From positions 200,010,565 to 200,074,564 of the forward strand of contig CM060988.1 of assembly GCA_030765065.1 (NCBI GenBank): 64,000 bases of DNA. Reading direction: 5' to 3'. A program made the translations under genes and the position numbers. Shown in pieces: positions 1 to 64,000 of the stretch. Each line of letters starts with the position of its first letter. Position 1 is the stretch's first letter. The notes below the pieces were generated by a model. The model was not told where the DNA came from. It searched no databases and saw only the letters and a list, made by a program, of their open reading frames with translations. Origin of the DNA: Deroplatys truncata (taxonomy: Eukaryota > Arthropoda > Insecta > Mantodea > Mantidae).

Positions 1-513
1 AATAGAGTATAAAGTATATCTTGGAAGTGGTTAATACCACAAAAAAATTCATTTGACATAAATTGCGCAAGATGTAAATTTTTTTTTTTTTTAATAGTAA
101 GATTTTGTCTATCTTACAGTTTACCAATTATAAAAAGCGGTTCAGGATAAAGAGGATTTAAGAGGCTAATCCCAGAAAATTCAGATACACATTTTATTTA
201 TCATGAAAATAGCTTAAAGATGTGGTTTTATAATCAAAATTGTTAAGGGCGTTTTTTTTAATGAAAAATTATCTATGTAAAGGGTAGTTTGTTGTAAGGG
301 ATTTTCTTCAAAAGCTTTGTGTCATATCCTTGGAAGATTCTGAACTTAAATACCAAGTTTCGTATTTTAACTGACTTTTCATTTTTGAGTGATGCTGTTT
401 ACAGACAGACACATACACAGATTTTTTTCTTTGTGTTCAGGGGGCTTCAAAACATGTACCTCTGACATTTTTAGTGGAACTCCTCTACTCACTGTGAGTA
501 CATAGTAGAGAAT
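1..513 (-). mobile_element. Family A repeat (Helentron-like), partial copy 1
   Basis: This is the minus-oriented 5' part of the family A repeat, cut by the window start. It ends in the family's 5' terminus, read here as catagtagaga at 501-511. It shares the tract around 390-470 that in other copies reads like tctgtgaacagcataactca, and it carries the poly-purine and lysine-rich blocks seen in the copies at 32.5, 33.3, 38.6, 50 and 55 kb. It is more diverged than the copies at 32-34 kb. No protein is encoded. The family assignment is by direct sequence similarity; the Helentron affiliation is inference. Confidence 0.75.
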
Positions 514-534
514 GCTAAAAGAGCATTCTTCACT

Positions 535-575
535 TTTCTGATCACTGTCCTGCATTCTGATCACTGTCCTGCAAA
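535..575. repeat. 19-bp tandem duplication
   Basis: The motif ttctgatcactgtcctgca occurs twice in direct tandem. The remaining sequence from 514 to about 830 is AT-rich and shows nothing else recognisable. Confidence 0.7.
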
Positions 576-829
576 ATATAATTTTTTTTCGTTGGTTTGA
601 GATCTGAAAGTTGATATCAACTAATTTTGATGTGTTAAATTGAATGGTGACTTCTATTTTTCTCTATCATGTAAGGGTTTTTTTTTTTGTTTTTTTTACA
701 AATCACAAAATAATATAATAAAAATAGTGTTCTTGGTATAAAAAAATGTGCATTATAAAATAAATACAGAATGCAAAATTTCTCAGTAATAAATAAAATA
801 AATACCTGCATACCTATAAAAGCAGTGAT

Positions 830-1337
830 GTTACTTTTTCCTTGGCCAGAAGGATGGCTGCATTAATTTACGTTTATGTCCTGGTTAAACAACTTCCCTT
901 TTCAAGTATAACAGTAGTCTGCTAACACTGCAATGTTCCACCGACTCTCCAATTCCTTTGATTTCTTTATGAAATCTTTCACCTTGTTCATCACTGAGAG
1001 ATCCCAAATTACCAGGAAAACAGTTAAGATGGGATTACAAGAAGTGGAGTTTTAAACTTGTATTACACCGAGAGTTTGTATCTTTTGTAACATATTTGTC
1101 ACAATTTCTTCATATTGCAGATGTTCTATATTTCCAAGAAATTTATTGACTACCTCTTTGAAAGCACACCATGCTTGGAGTTCTCTATCATTTATGATGT
1201 CAAAAAATGCACTATACTTCATTAGCTGTCTTATCTGAGGTCCATTAAATATACCCACTTTTATCTTGGCTTCAGACATCACAGGTATTGGAAATGCAAA
1301 CCATTCTTGTCCAGTACTTTCACAAATTGTTTCATAA
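830..1337 (-). pseudogene. Unknown arthropod protein family, copy 1, C-terminal part
   Basis: Minus-strand coding remnant. An open segment at 1282-1052 begins MSEAKIKVGIFNGPQIRQLM and contains AFKEVVNKFLGN. Further on, frames at about 1000-850 read LSVMNKV and ESRWNIAVLADYCY before a stop. I recognise this as the C-terminal half of a multi-copy, uncharacterised arthropod protein; its function is unknown to me. Frameshifts and stops show it is dead. It continues the N-terminal part at 2486-3420: when the transposon at 1340-2485 is ignored, the frame runs from LHLKLG into MKQFVKVLDK across the TA target. No introns are seen, so the ancestor was either intronless or carried by a mobile element. 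Confidence 0.6.
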
Positions 1338-1339
1338 TA

Positions 1340-2485
1340 CAGTAAAACCTGTCTTCAGTGGAAATGAACGGGACTCTTGAATATTTCCGTTAAAGATAGG
1401 TTTCTGTTTAACGAAGATTCCTTTTAAACACAATGATTTATTTGGCAACGCATGGAAGAATACTTCCATGTTGTCGCCGTTTGCTATGTTTGAGGTTTGT
1501 ATCCTTCGATTATTGAAGGCAGTATAGCAATCCAATTAGCGATGATTTCAATATTAATGTCATTCAATTAACCACAAAGTTCGTTAAAATCTATCTGATG
1601 TCTTTTGCGGAAACTTTCCAACCATCCATTAGATGCTTTATATTCAGTCTTACCAAGTTTTTCAACTACCTTTTTAGTATATTCCTGTAGCATAGCAGTG
1701 ATTGTTTGCCCTAACACTAACGAACCACTTCCACGCTATTTCATTAATGTCCTGGTTTTCAGTTTTCTTAAGTTCTCTCTTTATTTTTCTATTAGCACAA
1801 TTTTCCCACTGCTTCAGAATTTCTGTTTTGTTCTTTAGAATCTCGTAAACTTGAGTTTTGCTTATGTTGAAGACCTTCATGACCTGCTTTACTCTCAATT
1901 TATCATGTTCACTAGCATAAATCACTTTCACTCTCGTGTTAAGGTCTAGTACAATCTTGTTTTCAAAGCCATGGTGACTACTGCTTAACTAAATCATCAC
2001 TTATGTATAGTAGGTTTAGAGGTGTACTGTTAAAAGCTGAATTCTATGCTGTCTGACAAGTCATTACAGCAAGAAATGAAAAGGGAAGAGACAACAATAA
2101 AAGACGATCAGCCGTGCTTATTGTTAACATAACTAAGGGATGAGTGTGAAGGTTTCTCAATATTCAGACAGTCATTAGCACACCCCACTCCTAGACTGGT
2201 CAAGTAGCAGCAAAATGGTCATGTTTCAATTTAAACATTATGTACTCCGAGCAGACAACACAGACTTTCTCAGGGTGCCTGAAAATTTTTCTAAACTCTG
2301 CATTCCGGAATTGGAAAGTTTCTGTTAAAAGGTGTGCTTTGATTGCCATTGTCCACGTAGACAGTTTCCGTTTAATAAAGGGGATTTAGCATGTTTTTCA
2401 CCCCAAAATTCATGGGACCATGAAATATTTTCGTTTAAGACAGACTTCCATTTAACAAGGGATCCGTTGAAGGCAGGTTTTACTG
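1340..2485 (-). mobile_element. pogo/Tigger-like DNA transposon remnant
   Basis: The ends form terminal inverted repeats starting CAGTAAAACCTG, with TA on both outer sides (1338-1339 and 2486-2487), the Tc1/pogo target duplication. The internal minus-strand frame at 1931-1674 reads as a CENP-B/Tigger-type DNA-binding N-terminus, with motifs KVIYASEHDKLRVKQV, ISKTQVYEILKNK and ANRKIKRELKKTEN. The DDE catalytic part is missing, so this 1146-bp copy is internally deleted and non-autonomous. It inserted in the middle of the unknown protein gene. Confidence 0.85.
1674..1950 (-). pseudogene. Tigger-type transposase, N-terminal DNA-binding remnant
   Basis: This segment resembles the helix-turn-helix plus second DNA-binding region of Tigger/jerky transposases. 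A helix with ISKTQVYEILKNK is followed by the basic ANRKIKRELKKTEN stretch and NEIAWKWFVSVRANN. The frame then ends, and no catalytic DDE domain follows before the element's other terminus. In an active element the protein would bind the terminal repeats. Here it cannot transpose its own copy. Confidence 0.75.
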
Positions 2486-3420
2486 TACCTAGTTTTAGAT
2501 GCAAAGAAGGCAATAACATTTTCTTTGGATCAACTAGACTGGATGGATGATGTTTCTTTCTCTTAGGCTATTCTTTTGTCCAATGTTTAACCCTATTTCT
2601 ATTGTCCCGTTCACATAAAAAGCGTGGGTATTTTGTATATCCTCTTTGCTGCCCTAGTAAGATACTGGATACCTTTAGATCTCTACATAATAGCCATTGA
2701 TGTTCCTGATAATTAATCCTTTCTAAAATGGTTTCAATATTTTCATACGATTCTTTTACGAATACAGAATGTGCAACTGGTATTGAGGGAAATTAGCTTC
2801 TATTGTGCAATAAAACAACCTTTAGACTTCTTTTTGAAGCATCAATAAATAAATGCCAGTCATTACTATCATATGTTGGTTTTCCCAGTTGGTGAATTAA
2901 ACCTGGTACATCACAGCAATAAATAAGCTGGACTTCTATCTTAAAGAACTTCATAAATTCTTTGTCTCTATTCTTATACCAGGAAAATTTATCTGGAGCC
3001 AGCATATGTTTCTCTTTCAACCTCGATCCAAGTAATTCCTTTGTGTCCTTGGTAAGACCTAAGTCTCTTATTAAGTCGTTCAATTCTTCTTGACTAAAAT
3101 GCTGTAGCTTGTCTTCTATGTTGGAATTTTCTGTTGACCCAGTATCCTCTATTTGAGTTGGCGGAATAGGAATAGGGACATCTATTCTGTGTGGCAAAGG
3201 TCTTATAGCTGATGCAAGCCCATCTGGATATTTAATTTCTGTTTTATTTGATTTACTGTACCCTAATACTTTACACATGCAGAAATGACGATCATCATAG
3301 TGATTTTTTTGTTCATGCCATGTCATAGGAATTCGAATGTCATTGATTTCTGTTTTCCATTGTACCACTGCCTTAGCCCCTCACTACATGTTTTGCAAAC
3401 AGAATGCAGAGCCCATGTTT
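2486..3420 (-). pseudogene. Unknown arthropod protein family, copy 1, N-terminal part
   Basis: An open frame at 3368-2793 (191 residues) begins with a segment containing WHEQKNHYDDRHFCMC and PDGLASAIRPLPH, and later DWHLFIDASKRSLKVVLLHN. Further frames down to 2486 include LLPSLHLKLG just before the Tigger insertion. The segment HYDDRHFCMCK could be a metal-binding motif, but this is not established. The copy at 41270-42370 shares the same order of motifs (SDWCLFIDSSKQSLKAVLLYN, LLPPLHIKLG). Several frameshifts are present. I do not know the function; similar sequences recur many times in arthropod genomes, which suggests mobile-element carriage or repeated retrocopying. Confidence 0.6.
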
Positions 3421-3884
3421 AACTTTGATTTCTTAGCTTAACTTTAAAACATGCAAAATACACTTTCTTAAGAAATGGTGTAATGTTAGTTTTTTATCTC
3501 CGTAACAAGAAAGAGCCACATATGTAATGTTATTTGGATTGTTCACACATTTCTCCTAGAAGAGGTGGAAGCCCTTGTTAATAATGTATCACTACACAAC
3601 ACAAACTAAAAAATAGCAATGATAAATCTTTTGTGGAAATGCGCTATGGATCACCATGAATTATAAAAAGCAACTCAAGTTCTGAGATTTAAGTTAAGAC
3701 GCATATGTCCCTATAAGGGTAAGTGTTTTATTAACGGTTGTTGTTCTAAGATGCAACAGCTGAAAGCTTTATTGCCTGCACAGGGTCCCTCATTCGGCAC
3801 TCAAACTGTCTATTGTCGGGCATCAGCACATCACAGAGGAAGATAAAGGATAGATGGATAGGGATGCACACAAGGGGTGGTTTG
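3421..3884. other. Non-coding AT-rich stretch
   Basis: No reading frame, repeat boundary or RNA fold that I can support. It lies between the unknown gene remnant and the first microsatellite. Confidence 0.5.
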
Positions 3885-3915
3885 TAATATATATATATAT
3901 ACACACACACACACC
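3885..3915. repeat. (AT)n(AC)n compound microsatellite
   Basis: About eight AT units run directly into about seven AC units. Confidence 0.95.
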
Positions 3916-4213
3916 CCCTGAAGATCCATAATATGTATTAAACTATTCATCTTTTGTTGTAAAATATATTTATAATTATAATTACATATAGTGTCCAGTA
4001 TAAAAATATCAAATTTCATAAAAACATTACATGTTATGGGAAATCCGTTAACATTTTAGAAATCAGCATTTTTATATATAGCCAATGTTCATCAAATCCA
4101 GGTAACTTTTGCAGGACAGTGTATTCTATACCAGTTATATTATGCCCATAAACAGTTCAGTGATCAGCTTCACCTCATCCACAGCTCTGCTATTAAATTG
4201 AAAGATTTTCTTG

Positions 4214-4214
<1 letters not shown>

Positions 4215-4276
<62 letters not shown>
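4215..4276. repeat. (CT)n microsatellite
   Basis: About 30 uninterrupted CT dinucleotides. A perfect array of this length is normally length-polymorphic. Confidence 0.97.
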
Positions 4277-4279
<3 letters not shown>

Positions 4280-4447
4280 TAACTTACATGTCATATGTTT
4301 TGAAAACTGTGATTAAACTACTTTTTTGCAGTATGAATAAAAATTAAAACATCAGTAAAACGTTTAACAATACACAAACTTGTGTGCTCTTTATGCTTGT
4401 TATGGGATCGGAACCATACTGTTTTCTATGGTAACCGGATTATGTAC

Positions 4448-4449
4448 AA

Positions 4450-4518
<69 letters not shown>

Positions 4519-4519
4519 T
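4448..4519. repeat. (AAT)n microsatellite
   Basis: About 24 uninterrupted AAT/ATA triplets, ending in ataataattaat. Confidence 0.97.
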
Positions 4520-4938
4520 AATAGAACATTTTTATAACTTCTTAAATATGCATCCTATCAAAGTTTTGTAAATAACAAAACTAGTAACATAGATTATATT
4601 AATAATCCTTTTGTTGCATATATTGCATAGTAATGTGAGTGAAATTGAAATAACCCAGCTATGTACACATCAGAAATTATATATAACCTTTAGGAACAAT
4701 TGTCATTTAAAAGTTAACATATGAACTGTACCAATGTTTCATAACAAAAAAATATTTAACTGTTATGAGACCTACCATTGCATGTTGTGTTCATGTTGTT
4801 CAGCTGTCGTAGTTAGGGAAAGGAAGGGACCTCTCCTGGTTTTCTGCATAATGTTTTTCAAGTCTGGTTTATAGTTTCTTTGCTATTCTTCCCTTTAGGT
4901 GACACCATACAATGTTAAAGGTATATAGTTTTAGGATG

Positions 4939-5608
4939 ATATACTGAATGAAACAGTGTAAACCTTGTTTCCTACAATTTTGCTCCACTGACATGTACTC
5001 TTCCATGTTCCCTTCCCCTGAGTGGGTAATATACACCTTTGAATGATGATGTACAGGTCCTGTATAGTGTAATATCAGGTGCTAAAAGCACTCCTGTCAT
5101 GATAGATGCATGTATTTTTGTTCATCCTGAGAGACAGATTTAAATTGAAGGCTCCTCTTACCTATTTGTTGATAAGACTTCACAAGCATTCCAGTTGCAT
5201 CAACTTTGTTGCATCTATATTTGATTCATGTGGTTATAAAATGTACATTTGTCAATTCTCTTTGTATATATTGAGATAAATGATCTTATTAAATAAGGAA
5301 TTAGTTGGTGTTGCCCAACAACATATTCAGCAGCCAATAAGAGGTGACTAGTGCACATGACAGTTAAAAGATATGGGGCAAAGTTATATGGAACAGGGTT
5401 TAATAACACTTTTTTCCCCCCCATGAGCACCAGATCTGCCATAAATGCAAGAGTCCTGTCTTATATCCACACAATATACTGAATGAAACAGTGTAGTAAC
5501 AATTTTTCTTTCCTTTGAGTGCAACATTTGCCAAAAAAGTTATACTTCATGATCTACTGCAAGGATGCTGCCTTGCATTCAGCACAATATACTGAATGAA
5601 ACAGTGTA
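4939..5608 (+). repeat. Three exact copies of a 22-bp word
   Basis: The word starting ATATACTGAATGAAACAGTG and ending TA occurs three times in about 670 bp. The flanks differ, except that copies 2 and 3 share the four bases before it. The spacing is irregular, so this is not a simple tandem repeat. Confidence 0.85.
5500..5582 (+). repeat. Dispersed repeat, copy 1
   Basis: It shares gagtgcaacatttg and catgatctactgcaaggatg with 10735-10818. The two copies lie on either side of the LINE at 6.1-10.3 kb. Confidence 0.7.
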
Positions 5609-6139
5609 TATTCTATCCCAGACAAGAATGATCCTGTTGTAAACAACAAGGCAGAGTGAACTCAACCTGCCACATGTTTGATGTGCATGTGTACAGAAGC
5701 TGTACAAGTGTTAATTTCTTGACAGTAAGTCAAGTAAGACATTGCCAATAACTTATTAAAACTATGTATTATAGAATTAATCTTATCATGTAGTAGCATA
5801 AGGTTACGTTTTGGGGTTTCTTACTTAAGCATCACAAAACAATATGCGATCATTTGCTTCTCCCACATCTTAAGGTTTGCCTTAGCTGTGTTTTATTTCG
5901 ACAGATTGACAGGCCTGCTCCATGATGATAAGCTGACTGCTTTTTAATTGCATACAAATGTTCTGGCCTTGTGAAGTATACAAGAGATGTAGAAAATAGA
6001 GGCTTAAATATCAGAAGTGACTCAGCATTCACTCAAAACATACTTTACTCTGAGAGGGCTGTATGATATAGATAGTACAACTTATTATGCAAGTGTTTAA
6101 TTAATAATACAAAGTTAGGCTGCATATTGTTTAACAATA

Positions 6140-6605
6140 ATAACAAAGGGAGGTGGAGGACCTTAAAGGGAGGACAGAAAGGCTGCAGGATAAAATTCAG
6201 AAGTTTAATTTGGTCTTTACTGGGGTTGAAGAAAGAAGAGGAGTTTGGACCCTATTTGAGGTGGAGCATAAGCTTGAATTGAAACTGGGAGCATGAGAAA
6301 TAGCAGATGCTTTTCAAATTGGAAGACAAATAGGCAAGAGAGTGATAATAGTGAAGTTTACAACTATGAATATTGTATTCAAGATCTTACAGAGAGCAAA
6401 GAAACTTAAAGGAACAAATATCTTCATTAATGAGGACCTGTCAAGGACTGAGACGGAAATTAGGAGAAACCCTGTACGAGAAACGAAGGGAACAAGAGTG
6501 AATGGAAAGAATGTGTATATGCAGCTCTGGATTGATGGCAAGATGATTACTGCAGGCAAAAAGGAGACAAGTTGCATTACAAATCTCACCTGGAGGATAT
6601 AAGTC
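6140..6605 (+). pseudogene. LINE ORF1-like protein remnant
   Basis: A coiled-coil-like start (LKGRTERLQDKIQKF) leads into a segment with KRVIIVKFTTMNIVFKILQ, LKGTNIFINEDLS and GKNVYMQLWIDGKMI. The IVKF...KGTNIFINEDLS arrangement is the RRM-like and C-terminal nucleic-acid-binding part typical of CR1/L2/L1-type ORF1 proteins, which coat the element's RNA. The clear open part is 6342-6602. The sequence downstream to 7134 is non-homologous linker with no clean frame. Confidence 0.65.
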
Positions 6606-7134
6606 AGCAAGCTGATGTAATGGAAGGTGGAAGTCCAAGGGATGGTTCGCCATGCGCAAATATTCTGAGGCAACAAGGAGACAGGATACATTTTGCTGAG
6701 GCATGTGGAAACTTCAGGGCCATATGAGAGAAGAAGCGGGACCTCTTGGGGTAGCATGAGGGAACACCAAGGTCAAACATCACATCAAAGTATGCCGGTA
6801 CACTAAGGTCAGGCGATGACATCACAGCAAAGCTTGTGGGAACACTAAGGTTAAATGAACAGGGAGACAATGACATCATAACGGAGGATAATTTTTCCGG
6901 AAAGGCAGTGGATGCAGAGATTCAACAGCTGGCAAGAAGGGAGAAAGAATGCAGGAGAATAAGTTGTCACTACAGAATCAAGTATTGTGCCAACACCACA
7001 TGGAAGCATTTTGGAACTGAACAGTGCAGTGCAGTGCAGCACAGCGACAAGAGTTCATAAGGGGAGGACATGAACTCAGAAGTAGAAAGAAATTGCAGGA
7101 GTTTACAGAAAGAGTGAGGTCAGAATAGGGTGAA

Positions 7135-8002
7135 ATGGGTGGAATAGGGGCTGTGAGACTGGGTTTCTGGAATTGTGATGGTTTGAAAAGGAGCATGTCT
7201 TTGGGTTTTATTGGCCTGTTTGTAAAAAAGGTGCATCTATTAGCAATGGCTGAGACATGGGTAGAAGATAGGGAGGAGATTAAAATTGTAGGCTGGCAAT
7301 TTATTGGAAAAAAGGGATTGAGAAGGAATATTAAGGGAAGGGCTTCAGGAGGATTGGGGTTATTATATAGAAGTGAGTGGAAGGGCATGGTTAAAGAACG
7401 AATCTCTAGGATGAAGGGAGTAATGTGGATAATGCTGAAGAAGTTTACAGTATGCTTAGGATTAGTTTATAATCCACTCAGAAATTCACAGCTTCATAGC
7501 CCAGATCTTTTCCATCAACTAGGAAATGAAATGGAAGAAATTAAACAGAAACTCCCTAGCAGAAGTTTTGATAAAGGGGATTTTAACGTAACAATTGGAA
7601 ATCTGTAAGCAAAAGACTGTCTTATAGTGGATGATTTATTTATAGAGAAAGAATGATCATGTTATACGGATGAATAGAAATAAACAAGTGTATGAAGAGG
7701 GCATTAACTTTGTTCAGTTTTGCAAAAGCAATGACCTGGTGACACTGAATGGCTGTTGGGGTGAAGACAGGAATGGGGAATTCACACTTGTTAGTGTTGG
7801 CGATCAAAGTGTTACAGACTTTGCTGTTTGCAGTTGGGAGTCACTAACTGCTGTGACAAATTTTAAAATTATGAACTTTGTTAGTAATAGTGTTCATTTT
7901 CCCATAGTGGTAGAGTGGAAGTGCGGAATTGGTGATAGGATGACTCCACAATCAAATAAAAGAGAAGTGGGGGAGAAAGTTAGTAGGTATAGATGGAACT
8001 AG
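7135..8002 (+). pseudogene. LINE ORF2 endonuclease domain remnant
   Basis: Open segments at 7135-7608 and 7670-8002 carry the AP-endonuclease signatures of LINE ORF2: LGFWNCDGLKRS at the N-terminus, LLAMAETWVED with the catalytic E, GLGLLYRSE, GLVYNP, GDFNVTIGN with the D/N pair, and later VTDFAVCSW with NSVHFPIVVEW, where the usual SDH is altered. The domain would nick target DNA to prime reverse transcription. Frameshifts near 7608 and a stop after 8002 break it. Confidence 0.8.
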
Positions 8003-8419
8003 GATTATGCTGGAGACTATTCAGTGTTGAAGTCCTCAATGGCAAGGATGTGCATTCATGGGATTGCTTGGTTTATTAAGTTAGATAAATATGAAGGACA
8101 TTATTTCTCTTAGCATTTATGTTGAAATGGGCTGGGAATGGTATGCTTGTATCTAGTAGGAATAACACTAAAAGATATAATGGATGATTTGACAAAGCAT
8201 GCAGAGTTATGAGGAGTTTTGTGTAAACTTGCCATAATTTGGTGGAGAGAGTATGCTCGACCCGAAGATAGAGAATGAAGGGCAAAGTACAAAAAGTTAT
8301 TAGACAGCAAAAAAGGAGAATGGGGAAGAAAAAAGGCCTTGGAAATAAAGGCAAAAATTGAATCTGTGAGGGCACAACAGGTGTGGAAAGTTATAAGGAA
8401 TTGTACGAAAGATAGAGCT

Positions 8420-9320
8420 GAGAGACCTGAAATTATGCCGCAGCAATGAGAGTTATTTCAAGTGTTTATTTTAAATTGGAGAAGAAGGGTGGAATTAGAG
8501 CTGAGGTGTAATGAAGCCCTGGATAGAGAATTTTCATGTGAAGAAGTATTAAAGCAGGTTCGGAAGGGCAAGAAGAATAAGGCATAGGTAAAGATGGATT
8601 GCCGTGCCAGGTGCAAATTAGAAAGTTTGACTAGATTATTGAAATTAATTAAGAGTAGTAAGAGGATACCTAAGAGTTGGTGAACAGCTATTATTCACCC
8701 CATTTTTAAGGGAAAAGGATGTGCTAAAAATCCATGTAATTACAGGAGTAATGCCCTCTTATCAAACTTTGATAACAATTTTACGGGGATTTTAAGAGAG
8801 AGTATTAATGTCTGGATAGAAGAAAACCCCCACTTTCAATCAGGATTTAGAGGAGGTCGAAGGATGGCTGATAATGTATTTGTTACCCAAATGATGATAG
8901 ATAAGTAGCAAACAAGCAGGGTAAGTTATATGCAGCATTTATCGATTTGGAGAAAGCATGTGACATAAGTTAATAGAAAAGCTTTATGGTATAAACTATG
9001 GCACAAGGGAATGAGTAGGGAGATGATTATTTGGCTTCAAGAATTGAACAAGGAGAATATGTTCTGTGTGAAATGTGGAGAAGATTATGTGACCGAGGAA
9101 GTGACTCAAGTGCGGAGGCTCAGGCAAGAATGTAAGGGAGGTTACAGCAAGTTAATATACAAAAACCAATAATAAATAATTTGAAAATTCCTGGCTTGCT
9201 TTATGCTGATGATTTAGTGGTAGCTTCCTTTTCAGTAATAGGATTAAAACATGCATTATTAGAAATTATGAGGTATTGCATGGAATGGGATCTCAAAGTG
9301 AATCAGGAGAAAATAAAGAT
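8420..9320 (+). pseudogene. LINE ORF2 reverse transcriptase remnant
   Basis: Frames on the plus strand read, in order: a PKSW-like palm entry followed by TAIIHPIFKGKG, NYRSNALLSNF, HFQSGFRGGRRMADN, KLYAAFIDLEKACD, and GLLYADDLVVAS with the YADD catalytic box at about 9200-9212. Multiple stops and indels are present. The enzyme would copy the element's RNA at the nicked target. Confidence 0.8.
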
Positions 9321-10160
9321 ATAATATTTTAAAAGGGAAATAAGTTGGGGAGAGAGATACAGATTGTGAAGGAATTTTCATATTTAGGAATGGTATTGAG
9401 TTCCTCTGGGCAGTGGGAGAAGCCAAAGCAAGTAGCATTAACCAAGGGGTTACTGGCCTTGAAGCTAGTCAATAAATGTTTGTTGCACCAGATATGAAGG
9501 TAAACTGGTTTGAGAGAATATATAGGGCATTGCTCAAAGTGAGATGGGCATATAGTATACAAGTATGGGGAATAGAGGAAAGCTGGAAAAGTATGGATAG
9601 GATACTTAGCAGGTTTTGTGAGAATATGCTGGGAATTCCACAAAGTGCAGCGAATGAAATCGGGAGGGTAGGTGTTAGAGGGTAGATAATAGAGTTCTTA
9701 AATACTGGTTCAGAATTTAACAGTTGCCAGAGGACTCTGTGTTGAAAGAATGATTCTGGGTTAGAGGATATTTATTGGGCTCACAAAGATGGGAAAGAGT
9801 TAACTAGGAATGGAATGTGGCTGAGAAGAGTGGAGTTGGAGAGACATTTCTGGAAATTGGTCAAAATTAGTTTTTAAGGATACAGATATTGCATTCTACA
9901 GTGAGGGAAATGAGGTCACTAATGTTTTATTGGAAGACAAGAAAGGTTGCTACATTAGTATGTGTAATAAGCAAGAGAGGGAGGGACTGGCATGGTTCAG
10001 ATTGAGGATATGGAACTTAAGGGGGGTTAGGGACAGGCAATATGTGGTAAATGGTTAAAATTAAACAAACAAATGGCAGTGAGAAAAATTTTTAGTGACA
10101 AAATGCAAACCAGGAAGCTTGGAAAGTTTTTGTATAGGGTGATGAAAAAATGATTATGGT
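9321..10160 (+). pseudogene. LINE ORF2 C-terminal region remnant
   Basis: After the RT comes FSYLGMVLSSSGQWEKPKQV and then an open segment at 9476-9685 with FERIYRALLKVRWAYSIQVW and RILSRFCENMLGIPQSA, the post-RT region common in CR1/jockey-type LINEs. Later frames contain an equivalent of CNKQEREGLAWFRLRIWNL, which matches the fragment at 47245-47300. Several stops are present. Confidence 0.7.
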
Positions 10161-10345
10161 CATCAAGCAGAGGAGACCTGTGAGTTGGATTGGGTTCGCT
10201 TTATGAAAGTGGGTAGTGATGTTACCTTGGTTGAGTAAGTAGTATATCAAATTTTTTTTAATGAAAATATGTAAATCTAGTGGGGTATTAATTCGATGAA
10301 CACTGCAGTATAAAACTGTTTTTAAATAAACAAATAAATAATAAT

Positions 10346-11021
10346 GGTAACAATAATAAGTTAATAGTATATAACTGTGCCTGTCTTTGCTTTAATCTGT
10401 GCCTCTATGCTTATGTATATGTCTGTTGTAAGCATTCCTTTCAGAATTTATGAACTGGAACACATCTGCAGTGTAGTGCAGGATACAGAGAAATGAAAGT
10501 AAGCATTTGTAGACTTTTCTCTCTCGAACTAATTTGCGCTGGGCAGTGGTTAGAAACTGCTTTGAATGCTGTACTTCTTAGAAGCAGTTATTGTGTGAAA
10601 ACAAATAAAAGAAAACACCCATGAATTTCTGTCCACCAATCAGTGGCTTAAAAGCATCCCATCTGACTGTCTCTCTCTTTCTTCCCTCCTATATGTTTAC
10701 AAGAGGATCATTCTTGGTTGAGACAGATTATAATAAAAGTTTTTTCCCTTGAGTGCAACATTTGAGTGCAATATATATTTCATGATCTACTGCAAGGATG
10801 CTTCCCTGCATTCAGTACATGGCCTCTCTGGTTTACCATTAACATTGTACTACAATTCACTTGGTTTTATATAAATGCTTGGTGATAAACCAGAGGTTGT
10901 TACATATCTTCTGTTTCTTTTACGAGATCTCTTAGCAGTGCAAACATGGATATACATACCTCTTTCACTCTGTATATGCATAGTTGAATTTTGTTATTAA
11001 TATTATATTCTTTTTCCACAG
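10346..11021. other. Non-coding stretch upstream of the zinc-finger gene
   Basis: It contains the second copy of the dispersed repeat (10735-10818). It ends in a pyrimidine tract and AG (ttctttttccacag, 11008-11021) that would serve as the splice acceptor before the first coding exon. Promoter elements could not be identified. Confidence 0.5.
10735..10818 (+). repeat. Dispersed repeat, copy 2
   Basis: Homologous to 5500-5582. The preceding 10694-10715 also resembles the reverse complement of 5612-5640 (the aggatcattctt core), so the two regions are related by a rearrangement. Confidence 0.6.
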
Positions 11022-11052
11022 ATTTGATGCTTTAATATAAGAGAGCACTGTT

Positions 11053-11406
11053 ATGTACAGCAGTTACTGTAATATGGATACCAAAACAGAAATGAAAGAG
11101 GCTCTTATTTCGGACTATTGTTCACACGATGAGAGGAAGTGTTTTTCCAGAGACATTGTTAAGGTTGAGGGTGAAACTGTTACATGCAGCTACAATTGTG
11201 ACATAGAAATCAAACCAGAAATCAAAGAAGAGATTGCTGTTTCAAGCCATTGTCCAGAAAATCAAAGAGAATTTCATTCTAAGGGTCCTGTAATGAAAAT
11301 TAGTAAATGTAACAAGAACTATAAAGTGGATACCAAAATAGAAATTAAGGATGAACTATGGTGGCTGGAAAGGACGGAGGCTGCATTTGTTTATGACGAA
11401 ATTCAG
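11053..11406 (+). CDS. C2H2 zinc-finger gene, coding exon 1
   Basis: This exon encodes residues 1-118 of a predicted 689-residue zinc-finger protein. An in-frame TAA at 11038-11040 lies just upstream, and an acceptor-like AG at 11020-11021 suggests at least one further 5' non-coding exon. ATG 11053 is the first start after that stop; M at 11077 is an alternative. The exon ends at CAG|GTAAGT (11406/11407), phase 0. The protein is acidic and lysine-rich, with three loose repeats around MDTKTEMKEALI, CDIEIKPEIKEEI and VDTKIEIKDEL. Four sites fit the SUMO consensus (VKVE, IKPE, IKEE, IKDE). No known effector domain (KRAB, BTB, ZAD) is visible. Confidence 0.85.
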
Positions 11407-11484
11407 GTAAGTTGAGTATAAAAATGTAGTCTACTCTTAATTTTTTTTTCTATGGTTCACTAAATACCAGACTACACTATTTGC

Positions 11485-11767
11485 TGTGGTATAGTGGTTA
11501 CCATGCTAACCTGTAATTCCCGAGGTCACGGGTTCAAACCTGGCGGAAGGTGATGGATTTTTACAGGTGTAAAAATCCTTAGCATGGCTTCCTTTGGAAT
11601 GGAAGTAAAGCTGGTGGTCCCTTGTCATAGATTTACGGCACGTAAAATAACCTCAATGCTGATAGAGGCCTCAGTAAAATTTCCGATCTTTCACGCCCAA
11701 TATAGAATGGGACGCTAAGGACCACAGCAGTTAAAAAGCGTCCATAAATAAAACTCAATTTAATTTT
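11485..11767 (+). mobile_element. tRNA-derived SINE (SINE-1), full copy in intron 1
   Basis: The tRNA-like head has an A box around tagtggttaccatgcta and a B box gggttcaaacc. It is followed by the family body (atccttagcatggcttcctt ... gaatgggacgctaaggacca) and the tail cataaataaaactcaattt. It is flanked by a perfect 12-bp target duplication, tacactatttgc, at 11473-11484 and 11768-11779. It is inserted in the zinc-finger gene's first intron and is one of eight SINE-1 copies in the window. Confidence 0.92.
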
Positions 11768-11779
11768 TACACTATTTGC

Positions 11780-13320
11780 CAAGTTAACAAAAATGATTTA
11801 TTATATTTTTGTTGTAAACAGTACTCCAATCACTGCTTTTCAAACCTAAGTAGTTTGCAAATTCAGAAGTATAGGAAAATTTTGGTTAATAACTTATGAT
11901 TGAAGTGCAACAATATGGTAGTTTCAATTAATGGATCTGCTATACACTGTGAGATGTGTCTTTAATTTATTATGAAGTAAGAGGTTGGAGCTACTACTGT
12001 TGTCCAGGATTATATAACAGCAGTAAAATCTGTGTTACACATGTGAACTTTTATATATTTAATGTATACAATTGAAAATTATTTTAAAATCCCATTGTTT
12101 TCTATAGGTATTTACCATAATCATTAATTTTGTTAATTAATATGTTAGTCGCTCATATGTCTTGATGTCTTGGATGTAATTAATGTTTCATCAAAATTAA
12201 GCATAATTTAAAGTCACATAAGATTTTCAGACCTGTATGCATAAAACTTCATTACCGTAATAAGCACTTTCAATAATTTGCTATGTAGAAATATATTGTT
12301 AACATTAATATCTTGTTATTCTCAATACATAGAAATGTATCAACAAACTAGGAAGTAACTGAGAAGTAAAACTATCTTAGAATACAACTTGTGCATAGAT
12401 TTAACATTGTTATGAGATATTTTGCTATAGCAAGGCATCAACATATATATCCGAAGTTGATATATTTTTTCCTTTCATTGTTTATGAAGGCATTCACACT
12501 TAATCAGATAATAATATATTTAATTATTTGAAATTAATTAATTGAAAATCTAAAATACATGCATCTTATCAGGTAATTCATTCTTGTGACTACCCCTAGT
12601 GGATAAACAGCTTATCAATGCTGGAGTTATGTCTTTTTCAGAAAGGTTAAGAATTTCAGCCTGAACATTTAAATTACTATGCAAGTATTCTTTTGCTACG
12701 GAATAATATGATTAAAATCCATATCACAAGCTGTACCAGTATTTTATTGATGATTTAATGATATAAGTGCCCTTTTATTAGCAATGTAATGGTTAGATTC
12801 ACTGAGCAATAGTTCTAAAAGCACCATGCTTTTCTGTCTTAAAAACTAATATTGAATGAATATTCTTCACTATTGTTACAAATTAGCTTGAAACATGATT
12901 CCCAGGCACCTGGTCTCAAAGTTGATCAAAATTGCTGATGGATTAAGATGCCTCTGAATCATATTTTAAGCTAATTCATAACAATGGTGAAGTCAAGTGT
13001 AAAGTTTCATTCAGTATTATTTTTCAATATTATGACACTTCACTGTACTTTCTCTACAAGGAATAATTACATTATCTTTCTGTGTTTGTAATTTTTTCAT
13101 TTCACTGGAAGAAAAGTACAAAGGATATTGGAGTGTGCTAACAATAATATTGAATTAAAATACATAGGACAAAAAATTCAAATGTTCAAAGAGTAAAAAT
13201 AATAGGTAGTCCGATATGGATGATTCAGATGATCTTATTTCTGAAAACTACAACATTTAAAAGCTAAATTGTTCCCAACTGCTTTCTTTTTTCCAGTTGA
13301 TATTGTCTGTGTACTACAAT
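11780..13320. other. Intron 1 sequence, nothing recognised
   Basis: AT-rich intron DNA between the SINE and the Tigger-like element. No frame, RNA or repeat end could be supported. Confidence 0.5.
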
Positions 13321-13322
13321 TA

Positions 13323-15612
13323 CAGTAGAGCCCCGGTATTTCGAGGTTCCGTGTAATTTGAGCTGGTCTTAAGAAAATTACAGTTTTACATAAAACTAGG
13401 GTAAAATACCGTTTTTATACGTTGTCCGCATGTACGTTTTATGCACTTTCAAATGTGTTACACTTAAAACTTTCCTTCAGTTTTCCATATACAATTCAAG
13501 TAAAACTGTCCCACTAGGGTTTTTGTTCATAATGCATAGAAATAACCTTGGCCTCGGACTACTAATGCATTTCTATTACAGATGGACAGGTACCATTAGG
13601 TTTCAAGGAGTGTGCTTGATCTTTCTTTCTGGATCCTTCACTAATTGGGACCCCTGACAATTGGTTGTATAGTGAATGCCATCTTTATTGTTGTCCCTAC
13701 ACAGCCACAGTGGTCATTAAAATACACATTTTACAACAGGGGGGCGGACTGTTGTATGTAGATGGCTGTGTAGTAACATCGTACTGTAGTGAACCCACCT
13801 GTGTCATGTTAATTTTAAACTGTTGTGCGTATGTACATATGTAACTGTGTGTTTCTTAATGTTTTAATTCATACATTATAATGAATGGTAGGAGTAAGAG
13901 AGAATTTGTGTTGAGTGTGAAACTGGAGGCTTTGAAAAGACTGGACAAAAGAGAAACATTAAAAAAAAATTGCTGCTGAGTATGGAGTTGGTGAAGTGAC
14001 AGTTGGAGATTGGCGTAGAAACAGAGACAAAATTGAGAAGAACAAGTGTTCTATTTCATCATTTGAATGGAAGTCAGTGAAGAAATCTGAGTACAAAAAA
14101 ACGAGTGAAGCTTTGTTAATTTTGTTTACTCAACAAAGGCAAAAAGAAAATCCAATTTCAGGGCCTATTCTGCAAGAAAAAGCTGTATTTTTGAGGAATG
14201 AGTTAAAGGGAGGTGAAGACAATTTTACTGCAAGTTCAGGATGGTTGGATAGGTGGAAGAAGCGATATGGCATAAGGCAGCTTGAAATTTGTGGTGAAAA
14301 ACTTTCCGCGGATTCTCCAACTGTTACACAATTATGTGAGAAATTAAGCAAAATTATACAAGAAGAAAATCGACTCCTGATCAACTATATAACTGTGATG
14401 AAACAGGACTAAATTATAAAATATTTCTATCTAAAACTTTAGCCTCAAAGGAAGAAAAGGCTGCCCCAGGCTACAAAAAACGTAAAGAGAGGTTAACAGT
14501 TCTTGCTGTATCAAATGCAAGTGGAGACCATAAACTGATACTACTGGTAATAGGAAAGTCTGCAAAGTCTAGAGCTTTAAAAAGTATTACTGTTTCTACA
14601 CTGCCTGTTAGGCATGTTTGCCAAAAATCTATTTGGAGGACAAAAATATTTTTAAGAAGTGGTTTTTCGAAGATTTTGTTCCAGAGACCAACAGATATCT
14701 AAAGAAAAAGGGTTTGCCTTCCAAAGCAATCTTAGTGCTTGATGATGTTCACACCCTGATAAAGAATTACAGTGTAATGGTATTTGCGCATTGTTCTTAC
14801 CTCTTAATATGACGAGTTTAATACAGCCTATGGACCAAGGCATTTACATTGCTTGAAAAAAAAGTAATATCGTCGTTTGCTTCAGATGCTTCTACAAACA
14901 ACAGAAGGTGAAGGAACCTCAAAGAATTTATATAAAAAACTATGATAAAAGACGTAATTTACTGGATAGCCAATTCATGGTCTGAAATTAAGGCGGAGAC
15001 CTAAAAAAGTCCTGGAACCAGATTCTACGGAATGAAACGGATACCAACAGTACAGATGAAGATGATCTACCATTGGCAGAACTGATGGAAAAGCTTGCTG
15101 GATGTGGAAATGCGAATGCGATCAGAATGGATGAACAGTTTGAAGTGACCAATCTTGCAATTGATGAAATGGTTGATGAGCCTGCTGAGGACAGTGGCGG
15201 CGATAATTGCCTGATGAAATTGTACCAGCAATCACTCACACCGAGGATTTGGCAGCGCTATATGTGGCATTGCATTAAATTGAGCAGGAAGCAGAAGCTA
15301 CTCCAACTAACACCATGCTTCTTAGAAGATGGTGCAATATTGCTGCTAAAAAATGAGGTTCTATTTTAAAACAAAGGACTTTGGACAATTTCTTTAAAAT
15401 GTAACTTATATTTTTGCAACTTCGGAATGTGTGCTCATATATGTACCTATAACACAGGTATGTAATTGTTTGTTTCTTTAACCGTTATTGTGCTCATTAA
15501 ACATTTATTCATGATTTACCCATTGATTTACTGATGTTTCCGTGTAATCTGAGTTTTTTGTAATTCGAGGTAGCCTCAGCCCCATTTAGCTTGAATTACC
15601 GGGGCTCTGCTG
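13323..15612 (+). mobile_element. pogo/Tigger-like DNA transposon in intron 1
   Basis: The ends are inverted repeats (CAGTAGAGCCCCGGTA at the left and, reverse-complemented, CAGCAGAGCCCCGGTA at the right). TA lies on both sides (13321-13322 and 15613-15614). The 2290-bp length and the internal transposase match full-length Tigger-type elements. It lies in the same orientation as the zinc-finger gene's transcription. Confidence 0.93.
13880..15370 (+). pseudogene. Tigger/jerky-type transposase, broken
   Basis: The start near 13881 reads MNGRSKREFVLSVKLEALKR. A poly-A run at 13961-13970 causes the first frameshift. The frame continues with VTVGDWRRNRDKIEK and the CENP-B-type second DNA-binding segment (open 13996-14412), ending in the first catalytic motif region, read across a frameshift as YNCDETGLNY. 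The second acidic motif appears as VLDDVHT near 14735-14760, and the IQPMDQG-like segment near 14820-14840. The C-terminus around 15073-15369 has the acidic tail usual in this family. At least four frameshifts or stops make it inactive. The enzyme family cuts and pastes at TA sites. Confidence 0.85.
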
Positions 15613-15614
15613 TA

Positions 15615-16087
15615 TCTGAAAACTTACACCACCAACATTTTCTGCTGCATCTGATTGATAGAGTTTAAGACAGCACCTCTTTTCATTATGCATGCTTAAT
15701 CCTTTCTATTACTATAAAGTAAATTTGAACTTCTATATACTTTTATCACAAAAGATTCAGAAATTATTATGCATCTTAAAAGAACTTAATTGCCTTGGAA
15801 AGTTAAGTTTTTCCAGATAATCAAATTTATTTTATCACACATCTCGCTAAATTATGGCTCCTTGTCTATGTTAATATTCCACTTATACTTTGAGTTTGAA
15901 AAGTTTCTTAACCAAGAGTATTCTTATATTTTAAGAATTACAGTGTTCTCACTTTTGAAGTTAATGGTTTGAGCAGGAAATAATAAATTAACCCCATTAT
16001 TTCATAGTGTGTGATGTTTAGAACAGAATATAACATACTTAAAGAGTTATAAATAATGCGATATATTTGTAAAATATTCTATTACAG
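15615..16087. other. Intron 1, end
   Basis: AT-rich, ending with the acceptor attacag (16081-16087) of the 41-nt exon. Nothing else was recognised. Confidence 0.5.
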
Positions 16088-16128
16088 GATGGCACCAGGG
16101 AGCACTTCTCTCCAGCAGAATCACCAAG
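16088..16128 (+). CDS. C2H2 zinc-finger gene, coding exon 2 (41-nt micro-exon)
   Basis: This exon is flanked by ttacag (acceptor) and gtaagtg (donor). Read in phase 0 from exon 1 it encodes DGTREHFSPAESP plus two bases, AG. Those complete an Arg codon with the first base of exon 3, after which the frame is open for all of exon 3. Without this exon, exons 1 and 3 are out of frame: exon 3 in phase 0 meets TAA within ten codons. The phase fit is the main evidence. No RNA data are available here. Confidence 0.75.
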
Positions 16129-16198
16129 GTAAGTGTTGTAAATAAGGTTTACCCTGTTTGCTTCTAAATGCTTCGTATTTGCTTTGCAGTAAACATTA

Positions 16199-17523
16199 CG
16201 AGGTGTGATCAGAAACTTTTTCCGAAATGCCTTCACAATTATTTTGCCATTGGGCTGTTTTTAATTCTTACTCTGACTGTACATGCAGCATTCCCTCCTG
16301 ATAACAATGAAAGACCACGCGACTTTCTTTGACCTTGCAGTGCAGAGGTAGAAGCTCTGAAGTCAATGCATGTTTTGTACCTACTGCAATGTTTCTGTCT
16401 AGCAAAAATGTTAGATTACAAAAAACAAAGGAGAAACATTAAATTTTGCTCCAAACTTGAAAAATCTACAACAGAAGCCTATGAAATGTTTAGAACATCT
16501 TAGGAGAAGGAAGTAATGGGCAAAACTCAAAACACTTCAATGGTTTTTGAAATTTGAAAGTGGTGTGACATCAGTTAAGAATGCAGATTGTTCGGGGCAA
16601 CCTTTTCCAGCAAAATTGATGAAAATATCTATTAGGTGAGGGAAATGGTATTAAATGATAGACATATTACAATAAGAAAACTTTCTGATTCATTATAACT
16701 CTCTTTGTAAGTGTTCAAAGTACTTTAAAAGACAATTTGGACACGAGAAGAATTGCAGCAAAGTTCATGCTTCACCTGCTTTCAAATGCCCGAAAGGAAA
16801 GCCGTGTGATTGCCTGCATAGATCTTAAAGAACAGCTTCAAAATGACCCAAAGTTTATGGAGAAAGTTATTACTGGTGATGAAACATGGATTTATGGGTA
16901 TGATCCAGAAACAAAGCAACAGTCTTACAATGGACGAGTCCTTCATCTACATACCCCAAAAAGGCCATACAAGTTTGATCCAAAGTGAAGTCAATGATGA
17001 TTGCTTTTTTTGACATTAAAGGAATTGTACATAAGAAATTTGTATCACAGGATAAAACAGTAAATCAAGTGTTCTACAAACAAGTGTTGCAAAGATTAAG
17101 GGAGGGTGTGCAATGCCAATAGCCAGAGAAACTGAGGACTGGTTCCTGCATCCGACAATGCGCCCTTGCACAAAGCCCTTTCTGTCCATCAATTTTTGGA
17201 TAAAATAGGATGAATACTGTTTCCATTCCACCTATTCTCCAGATTTGGCTCCAGAAGTCTGTTTTCTTTTCTCACGGCTTAAAATGCAGCTTCAAGGACA
17301 CCATTTTGGGGACATTGATCTTATCCATTGTGAATCGCAGAAGCCTCTGAACATGTTTAAAGAAGATGACTTCCAGAGGTGCTTCTAGCAGTGGCAAAAG
17401 TGCTGGGACAAGTATACCAATGCCTAAGGAGTTTACTTTGAGGGTGACAGTGCAGAATAGACAAGTCAAAGTGTTGTGTTGTGTTTATGGCCTCATTCTG
17501 GAAACTTTTTGATCACACCTCAC
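16199..17523 (+). mobile_element. mariner transposon in intron 2
   Basis: The left end, after TA at 16197-16198, starts CGAGGTGTGATCAGAAAC. The right end, reverse-complemented, starts TGAGGTGTGATCAAAAAG. The outer right TA is not preserved. The 1.3-kb length and internal transposase are normal for mariner. It lies 70 bp downstream of the micro-exon. Confidence 0.9.
16400..17480 (+). pseudogene. mariner transposase, broken
   Basis: Open only in pieces; the longest is 16737-16988. Recognisable segments are DLKEQLQNDPKFMEKVITGD, then ETWIYGYDPETKQQS (first catalytic D), KRPYKFDPK, a segment near 17150 with SDNAPLHKALSV (second catalytic D), and YSPDLAPEVCFLF near 17235, where the usual third catalytic Asp (normally in APSD) is missing. 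Stops and frameshifts throughout make it inactive. Confidence 0.85.
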
Positions 17524-17529
17524 ACATAT

Positions 17530-18300
17530 TTTGTATCATCTCTACTACTTTCCTATAGTAAGTAAGGGAAGTATTGCATTTGACGCAAAAATCTGATCTT
17601 TGGAAGCTTTCTGAATCCAAAAAGAAAAGCATTTTCAGAAAAACATCCATGTACGAGTCTATGAGCAGTGTAACTCTTCCAAAGATGTAACACAAAAATT
17701 ATCAAGAAAATCTTCCCACCTCATACTACCTTTACATGCAAAAATGATTTTTATATTTATAAATTTCTTAAAAAATTGCCATACATTTAAGATATTTACA
17801 TGGCAAATAAAACGTATATCTAGAATTTTCTGGGAATACCATATGAACTTCTATTCAGAAGGAGTTTTGTGTAATTATAACTTGTAAACCATAAGAGTAG
17901 ACAAATACTTAACTTACAAAAAAGTGTGATCTTTTTAAAATATGCAACTTACTTCAAATAGATTTTTTTTGGCATTAGGCATTTCTGAGATGTGTGTTAG
18001 TATTGGTTTGAATTTTTAAATAGTTTTGTCATTTTCTTAGTATTTGTCATGGAAAGGGTATGGAATTATAAGACTAGCATATAGCAATCTACTCATAAAC
18101 ATCTATCACTTCTGTTTCCTGTATTCCCCTGTACCTACCACAAAATGTGTAATTAAATCATTTCTGCAAAGGTTTATCTCAACATGAAGTGCATAGAAAA
18201 ATATACTCTCATAAGAATGGTTTTTAGAAGCTGTATAAGAGTACAGGATAGTAAATAAAGAAAGCCATGTGAATGTAACATCAGAGTTTGCACTTGAAAC
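17530..18300 (+). mobile_element. Family A repeat, copy 2 (intron 2)
   Basis: It starts at tctctactactttcctatagtaag and runs through the family's usual blocks (ttctgaatccaaaaagaaaa, tttacatgcaaaaatg, attttctgggaata). It ends near aagccatgtgaatgtaacatcagag, the family's 3' end. It directly abuts the mariner. It is diverged relative to the 32-34 kb copies. Confidence 0.8.
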
Positions 18301-18618
18301 TTGCCAATATATTACAACTCTTAGGTTAAGCTAATATTCTTCAAAGTTATAAATAAAGAACATCCATTTTTAAATCTTGAATAAACTGCTTTATTTTATC
18401 TATCAAAAAAAGAAGAAAGAAAAAAAATATACATACCACTAATACTGATTATTTATATAATTATCAACAGCTATTTTATTCAACTTATAATTATCTCTTC
18501 CACATTCATGCTTTTATGTATATATGACTGAATTTTTGGTGTTAAGTAACAATAGTTTCTTAATTTCTGTCACACCTGCTGATTGTAATTACTGATCAAG
18601 TATTTTCATACATTTCAG
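18301..18618. other. Intron 2, end
   Basis: AT-rich, ending in acatttcag (18610-18618), the acceptor for exon 3. No other structure was recognised. Confidence 0.55.
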
Positions 18619-20293
18619 ATTATACCCAGAAGGTGTCTCCAAAGATAACTCACCTTCACTCTATGATGAACAGTTAGGAAAAGATATGAGCTTCAATATA
18701 AAGAAGGGTGCTCATGAATGCGAAATAGCCACAAGATGCAAAACTGAAGAGAGGCACTTAATGGAAAATGTGCTTTACTCAGAACAACCTGATAGTGGAA
18801 AAATAGACAGTGTGAATTTCTGCTCGAAACAGATTTGTTTCACTGAGCAGAATATCACAAATGGACAGAATATCTATAAGAATAATTGCGCTATTAAGTC
18901 AGTCTTGGCTAGAAATAACTTGAATCATAAGTGCAGAAATATCTGCAACTGTGACATTTGTGAGAAGAGCTATGGTTGTGAATCACATTTAAAACATGTA
19001 ATTTTTGAAGGTGAAAAGTCATACAAGCATGACATTTGTCAGGAGGATTTTGTCCAGTTATCACACCTGAGAACTCATAATTTGTCTCATGAGGGCCACA
19101 AGCCTCACAAGTGTGACATTTGTAAAAAGAATTTTGCCCACTTGTCAAGTCTGAAAGCGCATAATTTAATTCATAAGGGTATAAAGCCATTTAAGTGTGA
19201 CATTTGTGAAAAGGATTTTATGCGTCTGTCATATTTGAAAATCCATAAATTGATTCATGTGGACCAAAAGCCACACAAGTGCGAAATTTGTGAGAAGGAT
19301 TTTATCCGTTTGTCACATTTGAAAGCCCATTATTTAATACATGAAGGCAATAAACCACATAGGTGTGATATTTGTGGGAAACATTTTACCCAGTTCTCAA
19401 ACCTGAAAGCACATAAATTGATTCATGAGGGTAAGAAACTCCACAAATGTGAAATTTGCGAGAAGGGTTTTATCCGGTTATCAAATTTGAAAGCACACAT
19501 AGTTATACATGAGAGCAAAAAGCCACATAAGTGTGCAGTTTGTGAGAAGAGTTTTAAGAATTTATCTAATTTGAAAGCACATAATTTGATTCATGAAGGC
19601 AAGAAGCCACACAAATGTGAAATTTGTGACAAAAGCTTTATTCGCTTATCACATTTGAGAATACATAAAATGAGTCATGAAAATAAAAAACCATACAAGT
19701 GTGAAACTTGTGAGAAAGGTTTTACAAGGTTATCACGTTTGAAGTTACATAAGTTAATTCATGAGACCAGAAATTCTCACAAGTGTAATACATGTGAAAA
19801 AGTTTTTATTCATATGTCAAGTTTGAAAATACACAATTTATTACATAATGGCAAAATTCCATACAAGTGTGATGTTTGTGAGAAATATTTTACCCGGTTG
19901 TCAAGTTTGAAATCACATAAATTGATCCATGAAGACAAAAAGCCACACATATGTGAAATTTGTGATAAAGGTTTTATTCGGTTTTCAGAATTGAAAATAC
20001 ATAAATTGAATCATGAGGGCAAAAAACCATACAGGTGTGAAATTTGTGAGAAATGTTTTATTCGGTTATCACATTTGAAAACACATTACTTGATACATGA
20101 AGGCAAAAAGCTACACAAGTGTGAAGTATGTCATAAAGGATTTATCCAGTTTTCAAATTTGAAAGCACACAGGCTTATTCATGAAAGCAAAATGACTCAC
20201 AAATGCAATGTTTGTCACAAGGGTTTTAGCCATTTGTCACGTTTAAGAAGACATAACTTAATACATGAGGCAAAGAAAGTCACACGGATGTGA
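18619..20293 (+). CDS. C2H2 zinc-finger gene, coding exon 3 (finger array)
   Basis: This exon encodes residues 132-689. After LYPEGVSKDNSPSLYDEQLG and a linker rich in Cys and Asn, the array begins. Two degenerate fingers at about 243-264 and 269-289 are followed by 14 intact C2H2 fingers at about 297-681, each C-x2-C-x12-H-x3-H, with an exact 28-residue period and linkers such as HEGKKPHKC. The second degenerate finger has His in place of the first Cys (KHDIC). Helix positions -1, 3 and 6 are mostly R/Q/H, N/S/H and A/I. The protein is most likely a nuclear, sequence-specific DNA-binding regulator; its target is unknown. The frame ends shortly after the last finger, and decayed fingers continue past the stop. 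Confidence 0.92.
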
Positions 20294-20450
20294 ATCATGT
20301 GAGAAGTGCTTATCTGATTGTAAAATTTGAAAGAAAACCTTCGTTGAGTATTCTGATTTGAAGAGAGGGAATTTGATTTGTGAGTGCAAATGTTTCATAC
20401 AAGAAGAAATTTTGTGACAAATACTTTGCTTTTTTGGGAAAAATATTTAA
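20294..20450 (+). pseudogene. Relic zinc fingers beyond the stop codon
   Basis: In another frame, CESCEKC at about 20290-20310 continues the finger pattern. It is followed by FVEYSDLKRGNLICECK, a finger whose two His have become Gly and Cys, and YKKKFCDKYFAFLG. The array was once longer, and a frameshift near 20285 ended the protein early. Confidence 0.65.
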
Positions 20451-21649
20451 AATTATATATTATGCTTCTGTGTTTGTTGCGATTTCTTCTTCAGTCAGAA
20501 ACTTGTGTATCTCTTACTGTATGCCATTTAAGTGTATACCCACAGCATAAATTTTACTAATATCAGTGTAATCATAGGTTCATTTAATTTTCAAATTTTC
20601 TTAAAAACACAATTTACTGATATTTGAGAAGAAAGAAGAAAAACTATTGTGGCTTACTGTAATATTTTAGGAAAGATACAGTCTACACAAGTAGTGTTTA
20701 ACATTGTAGCTTTTATTCAGTATCAATTAGGATTTAATTTTTTTTTATGAAACATCAGTGTTAAGTACAGCTTTAGCAAGTATGAAGAAGTCACTTATTT
20801 ACAGTACTTCTTTACGAGCTGTACATTATAGAAGCTGGATAAAAATTTAAAGTTCAATTGCTTTCAGTTGATGAAAGAATAATGATATCATAGTAAATGG
20901 TTACAAAGAGCATTCTTAGCACCTAATTCAATCATGCAGAAATGTTTCCTGTTTCCATAGAGTCTCTGCCTCTGCTGTGTTCCATGAACTTGCTAGTGAA
21001 AAATCATCCTGAGTTCTAAGAAGTCCTCACTAAAAGCTGCAATTGATAATATGGTCCAGAACATAACTCAGATGTAACATCTGTAACAGTCTCATTGTAA
21101 GTTAACCAATGTTATAAATGTATGGGAAAATAACTCGTTAAAAAAATATAATTACATAAAATATTAAGCCTGAAAGTTATGTAACTTACAGATGACATTC
21201 CAACAGGTGTATGTAGGGTATTAGTGAATAAGATCATGAATTTTATGCATATAACACCACCCCAACCATATGAGAAAGAAAACAATAGCTCTACTAATTA
21301 AAGTTATGATATAAAATTGCTAGAGTATTAGCACACTATTGAACACTTCAGTTTCAACCAGAAAGAAAATGCAGTATGTCTTTAGCATAATGGATAATGT
21401 AGTCAAGAAGGTGTGTTATGAAAGTAAAACCTGAAATGGATAGTCGAGGTGTTACGGCACAAACTCATGAATGAGAGATCCATGGTCCAGGTTGCGCCAG
21501 GATTGTCCTACGTGACAGATGCTTTTCAGCTTTTCCTCAGTCATAACTGGCAAATGCTGGGGAGATATCCTAAACTTGTATCTGAAATGTTCGCTTCCCG
21601 CACTTCCTTTCCCACATTTAATTTCATGTCAGCAGTGTCCATGGTCATT
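20451..21649. other. Probable 3' UTR and downstream non-coding DNA
   Basis: AT-rich with no frame. I could not identify a convincing AATAAA polyadenylation signal close to the stop; the first clear aataaa is at about 22512, beyond the SINE dimer. Confidence 0.4.
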
Positions 21650-21939
21650 TTTTTTTTTTATTATTTTTATAGATGCTGTTTAACTCTATGGTTCTTAGTG
21701 TCCCATTCTATATTGGACATGAAAGAACAAATTTTGCTCAGAGGCCTCTTAATCAGGCTTGAGGTTCTTTTACGTACCATAAATCTATGGCACAGGGCCA
21801 CCGGCTGTACTTCCCTCCCGAAGGAAGCCATGCTAAGAATTTTAAGCTGGAAAAAATGCATTGCCCTCCACTGAGTTTGACTTTGGGAACCAAAAGCTAG
21901 CATGGTACCCCTAGACCACGAAGGACAATCCATGGCCTG
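21650..21939 (-). mobile_element. SINE-1, minus copy (dimer, member 1)
   Basis: In minus orientation it runs from the tRNA-like head at 21939 (catggattgtccttcgtggt) through the body (aagccatgctaagaatttt, tcccattctatattggacat on the plus strand) to the tail near 21650. The B box is mutated to gggttcccaaagtcaaact-like sequence. Confidence 0.85.
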
Positions 21940-22222
21940 TTAAATTAAATTGAGTTGTATTTATGACACGATTCTTTAACTGCTGTGGTCTTTTAGTGTC
22001 CCATTCTATATTGGGCATGAAAGACTGGTATTTTGCTCAGAGGTTTCTTTTACATGCTGTAAATCTATGACTGGAACCACCAGCTTTACTTCCCTTCTCA
22101 AGGAAGCCATGCTAAGGATTTTTACACCCAAAAAAATCCATCAACCTTCGCCGGGTTTGAACCCGTAACCTCAGAAACCAGAGGCTAGCATGGTAACCAT
22201 GGTTATACTCCATGGCCGTGAT
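21940..22222 (-). mobile_element. SINE-1, minus copy (dimer, member 2)
   Basis: The tail ttaaattaaattgagttgta abuts the head of the first copy. The plus strand carries gggtttgaacccgtaacctc, the intact B box read in reverse, and the head ends near 22220 (catggttatactccatggcc). The two copies are in the same orientation with no spacer. Confidence 0.88.
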
Positions 22223-24479
22223 GTCATATGTAATAAGAATGGGCATGAAACACTATTTAAAAAACGGGTAGAAGTGTGTGTCTGTATCCCAATTACATGT
22301 TAACTCTTTATTGCATAAATTATTTTCCTACATATGTTGCTCTTTAATTTTTAAACTGGATGTTATATACATTTCAGGCACCTTATTGGAACTGAATAGA
22401 ATAGCCATGATTGTCAAGATGAAAAGAAATGGTTCTGCCATCCATTCAAAGTCAAACATGTGTTTGAATCCCAGTGAAATGTTTCTGTGCTAACAGCTGG
22501 GAAGAGCCCAAATAAAATTACCAGCGTGATGATGGGGTTAAATATCATTACAGTTACATGGATTTTGCTTTTTATTAAAATAGTACTGAAATAGATTAAT
22601 ATTCTTAGTGTCAAATAGCTGCAAATACTTGTATTTTATTTAAGGCTAATATAATATGAAGGTAACAATAAATTCTATTAAAATTTCTAAAACCTTCATT
22701 AACATCTTTTGTTTACTCAAGGCAACACTATGCAATGCAGGGTTAATTCTTTTCCCTCTTCCTTTGCAATTTATTTTGATAGTAACATTATGTTTGTTGC
22801 TATGAATTTTAAAAATAACTAGAAGTTAAGACTTTTAATTTTGAATTTGTTCAAATGAAATTTGAATTTTAATGACCTAGATAACGCCAAACACACCGAG
22901 TGTTCATTGTGTTGGTTTAAGTCTAAACAGATAACAAGTTAAAGAAATGTGAATTAACTTTAAAGCATTCAAGTATGTTTGCATTAATAAAACATAAATC
23001 GGAATTAATATGTACAAAGTTAGTAAATGGCATCAGAAGTTTCTCTTGCTTTAGACTCAACTGCTGCTTATGGAGGGTTGTTACTTGTTGCCTAGTCTCT
23101 GTGTTCCATGACGTGTCATCTGATGTAAGAGGACACCAATAAGCAATATCTTGCAAATGGTACATTCAGGGAATGTCATTTGTTCAATTGTTAATGAATA
23201 TACATATACAAAAACAAGCTATTTATTGAAAGTAATTATTTTATTACTGTTAAATTTTAAATGTAATATAAACTTAGTATTGTGCAACCACCATGGTTAT
23301 TTACCAACACCGATGGTCTAGGTTAAGACATGGACTCATAAAGGTAGGAGTCCATCACTATGTAACTACTGTTTTGAAATAAATAATGCCTAACGTAATT
23401 GTTGTTAAGTGAGTTTGTTATCATCTTAGTGCAGAAAAAGCTTCTACAGTCTTTCCATGCCAATTGGAATGCCTTATTACAGAAACATATGCTTGGTTTT
23501 CTTACAGCCCCAAGAGACTGGATCAATACTAACAGTTTAAAAAACTATGAATGATCATTGTAATCCTAAAATAATCAAGAACTTTCTGGTATGCTGCTCT
23601 TTATACCAGTTTGCAGAAATGGAATGAATTGAAGTAGTTTCATTCCCTCATTAAAAGCAATGGCTGAACAACTTTACAATATAAGATATTGCCAGCATAC
23701 CGAATCCTATTACTTTCTCAGAAGTGAATGAAAATCTGTATGCAGAATTAATATGCTTTTGCAAAGTGAGAATATTGAGGTTGACAAACTCTTGGATGAT
23801 GTCTGTTTTTTAGATCTCTGTTCAGAAAAATTGTTATTTCGACTCTGATAGAAAAACTAAAGCATGATTAACTCACATTTTCATTTTGAAAATTGTCTAA
23901 TGATACTTCAGCCTTGTACCTGGGTTATGACTTTCAATTTATGGCACATGTACCTAAGCTAGAAGAATGTTTAATGGCCATGAGAAATGCAAAAAGCTTC
24001 TAGTAGGGTTTTGTAAAGAATTCCAAAAATGATTGCCAGAAAGTGTAGCAGTTTTGCAAAAGAAGACCACAACATCCTTCACTTCAGACCAGATATTCTT
24101 CCACTTACCTCCAGTTTTAAAAGTACAAAATTTTTTTTAACATAGATGACAACTCAGAATGGAACGTCCTGCAAAATAAGCATTTAAAACACTGTGGTTT
24201 TCCAGGCAGAGGTTTTGTAACACACAGATGTGGCTGGTAATACTGGTTTGGGAACATTGATAATATTGCTTTTAGGTTAGTGATGTTACCTGTATCAAAT
24301 GTCACTGTTTAACATGCATTTTCAGCATTTTCTTAATATAAAAATACTCAGGAATGTAGAGATAATAAACATTTACTAGTGTTGTTTAAGATGGGAAAAC
24401 CTAAACTGTACTTGTTTTTGAACTATCCTCAAAATGATTAAATTTAACATATTTATGTACAACACAAACAGTATTGAGT
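22223..24479. other. Non-coding AT-rich stretch
   Basis: Read on both strands, this region shows no frame or repeat that I can name. Short frames of 60-80 residues are compositionally random. Confidence 0.5.
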
Positions 24480-25330
24480 AAAGAGGTTGAAGTGTTGGAG
24501 GACTTTGGTGACTTCTAGAGGCCATCAACTGTATTTGCGTGATATGCAAACAGAAAATGTAAAGGAAGGAGATGCTGGAACTGCCTCCCTTTGTTGTTCA
24601 AGCATTTCTGACACCTGCTTAGGGAACTGTTCATTATACTCTGCAGTTCCCTCTGAGAAGTGGCAGCCATTTCTTGACGAATGTTTAGTTTTAAGTTCAT
24701 CTAAAGTAATGGATTTGTATTATGCACTTTCTCTTTTAATGCCCCCAGAGATAAAAATTGCAGGGGGTTAAATCAGGGGAATGAGTGGGCTATATGTTGT
24801 TAATGATAACTCTATCTTGAAACACATCATGAATTTCCTGTAATAAGTTGGCTGTATGTGCTGTTGCAGGGTCCTGCTGAAAGGTCACGAAAGCATGTTC
24901 TCTCAGTTAATTGGTCATAAAAAGGCTGCAAAATGTTTTGCACATACCTCTCACTGTTAATTCTTTCCTGAAAAAAAAATGGAGCCTACTAATCTCTCAC
25001 CTGTAATAGCATGAACAGAAAACTATAGAAAATTCCCATTCATTGAGAAAGATGCTAAACTGATTTTCTAGGAGACCTTTCCAGAGCATGTCCAATGTTA
25101 TCCAGAGTTTCTTCTGCGAGTAGTGTATGTGGTGTCTATTATCTGTCAAGAAAACTTCCCGTTTCACAAAATTTATTTACTTATCCATGAATCAAACTCT
25201 GGTTAGGAATGTGAATCAGGAAATTCCTCTTGAAATAATCTCCTTACAGCACACACTGTTTCTGCATGCACGTATGAATCATACATGAATACTCTTTAGG
25301 GAATAGAATACTTGTATTGCCCCATTTCAC
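24480..25330 (-). pseudogene. Tc1/mariner-superfamily transposase remnant
   Basis: Minus-strand frames read, in order, a segment like FFRKELTVRGMCKTF and LQPFYDQLTE (near 25000-24880), ATAHTANLL-like and FQDRV (near 24870-24810), SPDLTPCNFYLWG (near 24790-24740), and then MAATSQRELQSIMNSSLSRC with NNKGRQFQHLL (24670-24560). This order matches the C-terminal half of insect IS630/Tc1-type transposases, in which SPDLTPCDFYLWG is typical and FQHLL-like sequence lies near the end. Stops and frameshifts abound. Inverted ends could not be placed. Confidence 0.65.
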
Positions 25331-28300
25331 TTGATACATTTTCACTCGGTACATTGTATTGCGTCGCCTAACAAACATGTACTACTTGTGCAAGATTTCA
25401 AGTCACACTGAAGCCTTGCACGGCAGAGAGGAAATATACTCCTTGCTTCTGCCGACAAAGTGGCCAGTCCCAGGGTTGCATCAAGCATTGCTCATCCAGT
25501 AGTAAATGGTTGTTTCATGAATTATGCATAATCAAACTAAAATATGCACCAAAAATGTAAAACATATGCACGTTATATGCAAAAACAAATTAACAGAAAT
25601 CACATTAACTATTTGTTTTGTGGGTAATCTCTTAATACAAGTAAGGGCTCCTGTACCTTGCCACCATTAGCGCATGAGCGTAGCAAACCACAGGATTCTC
25701 TGGTTTTAGCATTCAAACTGGGATTAAGCTAGGCTAGGTCAGGGCCGCTCACAGGGGGAATTGTGGCACAAGTTGTGCCATAAGGAACATATTTTTCAAG
25801 GGGGGAGGGAATTCAAAATTTTGGGCAATACAAAATTATTTAAGTAAATTAATGCATAATATAAAGACATATATTATTTACTAAAAGTTTCAGTTAAAAA
25901 CAACAGTAGCCTTTGCCACTGGACACACACCAGTGAGAAAGCACCTTCACATAATAGGAAGGTTTCAGGGCAGCACAGATTGTGGATTGCGTGGGTCTGA
26001 AACTGAAACAGCCTATCACATTTGCCCCTTGGAGCATTAGCATGAAGGAGATACAAAATCTTTGGGAATTTTTTACAGAACCAGAGGACTACAACCCCAA
26101 CACACTACTGGACCTGTGTAATCTGGTGAAGGACACGACTAGTGTGAAGAGGTAGTAATCATTATACAGTCAGTAAATAAGCCTCAGGCTGCAGTGCAAT
26201 CAGAGCTTTAGCAGATGGGCCCAAGTCTCAAAAAAGAAAGAAAAAAAAAGTGTTACAGTTTTTAATTGAGTACTGTAATTCTTAACTCAATGTGTATCTT
26301 TAAGTTTGTTAACCTAAATGTACTGTACCTCCCTAAAGTAATGTTAAGTGGAATTCATACCTTATGGTATAATGTTCCATATCAAATCATAGTTTTTGGA
26401 AGTATATAACATAACAAGTAGGTATGCAGTTTTTCAGAATGTATAGAGTTATTACACAGTGCATTGGTCTATTTAGATAGATACAATAGGACATATTGAA
26501 ATACAAGTAATAAAATATACCACCTGTCAAATATTTTTGTTTGTAATTTCACTGAAAAAAACATTGTTTTCTTATTGATTTTAAATTTTCAATTATGTAT
26601 TTAAGCTTTTGTTGTGTACCAGTAACACAACTACTAAACTACTATAGTCCCTATAATACAGCCCCTTTGTGAAGTTTTCCTGCAACATAGGAAAGGAATT
26701 AAATAGCTTAAATTGAGCTCTCAGAAAAATGGGTATTGAGAGGAGTTTGTTTTGAGGGGGGGTGGCATGGGCATTCCAGGGTTAGGTTGAGTATGCACTA
26801 GATTCAAGCTGGTTACGAGGAAATTTCTTCATATCGATGACCCTGAAAATATGGACTCCACACTTACCTTATCATTTTGTACACTTTAACCCCTTCTCAT
26901 CAGCTGATAGGAGCTGAGCTTGGACTTAAATGAAATCGGGAGTGTCACCATTAATATAAAAGACCCTGAAAGCTATGGATTCGACACTAATATTGATTGT
27001 TACTATTAATGCCACCCCTTCTCAATCCCATAGTATTGTTTACCACATACGTGTACAGAGGTTTTGGAAATTACTTTGGGAACACACACACACATTTTTA
27101 TACTGTATATTGATCACAGAGACTTTAGTAATTACTAAACTGGGAAATTATAATTTAATGCAACATTCAATAGTAGAACATGCATTTTTGCATTAAATAC
27201 ATAAAATATGTATTTTCCTCTAGAACTACCATTATATGCATTATCAAAAACTGCACAAATTGTCTTATGAGAGAATGACTTAACAGTATATAATTACTGC
27301 ACACCTTTAATGTATTTTGCATATAAATCTTGTCTCTAATGATTATAATTTGCCTGTGGAATTTGAGATATACATTTTTGAATGCTCGAGTGTGACAGGA
27401 ATACATTTCAAATTCATTTAGGATGTCCGAGTATTGTGTGTTGTGATATTCATCATTCTCAAATGTTAAATGTATTAGCATTTATGCAATTGTCTAACAG
27501 TTCAAACCCAGTATTTCATAGCTGAGTTACAATGAATTCTTCCAAACTATTTTGCTGTTGTATTGTACTGTTATCTTTAAATAGTAGTTGTTATGCCAGT
27601 CCATAGGTGCCAAGTTAGGTTGAGTCAAGTCATTTTCTACCCTACTAACTTAAAAAGCCAGTAGCATTGCCCCAACACCAACAGTTTTACAGAAGGGGTC
27701 TGCGTCCCAAAATTCCAAGATAGATTTCTCATTAAGCAAATAATAATTGCTTAAATCGACTGAATGGAGTTGGAAAGGATTATTTTTATTTCAAATGCAG
27801 AAGTTCAACTGTTAAAGGTAGCAATGATGCCAAAACTTAGGTTTCAGTTAAAATCACATCAGAATTGAAGCACACTAATACTGAATTGTTCTTATATTGA
27901 CACATTCATAGTTTCATCCTCTAATTATAGACAAACATTTTGCAGCTTTAATATCTACGATCAGTTTTGAAGTAAGTTGATAGTTCAAATTATATAAATG
28001 CAATTCATTTGATATGTCACGAGAAATGCACTTATTGTGGTCATTTATTGCTTTACATTCATTTTTTGAGTTCATGGCTGTACTTGCACCTAAGTAGTAG
28101 TAGCAGCAGCAGCAAGTTTTTAAAATTATTTTTGTCATTTGTGTGGCCATGGATTGAAATTCTTTGTATTTGTTTAAATCCTATTGCTGCCATTCAGTGT
28201 CATCATGAAGAACATGAACTTAAATCTTCATTCAGTGGCAGACAAGTTTATAGGCAGGAATGAGCTTTTTTAATAGTAGGTTTATTGCCTGTTCTTACTG

Positions 28301-28357
28301 CATATGACACTACAGGTGTTGGACACTTGTGAAACATGAAATGAAATGATACGATAA
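25331..28357. other. Non-coding stretch
   Basis: AT-rich. A short open string at about 26062-26150 (FFTEPEDYNPNTLLDLCNL) is too short to interpret. An (AC)n tract of about seven units occurs at 27083-27096 and a short (AGC)n tract at 28100-28113. Nothing else could be supported. Confidence 0.45.
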
Positions 28358-28527
28358 CTGGGAAAGGAAATTTGGGAAGGAAACCTTACAGGCCTAAATT
28401 TAAGCAGACCTATCTGTGAAAAAAATGTCAAAAATTGCCAAAAGCTGGGAAAGGAAATTTGGGAAGGAAAACTTACAGGCCCAAATTTAAGGAGACCTAT
28501 CTGAAAAATGTCAAAAATTGCCAAAAT
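28358..28527 (+). repeat. Tandem duplication, two units of about 85 bp
   Basis: Units at 28358-28444 and 28445-28527 both begin ctgggaaaggaaatttggga and end gtcaaaaattgccaaaa. They differ by a few substitutions and a 4-base indel. Confidence 0.92.
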
Positions 28528-29215
28528 GTATATAAATGGACTTTACTGTCATTAAAACCTGCAAACCTTCTACTTCAGTTCTAAGTAGCTTTTATGGTTG
28601 TATGATCTTTTAAAGCATTTCGTTTAGCAATTTAAATGTGTGGAAGTAATAGCTTTCTAGTAAACTATAGTAAAAAAAGATAAGTTTTGCCACATTAAAG
28701 TGAATATTAACAATTCAAGAGAGACCTCAGAAATCTTGAAATACCAAATTAATTGCAGAACAGTAGAGAAAGAGGAATGAAGGCCTGTATATGCACTAAA
28801 TACTTTTTTTAATGGCATTAAGTCAGAAATAATTGTTATTTTAGCACTATAATTTATAAATTTCTTTTCTCGGGTTTTCATTTGCACATTCTCATTTTCA
28901 ATTGTTCCACACCATGTACTTTTCGGTTTAAATCCATGAAACGTATACTACCTTGTAAATAGCAGGATAAAAAAATGAAATGAATTTTTGTTAAAATGCT
29001 TAGTTGAGATGATATTAAACAGTAATGTTCACATTGTCTAAATTTGTAAGCAAAAATTGAAGTAGCATATTTAATATTTATTTTCTCAAATGCTAGTGGA
29101 ATGATTAAAATTTCATATCTTCAATTTATTAATATGGCATTAAAGTGTTTAATAAACAAATATGCTTTTTTTTCAAGAAATAATTGCATCGTATGGAACA
29201 ATTTTTGAAAACAGT
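28528..29215. other. Non-coding AT-rich stretch
   Basis: No structure seen until the poly-A tract that follows. Confidence 0.5.
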
Positions 29216-29247
29216 AAAAAAAAAAAAAAAATAAAAAAAAAAAAAAT
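29216..29247 (+). repeat. Poly-A tract
   Basis: About 30 A with two interruptions. It may be the tail of a retrotransposed sequence on its left, but no body was recognised. Confidence 0.8.
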
Positions 29248-29269
29248 AATATCTCTGGAAGGAATTTAA

Positions 29270-29585
29270 ATATGTGCACCAAATTTGGTCTTTATATTAG
29301 ACATTTGCTGCAAAGGTCTATCCAGGCAAGAGCCGAAGCCCAAGCCCCCTCCTAACAACCCAGGGTGAGCGGCTCTCCAACAGTGGGCGGTTTCCCATGA
29401 GGCCAATACACCTTGTTTCCTAAAAACGGGACTACCGAAAACCTCGGTAGGGCCGACAGCATGCCGTCTACCAACTCTCACTCATGGTTGGTGCCGGAGA
29501 ACATCGAGGCGTCTCACAACCCCGCCTGGGCGGACAGACGTACCCAATCACCCATAAGGGGTCGGAACCCCTCCCTTTAGAAACT
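29270..29585. other. GC-rich block of unknown origin
   Basis: Clearly richer in G+C and CpG than its surroundings, with segments such as agggtgagcggctctcc, cctcggtagggccgacag and ggagaacatcgaggcgtct. The composition suggests a foreign insert, such as the untranslated end of a retroelement, but I could not assign it. A 71-residue minus-strand frame (29481-29266) is not recognised as a real protein. Confidence 0.5.
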
Positions 29586-29635
29586 GATAAATCGATTTGA
29601 AATTGTGGATTTTTGTTATTAAATTTCACAGATGG

Positions 29636-29797
29636 GTATGCTTAAATTACCTCTCCGGCATTTGCCAGTAATGAAGACTGAGGAAAACCTTAAAAAACCA
29701 TCAGTCTTGGAGCACGGTCTTAGCGGGATTTGAACCATAAACCTGCCGTTTACAAGTGCACGTCTTAATCACCTTGGCAACCCCTGTGGTTAAGCAT
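29636..29797 (-). mobile_element. tRNA-derived SINE of a second family (SINE-2)
   Basis: In minus orientation the head reads ggggttgccaaggtgattaa (A box) and then ggttcaaatcccgctaagac (B box), followed by a body with cagtcttcattactggcaaa tgccgg. The ctggcaaatgccgg core is, to my knowledge, common in insect SINEs. No target duplication could be defined. Confidence 0.7.
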
Positions 29798-30875
29798 TAA
29801 CTGAGATCCTACACTTTGGCACGAAAACAGTAAGATAACACAACAGACCCAGCATCATCTTTCCTTCAAACCTTAAATTAACGAACCATTGATTTAACTA
29901 CCACGCAATTGAAAGCGTCTGTAATATAGTATGAATAAATACTTTTAACTTTACTAATTGCACTAAATATTTTATTAATGTCCAACTTTATTGCACAATC
30001 TTTCCACCTCCCCTGTGGGACACTGTCCGGCTCAAAGACGTTAATTCCGCGGAAAAGTGAGCTTCATTGAAAATTTGATAATGAATTTCAAAATCTCTGA
30101 ATAAAATCTTGCTCTTTGTAAATGGAGTTTAACTAAAATGTACGAAAAACACAGTGGAAGACGCTCATAAACATCACATAAACTATATGCAACTGCAAGC
30201 TCTGAATAATTACGTCAGCACTTGTGGATTGGGACATTCTTGAAAGAAAATGTGTAATTAAAACTACCGCCGACAAAAATGTTGGAAGTTATTTAAAGGT
30301 TCTGGACACCCTCCTCCCCGTCGAGAAAAAAACAAACAAGTTTATAAATTATTTAGCGTATTTTAACAATTTAGGAGAATCTCAGATATGATCTAGGGGA
30401 AATTGTGCTTCAAAGTTGGCGACCTTGTCTTTTGGGATTCAGGCCGTTTGGAAGACAAACGTAAGCTACATTGAAATTCTATTTTGATTTGCAGGCGTTG
30501 CTGTTCATTGTTCGTTTTAAACAAAAGCGAGAAGTGCCGAGAGACTATTTGTATTACAACGTATTACTTGACTACTGTAAGTAAAATGAAATCTTATATT
30601 TCCCTCCGATTTACTCGCAATTTCCTGCTGCTTTTAGCTTTGGTTAGCACCTGAGAAGTAAACTGAAACAAAGAGACCTGGGTACTCATCTAAAATATTT
30701 GGGTAATAGTAACATTGTCGGAACCTTGCGCTAACTCACCAATCCAGGCATTTTCCGATTACCTTCCAAACAAGAAGGTGCCCCAATCATTGTTTCGTCT
30801 CCTACCACGTGGCTGTACCGCGGATACCTAATCATGCGACCACGTGATTGTCCCCACCGCTATTTATCCTTCCCG
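29798..30875. other. Non-coding stretch with a possible exon
   Basis: Moderate G+C. A cassette at about 30496-30578 lies between tttgcag and gtaagta and could be a non-coding exon. This is weak. Confidence 0.3.
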
Positions 30876-31112
30876 TGTTCCATTACTTCATAATAAAATT
30901 GTATTCCTTCCACATGCAAACTATCCTTATAGTGTCTCATTACTTTAAAATAAAATTTATTCCTTCAACGTGCTAACTATCCTTCCTTGCCCCGTTGCTT
31001 TAAAATGAAATAAACTGTAATCCTTTAATGTGCAAACTACCCTTACCTTGCGCCGTTGATTTAAAATAAATAAATTACAATGTATTCCTTTCACTGTAAA
31101 CTTTTCTTTCCT
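30876..31112 (+). repeat. Minisatellite, about four units of about 60 bp
   Basis: Successive units begin attccttccacatgcaaact, attccttcaacgtgctaact, atcctttaatgtgcaaacta and attcctttcactgtaaactt, and carry gttgctttaaaat(g)aaat at the end. The units differ at about 15-25% of sites. Confidence 0.85.
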
Positions 31113-31293
31113 TTACGCTTGTTCAACAAAAAGGAAGTATCAAACAATGTGAACAATGTTAAATCGATAACATTGTTGCAAATTTAGATTCCGGTTTATC
31201 TCCCCACTATGGCTAAGGCTCACACCAACACCTCTGACCATGTGACCTACCCCACCCCAGGCCACTTCAGTGGTGGGAGAACCACCATCTTGT

Positions 31294-31332
31294 ATGGCGG
31301 GGAGTAGGAAAATGCCTGGATATGGCAGGTAA
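31294..31332 (+). CDS. Candidate first coding exon (weak)
   Basis: ATGGCGGGGAGTAGG opens a short frame (MAGSRKMPGYG) that ends at a strong donor, CAG|GTAAGT, at 31332/31333. It sits in locally GC-richer DNA 180 bp downstream of a minisatellite. No following exon could be identified, so this is only a candidate. Confidence 0.25.
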   Translation: MAGSRKMPGYGR

Positions 31333-31433
31333 GTGCAGGGTCTCTCGACAATTTCACTGTTAGCAGTATATGCTTTATAAGTGAAAATAGTCAAGTATCT
31401 AGGAAATGGATATTATTCAGTATGAGGAAAGGG

Positions 31434-32070
31434 GCCGGTTTCACTGTATACATGATACACGCACATCTGAGATGCTGATCTTTATTACTTTTATAGCGTT
31501 GCAGCACAATATGAACACTGATGGATGTTTTGTGGATTATAATTTTTTTTTACATTTTTGCAGAACATTGTCTATTTTGTTCCATATTAACCCACACACA
31601 CAACTCGCATTGCATGCATCCCCACCCAAGGCATCATGGGAGCATTATCAACATTGATGCCCCAACCTTAAGCCTCTAGGCGTAGTCCAACATTGAAGGA
31701 CTTAAGTCGCAAAGCATAGCCGAGGGATATTTTTTAGAAGTATTGGAGTGGGACAGTTTGGCCTGTGGAGTGACAACAGGGCATAGCTGTAGGATCTGCA
31801 GGACTAAGCTCGAATGATCCACGTTAGTCACATTTTCTTTAGTTGGTAATGCTCAGCCCCAAATGTCACCAGTTTCCACTGTACAAGTGTGGGCGCTAGA
31901 AAGAGTGGGTACAGGAGCCCAATGACTTCGTTCAAACAACTACTACATGAAACAGCTCCACACATTCTAAAGAACATATTGCATATGAAAAATCCTCCAT
32001 TTTGTAAGTATTAATTTATAAGTCAGCCGTTTCCTCATCTAATCAGTATCTTCAATAATATCTGTATAGG
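31434..32070 (+). repeat. Tandem segmental duplication, unit 1 (truncated)
   Basis: Unit 1 starts near ggtttcactgtatacatg and shares with units 2 and 3 the segments gttccatatta, catgcatcc, caacattga and gggcatagctgtagg. It stops before the later part of the unit is reached and is the most diverged of the three. Confidence 0.75.
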
Positions 32071-32477
32071 TAGAGACCGTCTTCACTATACACATGGCAC
32101 ACACGCCTCTGCATGCTTATCTTTATTACTTTCATGCATTATTGCACATGATGAACTCTACTGGACATTGTGGTTAATATATTTCATGACATTTGTGAAA
32201 AAATTTTGTCACTTTTGTTCCATATTGACAATTGCTATCGCATGCATCCCACTCGAGGCATAATCAAAGCTTTGCTTGTGTTGTCGTTCTGCTGTCAACA
32301 TTGAGGACCCTAAGCTGCAAAGTGTAGCCCAGCATTGAGGTCCTAGCCGCAAAGCGTAGCCTAGGGATTCTTTTATAAGTAGAATGGTGCAGTTAGGCCG
32401 CAAATGACAACAGGGCATAGCTGTAAGGCTAAACTTCAATGAACCATTTATGGCAACAATCCTTTAGCAGCAGTGTT

Positions 32478-33317
32478 TACTTTCTCTACTACGTATAGTA
32501 AGTAGGAGAAGTATTGTATTCCACCCAAAAATTCGATATCAAGATTTCACCGGAAATACATGTTTTGAGACCCCCTGAATCCAAAAAAAACATTTTTGGA
32601 AACATGTCTGTCTGTGTGTGTGTCTGTGAACAAAATAACTCAAAAACGAACAGTCGGATAGACACCAAACTTGGTATTTAGGTTCAGTATCTTCCAGAGA
32701 TGCGATACGAAGGTTTTCAAGAAAATCCCCCCACCCCAGATTACCCTTTACATGGAACATTTTTCGAAAATTTTAATTTTCTCAAAAATGACTAACGATT
32801 TTGATTAAAATATCATATGTTTAAGATGATTTCATGTCAAATGAAATGTATATCTCGAATTTTCTGGGAATGTCTCCAAAAGTATTCTTCATTATGAACG
32901 ACTTTTGCATAACTCGTAAACCATAAGAGATAGACAAAATTTTACTACACAAAAAATGTAGATAGCATTAAAATACACAATTTATGTTATATACATTTTT
33001 TTTATTGAGTGAACCATTTTCGAGATATTGCTTGTTATTCCCTTAAATTTTCCAATACTTATACTTTTTCTCACATTTGTTATTCATTTTTTTTGGTCCT
33101 GGTAATGCAAAGAGAATGGAATACTCCACATAGCAACCACCTCTTAAAATATTTGACTATCGCTTAAAGCCTAGCAATTTCCCTTGCATCTACAAGAAAA
33201 TTAGCAATAATATTAACATCTTGATTAAAATAAAGGATATGGAGAATAAGTGTTTGTAAAAATAGTTTATACAAGAGTAGAGAATGTCATGTGAGTGTAA
33301 CACATCAGAATTTTTTT
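32478..33317 (+). mobile_element. Family A repeat, copy 3 (tandem member 1)
   Basis: Near-complete copy. The 5' end is ACTTTCTCTACT-ACGTATAGTAAG. The 3' end is agagtagagaatgtcatgtg ... cacatcagaattttt, with a hairpin (ATGTG/CACAT, 7-nt loop) after the inverted copy of the 5' motif. It inserted in a TTTT site with no target duplication, as shown by the empty site in unit 3. The internal part reads like tctgtgaacaaaataactca; it is non-coding. Confidence 0.88.
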
Positions 33318-34237
33318 ACTTTCTGTTCTACGTATAGTAAGCAAAGGAAGTATTGTATTCCACCTAAAAGTACAATATCGAGATTTCACCGGAAATATAT
33401 GTTTTGAGACCCCCTGAATCCAAAAAAAAAAAATTTTTTGGAAACATGTCCATGTGTGTGTCTGTGAACAGCATAACTCAGAAACGAACAGTTGGATAAA
33501 GACCAAACTTGGTATTTATGTTCAGTATCTTCCAGAGATGCGACACAAAGGTTTTTAAGAAAATTCCCCCACCCCAGATTATCTTTTACATGGAACATTT
33601 TTCGAAAATTTTAATTTTCTCAAAAATGACTAACAATTTTGATTAAAATATCATATATTTAAGATACTTTCATGACAAATAAAATGTATATCTCAAATTT
33701 TCTGGGAATGTCTCCAAAAGTATTCTTCATTGTGAACGACTTTTACATAATGATGATGATGATATGCGGTTTAAGGGCGCTAAACTGCTAAGGTCATCAG
33801 CGCCCGACTTTTACATAACTGGCAAACCATAAGAGATAGACAAAATTTTACTACACAAAAAATGTAGATCACATTAAAATACACAATTTATGTCATATAC
33901 ATTTTTTTTGTTGAGTGAAGCATTTTCAAGACATTGCTTGTTATTCCCTTAAATTTTCCAATACTTATACTTTTTCTCAAATGGGAATTCTTTATTCATT
34001 TTTTTTTTTTTTTTTTTTGTCCTGGTAATGCAAAGAGAATGGAATACTCCACATAGCAAGCAGCTTTTAAAATATTTGACTATCGCTTAAAGCCTAGCAA
34101 TTCCTCTTGCATCTATAAAAAAATTAACAATAAGATTAACATCTCGATTAACATGAAACATATGGAGAATAAGCGTTTGTAAAAATAGTTTGTACAAGAG
34201 TAGAGAAAGTCATGTGAGTGTAACATATCAGATTTTT
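33318..34237 (+). mobile_element. Family A repeat, copy 4 (tandem member 2)
   Basis: It follows copy 3 head-to-tail with no spacer (cagaatttttttactttctg) and is about as long. It contains a 54-bp insertion (33751-33804) that copy 3 lacks. The 3' end is gagaaagtcatgtgagtgta acatatcagattttt. Copies 3 and 4 are highly similar, suggesting recent tandem insertion or duplication. Confidence 0.88.
33751..33804 (-). mobile_element. 54-bp LINE/SINE 3'-end insertion with 14-bp target duplication
   Basis: It is flanked by cgacttttacataa on both sides (33737-33750 and 33805-33818); copy 3 shows the uninterrupted site. In minus orientation it reads as a 7-bp hairpin (gggcgct ... agcgccc) followed by an (ATC)n tail. 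It is probably a very short 5'-truncated retrotransposon 3' end. Confidence 0.85.
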
Positions 34238-34791
34238 CTTCTTTGGTCAGCATCTCTTCATAACAAAATATTGCCAGTAAGCACTATATAATAATGGCCG
34301 CTAAAAGGTCGCATGAGTGGTTCAAATAACTTAATTTCAGCAACAGCCCCTCATGAAACAGTTTCACATTCTCTACAGAACACAGTGCATGTCAAAAATG
34401 CTTGTTTTATAAGTATTTTGGGTGCATTTTACTGCTACTTGCATACTAAATAATCTACTAATTTGTGTCAAATTATGGTGTGCAGTTGAAACCATTAAAA
34501 TTTACAACCTGTTCAACAATTATATTTCTACTAAAGTATAAATTACATCCAGAAACTAATTCAGACATGCACGGGATAAAGATAAACTTTTGCGACATTA
34601 TTAGTTATATAAGAAATGGAATTAAGCTGTACTCTTGATCAACTAAAATGCTTTATTGTCTATAATAAATTTATAAAACAAAAACTTAAACAGTTTTAAG
34701 TGGTTAAATGTTTTTGGTAGCATTGACAAGTTTTAAAATTAAATAGCAGGACTAACTTGTATACGTTGTAGGCTTTTCCTGAAATTGAAAT

Positions 34792-35025
34792 TAATAATGT
34801 TTTAATGGACACTCTGTAACTGCTACGGTTCTTAGCATCCCATTTTATATTGGGTGTGAAAGACTGGAAATTTTGCTCAGAGGCCTCTTTATCAGCTTGG
34901 GGTTCTTTTACATGCCGTAAATCACCGATGAGGTACCACCGGCTTTACTTTCCTTGTGAAGGAAACCATGCTAAGGATTTTTATGGCCCCCCCCCAAAAA
35001 AAAAATCCATCGCTCTCCGCTGAAA
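34792..35025 (-). mobile_element. SINE-1, 5'-truncated minus copy
   Basis: The plus strand shows cttagcatcccattttatat, ctcagaggcctctttatcag and aaaccatgctaaggatttt. The tRNA head is missing. About seven bases (ctgaaat) are repeated on both sides, and unit 3 has the uninserted sequence. A poly-C/poly-A expansion sits at 34987-35005. Confidence 0.8.
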
Positions 35026-36246
35026 TCCATTATTTCTCGAAGATTCCAGGCAAATAATGAAAAGTAGCAAATAGAATAACTTCATTCTATACATCATGTG
35101 ACGGGCCTCATAAAGCCAGCAGATAGCAGAAGGTTATTTTAGAGTTACAGTACATGCCAAACAACCTCCATCATTTTATGGTTTGCCTAGGATCTTTGTA
35201 AAATTATGGATTTTAGCAAAAGTCTGTGACATAAATATACCCACATAAAATGTTACAGATATATCTTTTAAATGAATAGAAAAACAAAAAACTAAATGCT
35301 GAAAATTCCGATATTATTGGAGCAAGGAGCCTTCCAAATTGTGATGTTGAAAATATTTTGTATAATATGTGGTATATGAGTAGGAGCTGCATTCACTATT
35401 CACATTGCAAATACACATCTACAGGATTATCTTTAAGATATCTTACTTGTGTAACATTATTGGACATAAGGAACACCACTGGACGTTGTGGTTTGTATAT
35501 TTCATTATATTTTCTTACTTTTGTTCCATATTAACACGTTACACAACTCCCATCACATGCATCTCATCCAAGGCATTGTGGGAGGTTGGTTGTGTTATCC
35601 TGCTGCCAACATTGAGGACCCTAAGCCGCAAGGCATAGCCCATCATTGAGGGCGTTGAGTACTAAGTGTAACCAAAGGATATTTTTTATGAATAGAGCAG
35701 TTAGGCTGCAACTGTGGAGTAAAGACAGGCTTAGCCACAGGATGTGAGGCTAAACCACAATAAAACTTTTATGGCAACAATTCTTTAGCAACATTGTTTT
35801 CATCGGTTGGCAACTCTTCATTACAAAATGTTGCCAGTAGGTGCTATATAAGAGCAGCCGTTAAAGGGCGGGTGGTTAGGCGAACTAAATAACTTTTTTC
35901 TGACAACAACAACTGCATTAAAGATTCCACATTCTCTACAGAATACTCTTCAGTATCAAAAACTTTGATTTCTTAAGTATTTTGGGTGCATTTTACTTCC
36001 TCCCCAAACTAAATAACGCTACGAATCATGTGCCAAATTATGTTCTGCAGTTGAAACCATTACAATTTACAAACTCAGTATTTCCAATAAAGTATAAATT
36101 GCATGCAGAAACTGATTTACACATGCATGGGGTAAAGATAAACTTATGCAGAATTATTAGTTATAATAATAGCTTATAAGAAATAGAAGGAAGCTGTACT
36201 CTTGATCAACTTAAAATACTTTATGGAACTATAAGAAATTTGGAGC

Positions 36247-36257
36247 GGGGGGGGGGG
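36247..36257 (+). repeat. Poly-G run
   Basis: Eleven consecutive G in AT-rich DNA; unit 2 lacks it. Confidence 0.9.
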
Positions 36258-36283
36258 ATCTTAAACAGTTTTAAATGATTAAA

Positions 36284-37099
36284 GGCTGTTTCACAACCGT
36301 CCAAGAGCAGTAACCAAAATGGAAACAAGAATGTAAAGCAAGACAACATACAAACTATTAGTTCACAACCACCTGAGGATGATAACCAAAATGGAAAAGA
36401 ACGGGAATACATATCGATGATTATGTCGATCACAAAGTGAAAGTCAATTTTGCGCATTGGGATTTAATTTGTTTTTAATTGACTAATAATGGTTTTTCAC
36501 CTACTTCCAATTCAGCCAACATAATTCAGTTAGCCAACATCAAAATTAGATAGAGTAAACACTGTCTAAATGCATATCCATTACATTTCGGACCTCCCTA
36601 GTTGTACCAAGCCTTCATTCCTTTATTTAATGGCATACATTAAAGTTGTTTTTTGGTAATTTCCACTGATTATTGCTGTTCTTTGTAGCTTTTGCCATTG
36701 TTTTTGAGGCAGTACTTACTTTTGAGTTGCATATAAACAAATTATGGATGACCCTTTCACCAGAGGAACCAACGCTCAGTGGGTGTCAAGGTCTGAGTTT
36801 AAGAAGCACATTTACTAATATCTTCCAGTTTCATGTTTCAAGCTTGCGACTACAGAGAACACTAGCAGCTGTTTCATGTCATGGCCACCTAGAATAACCT
36901 TTACAGTGAAGAATCTAATATGCACAATATGGATTGATTGTGCCGTGCTCGAGAACAAGAAAGTTAAAGCTTGGGCAACTCTTCTTTCCCTTTCCCAGGA
37001 CTCAACAGGGTTTCCCATCGATAGTGAACACTCCTATTTGAATACATGTATTTCAACTTTCTCGTTCTGGTTACCATTCTTGTTGGTTGTGAACCAGCC
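36284..37099. mobile_element. 816-bp MITE with TTAAA target duplication
   Basis: The ends are inverted repeats GGCTGTTTCACAACC and (reverse complement of the right end) GGCTGGTTCACAACC. Subterminal similarity continues through gtaaccaaaatgg-like motifs. TTAAA flanks both sides (36279-36283, 37100-37104). Unit 2 of the duplication carries a single ttaaa at the matching site, near 34711. No transposase is encoded; short frames inside are not recognised. The superfamily is unresolved. Confidence 0.85.
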
Positions 37100-37262
37100 T
37101 TAAATGTTTCGGTAGGATTGATAGATTTTAAAACTAAATAACAGAACTAAATTGTTTCTGCTGTAGGCATTTGTTGAAATCTGTTATTTCAAGAAGATTC
37201 TAGGCAAATAGTGTAACTTCATTCTATATATGTTTCAATGCTTTGTCCGACAGAAAGCAAAA

Positions 37263-37290
37263 GGTTAGGTTAGGTTAGTTTAGTTTAGAG
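37263..37290 (+). repeat. Interstitial (GGTTA)n telomere-like tract
   Basis: Three GGTTA units and two GTTTA variants. The matching site in unit 2 (35131-35145) has a single ggtta followed by ttttaga, so the tract expanded after the duplication. TTAGG is the usual arthropod telomere repeat. Confidence 0.8.
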
Positions 37291-37767
37291 TTACACTATA
37301 TGCCTAACAACCTCTGTCATTTTATGATCTGCTTAGATCCTTTAAAAAATTATGGATTTCATCAAAAGTCGGTAACATAAATATTCTGTATACACACAGG
37401 GTGGCCCACATGAAGTTTTACAGGTGAATATCTCTTAAATAGAACAAACCAAATGCCAAGAATTCCAAATCTTATTGGAACAAAGGGCTTTCCAAATTGT
37501 GATATGCAAAATATTTCCATTTGGCCCCTTATTGGGCACAGGGGCCAACCTCAGAATTTTAAATGGAACCATGAAATTTTGTTTTTATATAAACCCAATA
37601 AACTAAGGAAATTTTATTAAAACTTTTTTTTCTTTTAAAATTAATCGTTGAGCTGGGATGTTTTTATTGAAGTCTACAGTAGTAGGAAATAGTACTAACA
37701 TGCCATATCACAATTTGGAAAGGCCCTTACTCCAATAAGATTTGAAATTCTTGGCATTAGTCTTCTA

Positions 37768-39470
37768 TTTTCTCTACCATGTACATAGTAGATAGAGAAA
37801 GTATTGCAATCCACCCAAAAATTTGATACTGAGATTTCACCAGAAATACATGTTTTGAGGCCCCCCGAATCCAAAAAAGCACTTTTAGAAAAAAGGTCCA
37901 TGTATATGTCTGTGAACAGCATAACTCAAAAACGAAAAGTTGATAAGTACCAAATTTGGTATTTAAGTTCAGTAACTTCCAAGAATGCGACCTAAGTTTT
38001 CAGAAAATCCCACCACTCGAAACTACCCATTACATGGAACATTTTTTTAGAAGTTTAATTTTCTAAAAAATGGCCCTAACGATTTTGATTAAAACACCAT
38101 ATATTAAAGATATCTACATTATAAACAAAATGTTAACCTTAATTTTCTGGGAATAGCACGTGAAGTCCTCTTTATTTGGAAGACATTTTGTATAATCTTG
38201 TGTAGCTTGTAAAAGTTAAGCGATAGACGAAAATGTAGTACACATAAAATGTAGATCTCTTTAAAAAATATAATTTATTTCAAGTAAGTTTTGTTTTTGT
38301 GGCATAAGCAATTTTGAGATATCCGTCATTAATGGTTTAAAATGTTCATTACTTCCTCATTCTCTTAAAGTGCTGTCAATATTCACTTGTTTCTTACTAT
38401 TGCATGGAAACAGTATGGAATTTTAAGGCCAGCGTGTAGTGTCCGGTTCTTAATCATTTGACTATCCATGCTTTTCTTTGTATCTATGACAAAGTGTGTG
38501 ATGTAGCTATTTCTGCAAAGGCTTATTTGGATTAAAATGTAGATAGAAAAAAAAATCTGATGTGTTGCGCTCAGACGACTTTCTCTACTCTTGTACAAAC
38601 TAGTTTTACAAACGCATATTCTCCATGTATGTCATGTTAATCGAGATGTTAATCTTATTGCTAATTTTCTTGTAGGTGCAAGGAAATATGGTAGGCTTTA
38701 AGCGATAGTCAAATCTTTTAAGAGCTGGTTGCTATGTGGAGCATTCCATTCTCTTTGCATGTCCAGGACATAAAAAAACGAATAACAAATTCCCATTTGA
38801 GAAAAAGTATTGGAAAATTCAAACAAATAATAAAGAATATCTTGGAAATGGTTCATTCCACAAAAAAATGTATATGATATAAATTGTGTGTTTTAATGAG
38901 GTCTACATTTTTTGTGTAGTAAAATTTTGTCTATCTCTTACGGTTTACCAGTTATGTGAAATCATTCAGAATGAAGGAGGCTTTTGGGGACATTACCAGA
39001 AAATTCAAGATATGTGTTTCATTTGCGATAAAAACATCTTAAACATGACATTTTAATCCAAATCATTTGAGCCATTTTTGAGAATATCAAAATTTTCGAA
39101 AAATGTTCCATGTAAAGGGTAGTTTGGGGTGGGCGGATTTTCTTGAAAATCTTCATGTCACATCCTTGGAAGATAGTAAACTCAAGTACCAAGTTTGTTA
39201 TTTATCCGACTTTTCGTTTTTTAAGTTATGCTGTTCACAGACAGACACACACACATGGACATGTTTCAAAAAATACTTTATTTGGATTCAGGGCACCTCA
39301 AAACATGTATTTCCAATTAATCATGATATCAAATTTTTGGGTGGCATGCAATACTTCCGCTACTTACTATGCATAGTAGAGAAAGTAATAAGCTTTAGTA
39401 AAAATAATTTGTGTACTTGCTAATATGGGTAGGGGTAGAGAAAGTCATGTGAATGTGCCATCAGATTTTT
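37768..39470 (+). mobile_element. Family A repeat, copy 5 (outer, split)
   Basis: The 5' part is 37768-38550 (ttctctaccatgtacatagt start). The 3' tail is 39388-39470 (ataagctttagtaaaaataa ... gtagagaaagtcatgtgaat ... tcagattttt). The interruption point matches a continuous stretch in the copy at 55.2 kb (gacagaaaaataaggtttag), proving that the inner copy inserted later. Confidence 0.85.
38551..39387 (-). mobile_element. Family A repeat, copy 6 (inner, inverted)
   Basis: A complete minus-oriented copy, from aaatctgatgtgttgcgctc (3' end) to catagtagagaaagta (5' end), inserted in an A-run of the outer copy without target duplication. Together the two copies form an inverted pair with arms of about 0.75 kb. 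Confidence 0.88.
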
Positions 39471-39526
39471 TCTGTTAATTTAAGAGATAATCACCTGTAG
39501 CAGTTTATGTGGGCTACCCTGTATAT

Positions 39527-41220
39527 TAAGTTTGTAATCTTATGATCAATCATCTATATTGTAAAATTGATATTTGGTGAAGCTAAGATATTGCAGTACT
39601 GGAAGTAGACTGGGATGTGTCGGGTATTGTGAGGAAGCAGAAAAACATCTTCCCTTGTGAGGCTTTCCCTCTTTTCTTTATTCTTACATTTATCACAGTT
39701 TACAGAAAGTACTTCACATTTCATAGCCTCAAAATGAGCAATTTTTGAGCAGATTTGTACCTTGGAGATCTCTGACAGTTTCTAATGTCAGCATGCTATC
39801 CATCACAACACTGAATTATTTGGTCAGCAAGGAGTAAAATGTTCTATTTGTACTGTAAGGCATTATACACTCCTGAACCACTGAACATGCGGCTGGAAAT
39901 GCAACAAAGAATAAATACATTCCTGTGTTTTGATTTTATCACATAGGTAATGTTGAACATATCAGTGTTTCAAACATTGTTCAGTTCCATGCAGTCACCA
40001 CTTACTCTGTATATTAGTTGTATAGCGTTTATATTGCTTGGAGGAGAAGGGAGGACTGAAGCTCACTTCTCCCACAAATTGTAAAACAGAAGGGGTATAC
40101 CTAAATAGGTGCACATGCAAGATAGGCTCTTCTGCTTTGAAATTTGGGTAACAGTTCCATACTAACCTACTAGTGAAGATGCTAAAATAATGATTTTATG
40201 AACGAAAAGATATAATACTAACGTTAGGAGGAGATGTGAACACTTAAAAACATTTGTAACCCACCTGCCCTCCCTGTTTAAGACATTGTCTTTTACACCA
40301 AAGTCATTGAAAAAGGTAAACAAAGTTCTCTATTTTGGTACTTCTGCACATGAATGAAAGAAGCTGCCAACCCAACTGTATTTGCTTATTTTGCAAAAAT
40401 GGCAATGTTTGCTTTAATTCAGCATCTAAAGTCACTTTGGCATTCTTTACTGCATAATTTCTGATAATGTACCAGTCATTTGAATCCAGTTGATACACAT
40501 TAAACCTAGCCTTGGGTAAATCTCAAAATCACAAAAGCAAAGTGCCTTCTACTGGCCAGACCATGAACTAAAAACTTAGGTAAGTATGGAATAATACTGG
40601 AAATTTGTGTTAATTTTCTCATACAAGGTAGGTAAAGCCATGGTTATCTGTCATATTTAAAACTGCCCACCTTAAAATGTTCAGGAATAAATCAAAGTTT
40701 TACAAAATATAATAAACGTTCAATGAAAATTTAGTTTACAAAATGTGCTTTTAAGAAACCAGTTGTGCACTTTAGTTAGTTTTTGGGAGATCAAACAATG
40801 CACTAGTTTCTGACCATGAGTTTAATAAAGAAACAATATCCTCTTGGAAAACTCGTCATTATTGGTTCAAACAGCCGTACAAAGCTAGCTGCTAACCATG
40901 TAGGTTGCTATTTGACAATGACTGTTAGGTGAATTGTAATCTTGTAGTTAAATGTGTTTGTGTTATACAGAGGCCTATAAAAAAGAGACCTAAAGTAAGT
41001 AAAATGTGTGCATTTTTACGAATTTTTATGTTTTTATGTGTACATGACGGATGCAGGAAATAATTCCAAAAAATGGGCTAGACCTGTCAGCCATGTTGGA
41101 TTTGTGACCCATTGGAGTAATGTTAAAGGAAAATTGAAATATGTCAATTTTTTGTTCTAACAATTGTGCTTTCGATGTTCATTTATAGGCTTAGTATACT
41201 TTGTTTTTGTTATTATATTC
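39527..41220. other. Non-coding stretch
   Basis: AT-rich, no recognisable frame or repeat. A 64-residue minus frame at 40498-40304 is not supported as a gene. Confidence 0.5.
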
Positions 41221-41269
41221 AATTATAATAGGTTATGATTATTAACTGTATGATTTACTTCTGTAGGTT

Positions 41270-42370
41270 TTAAAGAGAACAAAAAATCCTGCTTCTTCAA
41301 TGTGTAATTTGACTCCCTTTCTGATTTAGCCTGTGACAATGTTGGAAACTTTGTGCATAAGTACTGGAAGCAAGGGCAACTTTTGTCAAGTGCTTTCATG
41401 AATTGCTTCATCATGCCAAGTTTTATGTGTAATGGAGGGAGTAGAAGTTTTTGATGATCAACAAGAGGCACATTAGTAACACTTTTTTTGATCCAGATTC
41501 CAGTTGCTGCCTCTCAGGCCATTGATCAGTTTCCCAATGTTTGTCCCTCCCCTGCTATCCCATTTGCAAAGAAAATAAGGAAATTTTATGTATCCTCCCT
41601 GTTGTCCTAGTAACAGACCAATGACCTTCAAGCCACCACATATTTGCCACTCATGGTCGCGGTACTTCATTTTCTCAAGAACACGCTTCAGAGTTTCATA
41701 AGACTCTCTTACGTTCGTAGAATGTGCAAGTGGTATTGAAGCTAACTTGTTGCCATTATAAAGTAACACTGCCTTAAGACTTTGTTTGGAAGAATCAATA
41801 AAAAGACACCAGTCACTTGGCTCATGTACTTCCCTGTCCAACTGTTGAATAAGATTACACACATCCACATAAAACACAAGTTGATCTTCTACATAGTACT
41901 TGTGGAACTGTATTTTGCGATTCCTTACCACGAAAGTATAATGCCAGGTGATAAATTCTGCTCCAGTATTCTTGAGCCCAGTAATTCACTTTTTTGCTTG
42001 TGAAGCTTAAATCTCTCACTAAATCATTTAATTCAAATTGATTAAATTGTTGTGGTGAATTATCAAATTATTCTGGATCAGAAACCAACTCATTGTTGGA
42101 AGTCATGGAGCTGCTTTCAGATTCAGTAAAATTGAGATCTGCTGGTGATGTAGGTATGGGTAGTTCGGGTCCATAAGGAATAGACTGTGTAGCTGAGTTT
42201 TGGATATTTAATTCCTACTTTATTTATGCTGTTGTAACCAGCAACTTTGCACATGCAAAAGTAACGATCCTCATCGTGATTCTGCTGCTCTCTCTATATC
42301 ATTGGTTTGGCAAATGGCATTGCCTTCCGTTTTCCTTTATACCAATAACATAATCCTTCAACACAATTGT
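41270..42370 (-). pseudogene. Unknown arthropod protein family, copy 2
   Basis: Minus-strand frames 41931-41473 and 41471-41270 carry SDWCLFIDSSKQSLKAVLLYN, LASIPLAHSTNVRESYETLK, LKVIGLLLGQQGGYIKFPYF with LCKWDSR, and VDHQKLLLPPLHIKLGMMKQ, then CTKFPTLSQAKSERE. Upstream frames to 42370 contain the N-terminal LCKVAGYNS segment. The order is the same as in copy 1 (830-3420) and most of the protein is readable, but it is broken by frameshifts and ends after the LSQAK segment, so the C-terminal GPQIRQLM part is absent. Function unknown; no introns. It abuts the 5' side of the Penelope-like element. Confidence 0.65.
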
Positions 42371-42793
42371 TACATGCAATATGAGGCATGAACAATTTAT
42401 TCTGGTCACCAACACTGATATTGCCGCACGTAATAACCAAAGAATATGGAGGTAAGCACAGATTTACACAGTTTCAACGGAAACTTTGGAATAAAATAGG
42501 ACATAAAATTATACTTAAAACTAGAAATCAAAAAGAAAAACACGGCTGCAAACATAAGGTTCCTAAATCTTTGCTTAAAACACAAAGTTACGCCAAACTT
42601 TGTTAGAAAATATGTAAAATTTAATCACAATGTAAAGCATCAAACAGTAGCAGACAAGAAAGTAATCGAAATAGAAAAGAACAAACATTATGCAAATTTA
42701 CAGGACTTGGACCTTAGAATCTATGAATTACACTTATGGTTACCGAAAGTTTTAGGAATACCCTTATGGGAAAATTTACGGTAAAATTTCCTT

Positions 42794-44118
42794 ATGCTAC
42801 TTAGCAAGAAAATGAGCGCCAAAACAATGAAACTGAAAAAGAAACTAAACAACCTTATATTCAAACAAAAAAACACTCTGGAATACCGGGAAAAATCCCC
42901 TAGACATAACCAAAAATGGAAAGCAACATATAAACATAACCTAAACAATGAACCTACAACAGGCCAATATGTAGTTAACCTCTCAAAAGAACCATTCACC
43001 AGCACAGAGCTATCTGTCTTGAACAATGGCCTAAAAACCTGTTTCAACTTCACAAAAAATACAGAAAACTTTGTTGCTGATATCGAAATAGCCTCCAACC
43101 ACCTTACAGATAAGGATAAAAGTTTAATAAAATCACAGTGTGAACCAATATTGGACCAGATACAAGCCCAAAAACACCACTACATACCACATCAAAAAAT
43201 TATCAAATCTCTAAAGTCAAAGCCTCTAGTATACACCAAAGCAGACAAAGGAAACACATTAGTGATATTAGACCAAGAAGATTATGAATCTAGAGTTATG
43301 CAATTATTACATAGCCCAGAGTACATAGAAATCAGCAAACATCCATTAAAAGAATGCACCAAGTCACTCCAGAACACATTGATAGAAACCAAAACATTAA
43401 CAAAAGCCGAAAAATCCAGAATTAAACCAGATTTTCCCACTATACCTAGGTTATATGCACTACCAAAAATACAGAAAATCGGCAACAAAATGAGGCCCAT
43501 AGTGAATAACATAAACTCTCCCACATATAAACTAGCAAAATGGCTTTCAGATATGTTCAACTCCATGCCTATGTTTAAAAGTCTTAGTATAAAAAATTCA
43601 TTAGAATTAACCAGTCACCTTTCAAATATAAATATATCACCCACAGACATGATGGTATCATTTGATGTCACTGCACTCTTCCCAGCATACCAAAAGAAGA
43701 ATTATTACCACTCCTAGAAAATTGGATATTAAACAATGCCACACCTAGAACACAAACAGAAGATTACCTAAAACTAACAAAATTATGTCTGGAGCAGAAT
43801 TTCTTTTCATTCCATCACAAAATCTTTAAACAAACCTCAGGCCTAACTATGGGAAACCCCCTTTCACCATTTTTAGCAGAACTATATATGAGCCATTTTG
43901 AATCCCATATTACTAAATCTTTCCCACATCTATTCAAAACCTGGTATAGGTATGTAGATGATATTTTTGCTATTGTTCCAAAAAAACTTTCAGAAGATGC
44001 TTTGAAATTATTAAATTTGCAAAAAAGATCTATTAAATTCACAATAGAAAAAGAAGAAAATGGCCAATCACCTTACCTAGGCATCAGGATCATCAGAAAT
44101 AATGCACACAACAACTAA
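42794..44118 (+). pseudogene. Penelope-like reverse transcriptase, frameshifted
   Basis: Open at 42794-43717 and then, after a frameshift near 43690, at about 43700-44118. Recognisable parts are YTKADKGNTLVILDQEDYES, RLYALPKIQK, MRPIVNNINSPTYKLAKWLS, VSFDVTALFP (catalytic D of motif A), QTSGLTMGNPLSPFLAELYM (motif B), WYRYVDDIFAIV (YVDD, motif C) and SPYLGI. All match Penelope RTs, which are closest to telomerase. Another frameshift follows at about 44110. Confidence 0.92.
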
Positions 44119-44901
44119 CGTTTGGCATTTACAGAAAATTATATTAAAAACAATAGCTACAATCCTATAAGCCACAAACATGCAATTTTAAATAGTATTA
44201 CAAACAGGTTAGTACATATACCAATGGAAAAAGAAGAATACCAACACATTATCAACATAGCCACTATGAATGGATACCAGAAAAAAACAATAGATAAGAA
44301 GATAAAAAGGTTTGAAAGACGGAAATACATCCAACAAATGACTACGTTACTCAGACAACAAAAACCACAAGCATATAGAAAATTCACTTATCACCCTTGG
44401 ACACATCATAAATTTCAAAGGATTTTAAAAAAATACATCACCCTGTTTCCACAGAATAACCACAATATACAGAAACTACTATGCAACAGAACAAAAGATC
44501 CTATCCCCAACGATAAATCAGCTGGTATATATCAAATTGATTGTAATGAATGTAACCTGGTATACATAGGAAGAACCAAAAGAAATCTTGAAATAATACT
44601 TAAAGAGCATATGAGATGCATTTACCAAAAGCAGCAAGATAAATCAGCAGTAGCACATCATTTCTGGTCTTCAAACCATGATATCACTCCAAACATAAAA
44701 CTCTTAAAACCGATCAACAGCAGCAATGAATTGGACATCTGGGAAAAAATACATATTGTCAAACACAGGAATCACCTAATGAATTTTGAACTGCCGCCAC
44801 CCAACGGCCTTTGGAGGTTCATCAGCCCAGCACCAGAGAACACCACAAACCACACACATCCCCCAGACGATGACCGGCAATATCAGTTGAGAACATGCTG
44901 A
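44119..44901 (+). pseudogene. Penelope-like C-terminal linker and GIY-YIG endonuclease
   Basis: Open at 44122-44901. After SYNPISHKHAILNSITNRLV and a basic linker comes the nuclease: GIYQIDCNECNLVYIGRTKR (GIY ... YIG with the catalytic Arg), KEHMRCIYQKQQDKSAVAHH, and the downstream IWEKIHIVKHRNHLMNFE. The C-terminus ends PPDDDRQYQLRTC. All of the key GIY-YIG residues are visible. The enzyme nicks DNA to prime insertion. The element as a whole is inactivated by frameshifts upstream. Confidence 0.9.
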
Positions 44902-44934
44902 CGATGGGAACAAGCCGTCTCCTGAAACGTGTTC
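44891..44934 (+). ncRNA. Hammerhead-ribozyme-like motif at the element's 3' side
   Basis: CTGACGA (44898-44904) and GAAAC (44924-44928) flank a short weak stem, and GAACATG and CGTGTTC pair on the outside. Penelope-like elements are known to carry hammerhead motifs, but the canonical CUGAUGA is altered here and the cleavage-site strand was not identified, so activity is doubtful. Confidence 0.4.
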
Positions 44935-44960
44935 AAGTAAGAATATTATAGTGATGTAGT

Positions 44961-45592
44961 GTAACAACCCTCAACTCTCTTTATTTTAAACCAACTTTCT
45001 TTTTGAAATATGAGTAATATAGTTTCTTTGTGAGTCTATTTTATGTACCTTCCCATCAAACACATAAATGTAAGAAAACTTCTGAGGACTTTGTAGACAC
45101 TGTCTCCTGTGTAATCCTGATGTAGAAGTCATACTCAAACTTTTATTTTAGTACTACACATATAGAAGACGAATTGCATATTAACACAAGTTTTCAGCTC
45201 AACTGAAGTTGAGATCTATGATAGCTGTAAATGTAAACATAAATATCTCACAAGAAGACACACCTGGCACACAGAACAAACCTGATAAGTCCTGATAATA
45301 TAAACATAAACATCTGGGTGATAAGCGAGGACACATGAGCCGATTAGGAAGAAAATCGCCAACAGATTTATAATAACATAATGAAACCCAGCAGTAAACT
45401 GTATAAGCTGAATGAATTTAGCACTATAGACATATGCACATATAAAAACTAGAGGTGACAGCCAAAAACGGACTTCATTTTTTAAATCAGGGCATTGATT
45501 TCCATTAAAGTCGCATATTTTCCTTTATACTGCAGAATCAGTGTTGACTAGTGTTATCCATACTTCCCAACCACTCGGTCACTAACCAACTC
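44961..45592. other. Non-coding stretch
   Basis: Probably the 3' end of the Penelope-like element and the flanking host DNA. No further structure was recognised. Confidence 0.4.
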
Positions 45593-45855
45593 TTTGTCCT
45601 CCATGGTCTAAAGCTATCATGCTAGCCTCTGGAAGGCAATGGATTTTTTGGGGTAAAATGCTTAGCATGGCTTCCTTTGGAAGGGAAGTAAAGCTGGTGG
45701 TCCCGTGTCATAGATTTATGACACGTAAACGAACCTCTAGCCTGATAAAGAGGCCTCTGAGCAAAATTTCCGGTCTATCACACCCAGTGGGATAGAATGG
45801 GATGCTAAGGACCTTAATATTAAAGAGCGTCCATAAATAAAACTTAATTGTTTTA
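45593..45855 (+). mobile_element. SINE-1, plus copy with internal deletion
   Basis: It is flanked by a 12-bp target duplication actaaccaactc (45581-45592 and 45856-45867). The B-box region between ctagcctctgg and aaggcaatgg is deleted. The body is well preserved (gtgtcatagatttatgacac, ctgataaagaggcctctgag). Confidence 0.92.
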
Positions 45856-45867
45856 ACTAACCAACTC

Positions 45868-47039
45868 CCTCCCTGTCAAAAGAAACATTTTCTGGCTATG
45901 GCTGTAATTGTATGTATTACATATTAATTTGTTTGTTCATTTAATTATTGTTCAGCATTGACAAGATTCATTTCTGTAACTAGTATGTTGGAGACATATA
46001 TATGTAGCTTAAAGTAAGTCGACTAAACACATCTCAAAATATTTTACTCAAAACATACAATTCTAGATCTTCTATTTACAAAATCATATCAATAGCAATT
46101 TTACCATGGAAATGAGTGAATACAGATTTAGTGTTTACATTATTTGCTTCCCCATGATTTCTTTTAAGTAATAAAATCTTTGGGATAAACAGGTGGAAAC
46201 TTGGTACTACTAGTTCCTCCTGGAACTGGAGATAGGGAATTTTCTTCACCTTCTTCATTGTTACATGTTTCTGTAATTAATGGAGTTTTGAGTAGATTCA
46301 CTTTCTTCAGAACCATCTATTATATCATTACCAGCTGAAGCCAGCGTCGAGTAGACACTTGACTCTCTTCCATCAGGTAGGATCTCAATGCATCCACCCA
46401 GTTGCATGAAACTCAGCACACTGACTCATCAGATATGCTAGTGCTACCTCTGTCCATCCAGAACTGCTGTCAAGATGGCAGCACCAGTCCTGAATATTTT
46501 GGATACCACGTCATATATGAATGGAACAGTTAATGTTATTAACATGGTAGGATGTTTTTGACCGTAATGCCATGGTGCAGTCATAGTGACCGCTTATTTC
46601 TGATTGCGCGTAATACTTATCATTTTATTATTTTTAATAACCTGATTTGGATATGAAAGAGGACACATTCTAAGGTTAAAGGGGACACCCTTTTTTTATC
46701 GTCCATTTATAAGTAATATTTGAATAAAACTTTGTAAACACTTGAAATTATATTTTAAAATAACATACATTAAATTGGAGATAAGAATGGTTCTTAAGGA
46801 ACTAATAACAGAAAAGAACAATTGTTTTGGTGTAAAAAAATAAGGGGAAAATTACATACTATAAAGTTACAAGTTTTCACAACAGAATTTGCAAATTGTA
46901 ATTCCTTAGCACTATACCATGCTGCCATGTATGTTCCCTTAAGTATCGGATAAGCCAATTATCAGAAGAAAATATTTTAAGGTGTTGTCTTAATTACCAG
47001 GAAAAGCACCAGAGTACTGAGTAAAATTGGCCGAGTAAA
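45868..47039. other. Non-coding stretch
   Basis: AT-rich. A minus frame at 46330-46076 includes SPVPGGTSSTKFPPVYPKD but is not recognised. No reliable gene or repeat. Confidence 0.4.
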
Positions 47040-47700
47040 CTTAAGGATCAGCTGGAGAAGAATAGTTTAGGAGACATATGGGGGCAAAGGCATGGAACAG
47101 TACAGGCGTTTTGGAAATACGCCTGATCTAGATTTGAAGATATGGATAGTCGAAACATTTGGGCTGAGATGAATGAGAAAAGGTCATTAGCATTTTTTAA
47201 AATGACTAAGACAGAACCAAACAAAGAAAAATATATAGATATATGTAATAAAAAGGAGAGGGAAGCCATTGCATGGTTCTGGCTAGGGGTATGGAAATAA
47301 AGGGGGCAAAAGGGAAATGTTGTGAAAGATATATGCTCAATCTGTGGGGATAGCGAAGATGGAGTGCATATTGTGATGGAATGTAGTGGAACCAATGAGT
47401 GCAGGAAAAAACTAATCAAAGAAAAATGGCTTAGTTGTAATAAAGCTGTAGTGATTAGGAAAATGCTCACAGAACAATAGCAGTTAAGGCAATTAGGAGA
47501 ATTTCTTTGGAAGGCTGGGTTGAAATGGAAATGGTGTGTCGGCAAATGTTAATTTGACAATCTCATTGCTGTAAATAGGAGGTTTTTGAAAATAGTATAT
47601 ACAGAAGAGAAAAGTGTAAGTTAAACTGTAATATCTGGATGTGTATGAGGTAAGTGGCCAGGACCAGTTTCATAGACTCCATTATGTATTGAATAAATAG
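47040..47700 (+). mobile_element. LINE C-terminal fragment (5'-truncated)
   Basis: Plus-strand frames read CNKKEREAIAWFWLGVWK and CSICGDSEDGVHIVMECSG, a C-x2-C ... H-x4-C knuckle typical of LINE ORF2 C-termini, then LGEFLWKAGLKWKWCVGKC. They are followed by a 3' UTR with aataaa at about 47690. It is related to the LINE at 6.1-10.3 kb (ICNKQEREGLAWFRLRIWN there), but only the last ~0.6 kb is present. Confidence 0.75.
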
Positions 47701-47865
47701 TATGTGATGACTCATTATTAAACACAGAATGTACACACAAAGTAAAGCATGTAATCCAACATAACCTATGAACAGAACAAAATAATACCCCATTTATGTG
47801 AATATAGTGCATCACTGAATTTTTTTGTCACAATCACTATTTAATTCTTCTAACCATGTACATAG

Positions 47866-48960
47866 GGTCACTCCAAAAGTTTTGAGAACGGACGTAATAA
47901 AATATTAAAAATTTAGATAAGATCATTGCATCTTTTCAAAATATACTTCATTGCATTCTATACACCGTCTCATCCTTTCAAACCTTTTTGAAATGCTCAG
48001 TGCCATTCATCTTTGGAGAAAGTGCAGATACATTCTTTGTAAGCAACTACTGCAGGTTTAGGTGATTCAAATCGTTGGCCTTGAATTTTTTTCTTTTATT
48101 TTGCGGAATAGAAAAAAAGTGTCATGGGGCCAGATGTGGACTCTAGAGAGGATGGGGCAAATATCTGTTTCCTGACTGCTGCAGAAATTGGGTTGTTTCT
48201 TGTGCAGTGTGGGCAGAGGCATCGTCATGGTGCAACAAAATTCCACGTATACCAGTCTTAGGACGCTTTTTTCTCAGTTCATTGAACATTTAAGGCAGAC
48301 ATTTTGCGGTGTGCCACCTGGCAGTAACAGCCTTTTGTCCCTCAACTGGAATCGTCACAATGTGGCCACTTGCTGAGAAGAAGGAACAGTTCATCTTCTT
48401 GCCAACACTTCTCGTTTGCTTCACATTTGTTGGGGGATCTTCTCCTGGGAAAACCCAGGCCAATGACTGTTGTTTAGTTTGTGGATCATACTGGTAAATC
48501 CGCTTTCGTCATCTGTTACAAAGTTAAATATGTTTATGGATCTTCCTTCATTGAATTTTTCAACCATTTCCTGGCACCATTACATAATGCTTGTTTCTGC
48601 TCATTTTTGAGGTGCAGAGCTTTCTGACGTCAAGTTTTTCTTTCAAGATTGTTTTCAGTGCTACCGATCCAATATTTGGGGGTTCTTGAATCTGACCATA
48701 TGTGCAACGATGATCTTCCTGCAACATCCACTCTATTTTCACCACATTTTCATCCATTGTTACTGTAGCCAGCTGCCCTGATTGATCTTCATCTTAAAGG
48801 GAATTCCTTCCTCTTCTAAACTCTACATCCAAAAATAAATGGTGAATTGCGAAGGGCAAAGATCCCCAAATGCATGGTGCAGTCTTTGAAGTCTCCTCTA
48901 AACTGACCTTAAAGTCATTGAAAATCATTGAGATCGATTCTAGGGTATGGCGTAGCAACA
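47866..48960 (-). mobile_element. mariner transposon, degenerate
   Basis: The minus-strand transposase spans most of it. One end is readable at about 47866 (agggtcactccaaaagtttt on the plus strand). The other inverted end is not clear. It differs from the mariner at 16.2 kb in both terminal sequence and protein. Confidence 0.8.
47930..48800 (-). pseudogene. mariner transposase (irritans-like), broken
   Basis: In minus order: NVVKIEWMLQEDHRCTYGQI (N-terminal helices), VALKTILKEKLDVRKLC, a first-catalytic-motif region where VTGDE reads VTDDE with a frameshift into YQYDPQTKQQS, LAWVFPGEDPPTNVK, GHIVTIPVEGQKAVTARWH, LLHHDDASAHTAQETTQFL (second catalytic D), HPL-SP with FFLFRKIKEKIQGQRFESP, and a C-terminus ERMRRCIECNEVYFEK. 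The order is complete for the family. Stops and frameshifts inactivate it. Confidence 0.85.
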
Positions 48961-49759
48961 GCTGCTATACATACACACGCTGTGCTGGCAAAGCACATTA
49001 TTGGAGTGTGACTTCAATCTGATGTCAGTCAGAACATAAGGAGACAGGAAGCTACTTAGGCGATGGCAACAATAAAAGGAAGGAAAGAATGCAATTTGCA
49101 ATAGTTGACAAAAGGCTGAGGTATGACCGCACCACATTAATTAAAGGTTAAATTTGTACCTACAAGTATGCCAATGTTCATATTTGCTATTATCCTTAGG
49201 CTGTTTGTTTTTATGCAACCTAAAAATGTTTATTGCCTTCTTTGAATTAATATGTCTGTGTTAATAATATTTTTACCAACATATTTTATTTAGTCATTGG
49301 TAAAAGTATAATATTATGTTTAATGGTGTTATCCATTAAACTTCTGATCTGCTTCATTATATAAATACCCTGATTATTTTTTTCATGATATAATTTCTCT
49401 TTGTGGTTGCCAGCAAACATATTTAACGATTATTACCTCTAGTAAGTTTGTGCACCATGCCTATGGGATACTTTCATCACTTATATTAAGTTTTTTATTT
49501 TGAGACTTTTTGTAAGATAAACCCTTACACAAACTGTGTGTGTGTGTGTGGGTGGGGGTGGGGGTGGGTGGGGGTGGGTGTAACACCATATTCAGTTTTC
49601 AGAAGTATTCTATAATTTTTAGAGTATTATTTTTTCTAATCAGTTTTATCTTCAGTTATTATAGTTGTCAGACACCAAAATTAAAGTGACTGACCAAATT
49701 CATGATTCAGTTATTCAGACTATTTTCCTTGGGCCTTGATTAACAAAGATGGTTTTGTC
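48961..49759. other. Non-coding stretch with G-rich microsatellite
   Basis: AT-rich apart from the (TG)n and (GGGTG)n tract at 49536-49580. Confidence 0.5.
49536..49580 (+). repeat. (TG)n followed by G-rich GGGTG/GGGGGTG tract
   Basis: About eight TG units run into at least six G-runs of 3-5 separated by single T. This arrangement could form a G-quadruplex on the plus strand. Confidence 0.92.
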
Positions 49760-51245
49760 AAGCATGAAATAAAAAGAAGAATAGGATTAGGTAAAGTGAC
49801 TATGAGCAAATTATAGAAGTCATGAAGGACTCAGGCATATCCAGGAATACTAAAATAACAAAATTGTTAAGACCATGGTATTCCCAGTCATATTATATGG
49901 TAGTGAAAGTTGGGCTCTTTGTAATGGAGATAAAAAAAATCTGATGTGTTACACTCACATGACTTTCTCTACTCTTGTACAAACTATTTATACAAACGCT
50001 TATTCTCCATCTACTTTATGTTAATCGAGATAAACATTTGCAGACTCTATCTTATTGCTAATTTTCTTGTAGATGTAAGAGGAATATATATTTACAAGGG
50101 CAATATACAAATACAGTAGCCTTTAAGCACATACATATCTCTTAATAGCTGGTTGCTAGGTGCAGCACCATTCGCTTTGCCACAGATTAATATTCTTTGC
50201 ATATCGAAGACAAAAAAATGAATAACGACTTCCCATTTGAGAAAATAAGTATTGAAAAATTTAAGGGAATAACAAGTAATATCTCGAAAATGGTTCACTC
50301 AACAAAAAAAATGTATATGACCCAAATTGTGTATTTTAACGCGATCTACATTTTTTGTGTAGTAAAATTTTGTCTATCTCTTATGGTTTACCAGTTATGC
50401 AAAAGTCGTTCACAATGAAGAATACTTTTGGAGACATTCCCAGAAAATTCAAGATATACATTTTATTTGTCATAAAAATATCTTAAACATATGATATTTT
50501 AATCAAAATCGTTAGAGCCATTTTTGAGAAAATTAAAATTTTCGAAAAATCTTCCATGTAAAGGGTACTCTGGGGTGGGGGGATTTTCTTGAAAACCTTC
50601 GTGTCACATCCTTGGAAGATACTGAACCCAAATACCAAGTTTGGTGTTTATCCGACTGTTCGTTTCTGAGTTATGCTGTTCACAGACACACACACAGACA
50701 TGTTTCCAAAAATGTTTTTTTTGGATACAGGGGGTCTCAAAACATGTATTTCCGGTGAAATCTCGGTATCGAAATTTTGGGTGGAATACAATACTTCCCC
50801 TACTTACTATACGTAGTAGAGAAAGTAAAAATACTACGTTTTTTCTAATTGTGGACCTGGAAGAAAACAATACAAGTGTTTTGGAAAGAAAAAAGAACAA
50901 ATGCATCAATATTGGAAGCAGTAAATCCAGCCAGCTCCTTGTAAGCAATTACTACAAAAATTAGACAAATTTCAGTCATCTAATTAAAGATCCATGTCCA
51001 TGGAAAAGGATTTGATGATATGCATCACAGAAGTAGCAGGCAACAAGGTAGGCGCAGACTAAGATGGATGGACAGAGCCAAAGACACTCTTCAAATGGAA
51101 TGGCTTGCAGAATCCCGATTTCAATCGAGAGATGCTGTGCAACAGGCCGTGCAGAGCATGCCAAGGACCATCAGGCTGTCAATCTAAATTGCTGTGCATG
51201 TTCCAACAGATTTTCCCGTGGTTGTTCACAATCTAAGGACCTGCT
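49760..51245 (+). mobile_element. RTE/BovB-like LINE C-terminal remnant, split by family A
   Basis: The left part (49760-49935) reads RRIGLGKVTMSKL, then KIVKTMVFPVILYGSESWAL. The right part (50828-51245) reads KRTNASILEAVNPASSL, then QQGRRRLRWMDRAKDTLQME and FQSRDAVQQAVQS. The motifs V(K)TMVFPV..YG.ESW and GRRRLRWMD are typical of the post-RT end of RTE/BovB-type LINEs. The 893-bp family A copy sits between them. Confidence 0.7.
49936..50827 (-). mobile_element. Family A repeat, copy 7
   Basis: A minus-oriented complete copy. The 3' end, tctgatgtgttacactcaca tgactttctctactc, carries the inverted motif and hairpin. The 5' end is acgtagtagagaaagta at 50811-50827. It inserted in an A-rich site of the LINE remnant. 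It is close in sequence to copies 3 and 4. Confidence 0.88.
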
Positions 51246-51249
51246 GCTG

Positions 51250-51499
51250 CCTTTTTGAAAATTAGGGTGTTTGCCTTATTAGAATTGATTATGTTTGAAG
51301 CATTGCTTTTGACTCGTGTAGTTGTAAACTTGCATTTCTGGTATGTGAGCGCACAAAGCATAACAGGGTTAGCAATAGTGTCAGCATTAGTCTTTGTTCG
51401 TTTCCAGGTGGTTTCTAGCATATGCGATAGTTCTGACTTAGGTATCATTCATTTTTTTGACCAGTGTTCATGTTCACACCTTGGTGACTTACAAAAATG
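51250..51499. other. Sequence between LINE and pogo remnants
   Basis: No unambiguous feature. It may be the 5' end of the pogo element, whose inverted ends I could not place. Confidence 0.35.
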
Positions 51500-52650
51500 A
51501 GTACTATAAGATTGCATTCATTCACTGTTGTGGAAAAATAGAAAATTATCAAAGAAGTGGAAGAAATAGGAAATCATGCTGGAGGAAGAAAGTTCAGTGT
51601 TCCAGAATCTTATGTAAGAGATTGAAGTAAAAGCAAGGATAAGTTGCAAGCAGTAGATGGTCTTTCCAAGGATTGCTGGTCAAGTATCAAAAAGTGGAGA
51701 ACAGACTTGGAGCCTTCATAAGTTGTCAGTTTGGTTATGCTGTTACCACAGAAATATGCCAGTTTCAAGCAATGAATATTAGTGAGAGATCGGCATTACA
51801 CAGAATTTCAAAGCAAGCATGGGCTGCATTCTACATTTTTTTGCGTTGCGCAGGTTTTCATTTTGCACATATACCACAATAGTGCAGAATCTGCCAGGAG
51901 CATATGAAGACAGACTTCTGACCTTTCAAAGGCATGTTATGTCTCTTTGTAAACAGTATGAACATCTGCTTTTGGAAATAGAAAATGTCGATCAAATGCC
52001 TGTTTATTTTGAGATGCTGTGAGATACCACCATTGAAGAAAAAGGCTTGAAGACTGTGGCTGTGCATACAGCTGGTTGCAAAAAGCAATGCCTATGTTGG
52101 CTATGCTTGCTAATGGCAGGAAACTTCTGCTGTTCGTAATGTTGAAGTGGAATACCATTCCCCAGAAAGAAAATATTCCTCCTGGAGTCAGGGTGAGAGC
52201 CCAGGGTGGATGGGCAATTTGCTAGTCATTGACTGGAGATTGATGTTCTGGAGCACCTCTCTCTTGCCAGAGAAACATGCTAGTATTGGACAGCTCTCTT
52301 GGGCATCAAATGGAAGATATGAAAAGAAGATGAGCTGCAGGAAATTCAGACCTGATTATGATTCTGGTGAAAAGACTTCACTGCAACAGCCAGTGAATGT
52401 TTGCATAAACTGCCCAAAAAGGCTCATTGCAGAAGACTGCATGCTAGATGGCAAGCAACGCCCACTGAGAACATTCAAAGACCTATATTGTCTGGTGTGC
52501 AACAGGGTAAAAGTTGCATGGAATCAAATTGCAGCCAGTCTCATTGAGAGGTCATTCTAGAAGTGCTGTATATCTAATAAAATGGATGGGATGGAGGATG
52601 ATCTAGAGCGTCAATGGTTATCATGAAGAACCAAGTTCTGCAGTCCAGCA
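51500..52650 (+). pseudogene. pogo/Tigger-family transposase remnant
   Basis: Plus-strand frames follow the canonical order: a start with HSFTVVEK, NHAGGRKFSVPESYVRDxSKSKDKL (DNA-binding helices), then near 51900 PGAYEDRLLTFQRHVMSL, a CDE-like motif region read as ENVDQMPVYFEM, KGLKTVAVHTAGCKKQ, LANGRKLL, a segment with IPQKENIPPGVRV, RAQGGWAIC, the DSSLGHQMEDMKR acidic motif, and finally VNVCINCPKRL, SLIERSF and KCCISNKMDG with MEDDLE. It matches insect pogo transposases (one-to-one order), with many stops and frameshifts. Confidence 0.8.
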
Positions 52651-52744
52651 GTGACAGGATTAGTTACCTACATAGGTAGGATACAACATAAAAATGTGAG
52701 TAAATTACTTAGGTATTGGTTACATTAACCAGTGCATCATGTCA
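52651..52744. other. Spacer
   Basis: Short AT-rich spacer before a SINE-1 copy. Confidence 0.4.
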
Positions 52745-53030
52745 TCCTCCGTGTCTAAGGGTACTATCCTCTAGTTCCCGAGGTCGCAGATTTAAACCTG
52801 GTGAAGAGTGATGGATTTTTTTGGGTGTAAAAATCCTTAACATGGTTTCCTTAGGAAGGTAAGTAAAGCCGGTGGTCCCATGTTGTAGATTTACTGCATG
52901 TAAAAGAACCTCAAGCCTGATAAATAGGTCTCTGAGCAAAATTTTTGGTGTTTAACACCCAATGTAGAATGGGACGCTAAGAACCACAGCAGTTAAAGAG
53001 CATCCATAAATAACATTCAATTCAATTTTT
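52745..53030 (+). mobile_element. SINE-1, plus copy
   Basis: A diverged head (ctctagttcccgaggtcgca, B-box region agatttaaacctgg) with a full body (atccttaacatggtttcctt, ctgataaataggtctctgag, gaatgggacgctaagaacca) and the tail aacattcaattcaattttt. The target duplication is unclear. Confidence 0.88.
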
Positions 53031-53919
53031 TTACAATGTGCTATTTTAATAGATGTATATTCCTTGAGCTACCAAAATATTTATAATGTGTGTTAATACA
53101 TTTTCAGTTTCTTCTGTTATATGTTTCGTACTTTATTTGTTATTTGGTGTAATCCACTTTCCTTTTTAGGCTTTAATTTATTTGTCTTATGGCATCCTTC
53201 ATTGTTCAAAGTTGCCATTAAGTTTAACTGTGTGGTTCCATTTGGATTTGGTCGTTTGTATTGTAGTTTTTCAATATAGTCACTTGTTTAAGTAATAATT
53301 ATTAAACAAATTACTTATCCTGGGTGTTTTTCAACTTCTTTACAATTTTATGTTTATTTCTGGTTTTTTTAGTTTACTTTCATTGTTTTTGTGAGATCAG
53401 TTTATCAGTTTTTTTTTCTTTTCAGATTTTATAATTATATTCCTGTTTAAGACTTTTTACGATACCCTTTAAGACAGAATTACAAGTTAGCAATGCATTT
53501 TAACTGTCACCCATATTTTATGTTCTTATTGAATGCAAAAATTGATCTGGGTATTTTAATTCCTTTATTGATCCAGCCCTCAAATTTGTTACCCTTCCTG
53601 CATACTTTTACTTTTTTTTTATAACAGGTCTTTTGCTATCTATCTAATGTGTTATTAGTTCATTTAAAATATATTTTACATGTATATTTACATTTTGTAT
53701 TTATTTGCGAAATTAAAACTATGGCAACTTAATTTCAGAAGCTAGATTCCAAAAGAATTCCCCAGTAACACATATAAGAAGGTATCTGTATATCATGGAA
53801 TGAGATATCCTTATCAATAAGCTTTAGCTCCTTATTTTTGCATTTGGTAAATCTTCCTTCTTAACGTTTCAACATTCCTTGTCTGACATCACTGAAGTGT
53901 GCAAAAAACAAAAGCTTTT
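53031..53919. other. T-rich non-coding stretch
   Basis: Nothing recognised on either strand. Confidence 0.5.
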
Positions 53920-53924
53920 TGGTT

Positions 53925-54056
53925 GAAAAGTAGAATCAGACTTGAAAATTTGAATGCCGTCACTAAGACTCAAATAAGAGATCTACGACTTTCTATGCCA
54001 ATAGTTTATAACTGAGCTACCATGATAAGATACCTAAATACACATTAAACCTTCCC
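53925..54056 (-). mobile_element. Degenerate tRNA-like head, minus
   Basis: In minus orientation it reads ggtagctcagttataaacta (A-box-like) and later gcattcaaattttcaagtct (B-box-like), resembling a decayed tRNA or SINE head. A matching head in plus orientation follows at 54170. Confidence 0.4.
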
Positions 54057-54169
54057 ATCTGATTTCAGGCATCACATTAACTTATAGTAGTTGTAATACC
54101 TGAAAATTTAAAGTACTTGCATCAAATTGCTTTCAAGTTTTGATATCTCGAGTATTCAAGATTGTGTTG

Positions 54170-54320
54170 AAGGTTTAATGTGTGTCGGGCATCTTGCTAT
54201 GATAGCTTATGTGTAGAGCTTTGCAACTGGGATTCTGCTTTCCTATCCATGCGAACAAGTGAATGCTCTAAGTGTTGAAGCCCTACTACAAAATGTACCA
54301 ATTATATGATTGTGACATGT
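54170..54320 (+). mobile_element. Degenerate tRNA-like head, plus
   Basis: It begins ttaatgtgtgtcgggcatct tgctatgatagctt, the inverted counterpart of 54056-54015 (aggtttaatgtgta...tcttatcatggtagct). The two form a head-to-head pair with a loop of about 110 bp. Confidence 0.4.
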
Positions 54321-54475
54321 TTCGTGTACTATTCAACAGTATGATACTCACATGATCGGTACCTTAACTTGCATTCTTTCTCACTGCTGACTCATTAAAA
54401 CTCATTTTATAATCCAGTAGAACCACATTAGAATCTTGGTTGTGCCAAACACTTGCCTGTTTTTTACTTTCTCTA

Positions 54476-55322
54476 CCACACACATAGTAGATAGAGAAGG
54501 AATTACATTCCACCCAAAAACTTCTGTACCAATATTTCACCAGAAATACATGTTTTGAGGTGCATGAGTCCAGAAAAGCATTTTTAGAAAAAAAAATTCG
54601 TCTGTGTGTGTGACTTTGAACAGCATAAGTTAAAAAAAAATTCAGTTAAACACCAAATTTGGTATTTAGATTCAGTACTTTCTGAAGATGCAACATGAAG
54701 ATTTTCAAGCAACCCCCCCCCCCAAAAACCATCCTTTGCATGGAAGAGTTTTTGAAGCTTTTGACTTTCTAAAAAATGCCTCTTAACGGTTTTAATTAAA
54801 ATACCATATATCAATAATATTTACAAGACAAATGAAATGTATATCTTGAATTTTTTGGGAAAAGCCTCTTTATTTGGAAGGAATTTTGTATGATCTTCTA
54901 TAACTGTTAAACGTTAAGCAATAGATGAAAACGTACTACACAAGAAATCTAGATCTCTTTGAACACACAGTGTATTTCATATACGTTTTTTGTGGCATCG
55001 GCTACTTCCAAGATATCCATTATTAATGCTTTAATTGTTCATTACCTGGTCATTCTTTAAAGTCCTTTCAACATTCAGTTGTTTCTCACAATGTCATGGA
55101 AAGAGAGTTGAATTTTAAGGCCAGCATATAGCATCCAGTACATTTGATATTGCCGTTCCCTTTGTATCTTTAATGAAATGTGTAATGTAGCTATTTCTTC
55201 AAATGTTTATTTGGATTAAAATGAAGTAGACAGAAAAATAAGGTTTAGTAAGAATAGTTTGTATACCCACTATAAGTGATAAAGGATAGAAAAAGTCTTG
55301 TTAATGTAGCACATCAGATTGT
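54476..55322 (+). mobile_element. Family A repeat, copy 8 (tandem member)
   Basis: The 5' end is actttctctaccacacacat at 54476. It ends in gatagaaaaagtcttgttaa tgtagcacatcagattg. It is more diverged than copies 3 and 4, and its 3' hairpin is weakened. Confidence 0.85.
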
Positions 55323-56195
55323 TTACTTTCTCTAACATGCATACAGTAGGTAGAGAAGGTATTGCATTTCACCTAAAAGTTCAATACCAAGATTTCACTG
55401 GAAGTACATGTTTTGAGACCCCCTCAATCCAAAAAAAGTATTTCTAGAAGAATATCCATGTATGTGTGTGTATTTGAAGAGCACAACTCAAAAATGAAAA
55501 GTTGTATAAATACCAAACTTGGTATTTAGGTTCAGTACCTTCCAAAGATGTGACATGATTCTTAAAAAAGTCCCCACCCCAAACTACCTTTTACATGGAA
55601 GATTTTTCTAAAGTTTTTATTTTGTAAAAATGGCTCTAGCAATTTTGATTAAAATATCTTATATTAAAGGTATTTATATGACAAATAAAATGCATGTCTT
55701 GAAGTTTCTGGGAATATTCTACAAATTCCTCTTCATTTGGAAGGAATTTTGTATAATCTTGTATAACTGGTAAACCTTAAGCGATAGACGAAAATGTACT
55801 ACACAAAAAATACAGATCTTTTTAAAACACACAGTTTGTTTCAAATAAGTTTTTTTGCATAAGCTATTTCTGGGATATCCATTATTAATAGTTTGAGTTG
55901 TTCATTACTTGGCCATTCTCTTAAAGTCCTGTGAACATTCAGTTGTTTCTCGCGATGTTATGGAAACAGTATGGAATTTTAAGGCCAGCATATAGCGTCC
56001 AGTTGTTAAACATTTGACTGTTGCTGTTCTCTTTGTAACAAATTGTGTAATGTAGCTGTTTCTGCAAAGATCTGTTTGTATTAAAATGTAGTAGATAGAA
56101 AAAATAAGCTTTGGTAAGAGTGGTTTGTATATCCATAATAAATAATAGAGGGTAGAGAAGGTCATGTGAATGTATCACAATAGATTTTGTTTTTC
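55323..56195 (+). mobile_element. Family A repeat, copy 9 (tandem member)
   Basis: It follows copy 8 head-to-tail (cagattgtttactttctctaa) and ends in gtagagaaggtcatgtgaat gtatcacaatagatttt. Confidence 0.85.
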
Positions 56196-56420
56196 TTGTG
56201 GTCATGGAAAAAGAACAGAATTTCATAGCCATCACATAGTGATGGATCTGAGTATTGTTTAAGTCTACTGTATCCTTCGTCTACAACAAAATATGCAATA
56301 AAACCATTTCCACAAATGTTTGTCTTGATTAACATGAAGCAGAGAAGAATATGGTTTTGTAAGAATAGTTTGTGTAAGAGTGTGTGAAGAAATTAAAGTG
56401 AGTGTAAACATCTGATTTCT
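56196..56420 (+). mobile_element. Family A repeat, copy 10 (3' fragment)
   Basis: Matches only the last ~220 bp of the family (tcatggaaaaagaacagaat ... tctacaacaaaatatgcaat ... gtaagaatagtttgtgtaag ... tctgatttctc). The start is internal, so it is either 5'-deleted or a one-ended product. Confidence 0.75.
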
Positions 56421-56668
56421 CTTGTAGTGTAAAAATATAGTAATATGTTAAATATGCCTTAAGCATTTTTACTAGGAGTATTTAAAATAGGTATCCAATA
56501 TGAGAGACATTACTTTCTGTATTAAGGATAACCATCTGTGACATTTCAAAAATGTTCAATTTGAAGTCGATGCATTTGAAATTTTAATGCAGCATTGAGG
56601 GTTTAAGATGCAATATATAAACAAAATTTCTCATATATTTCTAAATTAGTTCATGATATTGTTGTTTT
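56421..56668. other. Non-coding stretch
   Basis: AT-rich, nothing recognised. Confidence 0.5.
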
Positions 56669-57890
56669 GGTAATGTTGCTCCAGAGGTCGACGTGTCATG
56701 GCGGGTGCTGCGCAATGTCAGGCAGGCTACCCTGTAGAAGAAAACATCGCTAAAATTCCACGAATGTGTGGCATTTGGCTCTTTAAATGCCACAAAGTTG
56801 TTTAAGTACTTCCGGTTATGTATTCTGTCACAATGTATTGAATTGGTTATGTATTCTGGCGTGATTTTGTCAACAGTCAATATGGACAACTTACACATCG
56901 TTGCGGAGAATGAGATCTTAAATAATGACGCTGTTGTAATGGAAAATTGGGACATGGAACAGCTTGCAGAAGTGCTGGCAAGCTTAGGAGGCAGTTCAGC
57001 ACTTCTCAGGAGCTCTTCAACTCATACTTGCATGAGTTCATGTACATGAACAGCTGTCCCAATCAGAGAGTGTTTCAGAATTTTCTTGTGACACTCTCCA
57101 AGAATTATCCTGCGGCATAACATCTTCGCAGCTCTCTTTTGGTTCATATTCTCCCTCAGAACTTCCTTTTCATCTTTCTTTTCTTCCAAAGTTTTATATT
57201 TCTTCATTGTCTTAAATGCATTGATGCAAAACAGCCCTTATTAAGGCTAACAATTGCATCGTGAAAGAGCAGATATGTTCTTGGACATAATTATAGTAGC
57301 ATTCATTATTATTTAGTTGTATTACATTTGACTATTGTGTCATGGTAATTATTTAATTCTGTGACATCTGTTTACTGCTATGCGGTAATTATTTAGTTAT
57401 ATTACATTTACTTACTGTTGCACGGTAATTATTCAGTTGAAACATTAAATTGAATTTTATTTATGGACACACTTTAACTGCAGTGGTCCTTAGCGTCCCA
57501 TTCTATGTTGGGTGTGAAAGAGTGGTAATTTTGCTCAGGGGCCTCTTTATCAGGCTTGAGGTTCTTTACATTTATTTAGTAGTGCAGAAGTGCCAATGCT
57601 CATTACTAAATGACACACATTAGACAATAGCAATAATATTTTTATTGCTTCACAGTTATTATTAAATTTTATTGTATCTATTTACTGTTTCATGCTTAAT
57701 ATTTAGTTTTATTGCATTTATTCACTTTTTTGCGCTTTTCTATTACGACAGCATATAACAATTCACAACAATACCAAACTATTTCTGGTTTTACTAACGC
57801 AACAGCGTTTTTTCTGTTTAACAGTTGGTACCTGACATTGCATATTTACATCGGCCGCCATGACACATCGACCTCTGGAGCAACATTACC
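56669..57890. mobile_element. Element with long terminal inverted repeats
   Basis: The left end GGTAATGTTGCTCCAGAGG-TCGACGTGTCATGGCGG and the right end (reverse complement) agree over about 36 bp with one mismatch, and further inside share GCAATGTCAGG. The 1.2-kb interior contains a SINE-1 fragment and two frames of 90-100 residues with no recognised domain. No clean target duplication was found. The superfamily is not assigned; Mutator-like or another long-TIR type is possible. Confidence 0.7.
57447..57570 (-). mobile_element. SINE-1, 3' half only, minus
   Basis: The plus strand reads ttttatttatggacacactt, tccttagcgtcccattctat, gtgtgaaagagtgg and ggcctctttatcaggcttga, then the copy stops at ttctttaca. 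It is 5'-truncated and lies inside the long-TIR element. Confidence 0.85.
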
Positions 57891-58983
57891 ATTGTTTTTA
57901 CTGTTTTGAAAAATTGCTCCATGTAATGCAGTTATGTTTAGAAAAAATTAATATTTTAGGTTAAACTCTTTAATAGTACATAAATAATTTGAGAGGTGAA
58001 TTTTTAATTATCGTATTAGTGTGGGAGAAAATAAAAGATATAAGAATTTAAATTGTTGCATAAAAATTCATACAATATGAATATTATTGTTTATTAACAT
58101 CTCAACTAAGGATGTTAACAAAAATTCATCTCATAATTTTTTATACTTTTAAGAAGAAGCAGGTATAAAAAATTTCAGTGATTAATACTGAAAACTATGT
58201 GGTGTGGAACAATTTGAACATGCCGAGAAATGAAAACCTCACAAAAATAGTTTAAAAACTATAATGCTAAAATAACAGTTTCCCGCGTAATGTTGTTTAA
58301 AAAACATTTAGCGCATATATAGGCTCTCTATCTCTTTCTGCTGCAATGCAACTAATTTAGTATTTGAAGATTCCTCGGGCCACTCTAGTTCACTTTTATA
58401 TAGGCAAAATTTAGTTTTTTACTAGAATTTTATAGGAAGTTGGGCTTACAGGCAGACATTTAAATGGCTATAAGACATGCTTTAAAAGATTATACAGCTA
58501 TGGAAGCTACATAGAACTAAAGTAGAAGATTTGTAGTGTTTAATAACACTAAAATCAATATTTCTGAATTTTGGCAATTTTGGTCTTTTCTTCAGAGATG
58601 GGTATCCTTAAACTGACATATAACTTGCACTCTATAACAAGTATTATTTATTGAATAATTGATTATTACCATTTTGTTTTGTTTCAGTTTCAAACCATAG
58701 CTCATGGTGGTATGTACCACAGATAGACATCACCAGTTCATACCAAGCTTTCCCTCATGATGCTGAGCTGGGTTCATGGTTCATAAATTGGTTTAGGCCA
58801 TATCAGTATCACCCTTAGAGGTAAGATATATGAAGCTGTGTTGCTTTTATCATTGCTGCCATATATGTCTTTAGACAGAATCTAGTTTAACTGGTGAAGT
58901 TTATAACCCTTATCTCCAGGGAAAAATAAGGTATGATATACATGTTTCATTGATTTCAGCAATTAACAAATGTAGTTACATAT
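57891..58983. other. Non-coding stretch
   Basis: AT-rich; no frame or repeat recognised. It ends at the target-duplication copy of the solo LTR. Confidence 0.5.
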
Positions 58984-59756
58984 TGTCACGAACGTAACTG
59001 AGGAGATTCGTATTGTAATTATTATTTTATATTAATTGGCATTATTCTCTTATCCTGTCACAAGTTTCTAATTTCACAGAGAATCACATTTTACATTTCT
59101 TAAGTCTTAGTAAATTGTATATATGACAGGAAACAGTGTTTTGCCATTTCCTTTGACATTTCAAAGGGATGTTACTGTGTCATCATTTCCTGAGGAGTAC
59201 ATGTCTTTCTGCAGGCTCTTAGCTGTACCTTAAACCGCGTTACATCACATAGAATGTTCTAGAACATAACATATCGAGTTATGATTGGCTGCTATATTTC
59301 AAATCCAGGGCGGTGGCAGACCATATTTGGTAATAGCTGCCATGGTATTAGAATGAACCCCTCTAGGGTATTTAATCTTATATAAACAAGTGCTTGAGCT
59401 CTGCTCGGGGGACTTCGTGTTGTAACTTAGCCTGGACCATTATGGTACCCGTCAACGGTCGCTGCATGGCCGCTCCAGATGGTTTCATTTGGCACCACTA
59501 GTGGCTTGACAAAGTCGTGTTAAGTATTGGCTCTCCTCATCCACAACGAGACACGTTTCTCAAGGTAAGCCTTATAAGATAAATTGATAATAATAATGTT
59601 AGCTAGTACCATCATCATCCCTGATCTTGTAAACCCAACAATCGCACAGTAGAAATCTAACTCTCTAGAATATAGTAGTTTCGTTAAGCCAAGCTCTGAG
59701 TTCTCTATTACCTGATTCCCAGTTATTCCCCCCTGTGTCCAACTTTAGTTGTAACA
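58984..59756 (+). mobile_element. Solo LTR (Ty3/Gypsy-like), 773 bp
   Basis: It begins TGTCACGAACGTAACTG and ends TTAGTTGTAACA (TG...CA), with a 4-bp target duplication atat on both sides (58980-58983 and 59757-59760). A promoter-like cttatataaacaag lies at about 59387, roughly two-thirds along. No primer-binding site or polypurine tract and no internal coding region follow, so this is a solo LTR left by recombination. Orientation is taken from the TATA-like box. Confidence 0.75.
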
Positions 59757-59760
59757 ATAT

Positions 59761-59985
59761 GATATTTGATGCTGCTGTGATAAATGTGTATGGATTGTGC
59801 GCACACATTTCTTTATTCTCAAGTCAGTGGCAAGTGTATCAGATTGATTCAAGCTAATAATTTTGGGATGTTGTGGACTGTCTGGGACCCATTACTTATT
59901 GGCCACTTTCAACCTCCCCTACAAACTCGTCAGTGCCCCCACCACCATTTCCTCTCTGAATGTGACTGCATCCACAAATCTGTTC
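59761..59985. other. Non-coding spacer
   Basis: Between the solo LTR and a SINE-1. Nothing recognised. Confidence 0.5.
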
Positions 59986-59998
59986 TCTCCGACCACAT

Positions 59999-60263
59999 AT
60001 GCTAGCCTTTAGTTCCCAGGTCACAAGTTCAAACCTGGCAGAGGGCGATGGATATTTTTGGTTATAAAAATCCTTAGCATGGTTTCCTTTTGAAGGGAAG
60101 TAAAGCTGGTGGTCCCATGTCGTAGACTTACGGCATGTAAAAGAACCTCAAGCCTGATACAGAGACCTTTGAGCAAAATTTCCAGTCTTTCATACCCAAT
60201 ATAGAATGGGATGCTAATTACCACAGCAGTTACAGAGCGTCCATAAATAAAACTCAATTTATT
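59999..60263 (+). mobile_element. SINE-1, plus copy with 13-bp target duplication
   Basis: It is flanked by tctccgaccacat (59986-59998) and tctccaaccacat (60264-60276), one mismatch in 13. The copy starts at atgctagcc, so the first ~25 bp of the tRNA head are missing. The B box acaagttcaaacctgg and the body are intact. Confidence 0.93.
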
Positions 60264-60439
60264 TCTCCAACCACATGACTGCATCCACCAGTATTTCCTT
60301 TCCCAGCATACTGTGTGTCTCTGTCTTTAATTCTTTGGTGTGAATGTCTCATTCTTGAAGCTTTTAAAATAAATAAATTAAAATGTAAGTAAACAAGGTG
60401 TAGGAAAACTCATTTACACCCTTCACTAAAGTACATAGT

Positions 60440-60553
60440 ACCTGGACATGGTTTGAAAGTCTTGCTCTCATTGTCAGCTGCTGATCTACTGGTTGGTGTT
60501 TGTTTGGTTGTCCTGTGATGGCATTTGGTAAGTGTTTGATGTATTTATGTAAC
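60440..60553 (-). pseudogene. Penelope-like element 2, 3' end (left of piggyBac)
   Basis: In the minus strand, the frame from the PLE at 63130-63481 continues here after the piggyBac: open sequence KYIKHLPNAITGQPNKHQ leads to a CTGACAATGAGAG...TTTCAAAC motif (60451-60477) that resembles the hammerhead-like sequence of element 1. It is therefore the displaced end of the same element. Confidence 0.7.
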
Positions 60554-61087
60554 CCTTTAGACTATTAGCTAGTTGTTCTCCAAGCAGAATTGTGTCCATT
60601 TAAATTCTGAGCTGCTACTACAGATGTTAAACTAAAAGTGACCTATATACATGCTTAATTATATCTTTTAGTAGCTAAATTAAATTGATTAATTAATAAT
60701 TCATTTAAAATTGGTTTGAAGTAAATAAGATTAAATATTATTTCAATAATTTATAACTGCAAACATAAACCCCTTTGTAGACAAACAACATGCACCCCTT
60801 TGCAATGCATCTTTATGACTCCACAATATTAATGGCAATGGAATTCGTTACTTTAGGATATTAAAAATCGGAATAAAATCTGCTATACTTCAGTAAAATA
60901 AATACATTAATTTCTGCAAAATTATTATGGTAATCACCCTTAAAATGTTTACATCCCTGCCATTATTGCAGCGAAGATATTGCAGCATGTCCATAACATG
61001 TTAGCTAGACTATTCTCTTGCACCATACAAATGTTAAATATACACTTAAGATTATTAATGGTTACGTATGTACACCCTTGTATTGGT

Positions 61088-62856
61088 TTAGAATTTCCAC
61101 CCCCTTTGCCTCATGATAATTGAGGAAGCATCCAATTCTACACAACGCAATGTACACTGTTTGCAGTTGTATTGTGACTGTATGCCACGACCTGATGGTG
61201 TTTTCCTTTTCTTCACTATGCACTGAGCACACGATTTCAACCGACCTTGAATTTTTATGAGAGTGTGAAGAGAACTTGGTGCAGGAGTAGCAAAAGGTAG
61301 GCTACGCTGAAATCCTGCTCGCTTACGTGACGCGAAGTCTGTGATTAACTGTTGCACTACATTTTGCCTGTAGTAAAGAAGCCTATTGCCATGAGCTGTA
61401 GAAGCAGGTCTGTTCAAAATGTATATAATAAAACTATTAACGATAGCAACATTCACTACGAAATGGAACAGGTATTTCCACCATTTATTTTAGGGTTGGC
61501 CGACACCGTAATACTCCCTCCTTTGGTCTGCGAGATCAATCCCTGCCATATTACAAGTATAGTTTATCACTGTATTAGGGCAAGGTATCTTTATTTGTTC
61601 TTTTCCCTTGCCACTCTTCCTTTCTACTTCTCCATCAGTTCTAGGATCGGAGCTTGTAGATAATAAAAGAATGTCCCTGTTATCATGCCAAACAATCGCA
61701 GTTGCACCTTCATGTTGCAGTTTACGAAATTCGCCCCTTTTCAATTTCAGTTGTTTTGGCTTTAAAATTGTTTTGTCCAGTCTTTCCTTCCAGCATGAGT
61801 TGTACCACACGCATACATTTTCCTGTCCAAAAGTAATTTCATTAGTCGCATGGAAGTAAAAAAATTATCAAAATATATGTAATGCCAAAACCCTGTATAT
61901 TTTTCACACATGTTTAAAACAAACGGTTCCCCAAGTAGAAGATCGCTGTTTCTCGCCTCTGTTTTTCCCAGATAGATTTTACATTCCAATAAATACCCAC
62001 TTTTACTATCTGCAATACTGCATGCCTTTATCCCCCATTTTGTTGGTTTAGCAGACATATATTGTTTTAAAAAGAAGCGTCCTTTGAAGCCTATCATCAC
62101 TTTGTCTACGGAAAGTTCACGATTTGGTTTGTAGACACTTGCAAACTTTTTTATTATATCTAAAGCAGGTTGTACTTTATACAGATAATCGTAAGAATCT
62201 ACCCCTAATCGTGGCCTTGCAGATTCGTCATTCAGGTGAAGGTACTGCGATATCTTTGGAAAGCGGAGCAACGTCATTGTTTGTCTTACAATTGGACAAA
62301 TGCAAAAATCCCCCAAAAAGTAATCTCTGGTTTCAGGTAAATCGACCATCCCCATATATATCAAAATACCTAAATAGACCTGTATCTCCCTTGAATTTGT
62401 AACTTCCCATTTTGGATCTGCCTTTTTAGCTTGAATCTGAGCTGCATATCTGTTGGTTTCCTCTGCAATTTTTCCGTAAAAATTGGAATCTATAAAAAGT
62501 TCAAGATAATCTATTTCTGGAGTTCCTGTAGGAATAGAATGATTTGCACCTGTAGGGGATGAAAATGTTTCTAACTTATTGAAAGTCAAATTGGAGGTCC
62601 ACTGTGCCGGTACTGCTTTAGTTTTAATTTGTCTTTCACTAGCTTTAGCCTCCTGTTCTGCTACCTGTATCTCAGCACTCTCACTGTCACTTTGTTCCTT
62701 ATCACTGTTTTCCACTAACTCACTAAACCAAGATTCGTCGGAGCTATTTTCACGATCTAATTCCTCATAAACTGTTGCAAGTATTTCCTCATCTGTTACC
62801 AATACCTTTTCACTACAGCGTTTTCTAGACCGTGATGTACTTGGAACAGCCTCCAT
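61088..62856 (-). pseudogene. piggyBac transposase, nearly intact
   Basis: It reads from 62856 (MEAVPSTSRSRKRCSEKVLV) to 61088, about 590 codons, the normal length. An acidic N-terminus is followed by the DDE core: SREIQVYLGILIYMGMVDLP, RELSVDKVMIGFKGRFFLKQ (first Asp), HYIYFDNFFTS (second Asp), and NMAGIDLADQRREYYGV (third Asp). The C-terminus carries a Cys-rich finger (CAQCIVKKRK ... CKQCTLRC). There are only two lesions: a frameshift near 61770-61785, where ..DWTKQF stops while the next frame continues ..DKTILKPKQLKLK, and an in-frame TAA at 61490-61492 right after YYGVGQP. The light damage suggests fairly recent insertion. Confidence 0.92.
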
Positions 62857-63129
62857 GGTACTGATACGGCGTCAGGAAACTGCTTACTTACACAACTGCA
62901 CCCGGCTGTAAACGGTGCTATTTATGGTTTGCTATTACATTCTGGCTTGCGAAATCGCTGGAACCATGCAGCAGGAGTATGTTTACATCAACACAGCTCC
63001 TAAAAGCTGAGGTCAGCATAAGCAGAACCTATATGAAACGATAAACACATTTACTATGTTCTACTACGCTATGCGCAGCAGGGCGTTTATCATTTCACTA
63101 TGCTTTGCTATGCTATGCGTCGCAAAGGG
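62857..63129 (-). mobile_element. piggyBac 5' non-coding region
   Basis: Lies between the transposase start and the right TIR. The plus strand contains iterated atgctatgcg/ctatgctatg-like motifs at 63060-63125 that extend the terminal repeat. No other structure was identified. Confidence 0.6.
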
Positions 63130-63926
63130 TTAAGTTATCTTCTGCTGGGATGTCAAAATTCATGGCAATGTCCTTACTCTTCAAAATGTAGATTTTCTCC
63201 CATGCAGTCAGTTCCATAGGTTTAAAGACTTCTTTTAATAGTTTGATCTCTGGGTTTATTTCATGGTTTTTCTCCCAAAAAAGATTTGCAACAGCTGATT
63301 TTTCAGTTTGCTTTTGGTGAATGTTCCTAAAGTGCTCTTTTTTGTGTGTTTCAATATTTCTTTTAGTTTTCCCAATGTATTTCATGTTACAATCTAGGCA
63401 CTCTGTGCCATATATTCCTGACTTTTTCCTGAAGAGATTTGAACCTAGGAGATTGTTAATACTGTTTGTTCTGGGGGTCAAGTTTTATTTTGAATATTCT
63501 GAAAATGTTTTCAAATTTGTGGTAAAAATGTGGATAATAAGTAAATTTATGGAAACTGTATTGTGTTTCAATTGGTTTGAGCGTGGAGGCATCTGTAATT
63601 TTCTTCTGTCTTTTGAACTTATTTATTTTCTTTATTATAGTGAGGTGTTGAATCCATTGGCAATTGCTGTATTCAATATGTGGTCCAATTCTGTTTTGTA
63701 TTCTGTGTCATAGGAATGTTAACCAACCTGTTTGCTAGACTTTTAAACACTGCATATTTATGACTTCCTGGGTTATAACTGTTATTTTTAATGTAATTGT
63801 ATGCACAGCCTTCCTATGTATTCCAAAGCTATTTTTGGAGTTTTTATTTCTTATAATCATCAGATCTAGGAATGGAAGGTAGCTGTCTTTTTTGGTTTAT
63901 GTTGTGAATTTGATCAATTTTTCTTG
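63130..63926 (-). pseudogene. Penelope-like element 2, RT end and GIY-YIG domain
   Basis: Minus frames read, in order, an RT end with YLPFLDLMIIRNKN and SFGIHRKAV (63900-63790), a linker with HRIQNRIGPHIEYSN and KINKFKRQKK, and HKFTYYPHFYHKFENIF. The GIY-YIG nuclease then follows at 63481-63113: SGIYGTECLDCNMKYIGKTK, RNIETHKKEHFRNIHQKQ, EKSAVANLFW and WEKIYILKSKDIAMNFD. It is a different, diverged lineage from element 1 (for example SGIYGTE versus AGIYQID). The frame runs into the piggyBac at DNL. The RT core is not in the window: the element is cut at 63927 by another repeat. Confidence 0.85.
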
Positions 63927-64000
63927 TGCGAGGGGCATTCAGTAAGTAATGCAACACATTTTTTTTCCTTAAAGCAGGTTGGTTTTATTCAGGATTCAAA
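63927..64000. mobile_element. End of another transposon (window edge)
   Basis: gaggggcattcagtaagtaa tgcaacacattttttttcc resembles the terminal sequences of mariner-type elements. It interrupts Penelope-like element 2. Only 74 bp are in the window, so the family cannot be confirmed. Confidence 0.35.

Follow-up and report, generated by a model that had tools for sequence, protein, structure and literature searches.

Family A of Deroplatys truncata, a probable HINE family with a Helentron partner in the same genome, and its clustering at T-runs

The closest described systems are the Helentrons and the protein-less elements associated with them, the HINEs. As set out in parts of PMC4067079, HINE-Mo and Helentron-Mo of the mite Metaseiulus occidentalis exhibit subterminal inverted repeats (subTIRs) of 12–15 bp and a 3' palindrome; HINE-Mo occupies T-rich sites without any change to the target and carries a variable number of terminal Ts, and its partner Helentron-Mo encodes Rep, PIF1 and endonuclease domains, mite Helentrons having an RPA gene in addition. 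The same source describes DINE-1 of Drosophila as having 13-bp subTIRs, an inverse arm shortly after the first of them, a 3' stem-loop, a short microsatellite and a preference for TT. In the portions of PMC5148889 on FoHeli chimeras of Fusarium oxysporum, several 5' termini are combined with one 3' terminus, and the route put forward for these Fusarium Helitrons is self-insertion, after which the element is nicked at the leftmost 5' end and mobilised as far as the first 3' end. VTD-bearing Helentrons, as presented in part of PMC9741609, unite a herpes tegument-like deubiquitinase with a C-terminal endonuclease. The repeat described here, family A, and a Helentron of the same genome recall all four systems: the mite elements in their subTIRs, a putative 3' hairpin, T-rich unaltered sites, variable Ts and partner domains; DINE-1 in its subTIRs, inverse arm, a putative stem-loop, microsatellite and TT preference, a likeness at the level of description; FoHeli in its several 5' ends before a single 3' end, open to the same explanation; and the VTD-bearing Helentrons in the two domains named.

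Family A was recognised in a window of 64 kb, the whole stretch of DNA that was analysed. When 26 genomic copies were combined into a profile, it matched 12 stretches of the window (E up to 6e-5), which amount to ten copies, since a nested insert divides C2 and C4 interrupts C3. The preliminary description had likewise counted ten copies and had given them a common 12-bp 5' motif, ACTTTCTCTACT; the number holds, and the motif is common to them only when mismatches are allowed, as it occurs exactly just six times. Three of these exact occurrences lie at 5' ends (32479, 39375 on the minus strand and 50815 on the minus strand), and the other three are the inverse, located at 3' ends (34199 on the minus strand, 38578 and 49962). 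With up to two mismatches, the motif is found 27 times in the window, compared with a mean of 7.6 and a maximum of 13 in 100 shuffles. The copies and their parts are as follows.

1..515, minus strand: old copy C0, truncated at the window edge
17535..18285, plus strand: old copy C8, 80%
32479..33309, plus strand: copy C1, 95.8% to the consensus, upstream partner in a head-to-tail pair
32479..32490, plus strand: 5' subTIR of C1, ACTTTCTCTACT, exact
32501..32512, plus strand: imperfect inverse of the 5' motif in C1, AGTAGGAGAAGT, second arm of the 5' hairpin
33276..33287, plus strand: 3' subTIR of C1, AGTAGAGAATGT, differing from the inverse at one position
33289..33305, plus strand: 3' hairpin of C1, ATGTG and CACAT with a 7-nt loop
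33318..34232, plus strand: copy C2, 94.6% to the consensus, downstream partner of C1
33751..33804, plus strand: insert of 54 bp within C2, bounded by two copies of CGACTTTTACATAA, a 14-bp target duplication, at 33737-33750 and 33805-33818
34199-34210: 3' subTIR of C2, exact; the hairpin of C2 is disrupted by one change
37767..38545, plus strand: left part of the older copy C3, 80% to the consensus, interrupted by C4
38556..39386, minus strand: copy C4, 88.8%, in a T-run within C3, with the empty site known from C6 and C7
39389..39465, plus strand: right remainder of C3, including its 3' end
49940..50826, minus strand: copy C5, 95.4%, both motifs exact and hairpin intact
54466..55318, plus strand: copy C6, 78.5%, upstream partner in the second head-to-tail pair
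55325..56184, plus strand: copy C7, 79.1%, downstream partner of C6 and 81.6% to C6
56187..56412, plus strand: 3' fragment (consensus 612-830) that begins just past the element's internal T-run and has no 5' end

Both head-to-tail pairs reported earlier, C1–C2 at 32.5–34.2 kb and C6–C7 at 54.5–56.4 kb, are present, and the C1–C2 junction reads CATCAGAATTTTTTTACTTTC. In this pair, the one examined for coding capacity, the longest overlapping open reading frame comprises 79 aa. The 54-bp insert in C2 is a short element of another kind, which makes a target duplication, in contrast to family A. The window further holds a 535-aa open frame (18686-20293, plus strand) that by eye resembles an array of C2H2 zinc fingers repeating every 84 bp, and a second dispersed repeat family, present on both strands and 60–89% alike, at 11495-11769, 21729-22199, 45644-45789, 52764-53030, 57436-57567 and 60015-60271.

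The consensus of family A comprises 833 bp up to CAGA, with a mean divergence of 3.5% among the 26 genomic copies. It opens with ACTTTCTCTACT and carries the inverse of this motif close to its 3' end, ahead of a small hairpin, CAGA and Ts; a TG run within it forms a short microsatellite. The 12-bp 5' subTIR is exact in the consensus and its inverse, AGTAGAGAAAGT, spans positions 800-811, leaving 22 nt up to the last base of CAGA (27 counting five Ts), whereas the corresponding distance in HINE-Mo is 38–60 bp in the part of PMC4067079 that gives it. The 3' hairpin of the preliminary description (ATGTG, 7 nt, CACAT) appears in the consensus, with a 5-bp stem and a 7-nt loop, and in 22 of the 26 younger genomic copies (it is broken in the other four), but in the window it is intact at only two of eight 3' ends (C1 and C5). 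Its folding energy at three 3' ends was no more stable than that of shuffles (z from +0.6 to -1.0), and inspection by eye of the 3' ends listed revealed no clear compensatory double changes in the stem, the picture being one of conservation with some broken stems. The 5' end has an additional feature that had been overlooked, an imperfect inverse 10 bp inward (ACTTTCTCTACT-10 nt-AGTAGGAGAAGT); the resulting hairpin reached z -2.4 against shuffles in C5 and only -0.9 in C1. The 5' repeat is not itself palindromic, unlike that of HINE-Mo (PMC4067079, in part), and has a separate inverse arm, as described for DINE-1.

Searches of the genome (4.29 Gb in 818 contigs) revealed 190,268 exact 5' ends (ACTTTCTCTACTACG, non-G 16 bases upstream), against 8 for the reversed pattern, and 181,527 exact 3' ends (GAGAAAGT-18 nt-CAGATTTT), against 2 for the control. 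The ~190,000 exact 5' ends set family A apart from DINE-1 as portrayed in the sections of PMC4067079 concerned. If most ends belong to copies of ~0.8 kb, we estimate a total on the order of 0.15 Gb, a figure that leaves out mutated ends. Near the start of contig C1, family A 3' ends recur about every 3,409 bp across 100 kb, interrupted by a few gaps (20515-119365); there, each unit of a satellite (L115, C1:20001-24500) carries one full family A copy, and two neighbouring units exhibit 99.3% identity over the 1,091 bp that they share. A single exact 3'-end pattern found no match in viral contigs, and a single exact 5'-end pattern found none in the viral and bacterial contig collections, both being narrow patterns as opposed to homology searches. 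Our literature searches found no published description naming family A.

Insertion sites were examined in a set of 30 copies, namely loci L001 (C1 of the window) to L028, taken from a genome search with C1 as query (4,178 first-look candidates, 40 of them scored), supplemented by C4 and C5 of the window. In 29 of the 30 the two ends could be read, with T-rich flanks on either side, and every 5' flank terminates in at least two Ts. The proposed lack of target duplication was upheld: a shared flank of at least 5 nt beyond pure Ts was found in one of 29 copies (CTTTTT, L009), compared with a mean of 3.9 under random pairing. The nesting of C4 in C3 allows an insertion within the window to be checked on two empty sites. 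C4 is flanked by AAGCTTATT and TTTTTTTTTCTATCTAC, the uninterrupted site in C7 reads AAGCTTATTTTTTCTATCTAC, and that of C6 is nearly identical with one T fewer; by both, the insertion added only the element plus Ts.

Filled sites carry about five Ts more than empty ones. At the internal site, the host T-run has a median of 8 (23 copies) compared with 11–15 in five filled sites; at a second site, the values are 7 (16 copies) and 12, and for C4 in C3 they are 5–6 and 11. Agreement with this rule is poorer for the nested copy L018, in which 10 or 11 Ts compare with a median of 7 in the host. In 81 distinct 5' flanks, taken from the first 100 listed, which all fall on contig C1 and hence are not a random sample, the closing run of Ts is exactly five long in 50 cases, six in 15 and two in 7. 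The extra ~5 Ts are either carried by the element or duplicated; the sites with only two 5' Ts (7/81), the ones at which a duplication of TTTTT alone can be told from five carried Ts, favour carriage by the element.

Head-to-tail junctions with a spacer of 0–15 nt number 8,282 across the genome (control 0). The spacer is exactly TTTTT (CAGA-TTTTT-ACTTTC) in 3,829 of them, and none of the 100 junctions listed had a spacer shorter than five bases. Head-to-head junctions account for 18 sites (36 when strands are counted separately), in which an A-run usually abuts a T-run; the ratio of 8,282 to 18 is approximate, the head-to-head pattern consisting of two 15-mers and the head-to-tail pattern of a 9-mer plus a 15-mer. 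This orientation bias is explained by the own-strand T-runs that each copy offers at both ends and inside.

Tandem pairs might instead be concatemers formed in a single event, by bypass of the 3' stop signal or by repeated copying of a circle. The precision of the junctions would suit such an origin, as would one of the 17 usable pairs, L130, whose copies are 98.5% identical to each other and only 96% to the consensus, and the L121 pair, which likewise ranks first in its row. Nevertheless, five Ts are the commonest run before 5' ends in general, and neighbours are hardly more alike than strangers: their identity averages 93.1%, against 92.8% for copies of different junctions (17 usable of 28 pairs), a mean that 290 of 2,000 random pairings equal or exceed. 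Moreover, C1 and C2 share 5 derived changes (of 35 and 45), other window pairs sharing 2–8. This counter-evidence, from sets in which 8 of 12 and 17 of 28 pairs were usable, applies to most pairs, and we consider concatemers an unlikely general source. Because neighbours resemble each other so little more than strangers do, most head-to-tail pairs look like repeated insertions into the T-runs of older copies. The tandem pairs invoked as a hallmark at the outset do exist, but self-targeting of T-runs accounts for them better than a single concatemeric event does. With each copy ~4% from the consensus, L130 stands as an exception, possibly a true concatemer or a local duplication.

A RepHel protein associated with the family A termini was sought in the genome, and the search found full-length Helentrons whose 5' sequence is that of family A and whose 3' boundary is likewise CACATCAGA-T. 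As had been stated, the partner is absent from the window, in which tblastn with the Helentron frame gave nothing at E 1e-3. A search with PF14214 yielded 152 matches in the genome; among those listed, at least 18 have open frames exceeding 2,000 codons, the longest of 2,543. Rep motif 2 reads EFQMRGSPHEH in 10/10 loci of the Helentron group (L049-L058), S in place of L at this motif being a Helentron signature according to part of PMC4067079. The motif RGLPHAH was readable in 10/20 loci of a canonical Helitron group (L029-L048), whose members coexist in this genome, many with stop codons.

One Helentron locus, read over 14.6 kb, gave a size of ~10.2 kb, with the 5' end ACTTTCTCTACTACGTATAGTAAGTAGGGGAAGTATTG at 351, the 3' end GTAGAGAAAGTTATGTGAATGTAACACATCAGA at 10476-10508 and a frame of 2,441 codons at 2249-9571. 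Domains were read in one copy, labelled C4 but distinct from window copy C4. Its frame contains a Herpes_teg_N-type deubiquitinase (E 1.7e-10), DUF6570, Helitron_like_N (Rep, E 1.7e-28), a PIF1 helicase (E 3.3e-23) and an AP-type endonuclease (Exo_endo_phos_2, PF14529, E 1.2e-5, at 25.6 bits just under the curated cut-off of 27.4). Rep motif 2 with S (GSPHxH), a PIF1 helicase and a C-terminal AP endonuclease are joined in one frame, as expected of a Helentron. Differing from the VTD-bearing Helentrons as described in part of PMC9741609, this frame has a long charged repeat region, encoded by 63-bp DNA repeats, between deubiquitinase and Rep. The 63-bp coding repeat (21 charged aa) lies ahead of Rep in L060 and other loci. 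Its number may vary among Helentron copies, because several listed frame lengths (2261, 2324, 2345, 2387 and 2408 codons) are multiples of 21 apart; others (2343, 2372, 2416, 2441 and 2543 codons) do not fit.

Positions 1-698 of the family A consensus exhibit 87% identity with the Helentron 5' region, and positions 801-833 exhibit 94% with its 3' end. The subTIRs agree at 12/12 positions on the 5' side and at 11/12 on the 3' side (GTAGAGAAAGT in the Helentron), 11 identical bp being the minimum for one family in the rules that part of PMC4067079 provides. Over the last 60 bp, aligned from anchored ends, identity is only 63%, and by the same rules the two are thus one family but different subfamilies; the direct parent of family A may be another Helentron, outside those seen. 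Homology among Helentrons stops exactly at CAGATTTT in 35/39 other scored copies and at most three bases further in 37/39. A canonical Helitron (5' TC, 3' CTRR, insertion at A/T) is ruled out by the ends ACTTTC and CAGA-T and by the T-run sites, and a Helitron2 without endonuclease by the endonuclease domain of the partner.

The Helentron query for the 5' ends came from a copy with two 5' ends and began 71 bp upstream of the inner one; 40 of 18,122 candidates were scored. Nearly full matches numbered 30: 23 ran from the first base of the query, six started at the Ts that precede the inner 5' end, and one started 33 bases inside it. The two-headed share of 23/30 may be inflated because the query was itself two-headed and only 40 of 18,122 candidates were scored. 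Five of the six single-headed copies had no family A match in the 170–203 bp upstream, and the sixth, L067, follows the 3' end of an older copy.

These starts bear on the idea that Helentron and family A have ends in common only through Helentrons landing beside or inside family A copies. Many Helentrons do sit at T-runs within such copies, and the extra 5' block stems from this nesting; yet the inner-5' starts (6/30), five of them in flanks free of family A and one behind an older copy, together with the stops at the shared 3' end (35/39), indicate that the shared ends are the Helentron's own, and make that idea very improbable. Least probable of all, a non-autonomous cut-and-paste element (MITE) with TTTTT as target duplication would account for the ~5 extra Ts of filled sites and the five-T majority of 5' flanks, but not for the asymmetric ends (the motif at the very 5' end, its inverse set back 22 nt inward of CAGA at the 3' end), for C4 and other copies with only TT on the 5' side and 7–9 Ts on the 3' side, or for a shared-end partner of the Rep/helicase type.

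Flank tests and the shared-end partner both support the Helentron-like (HINE/DINE-1 type) assignment originally proposed. With a rough probability of 95%, judged from these comparisons of sequence, family A is a HINE of the DINE-1 type, for which a ~10.2-kb Helentron of the same genome, or a close relative, would supply the Rep/helicase/endonuclease protein acting on the shared ends. Family A is a new family within a known type of element, and its interest lies in its abundance, its long-frame partner and the clustering test.

Both the outer 5' flank and the 3' flank were read in 16 of the 23 two-headed copies. All 16 have a further 5' end ~626–686 bp upstream, a longer piece than the typically <200 bp of FoHeli in the part of PMC5148889 that reports it, and wherever the inner joint falls inside the sequence read, it is GTTATTCATTTT, the element's internal T-run. 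Three compounds have no family A match in either outer flank (C5:172.78M, C1:248.26M and C9:66.06M, given as contig and position), three lie within an opposite-strand family A-like copy (C13:170.85M, C4:69.43M and C10:86.28M (old, ~70%)), and five lie between the halves of a same-strand family A copy (C9:126.06M, C7:306.96M, C13:112.36M, C1:33.20M and C5:94.82M). Three more (C1:320.4M, C4:193.7M and C4:200.7M) end at the Helentron 3' end in differing surroundings. C10:233.56M and C13:75.85M are ambiguous, with same-strand family A after the 3' end and the matching half absent before. These settings indicate that the compound was mobilised in one piece on several occasions at least.

Within the final 330 bp, the mean difference is 0.4% among five two-headed copies and 1.7% among five single-headed copies. 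In the 3.5-kb Rep region, three two-headed copies differ by 0.7–0.9% and five single-headed copies by 0.7–2.7%, two of these by only 0.7%. The two-headed set is thus more uniform and probably younger, while not clearly the sole recent one. It is the commonest near-full-length form among the Helentron copies examined (30), a prominence that distinguishes it from FoHeli as covered in the relevant part of PMC5148889. Our literature searches found no published two-headed Helentron in an animal.

By analogy with known Helitron biology, the Rep domain would nick at the 5' end, and the helicase would peel one strand off up to a 3' signal composed of the subTIR, CAGA and Ts, to which the small hairpin may also belong. 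The resulting single strand, linear or circularised, would then be integrated at a T-run that the endonuclease may have opened; a circular intermediate would carry a CAGATTTTT-ACTTTC joint. Same-strand T-runs at both ends of a copy would let later copies land alongside in the same direction, giving rise to head-to-tail clusters. If a Helentron entered a T-run within a HINE and a later transposition ran from the outer 5' end as far as the 3' end of the Helentron itself, a two-headed Helentron would result. On balance, we lean towards a reading in which the most widely spread, and probably most recent, Helentron lineage is this two-headed form, a HINE 5' block of ~630–690 bp plus the whole 10.2-kb element, mobilised from its outer 5' end to its own 3' end, and in which the family's T-runs, terminal and internal, became landing pads for same-orientation copies beside or within thousands of copies.

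A very abundant protein-less repeat is thereby tied to a long-frame Helentron in the same genome, which makes end recognition, T-run targeting and two-headed transposition directly testable. The junctions provide a quantitative case that head-to-tail clusters can arise via target choice, beyond bypass of the stop signal alone. If both 5' ends work, self-insertion would give Helentrons a lasting means of acquiring new heads.
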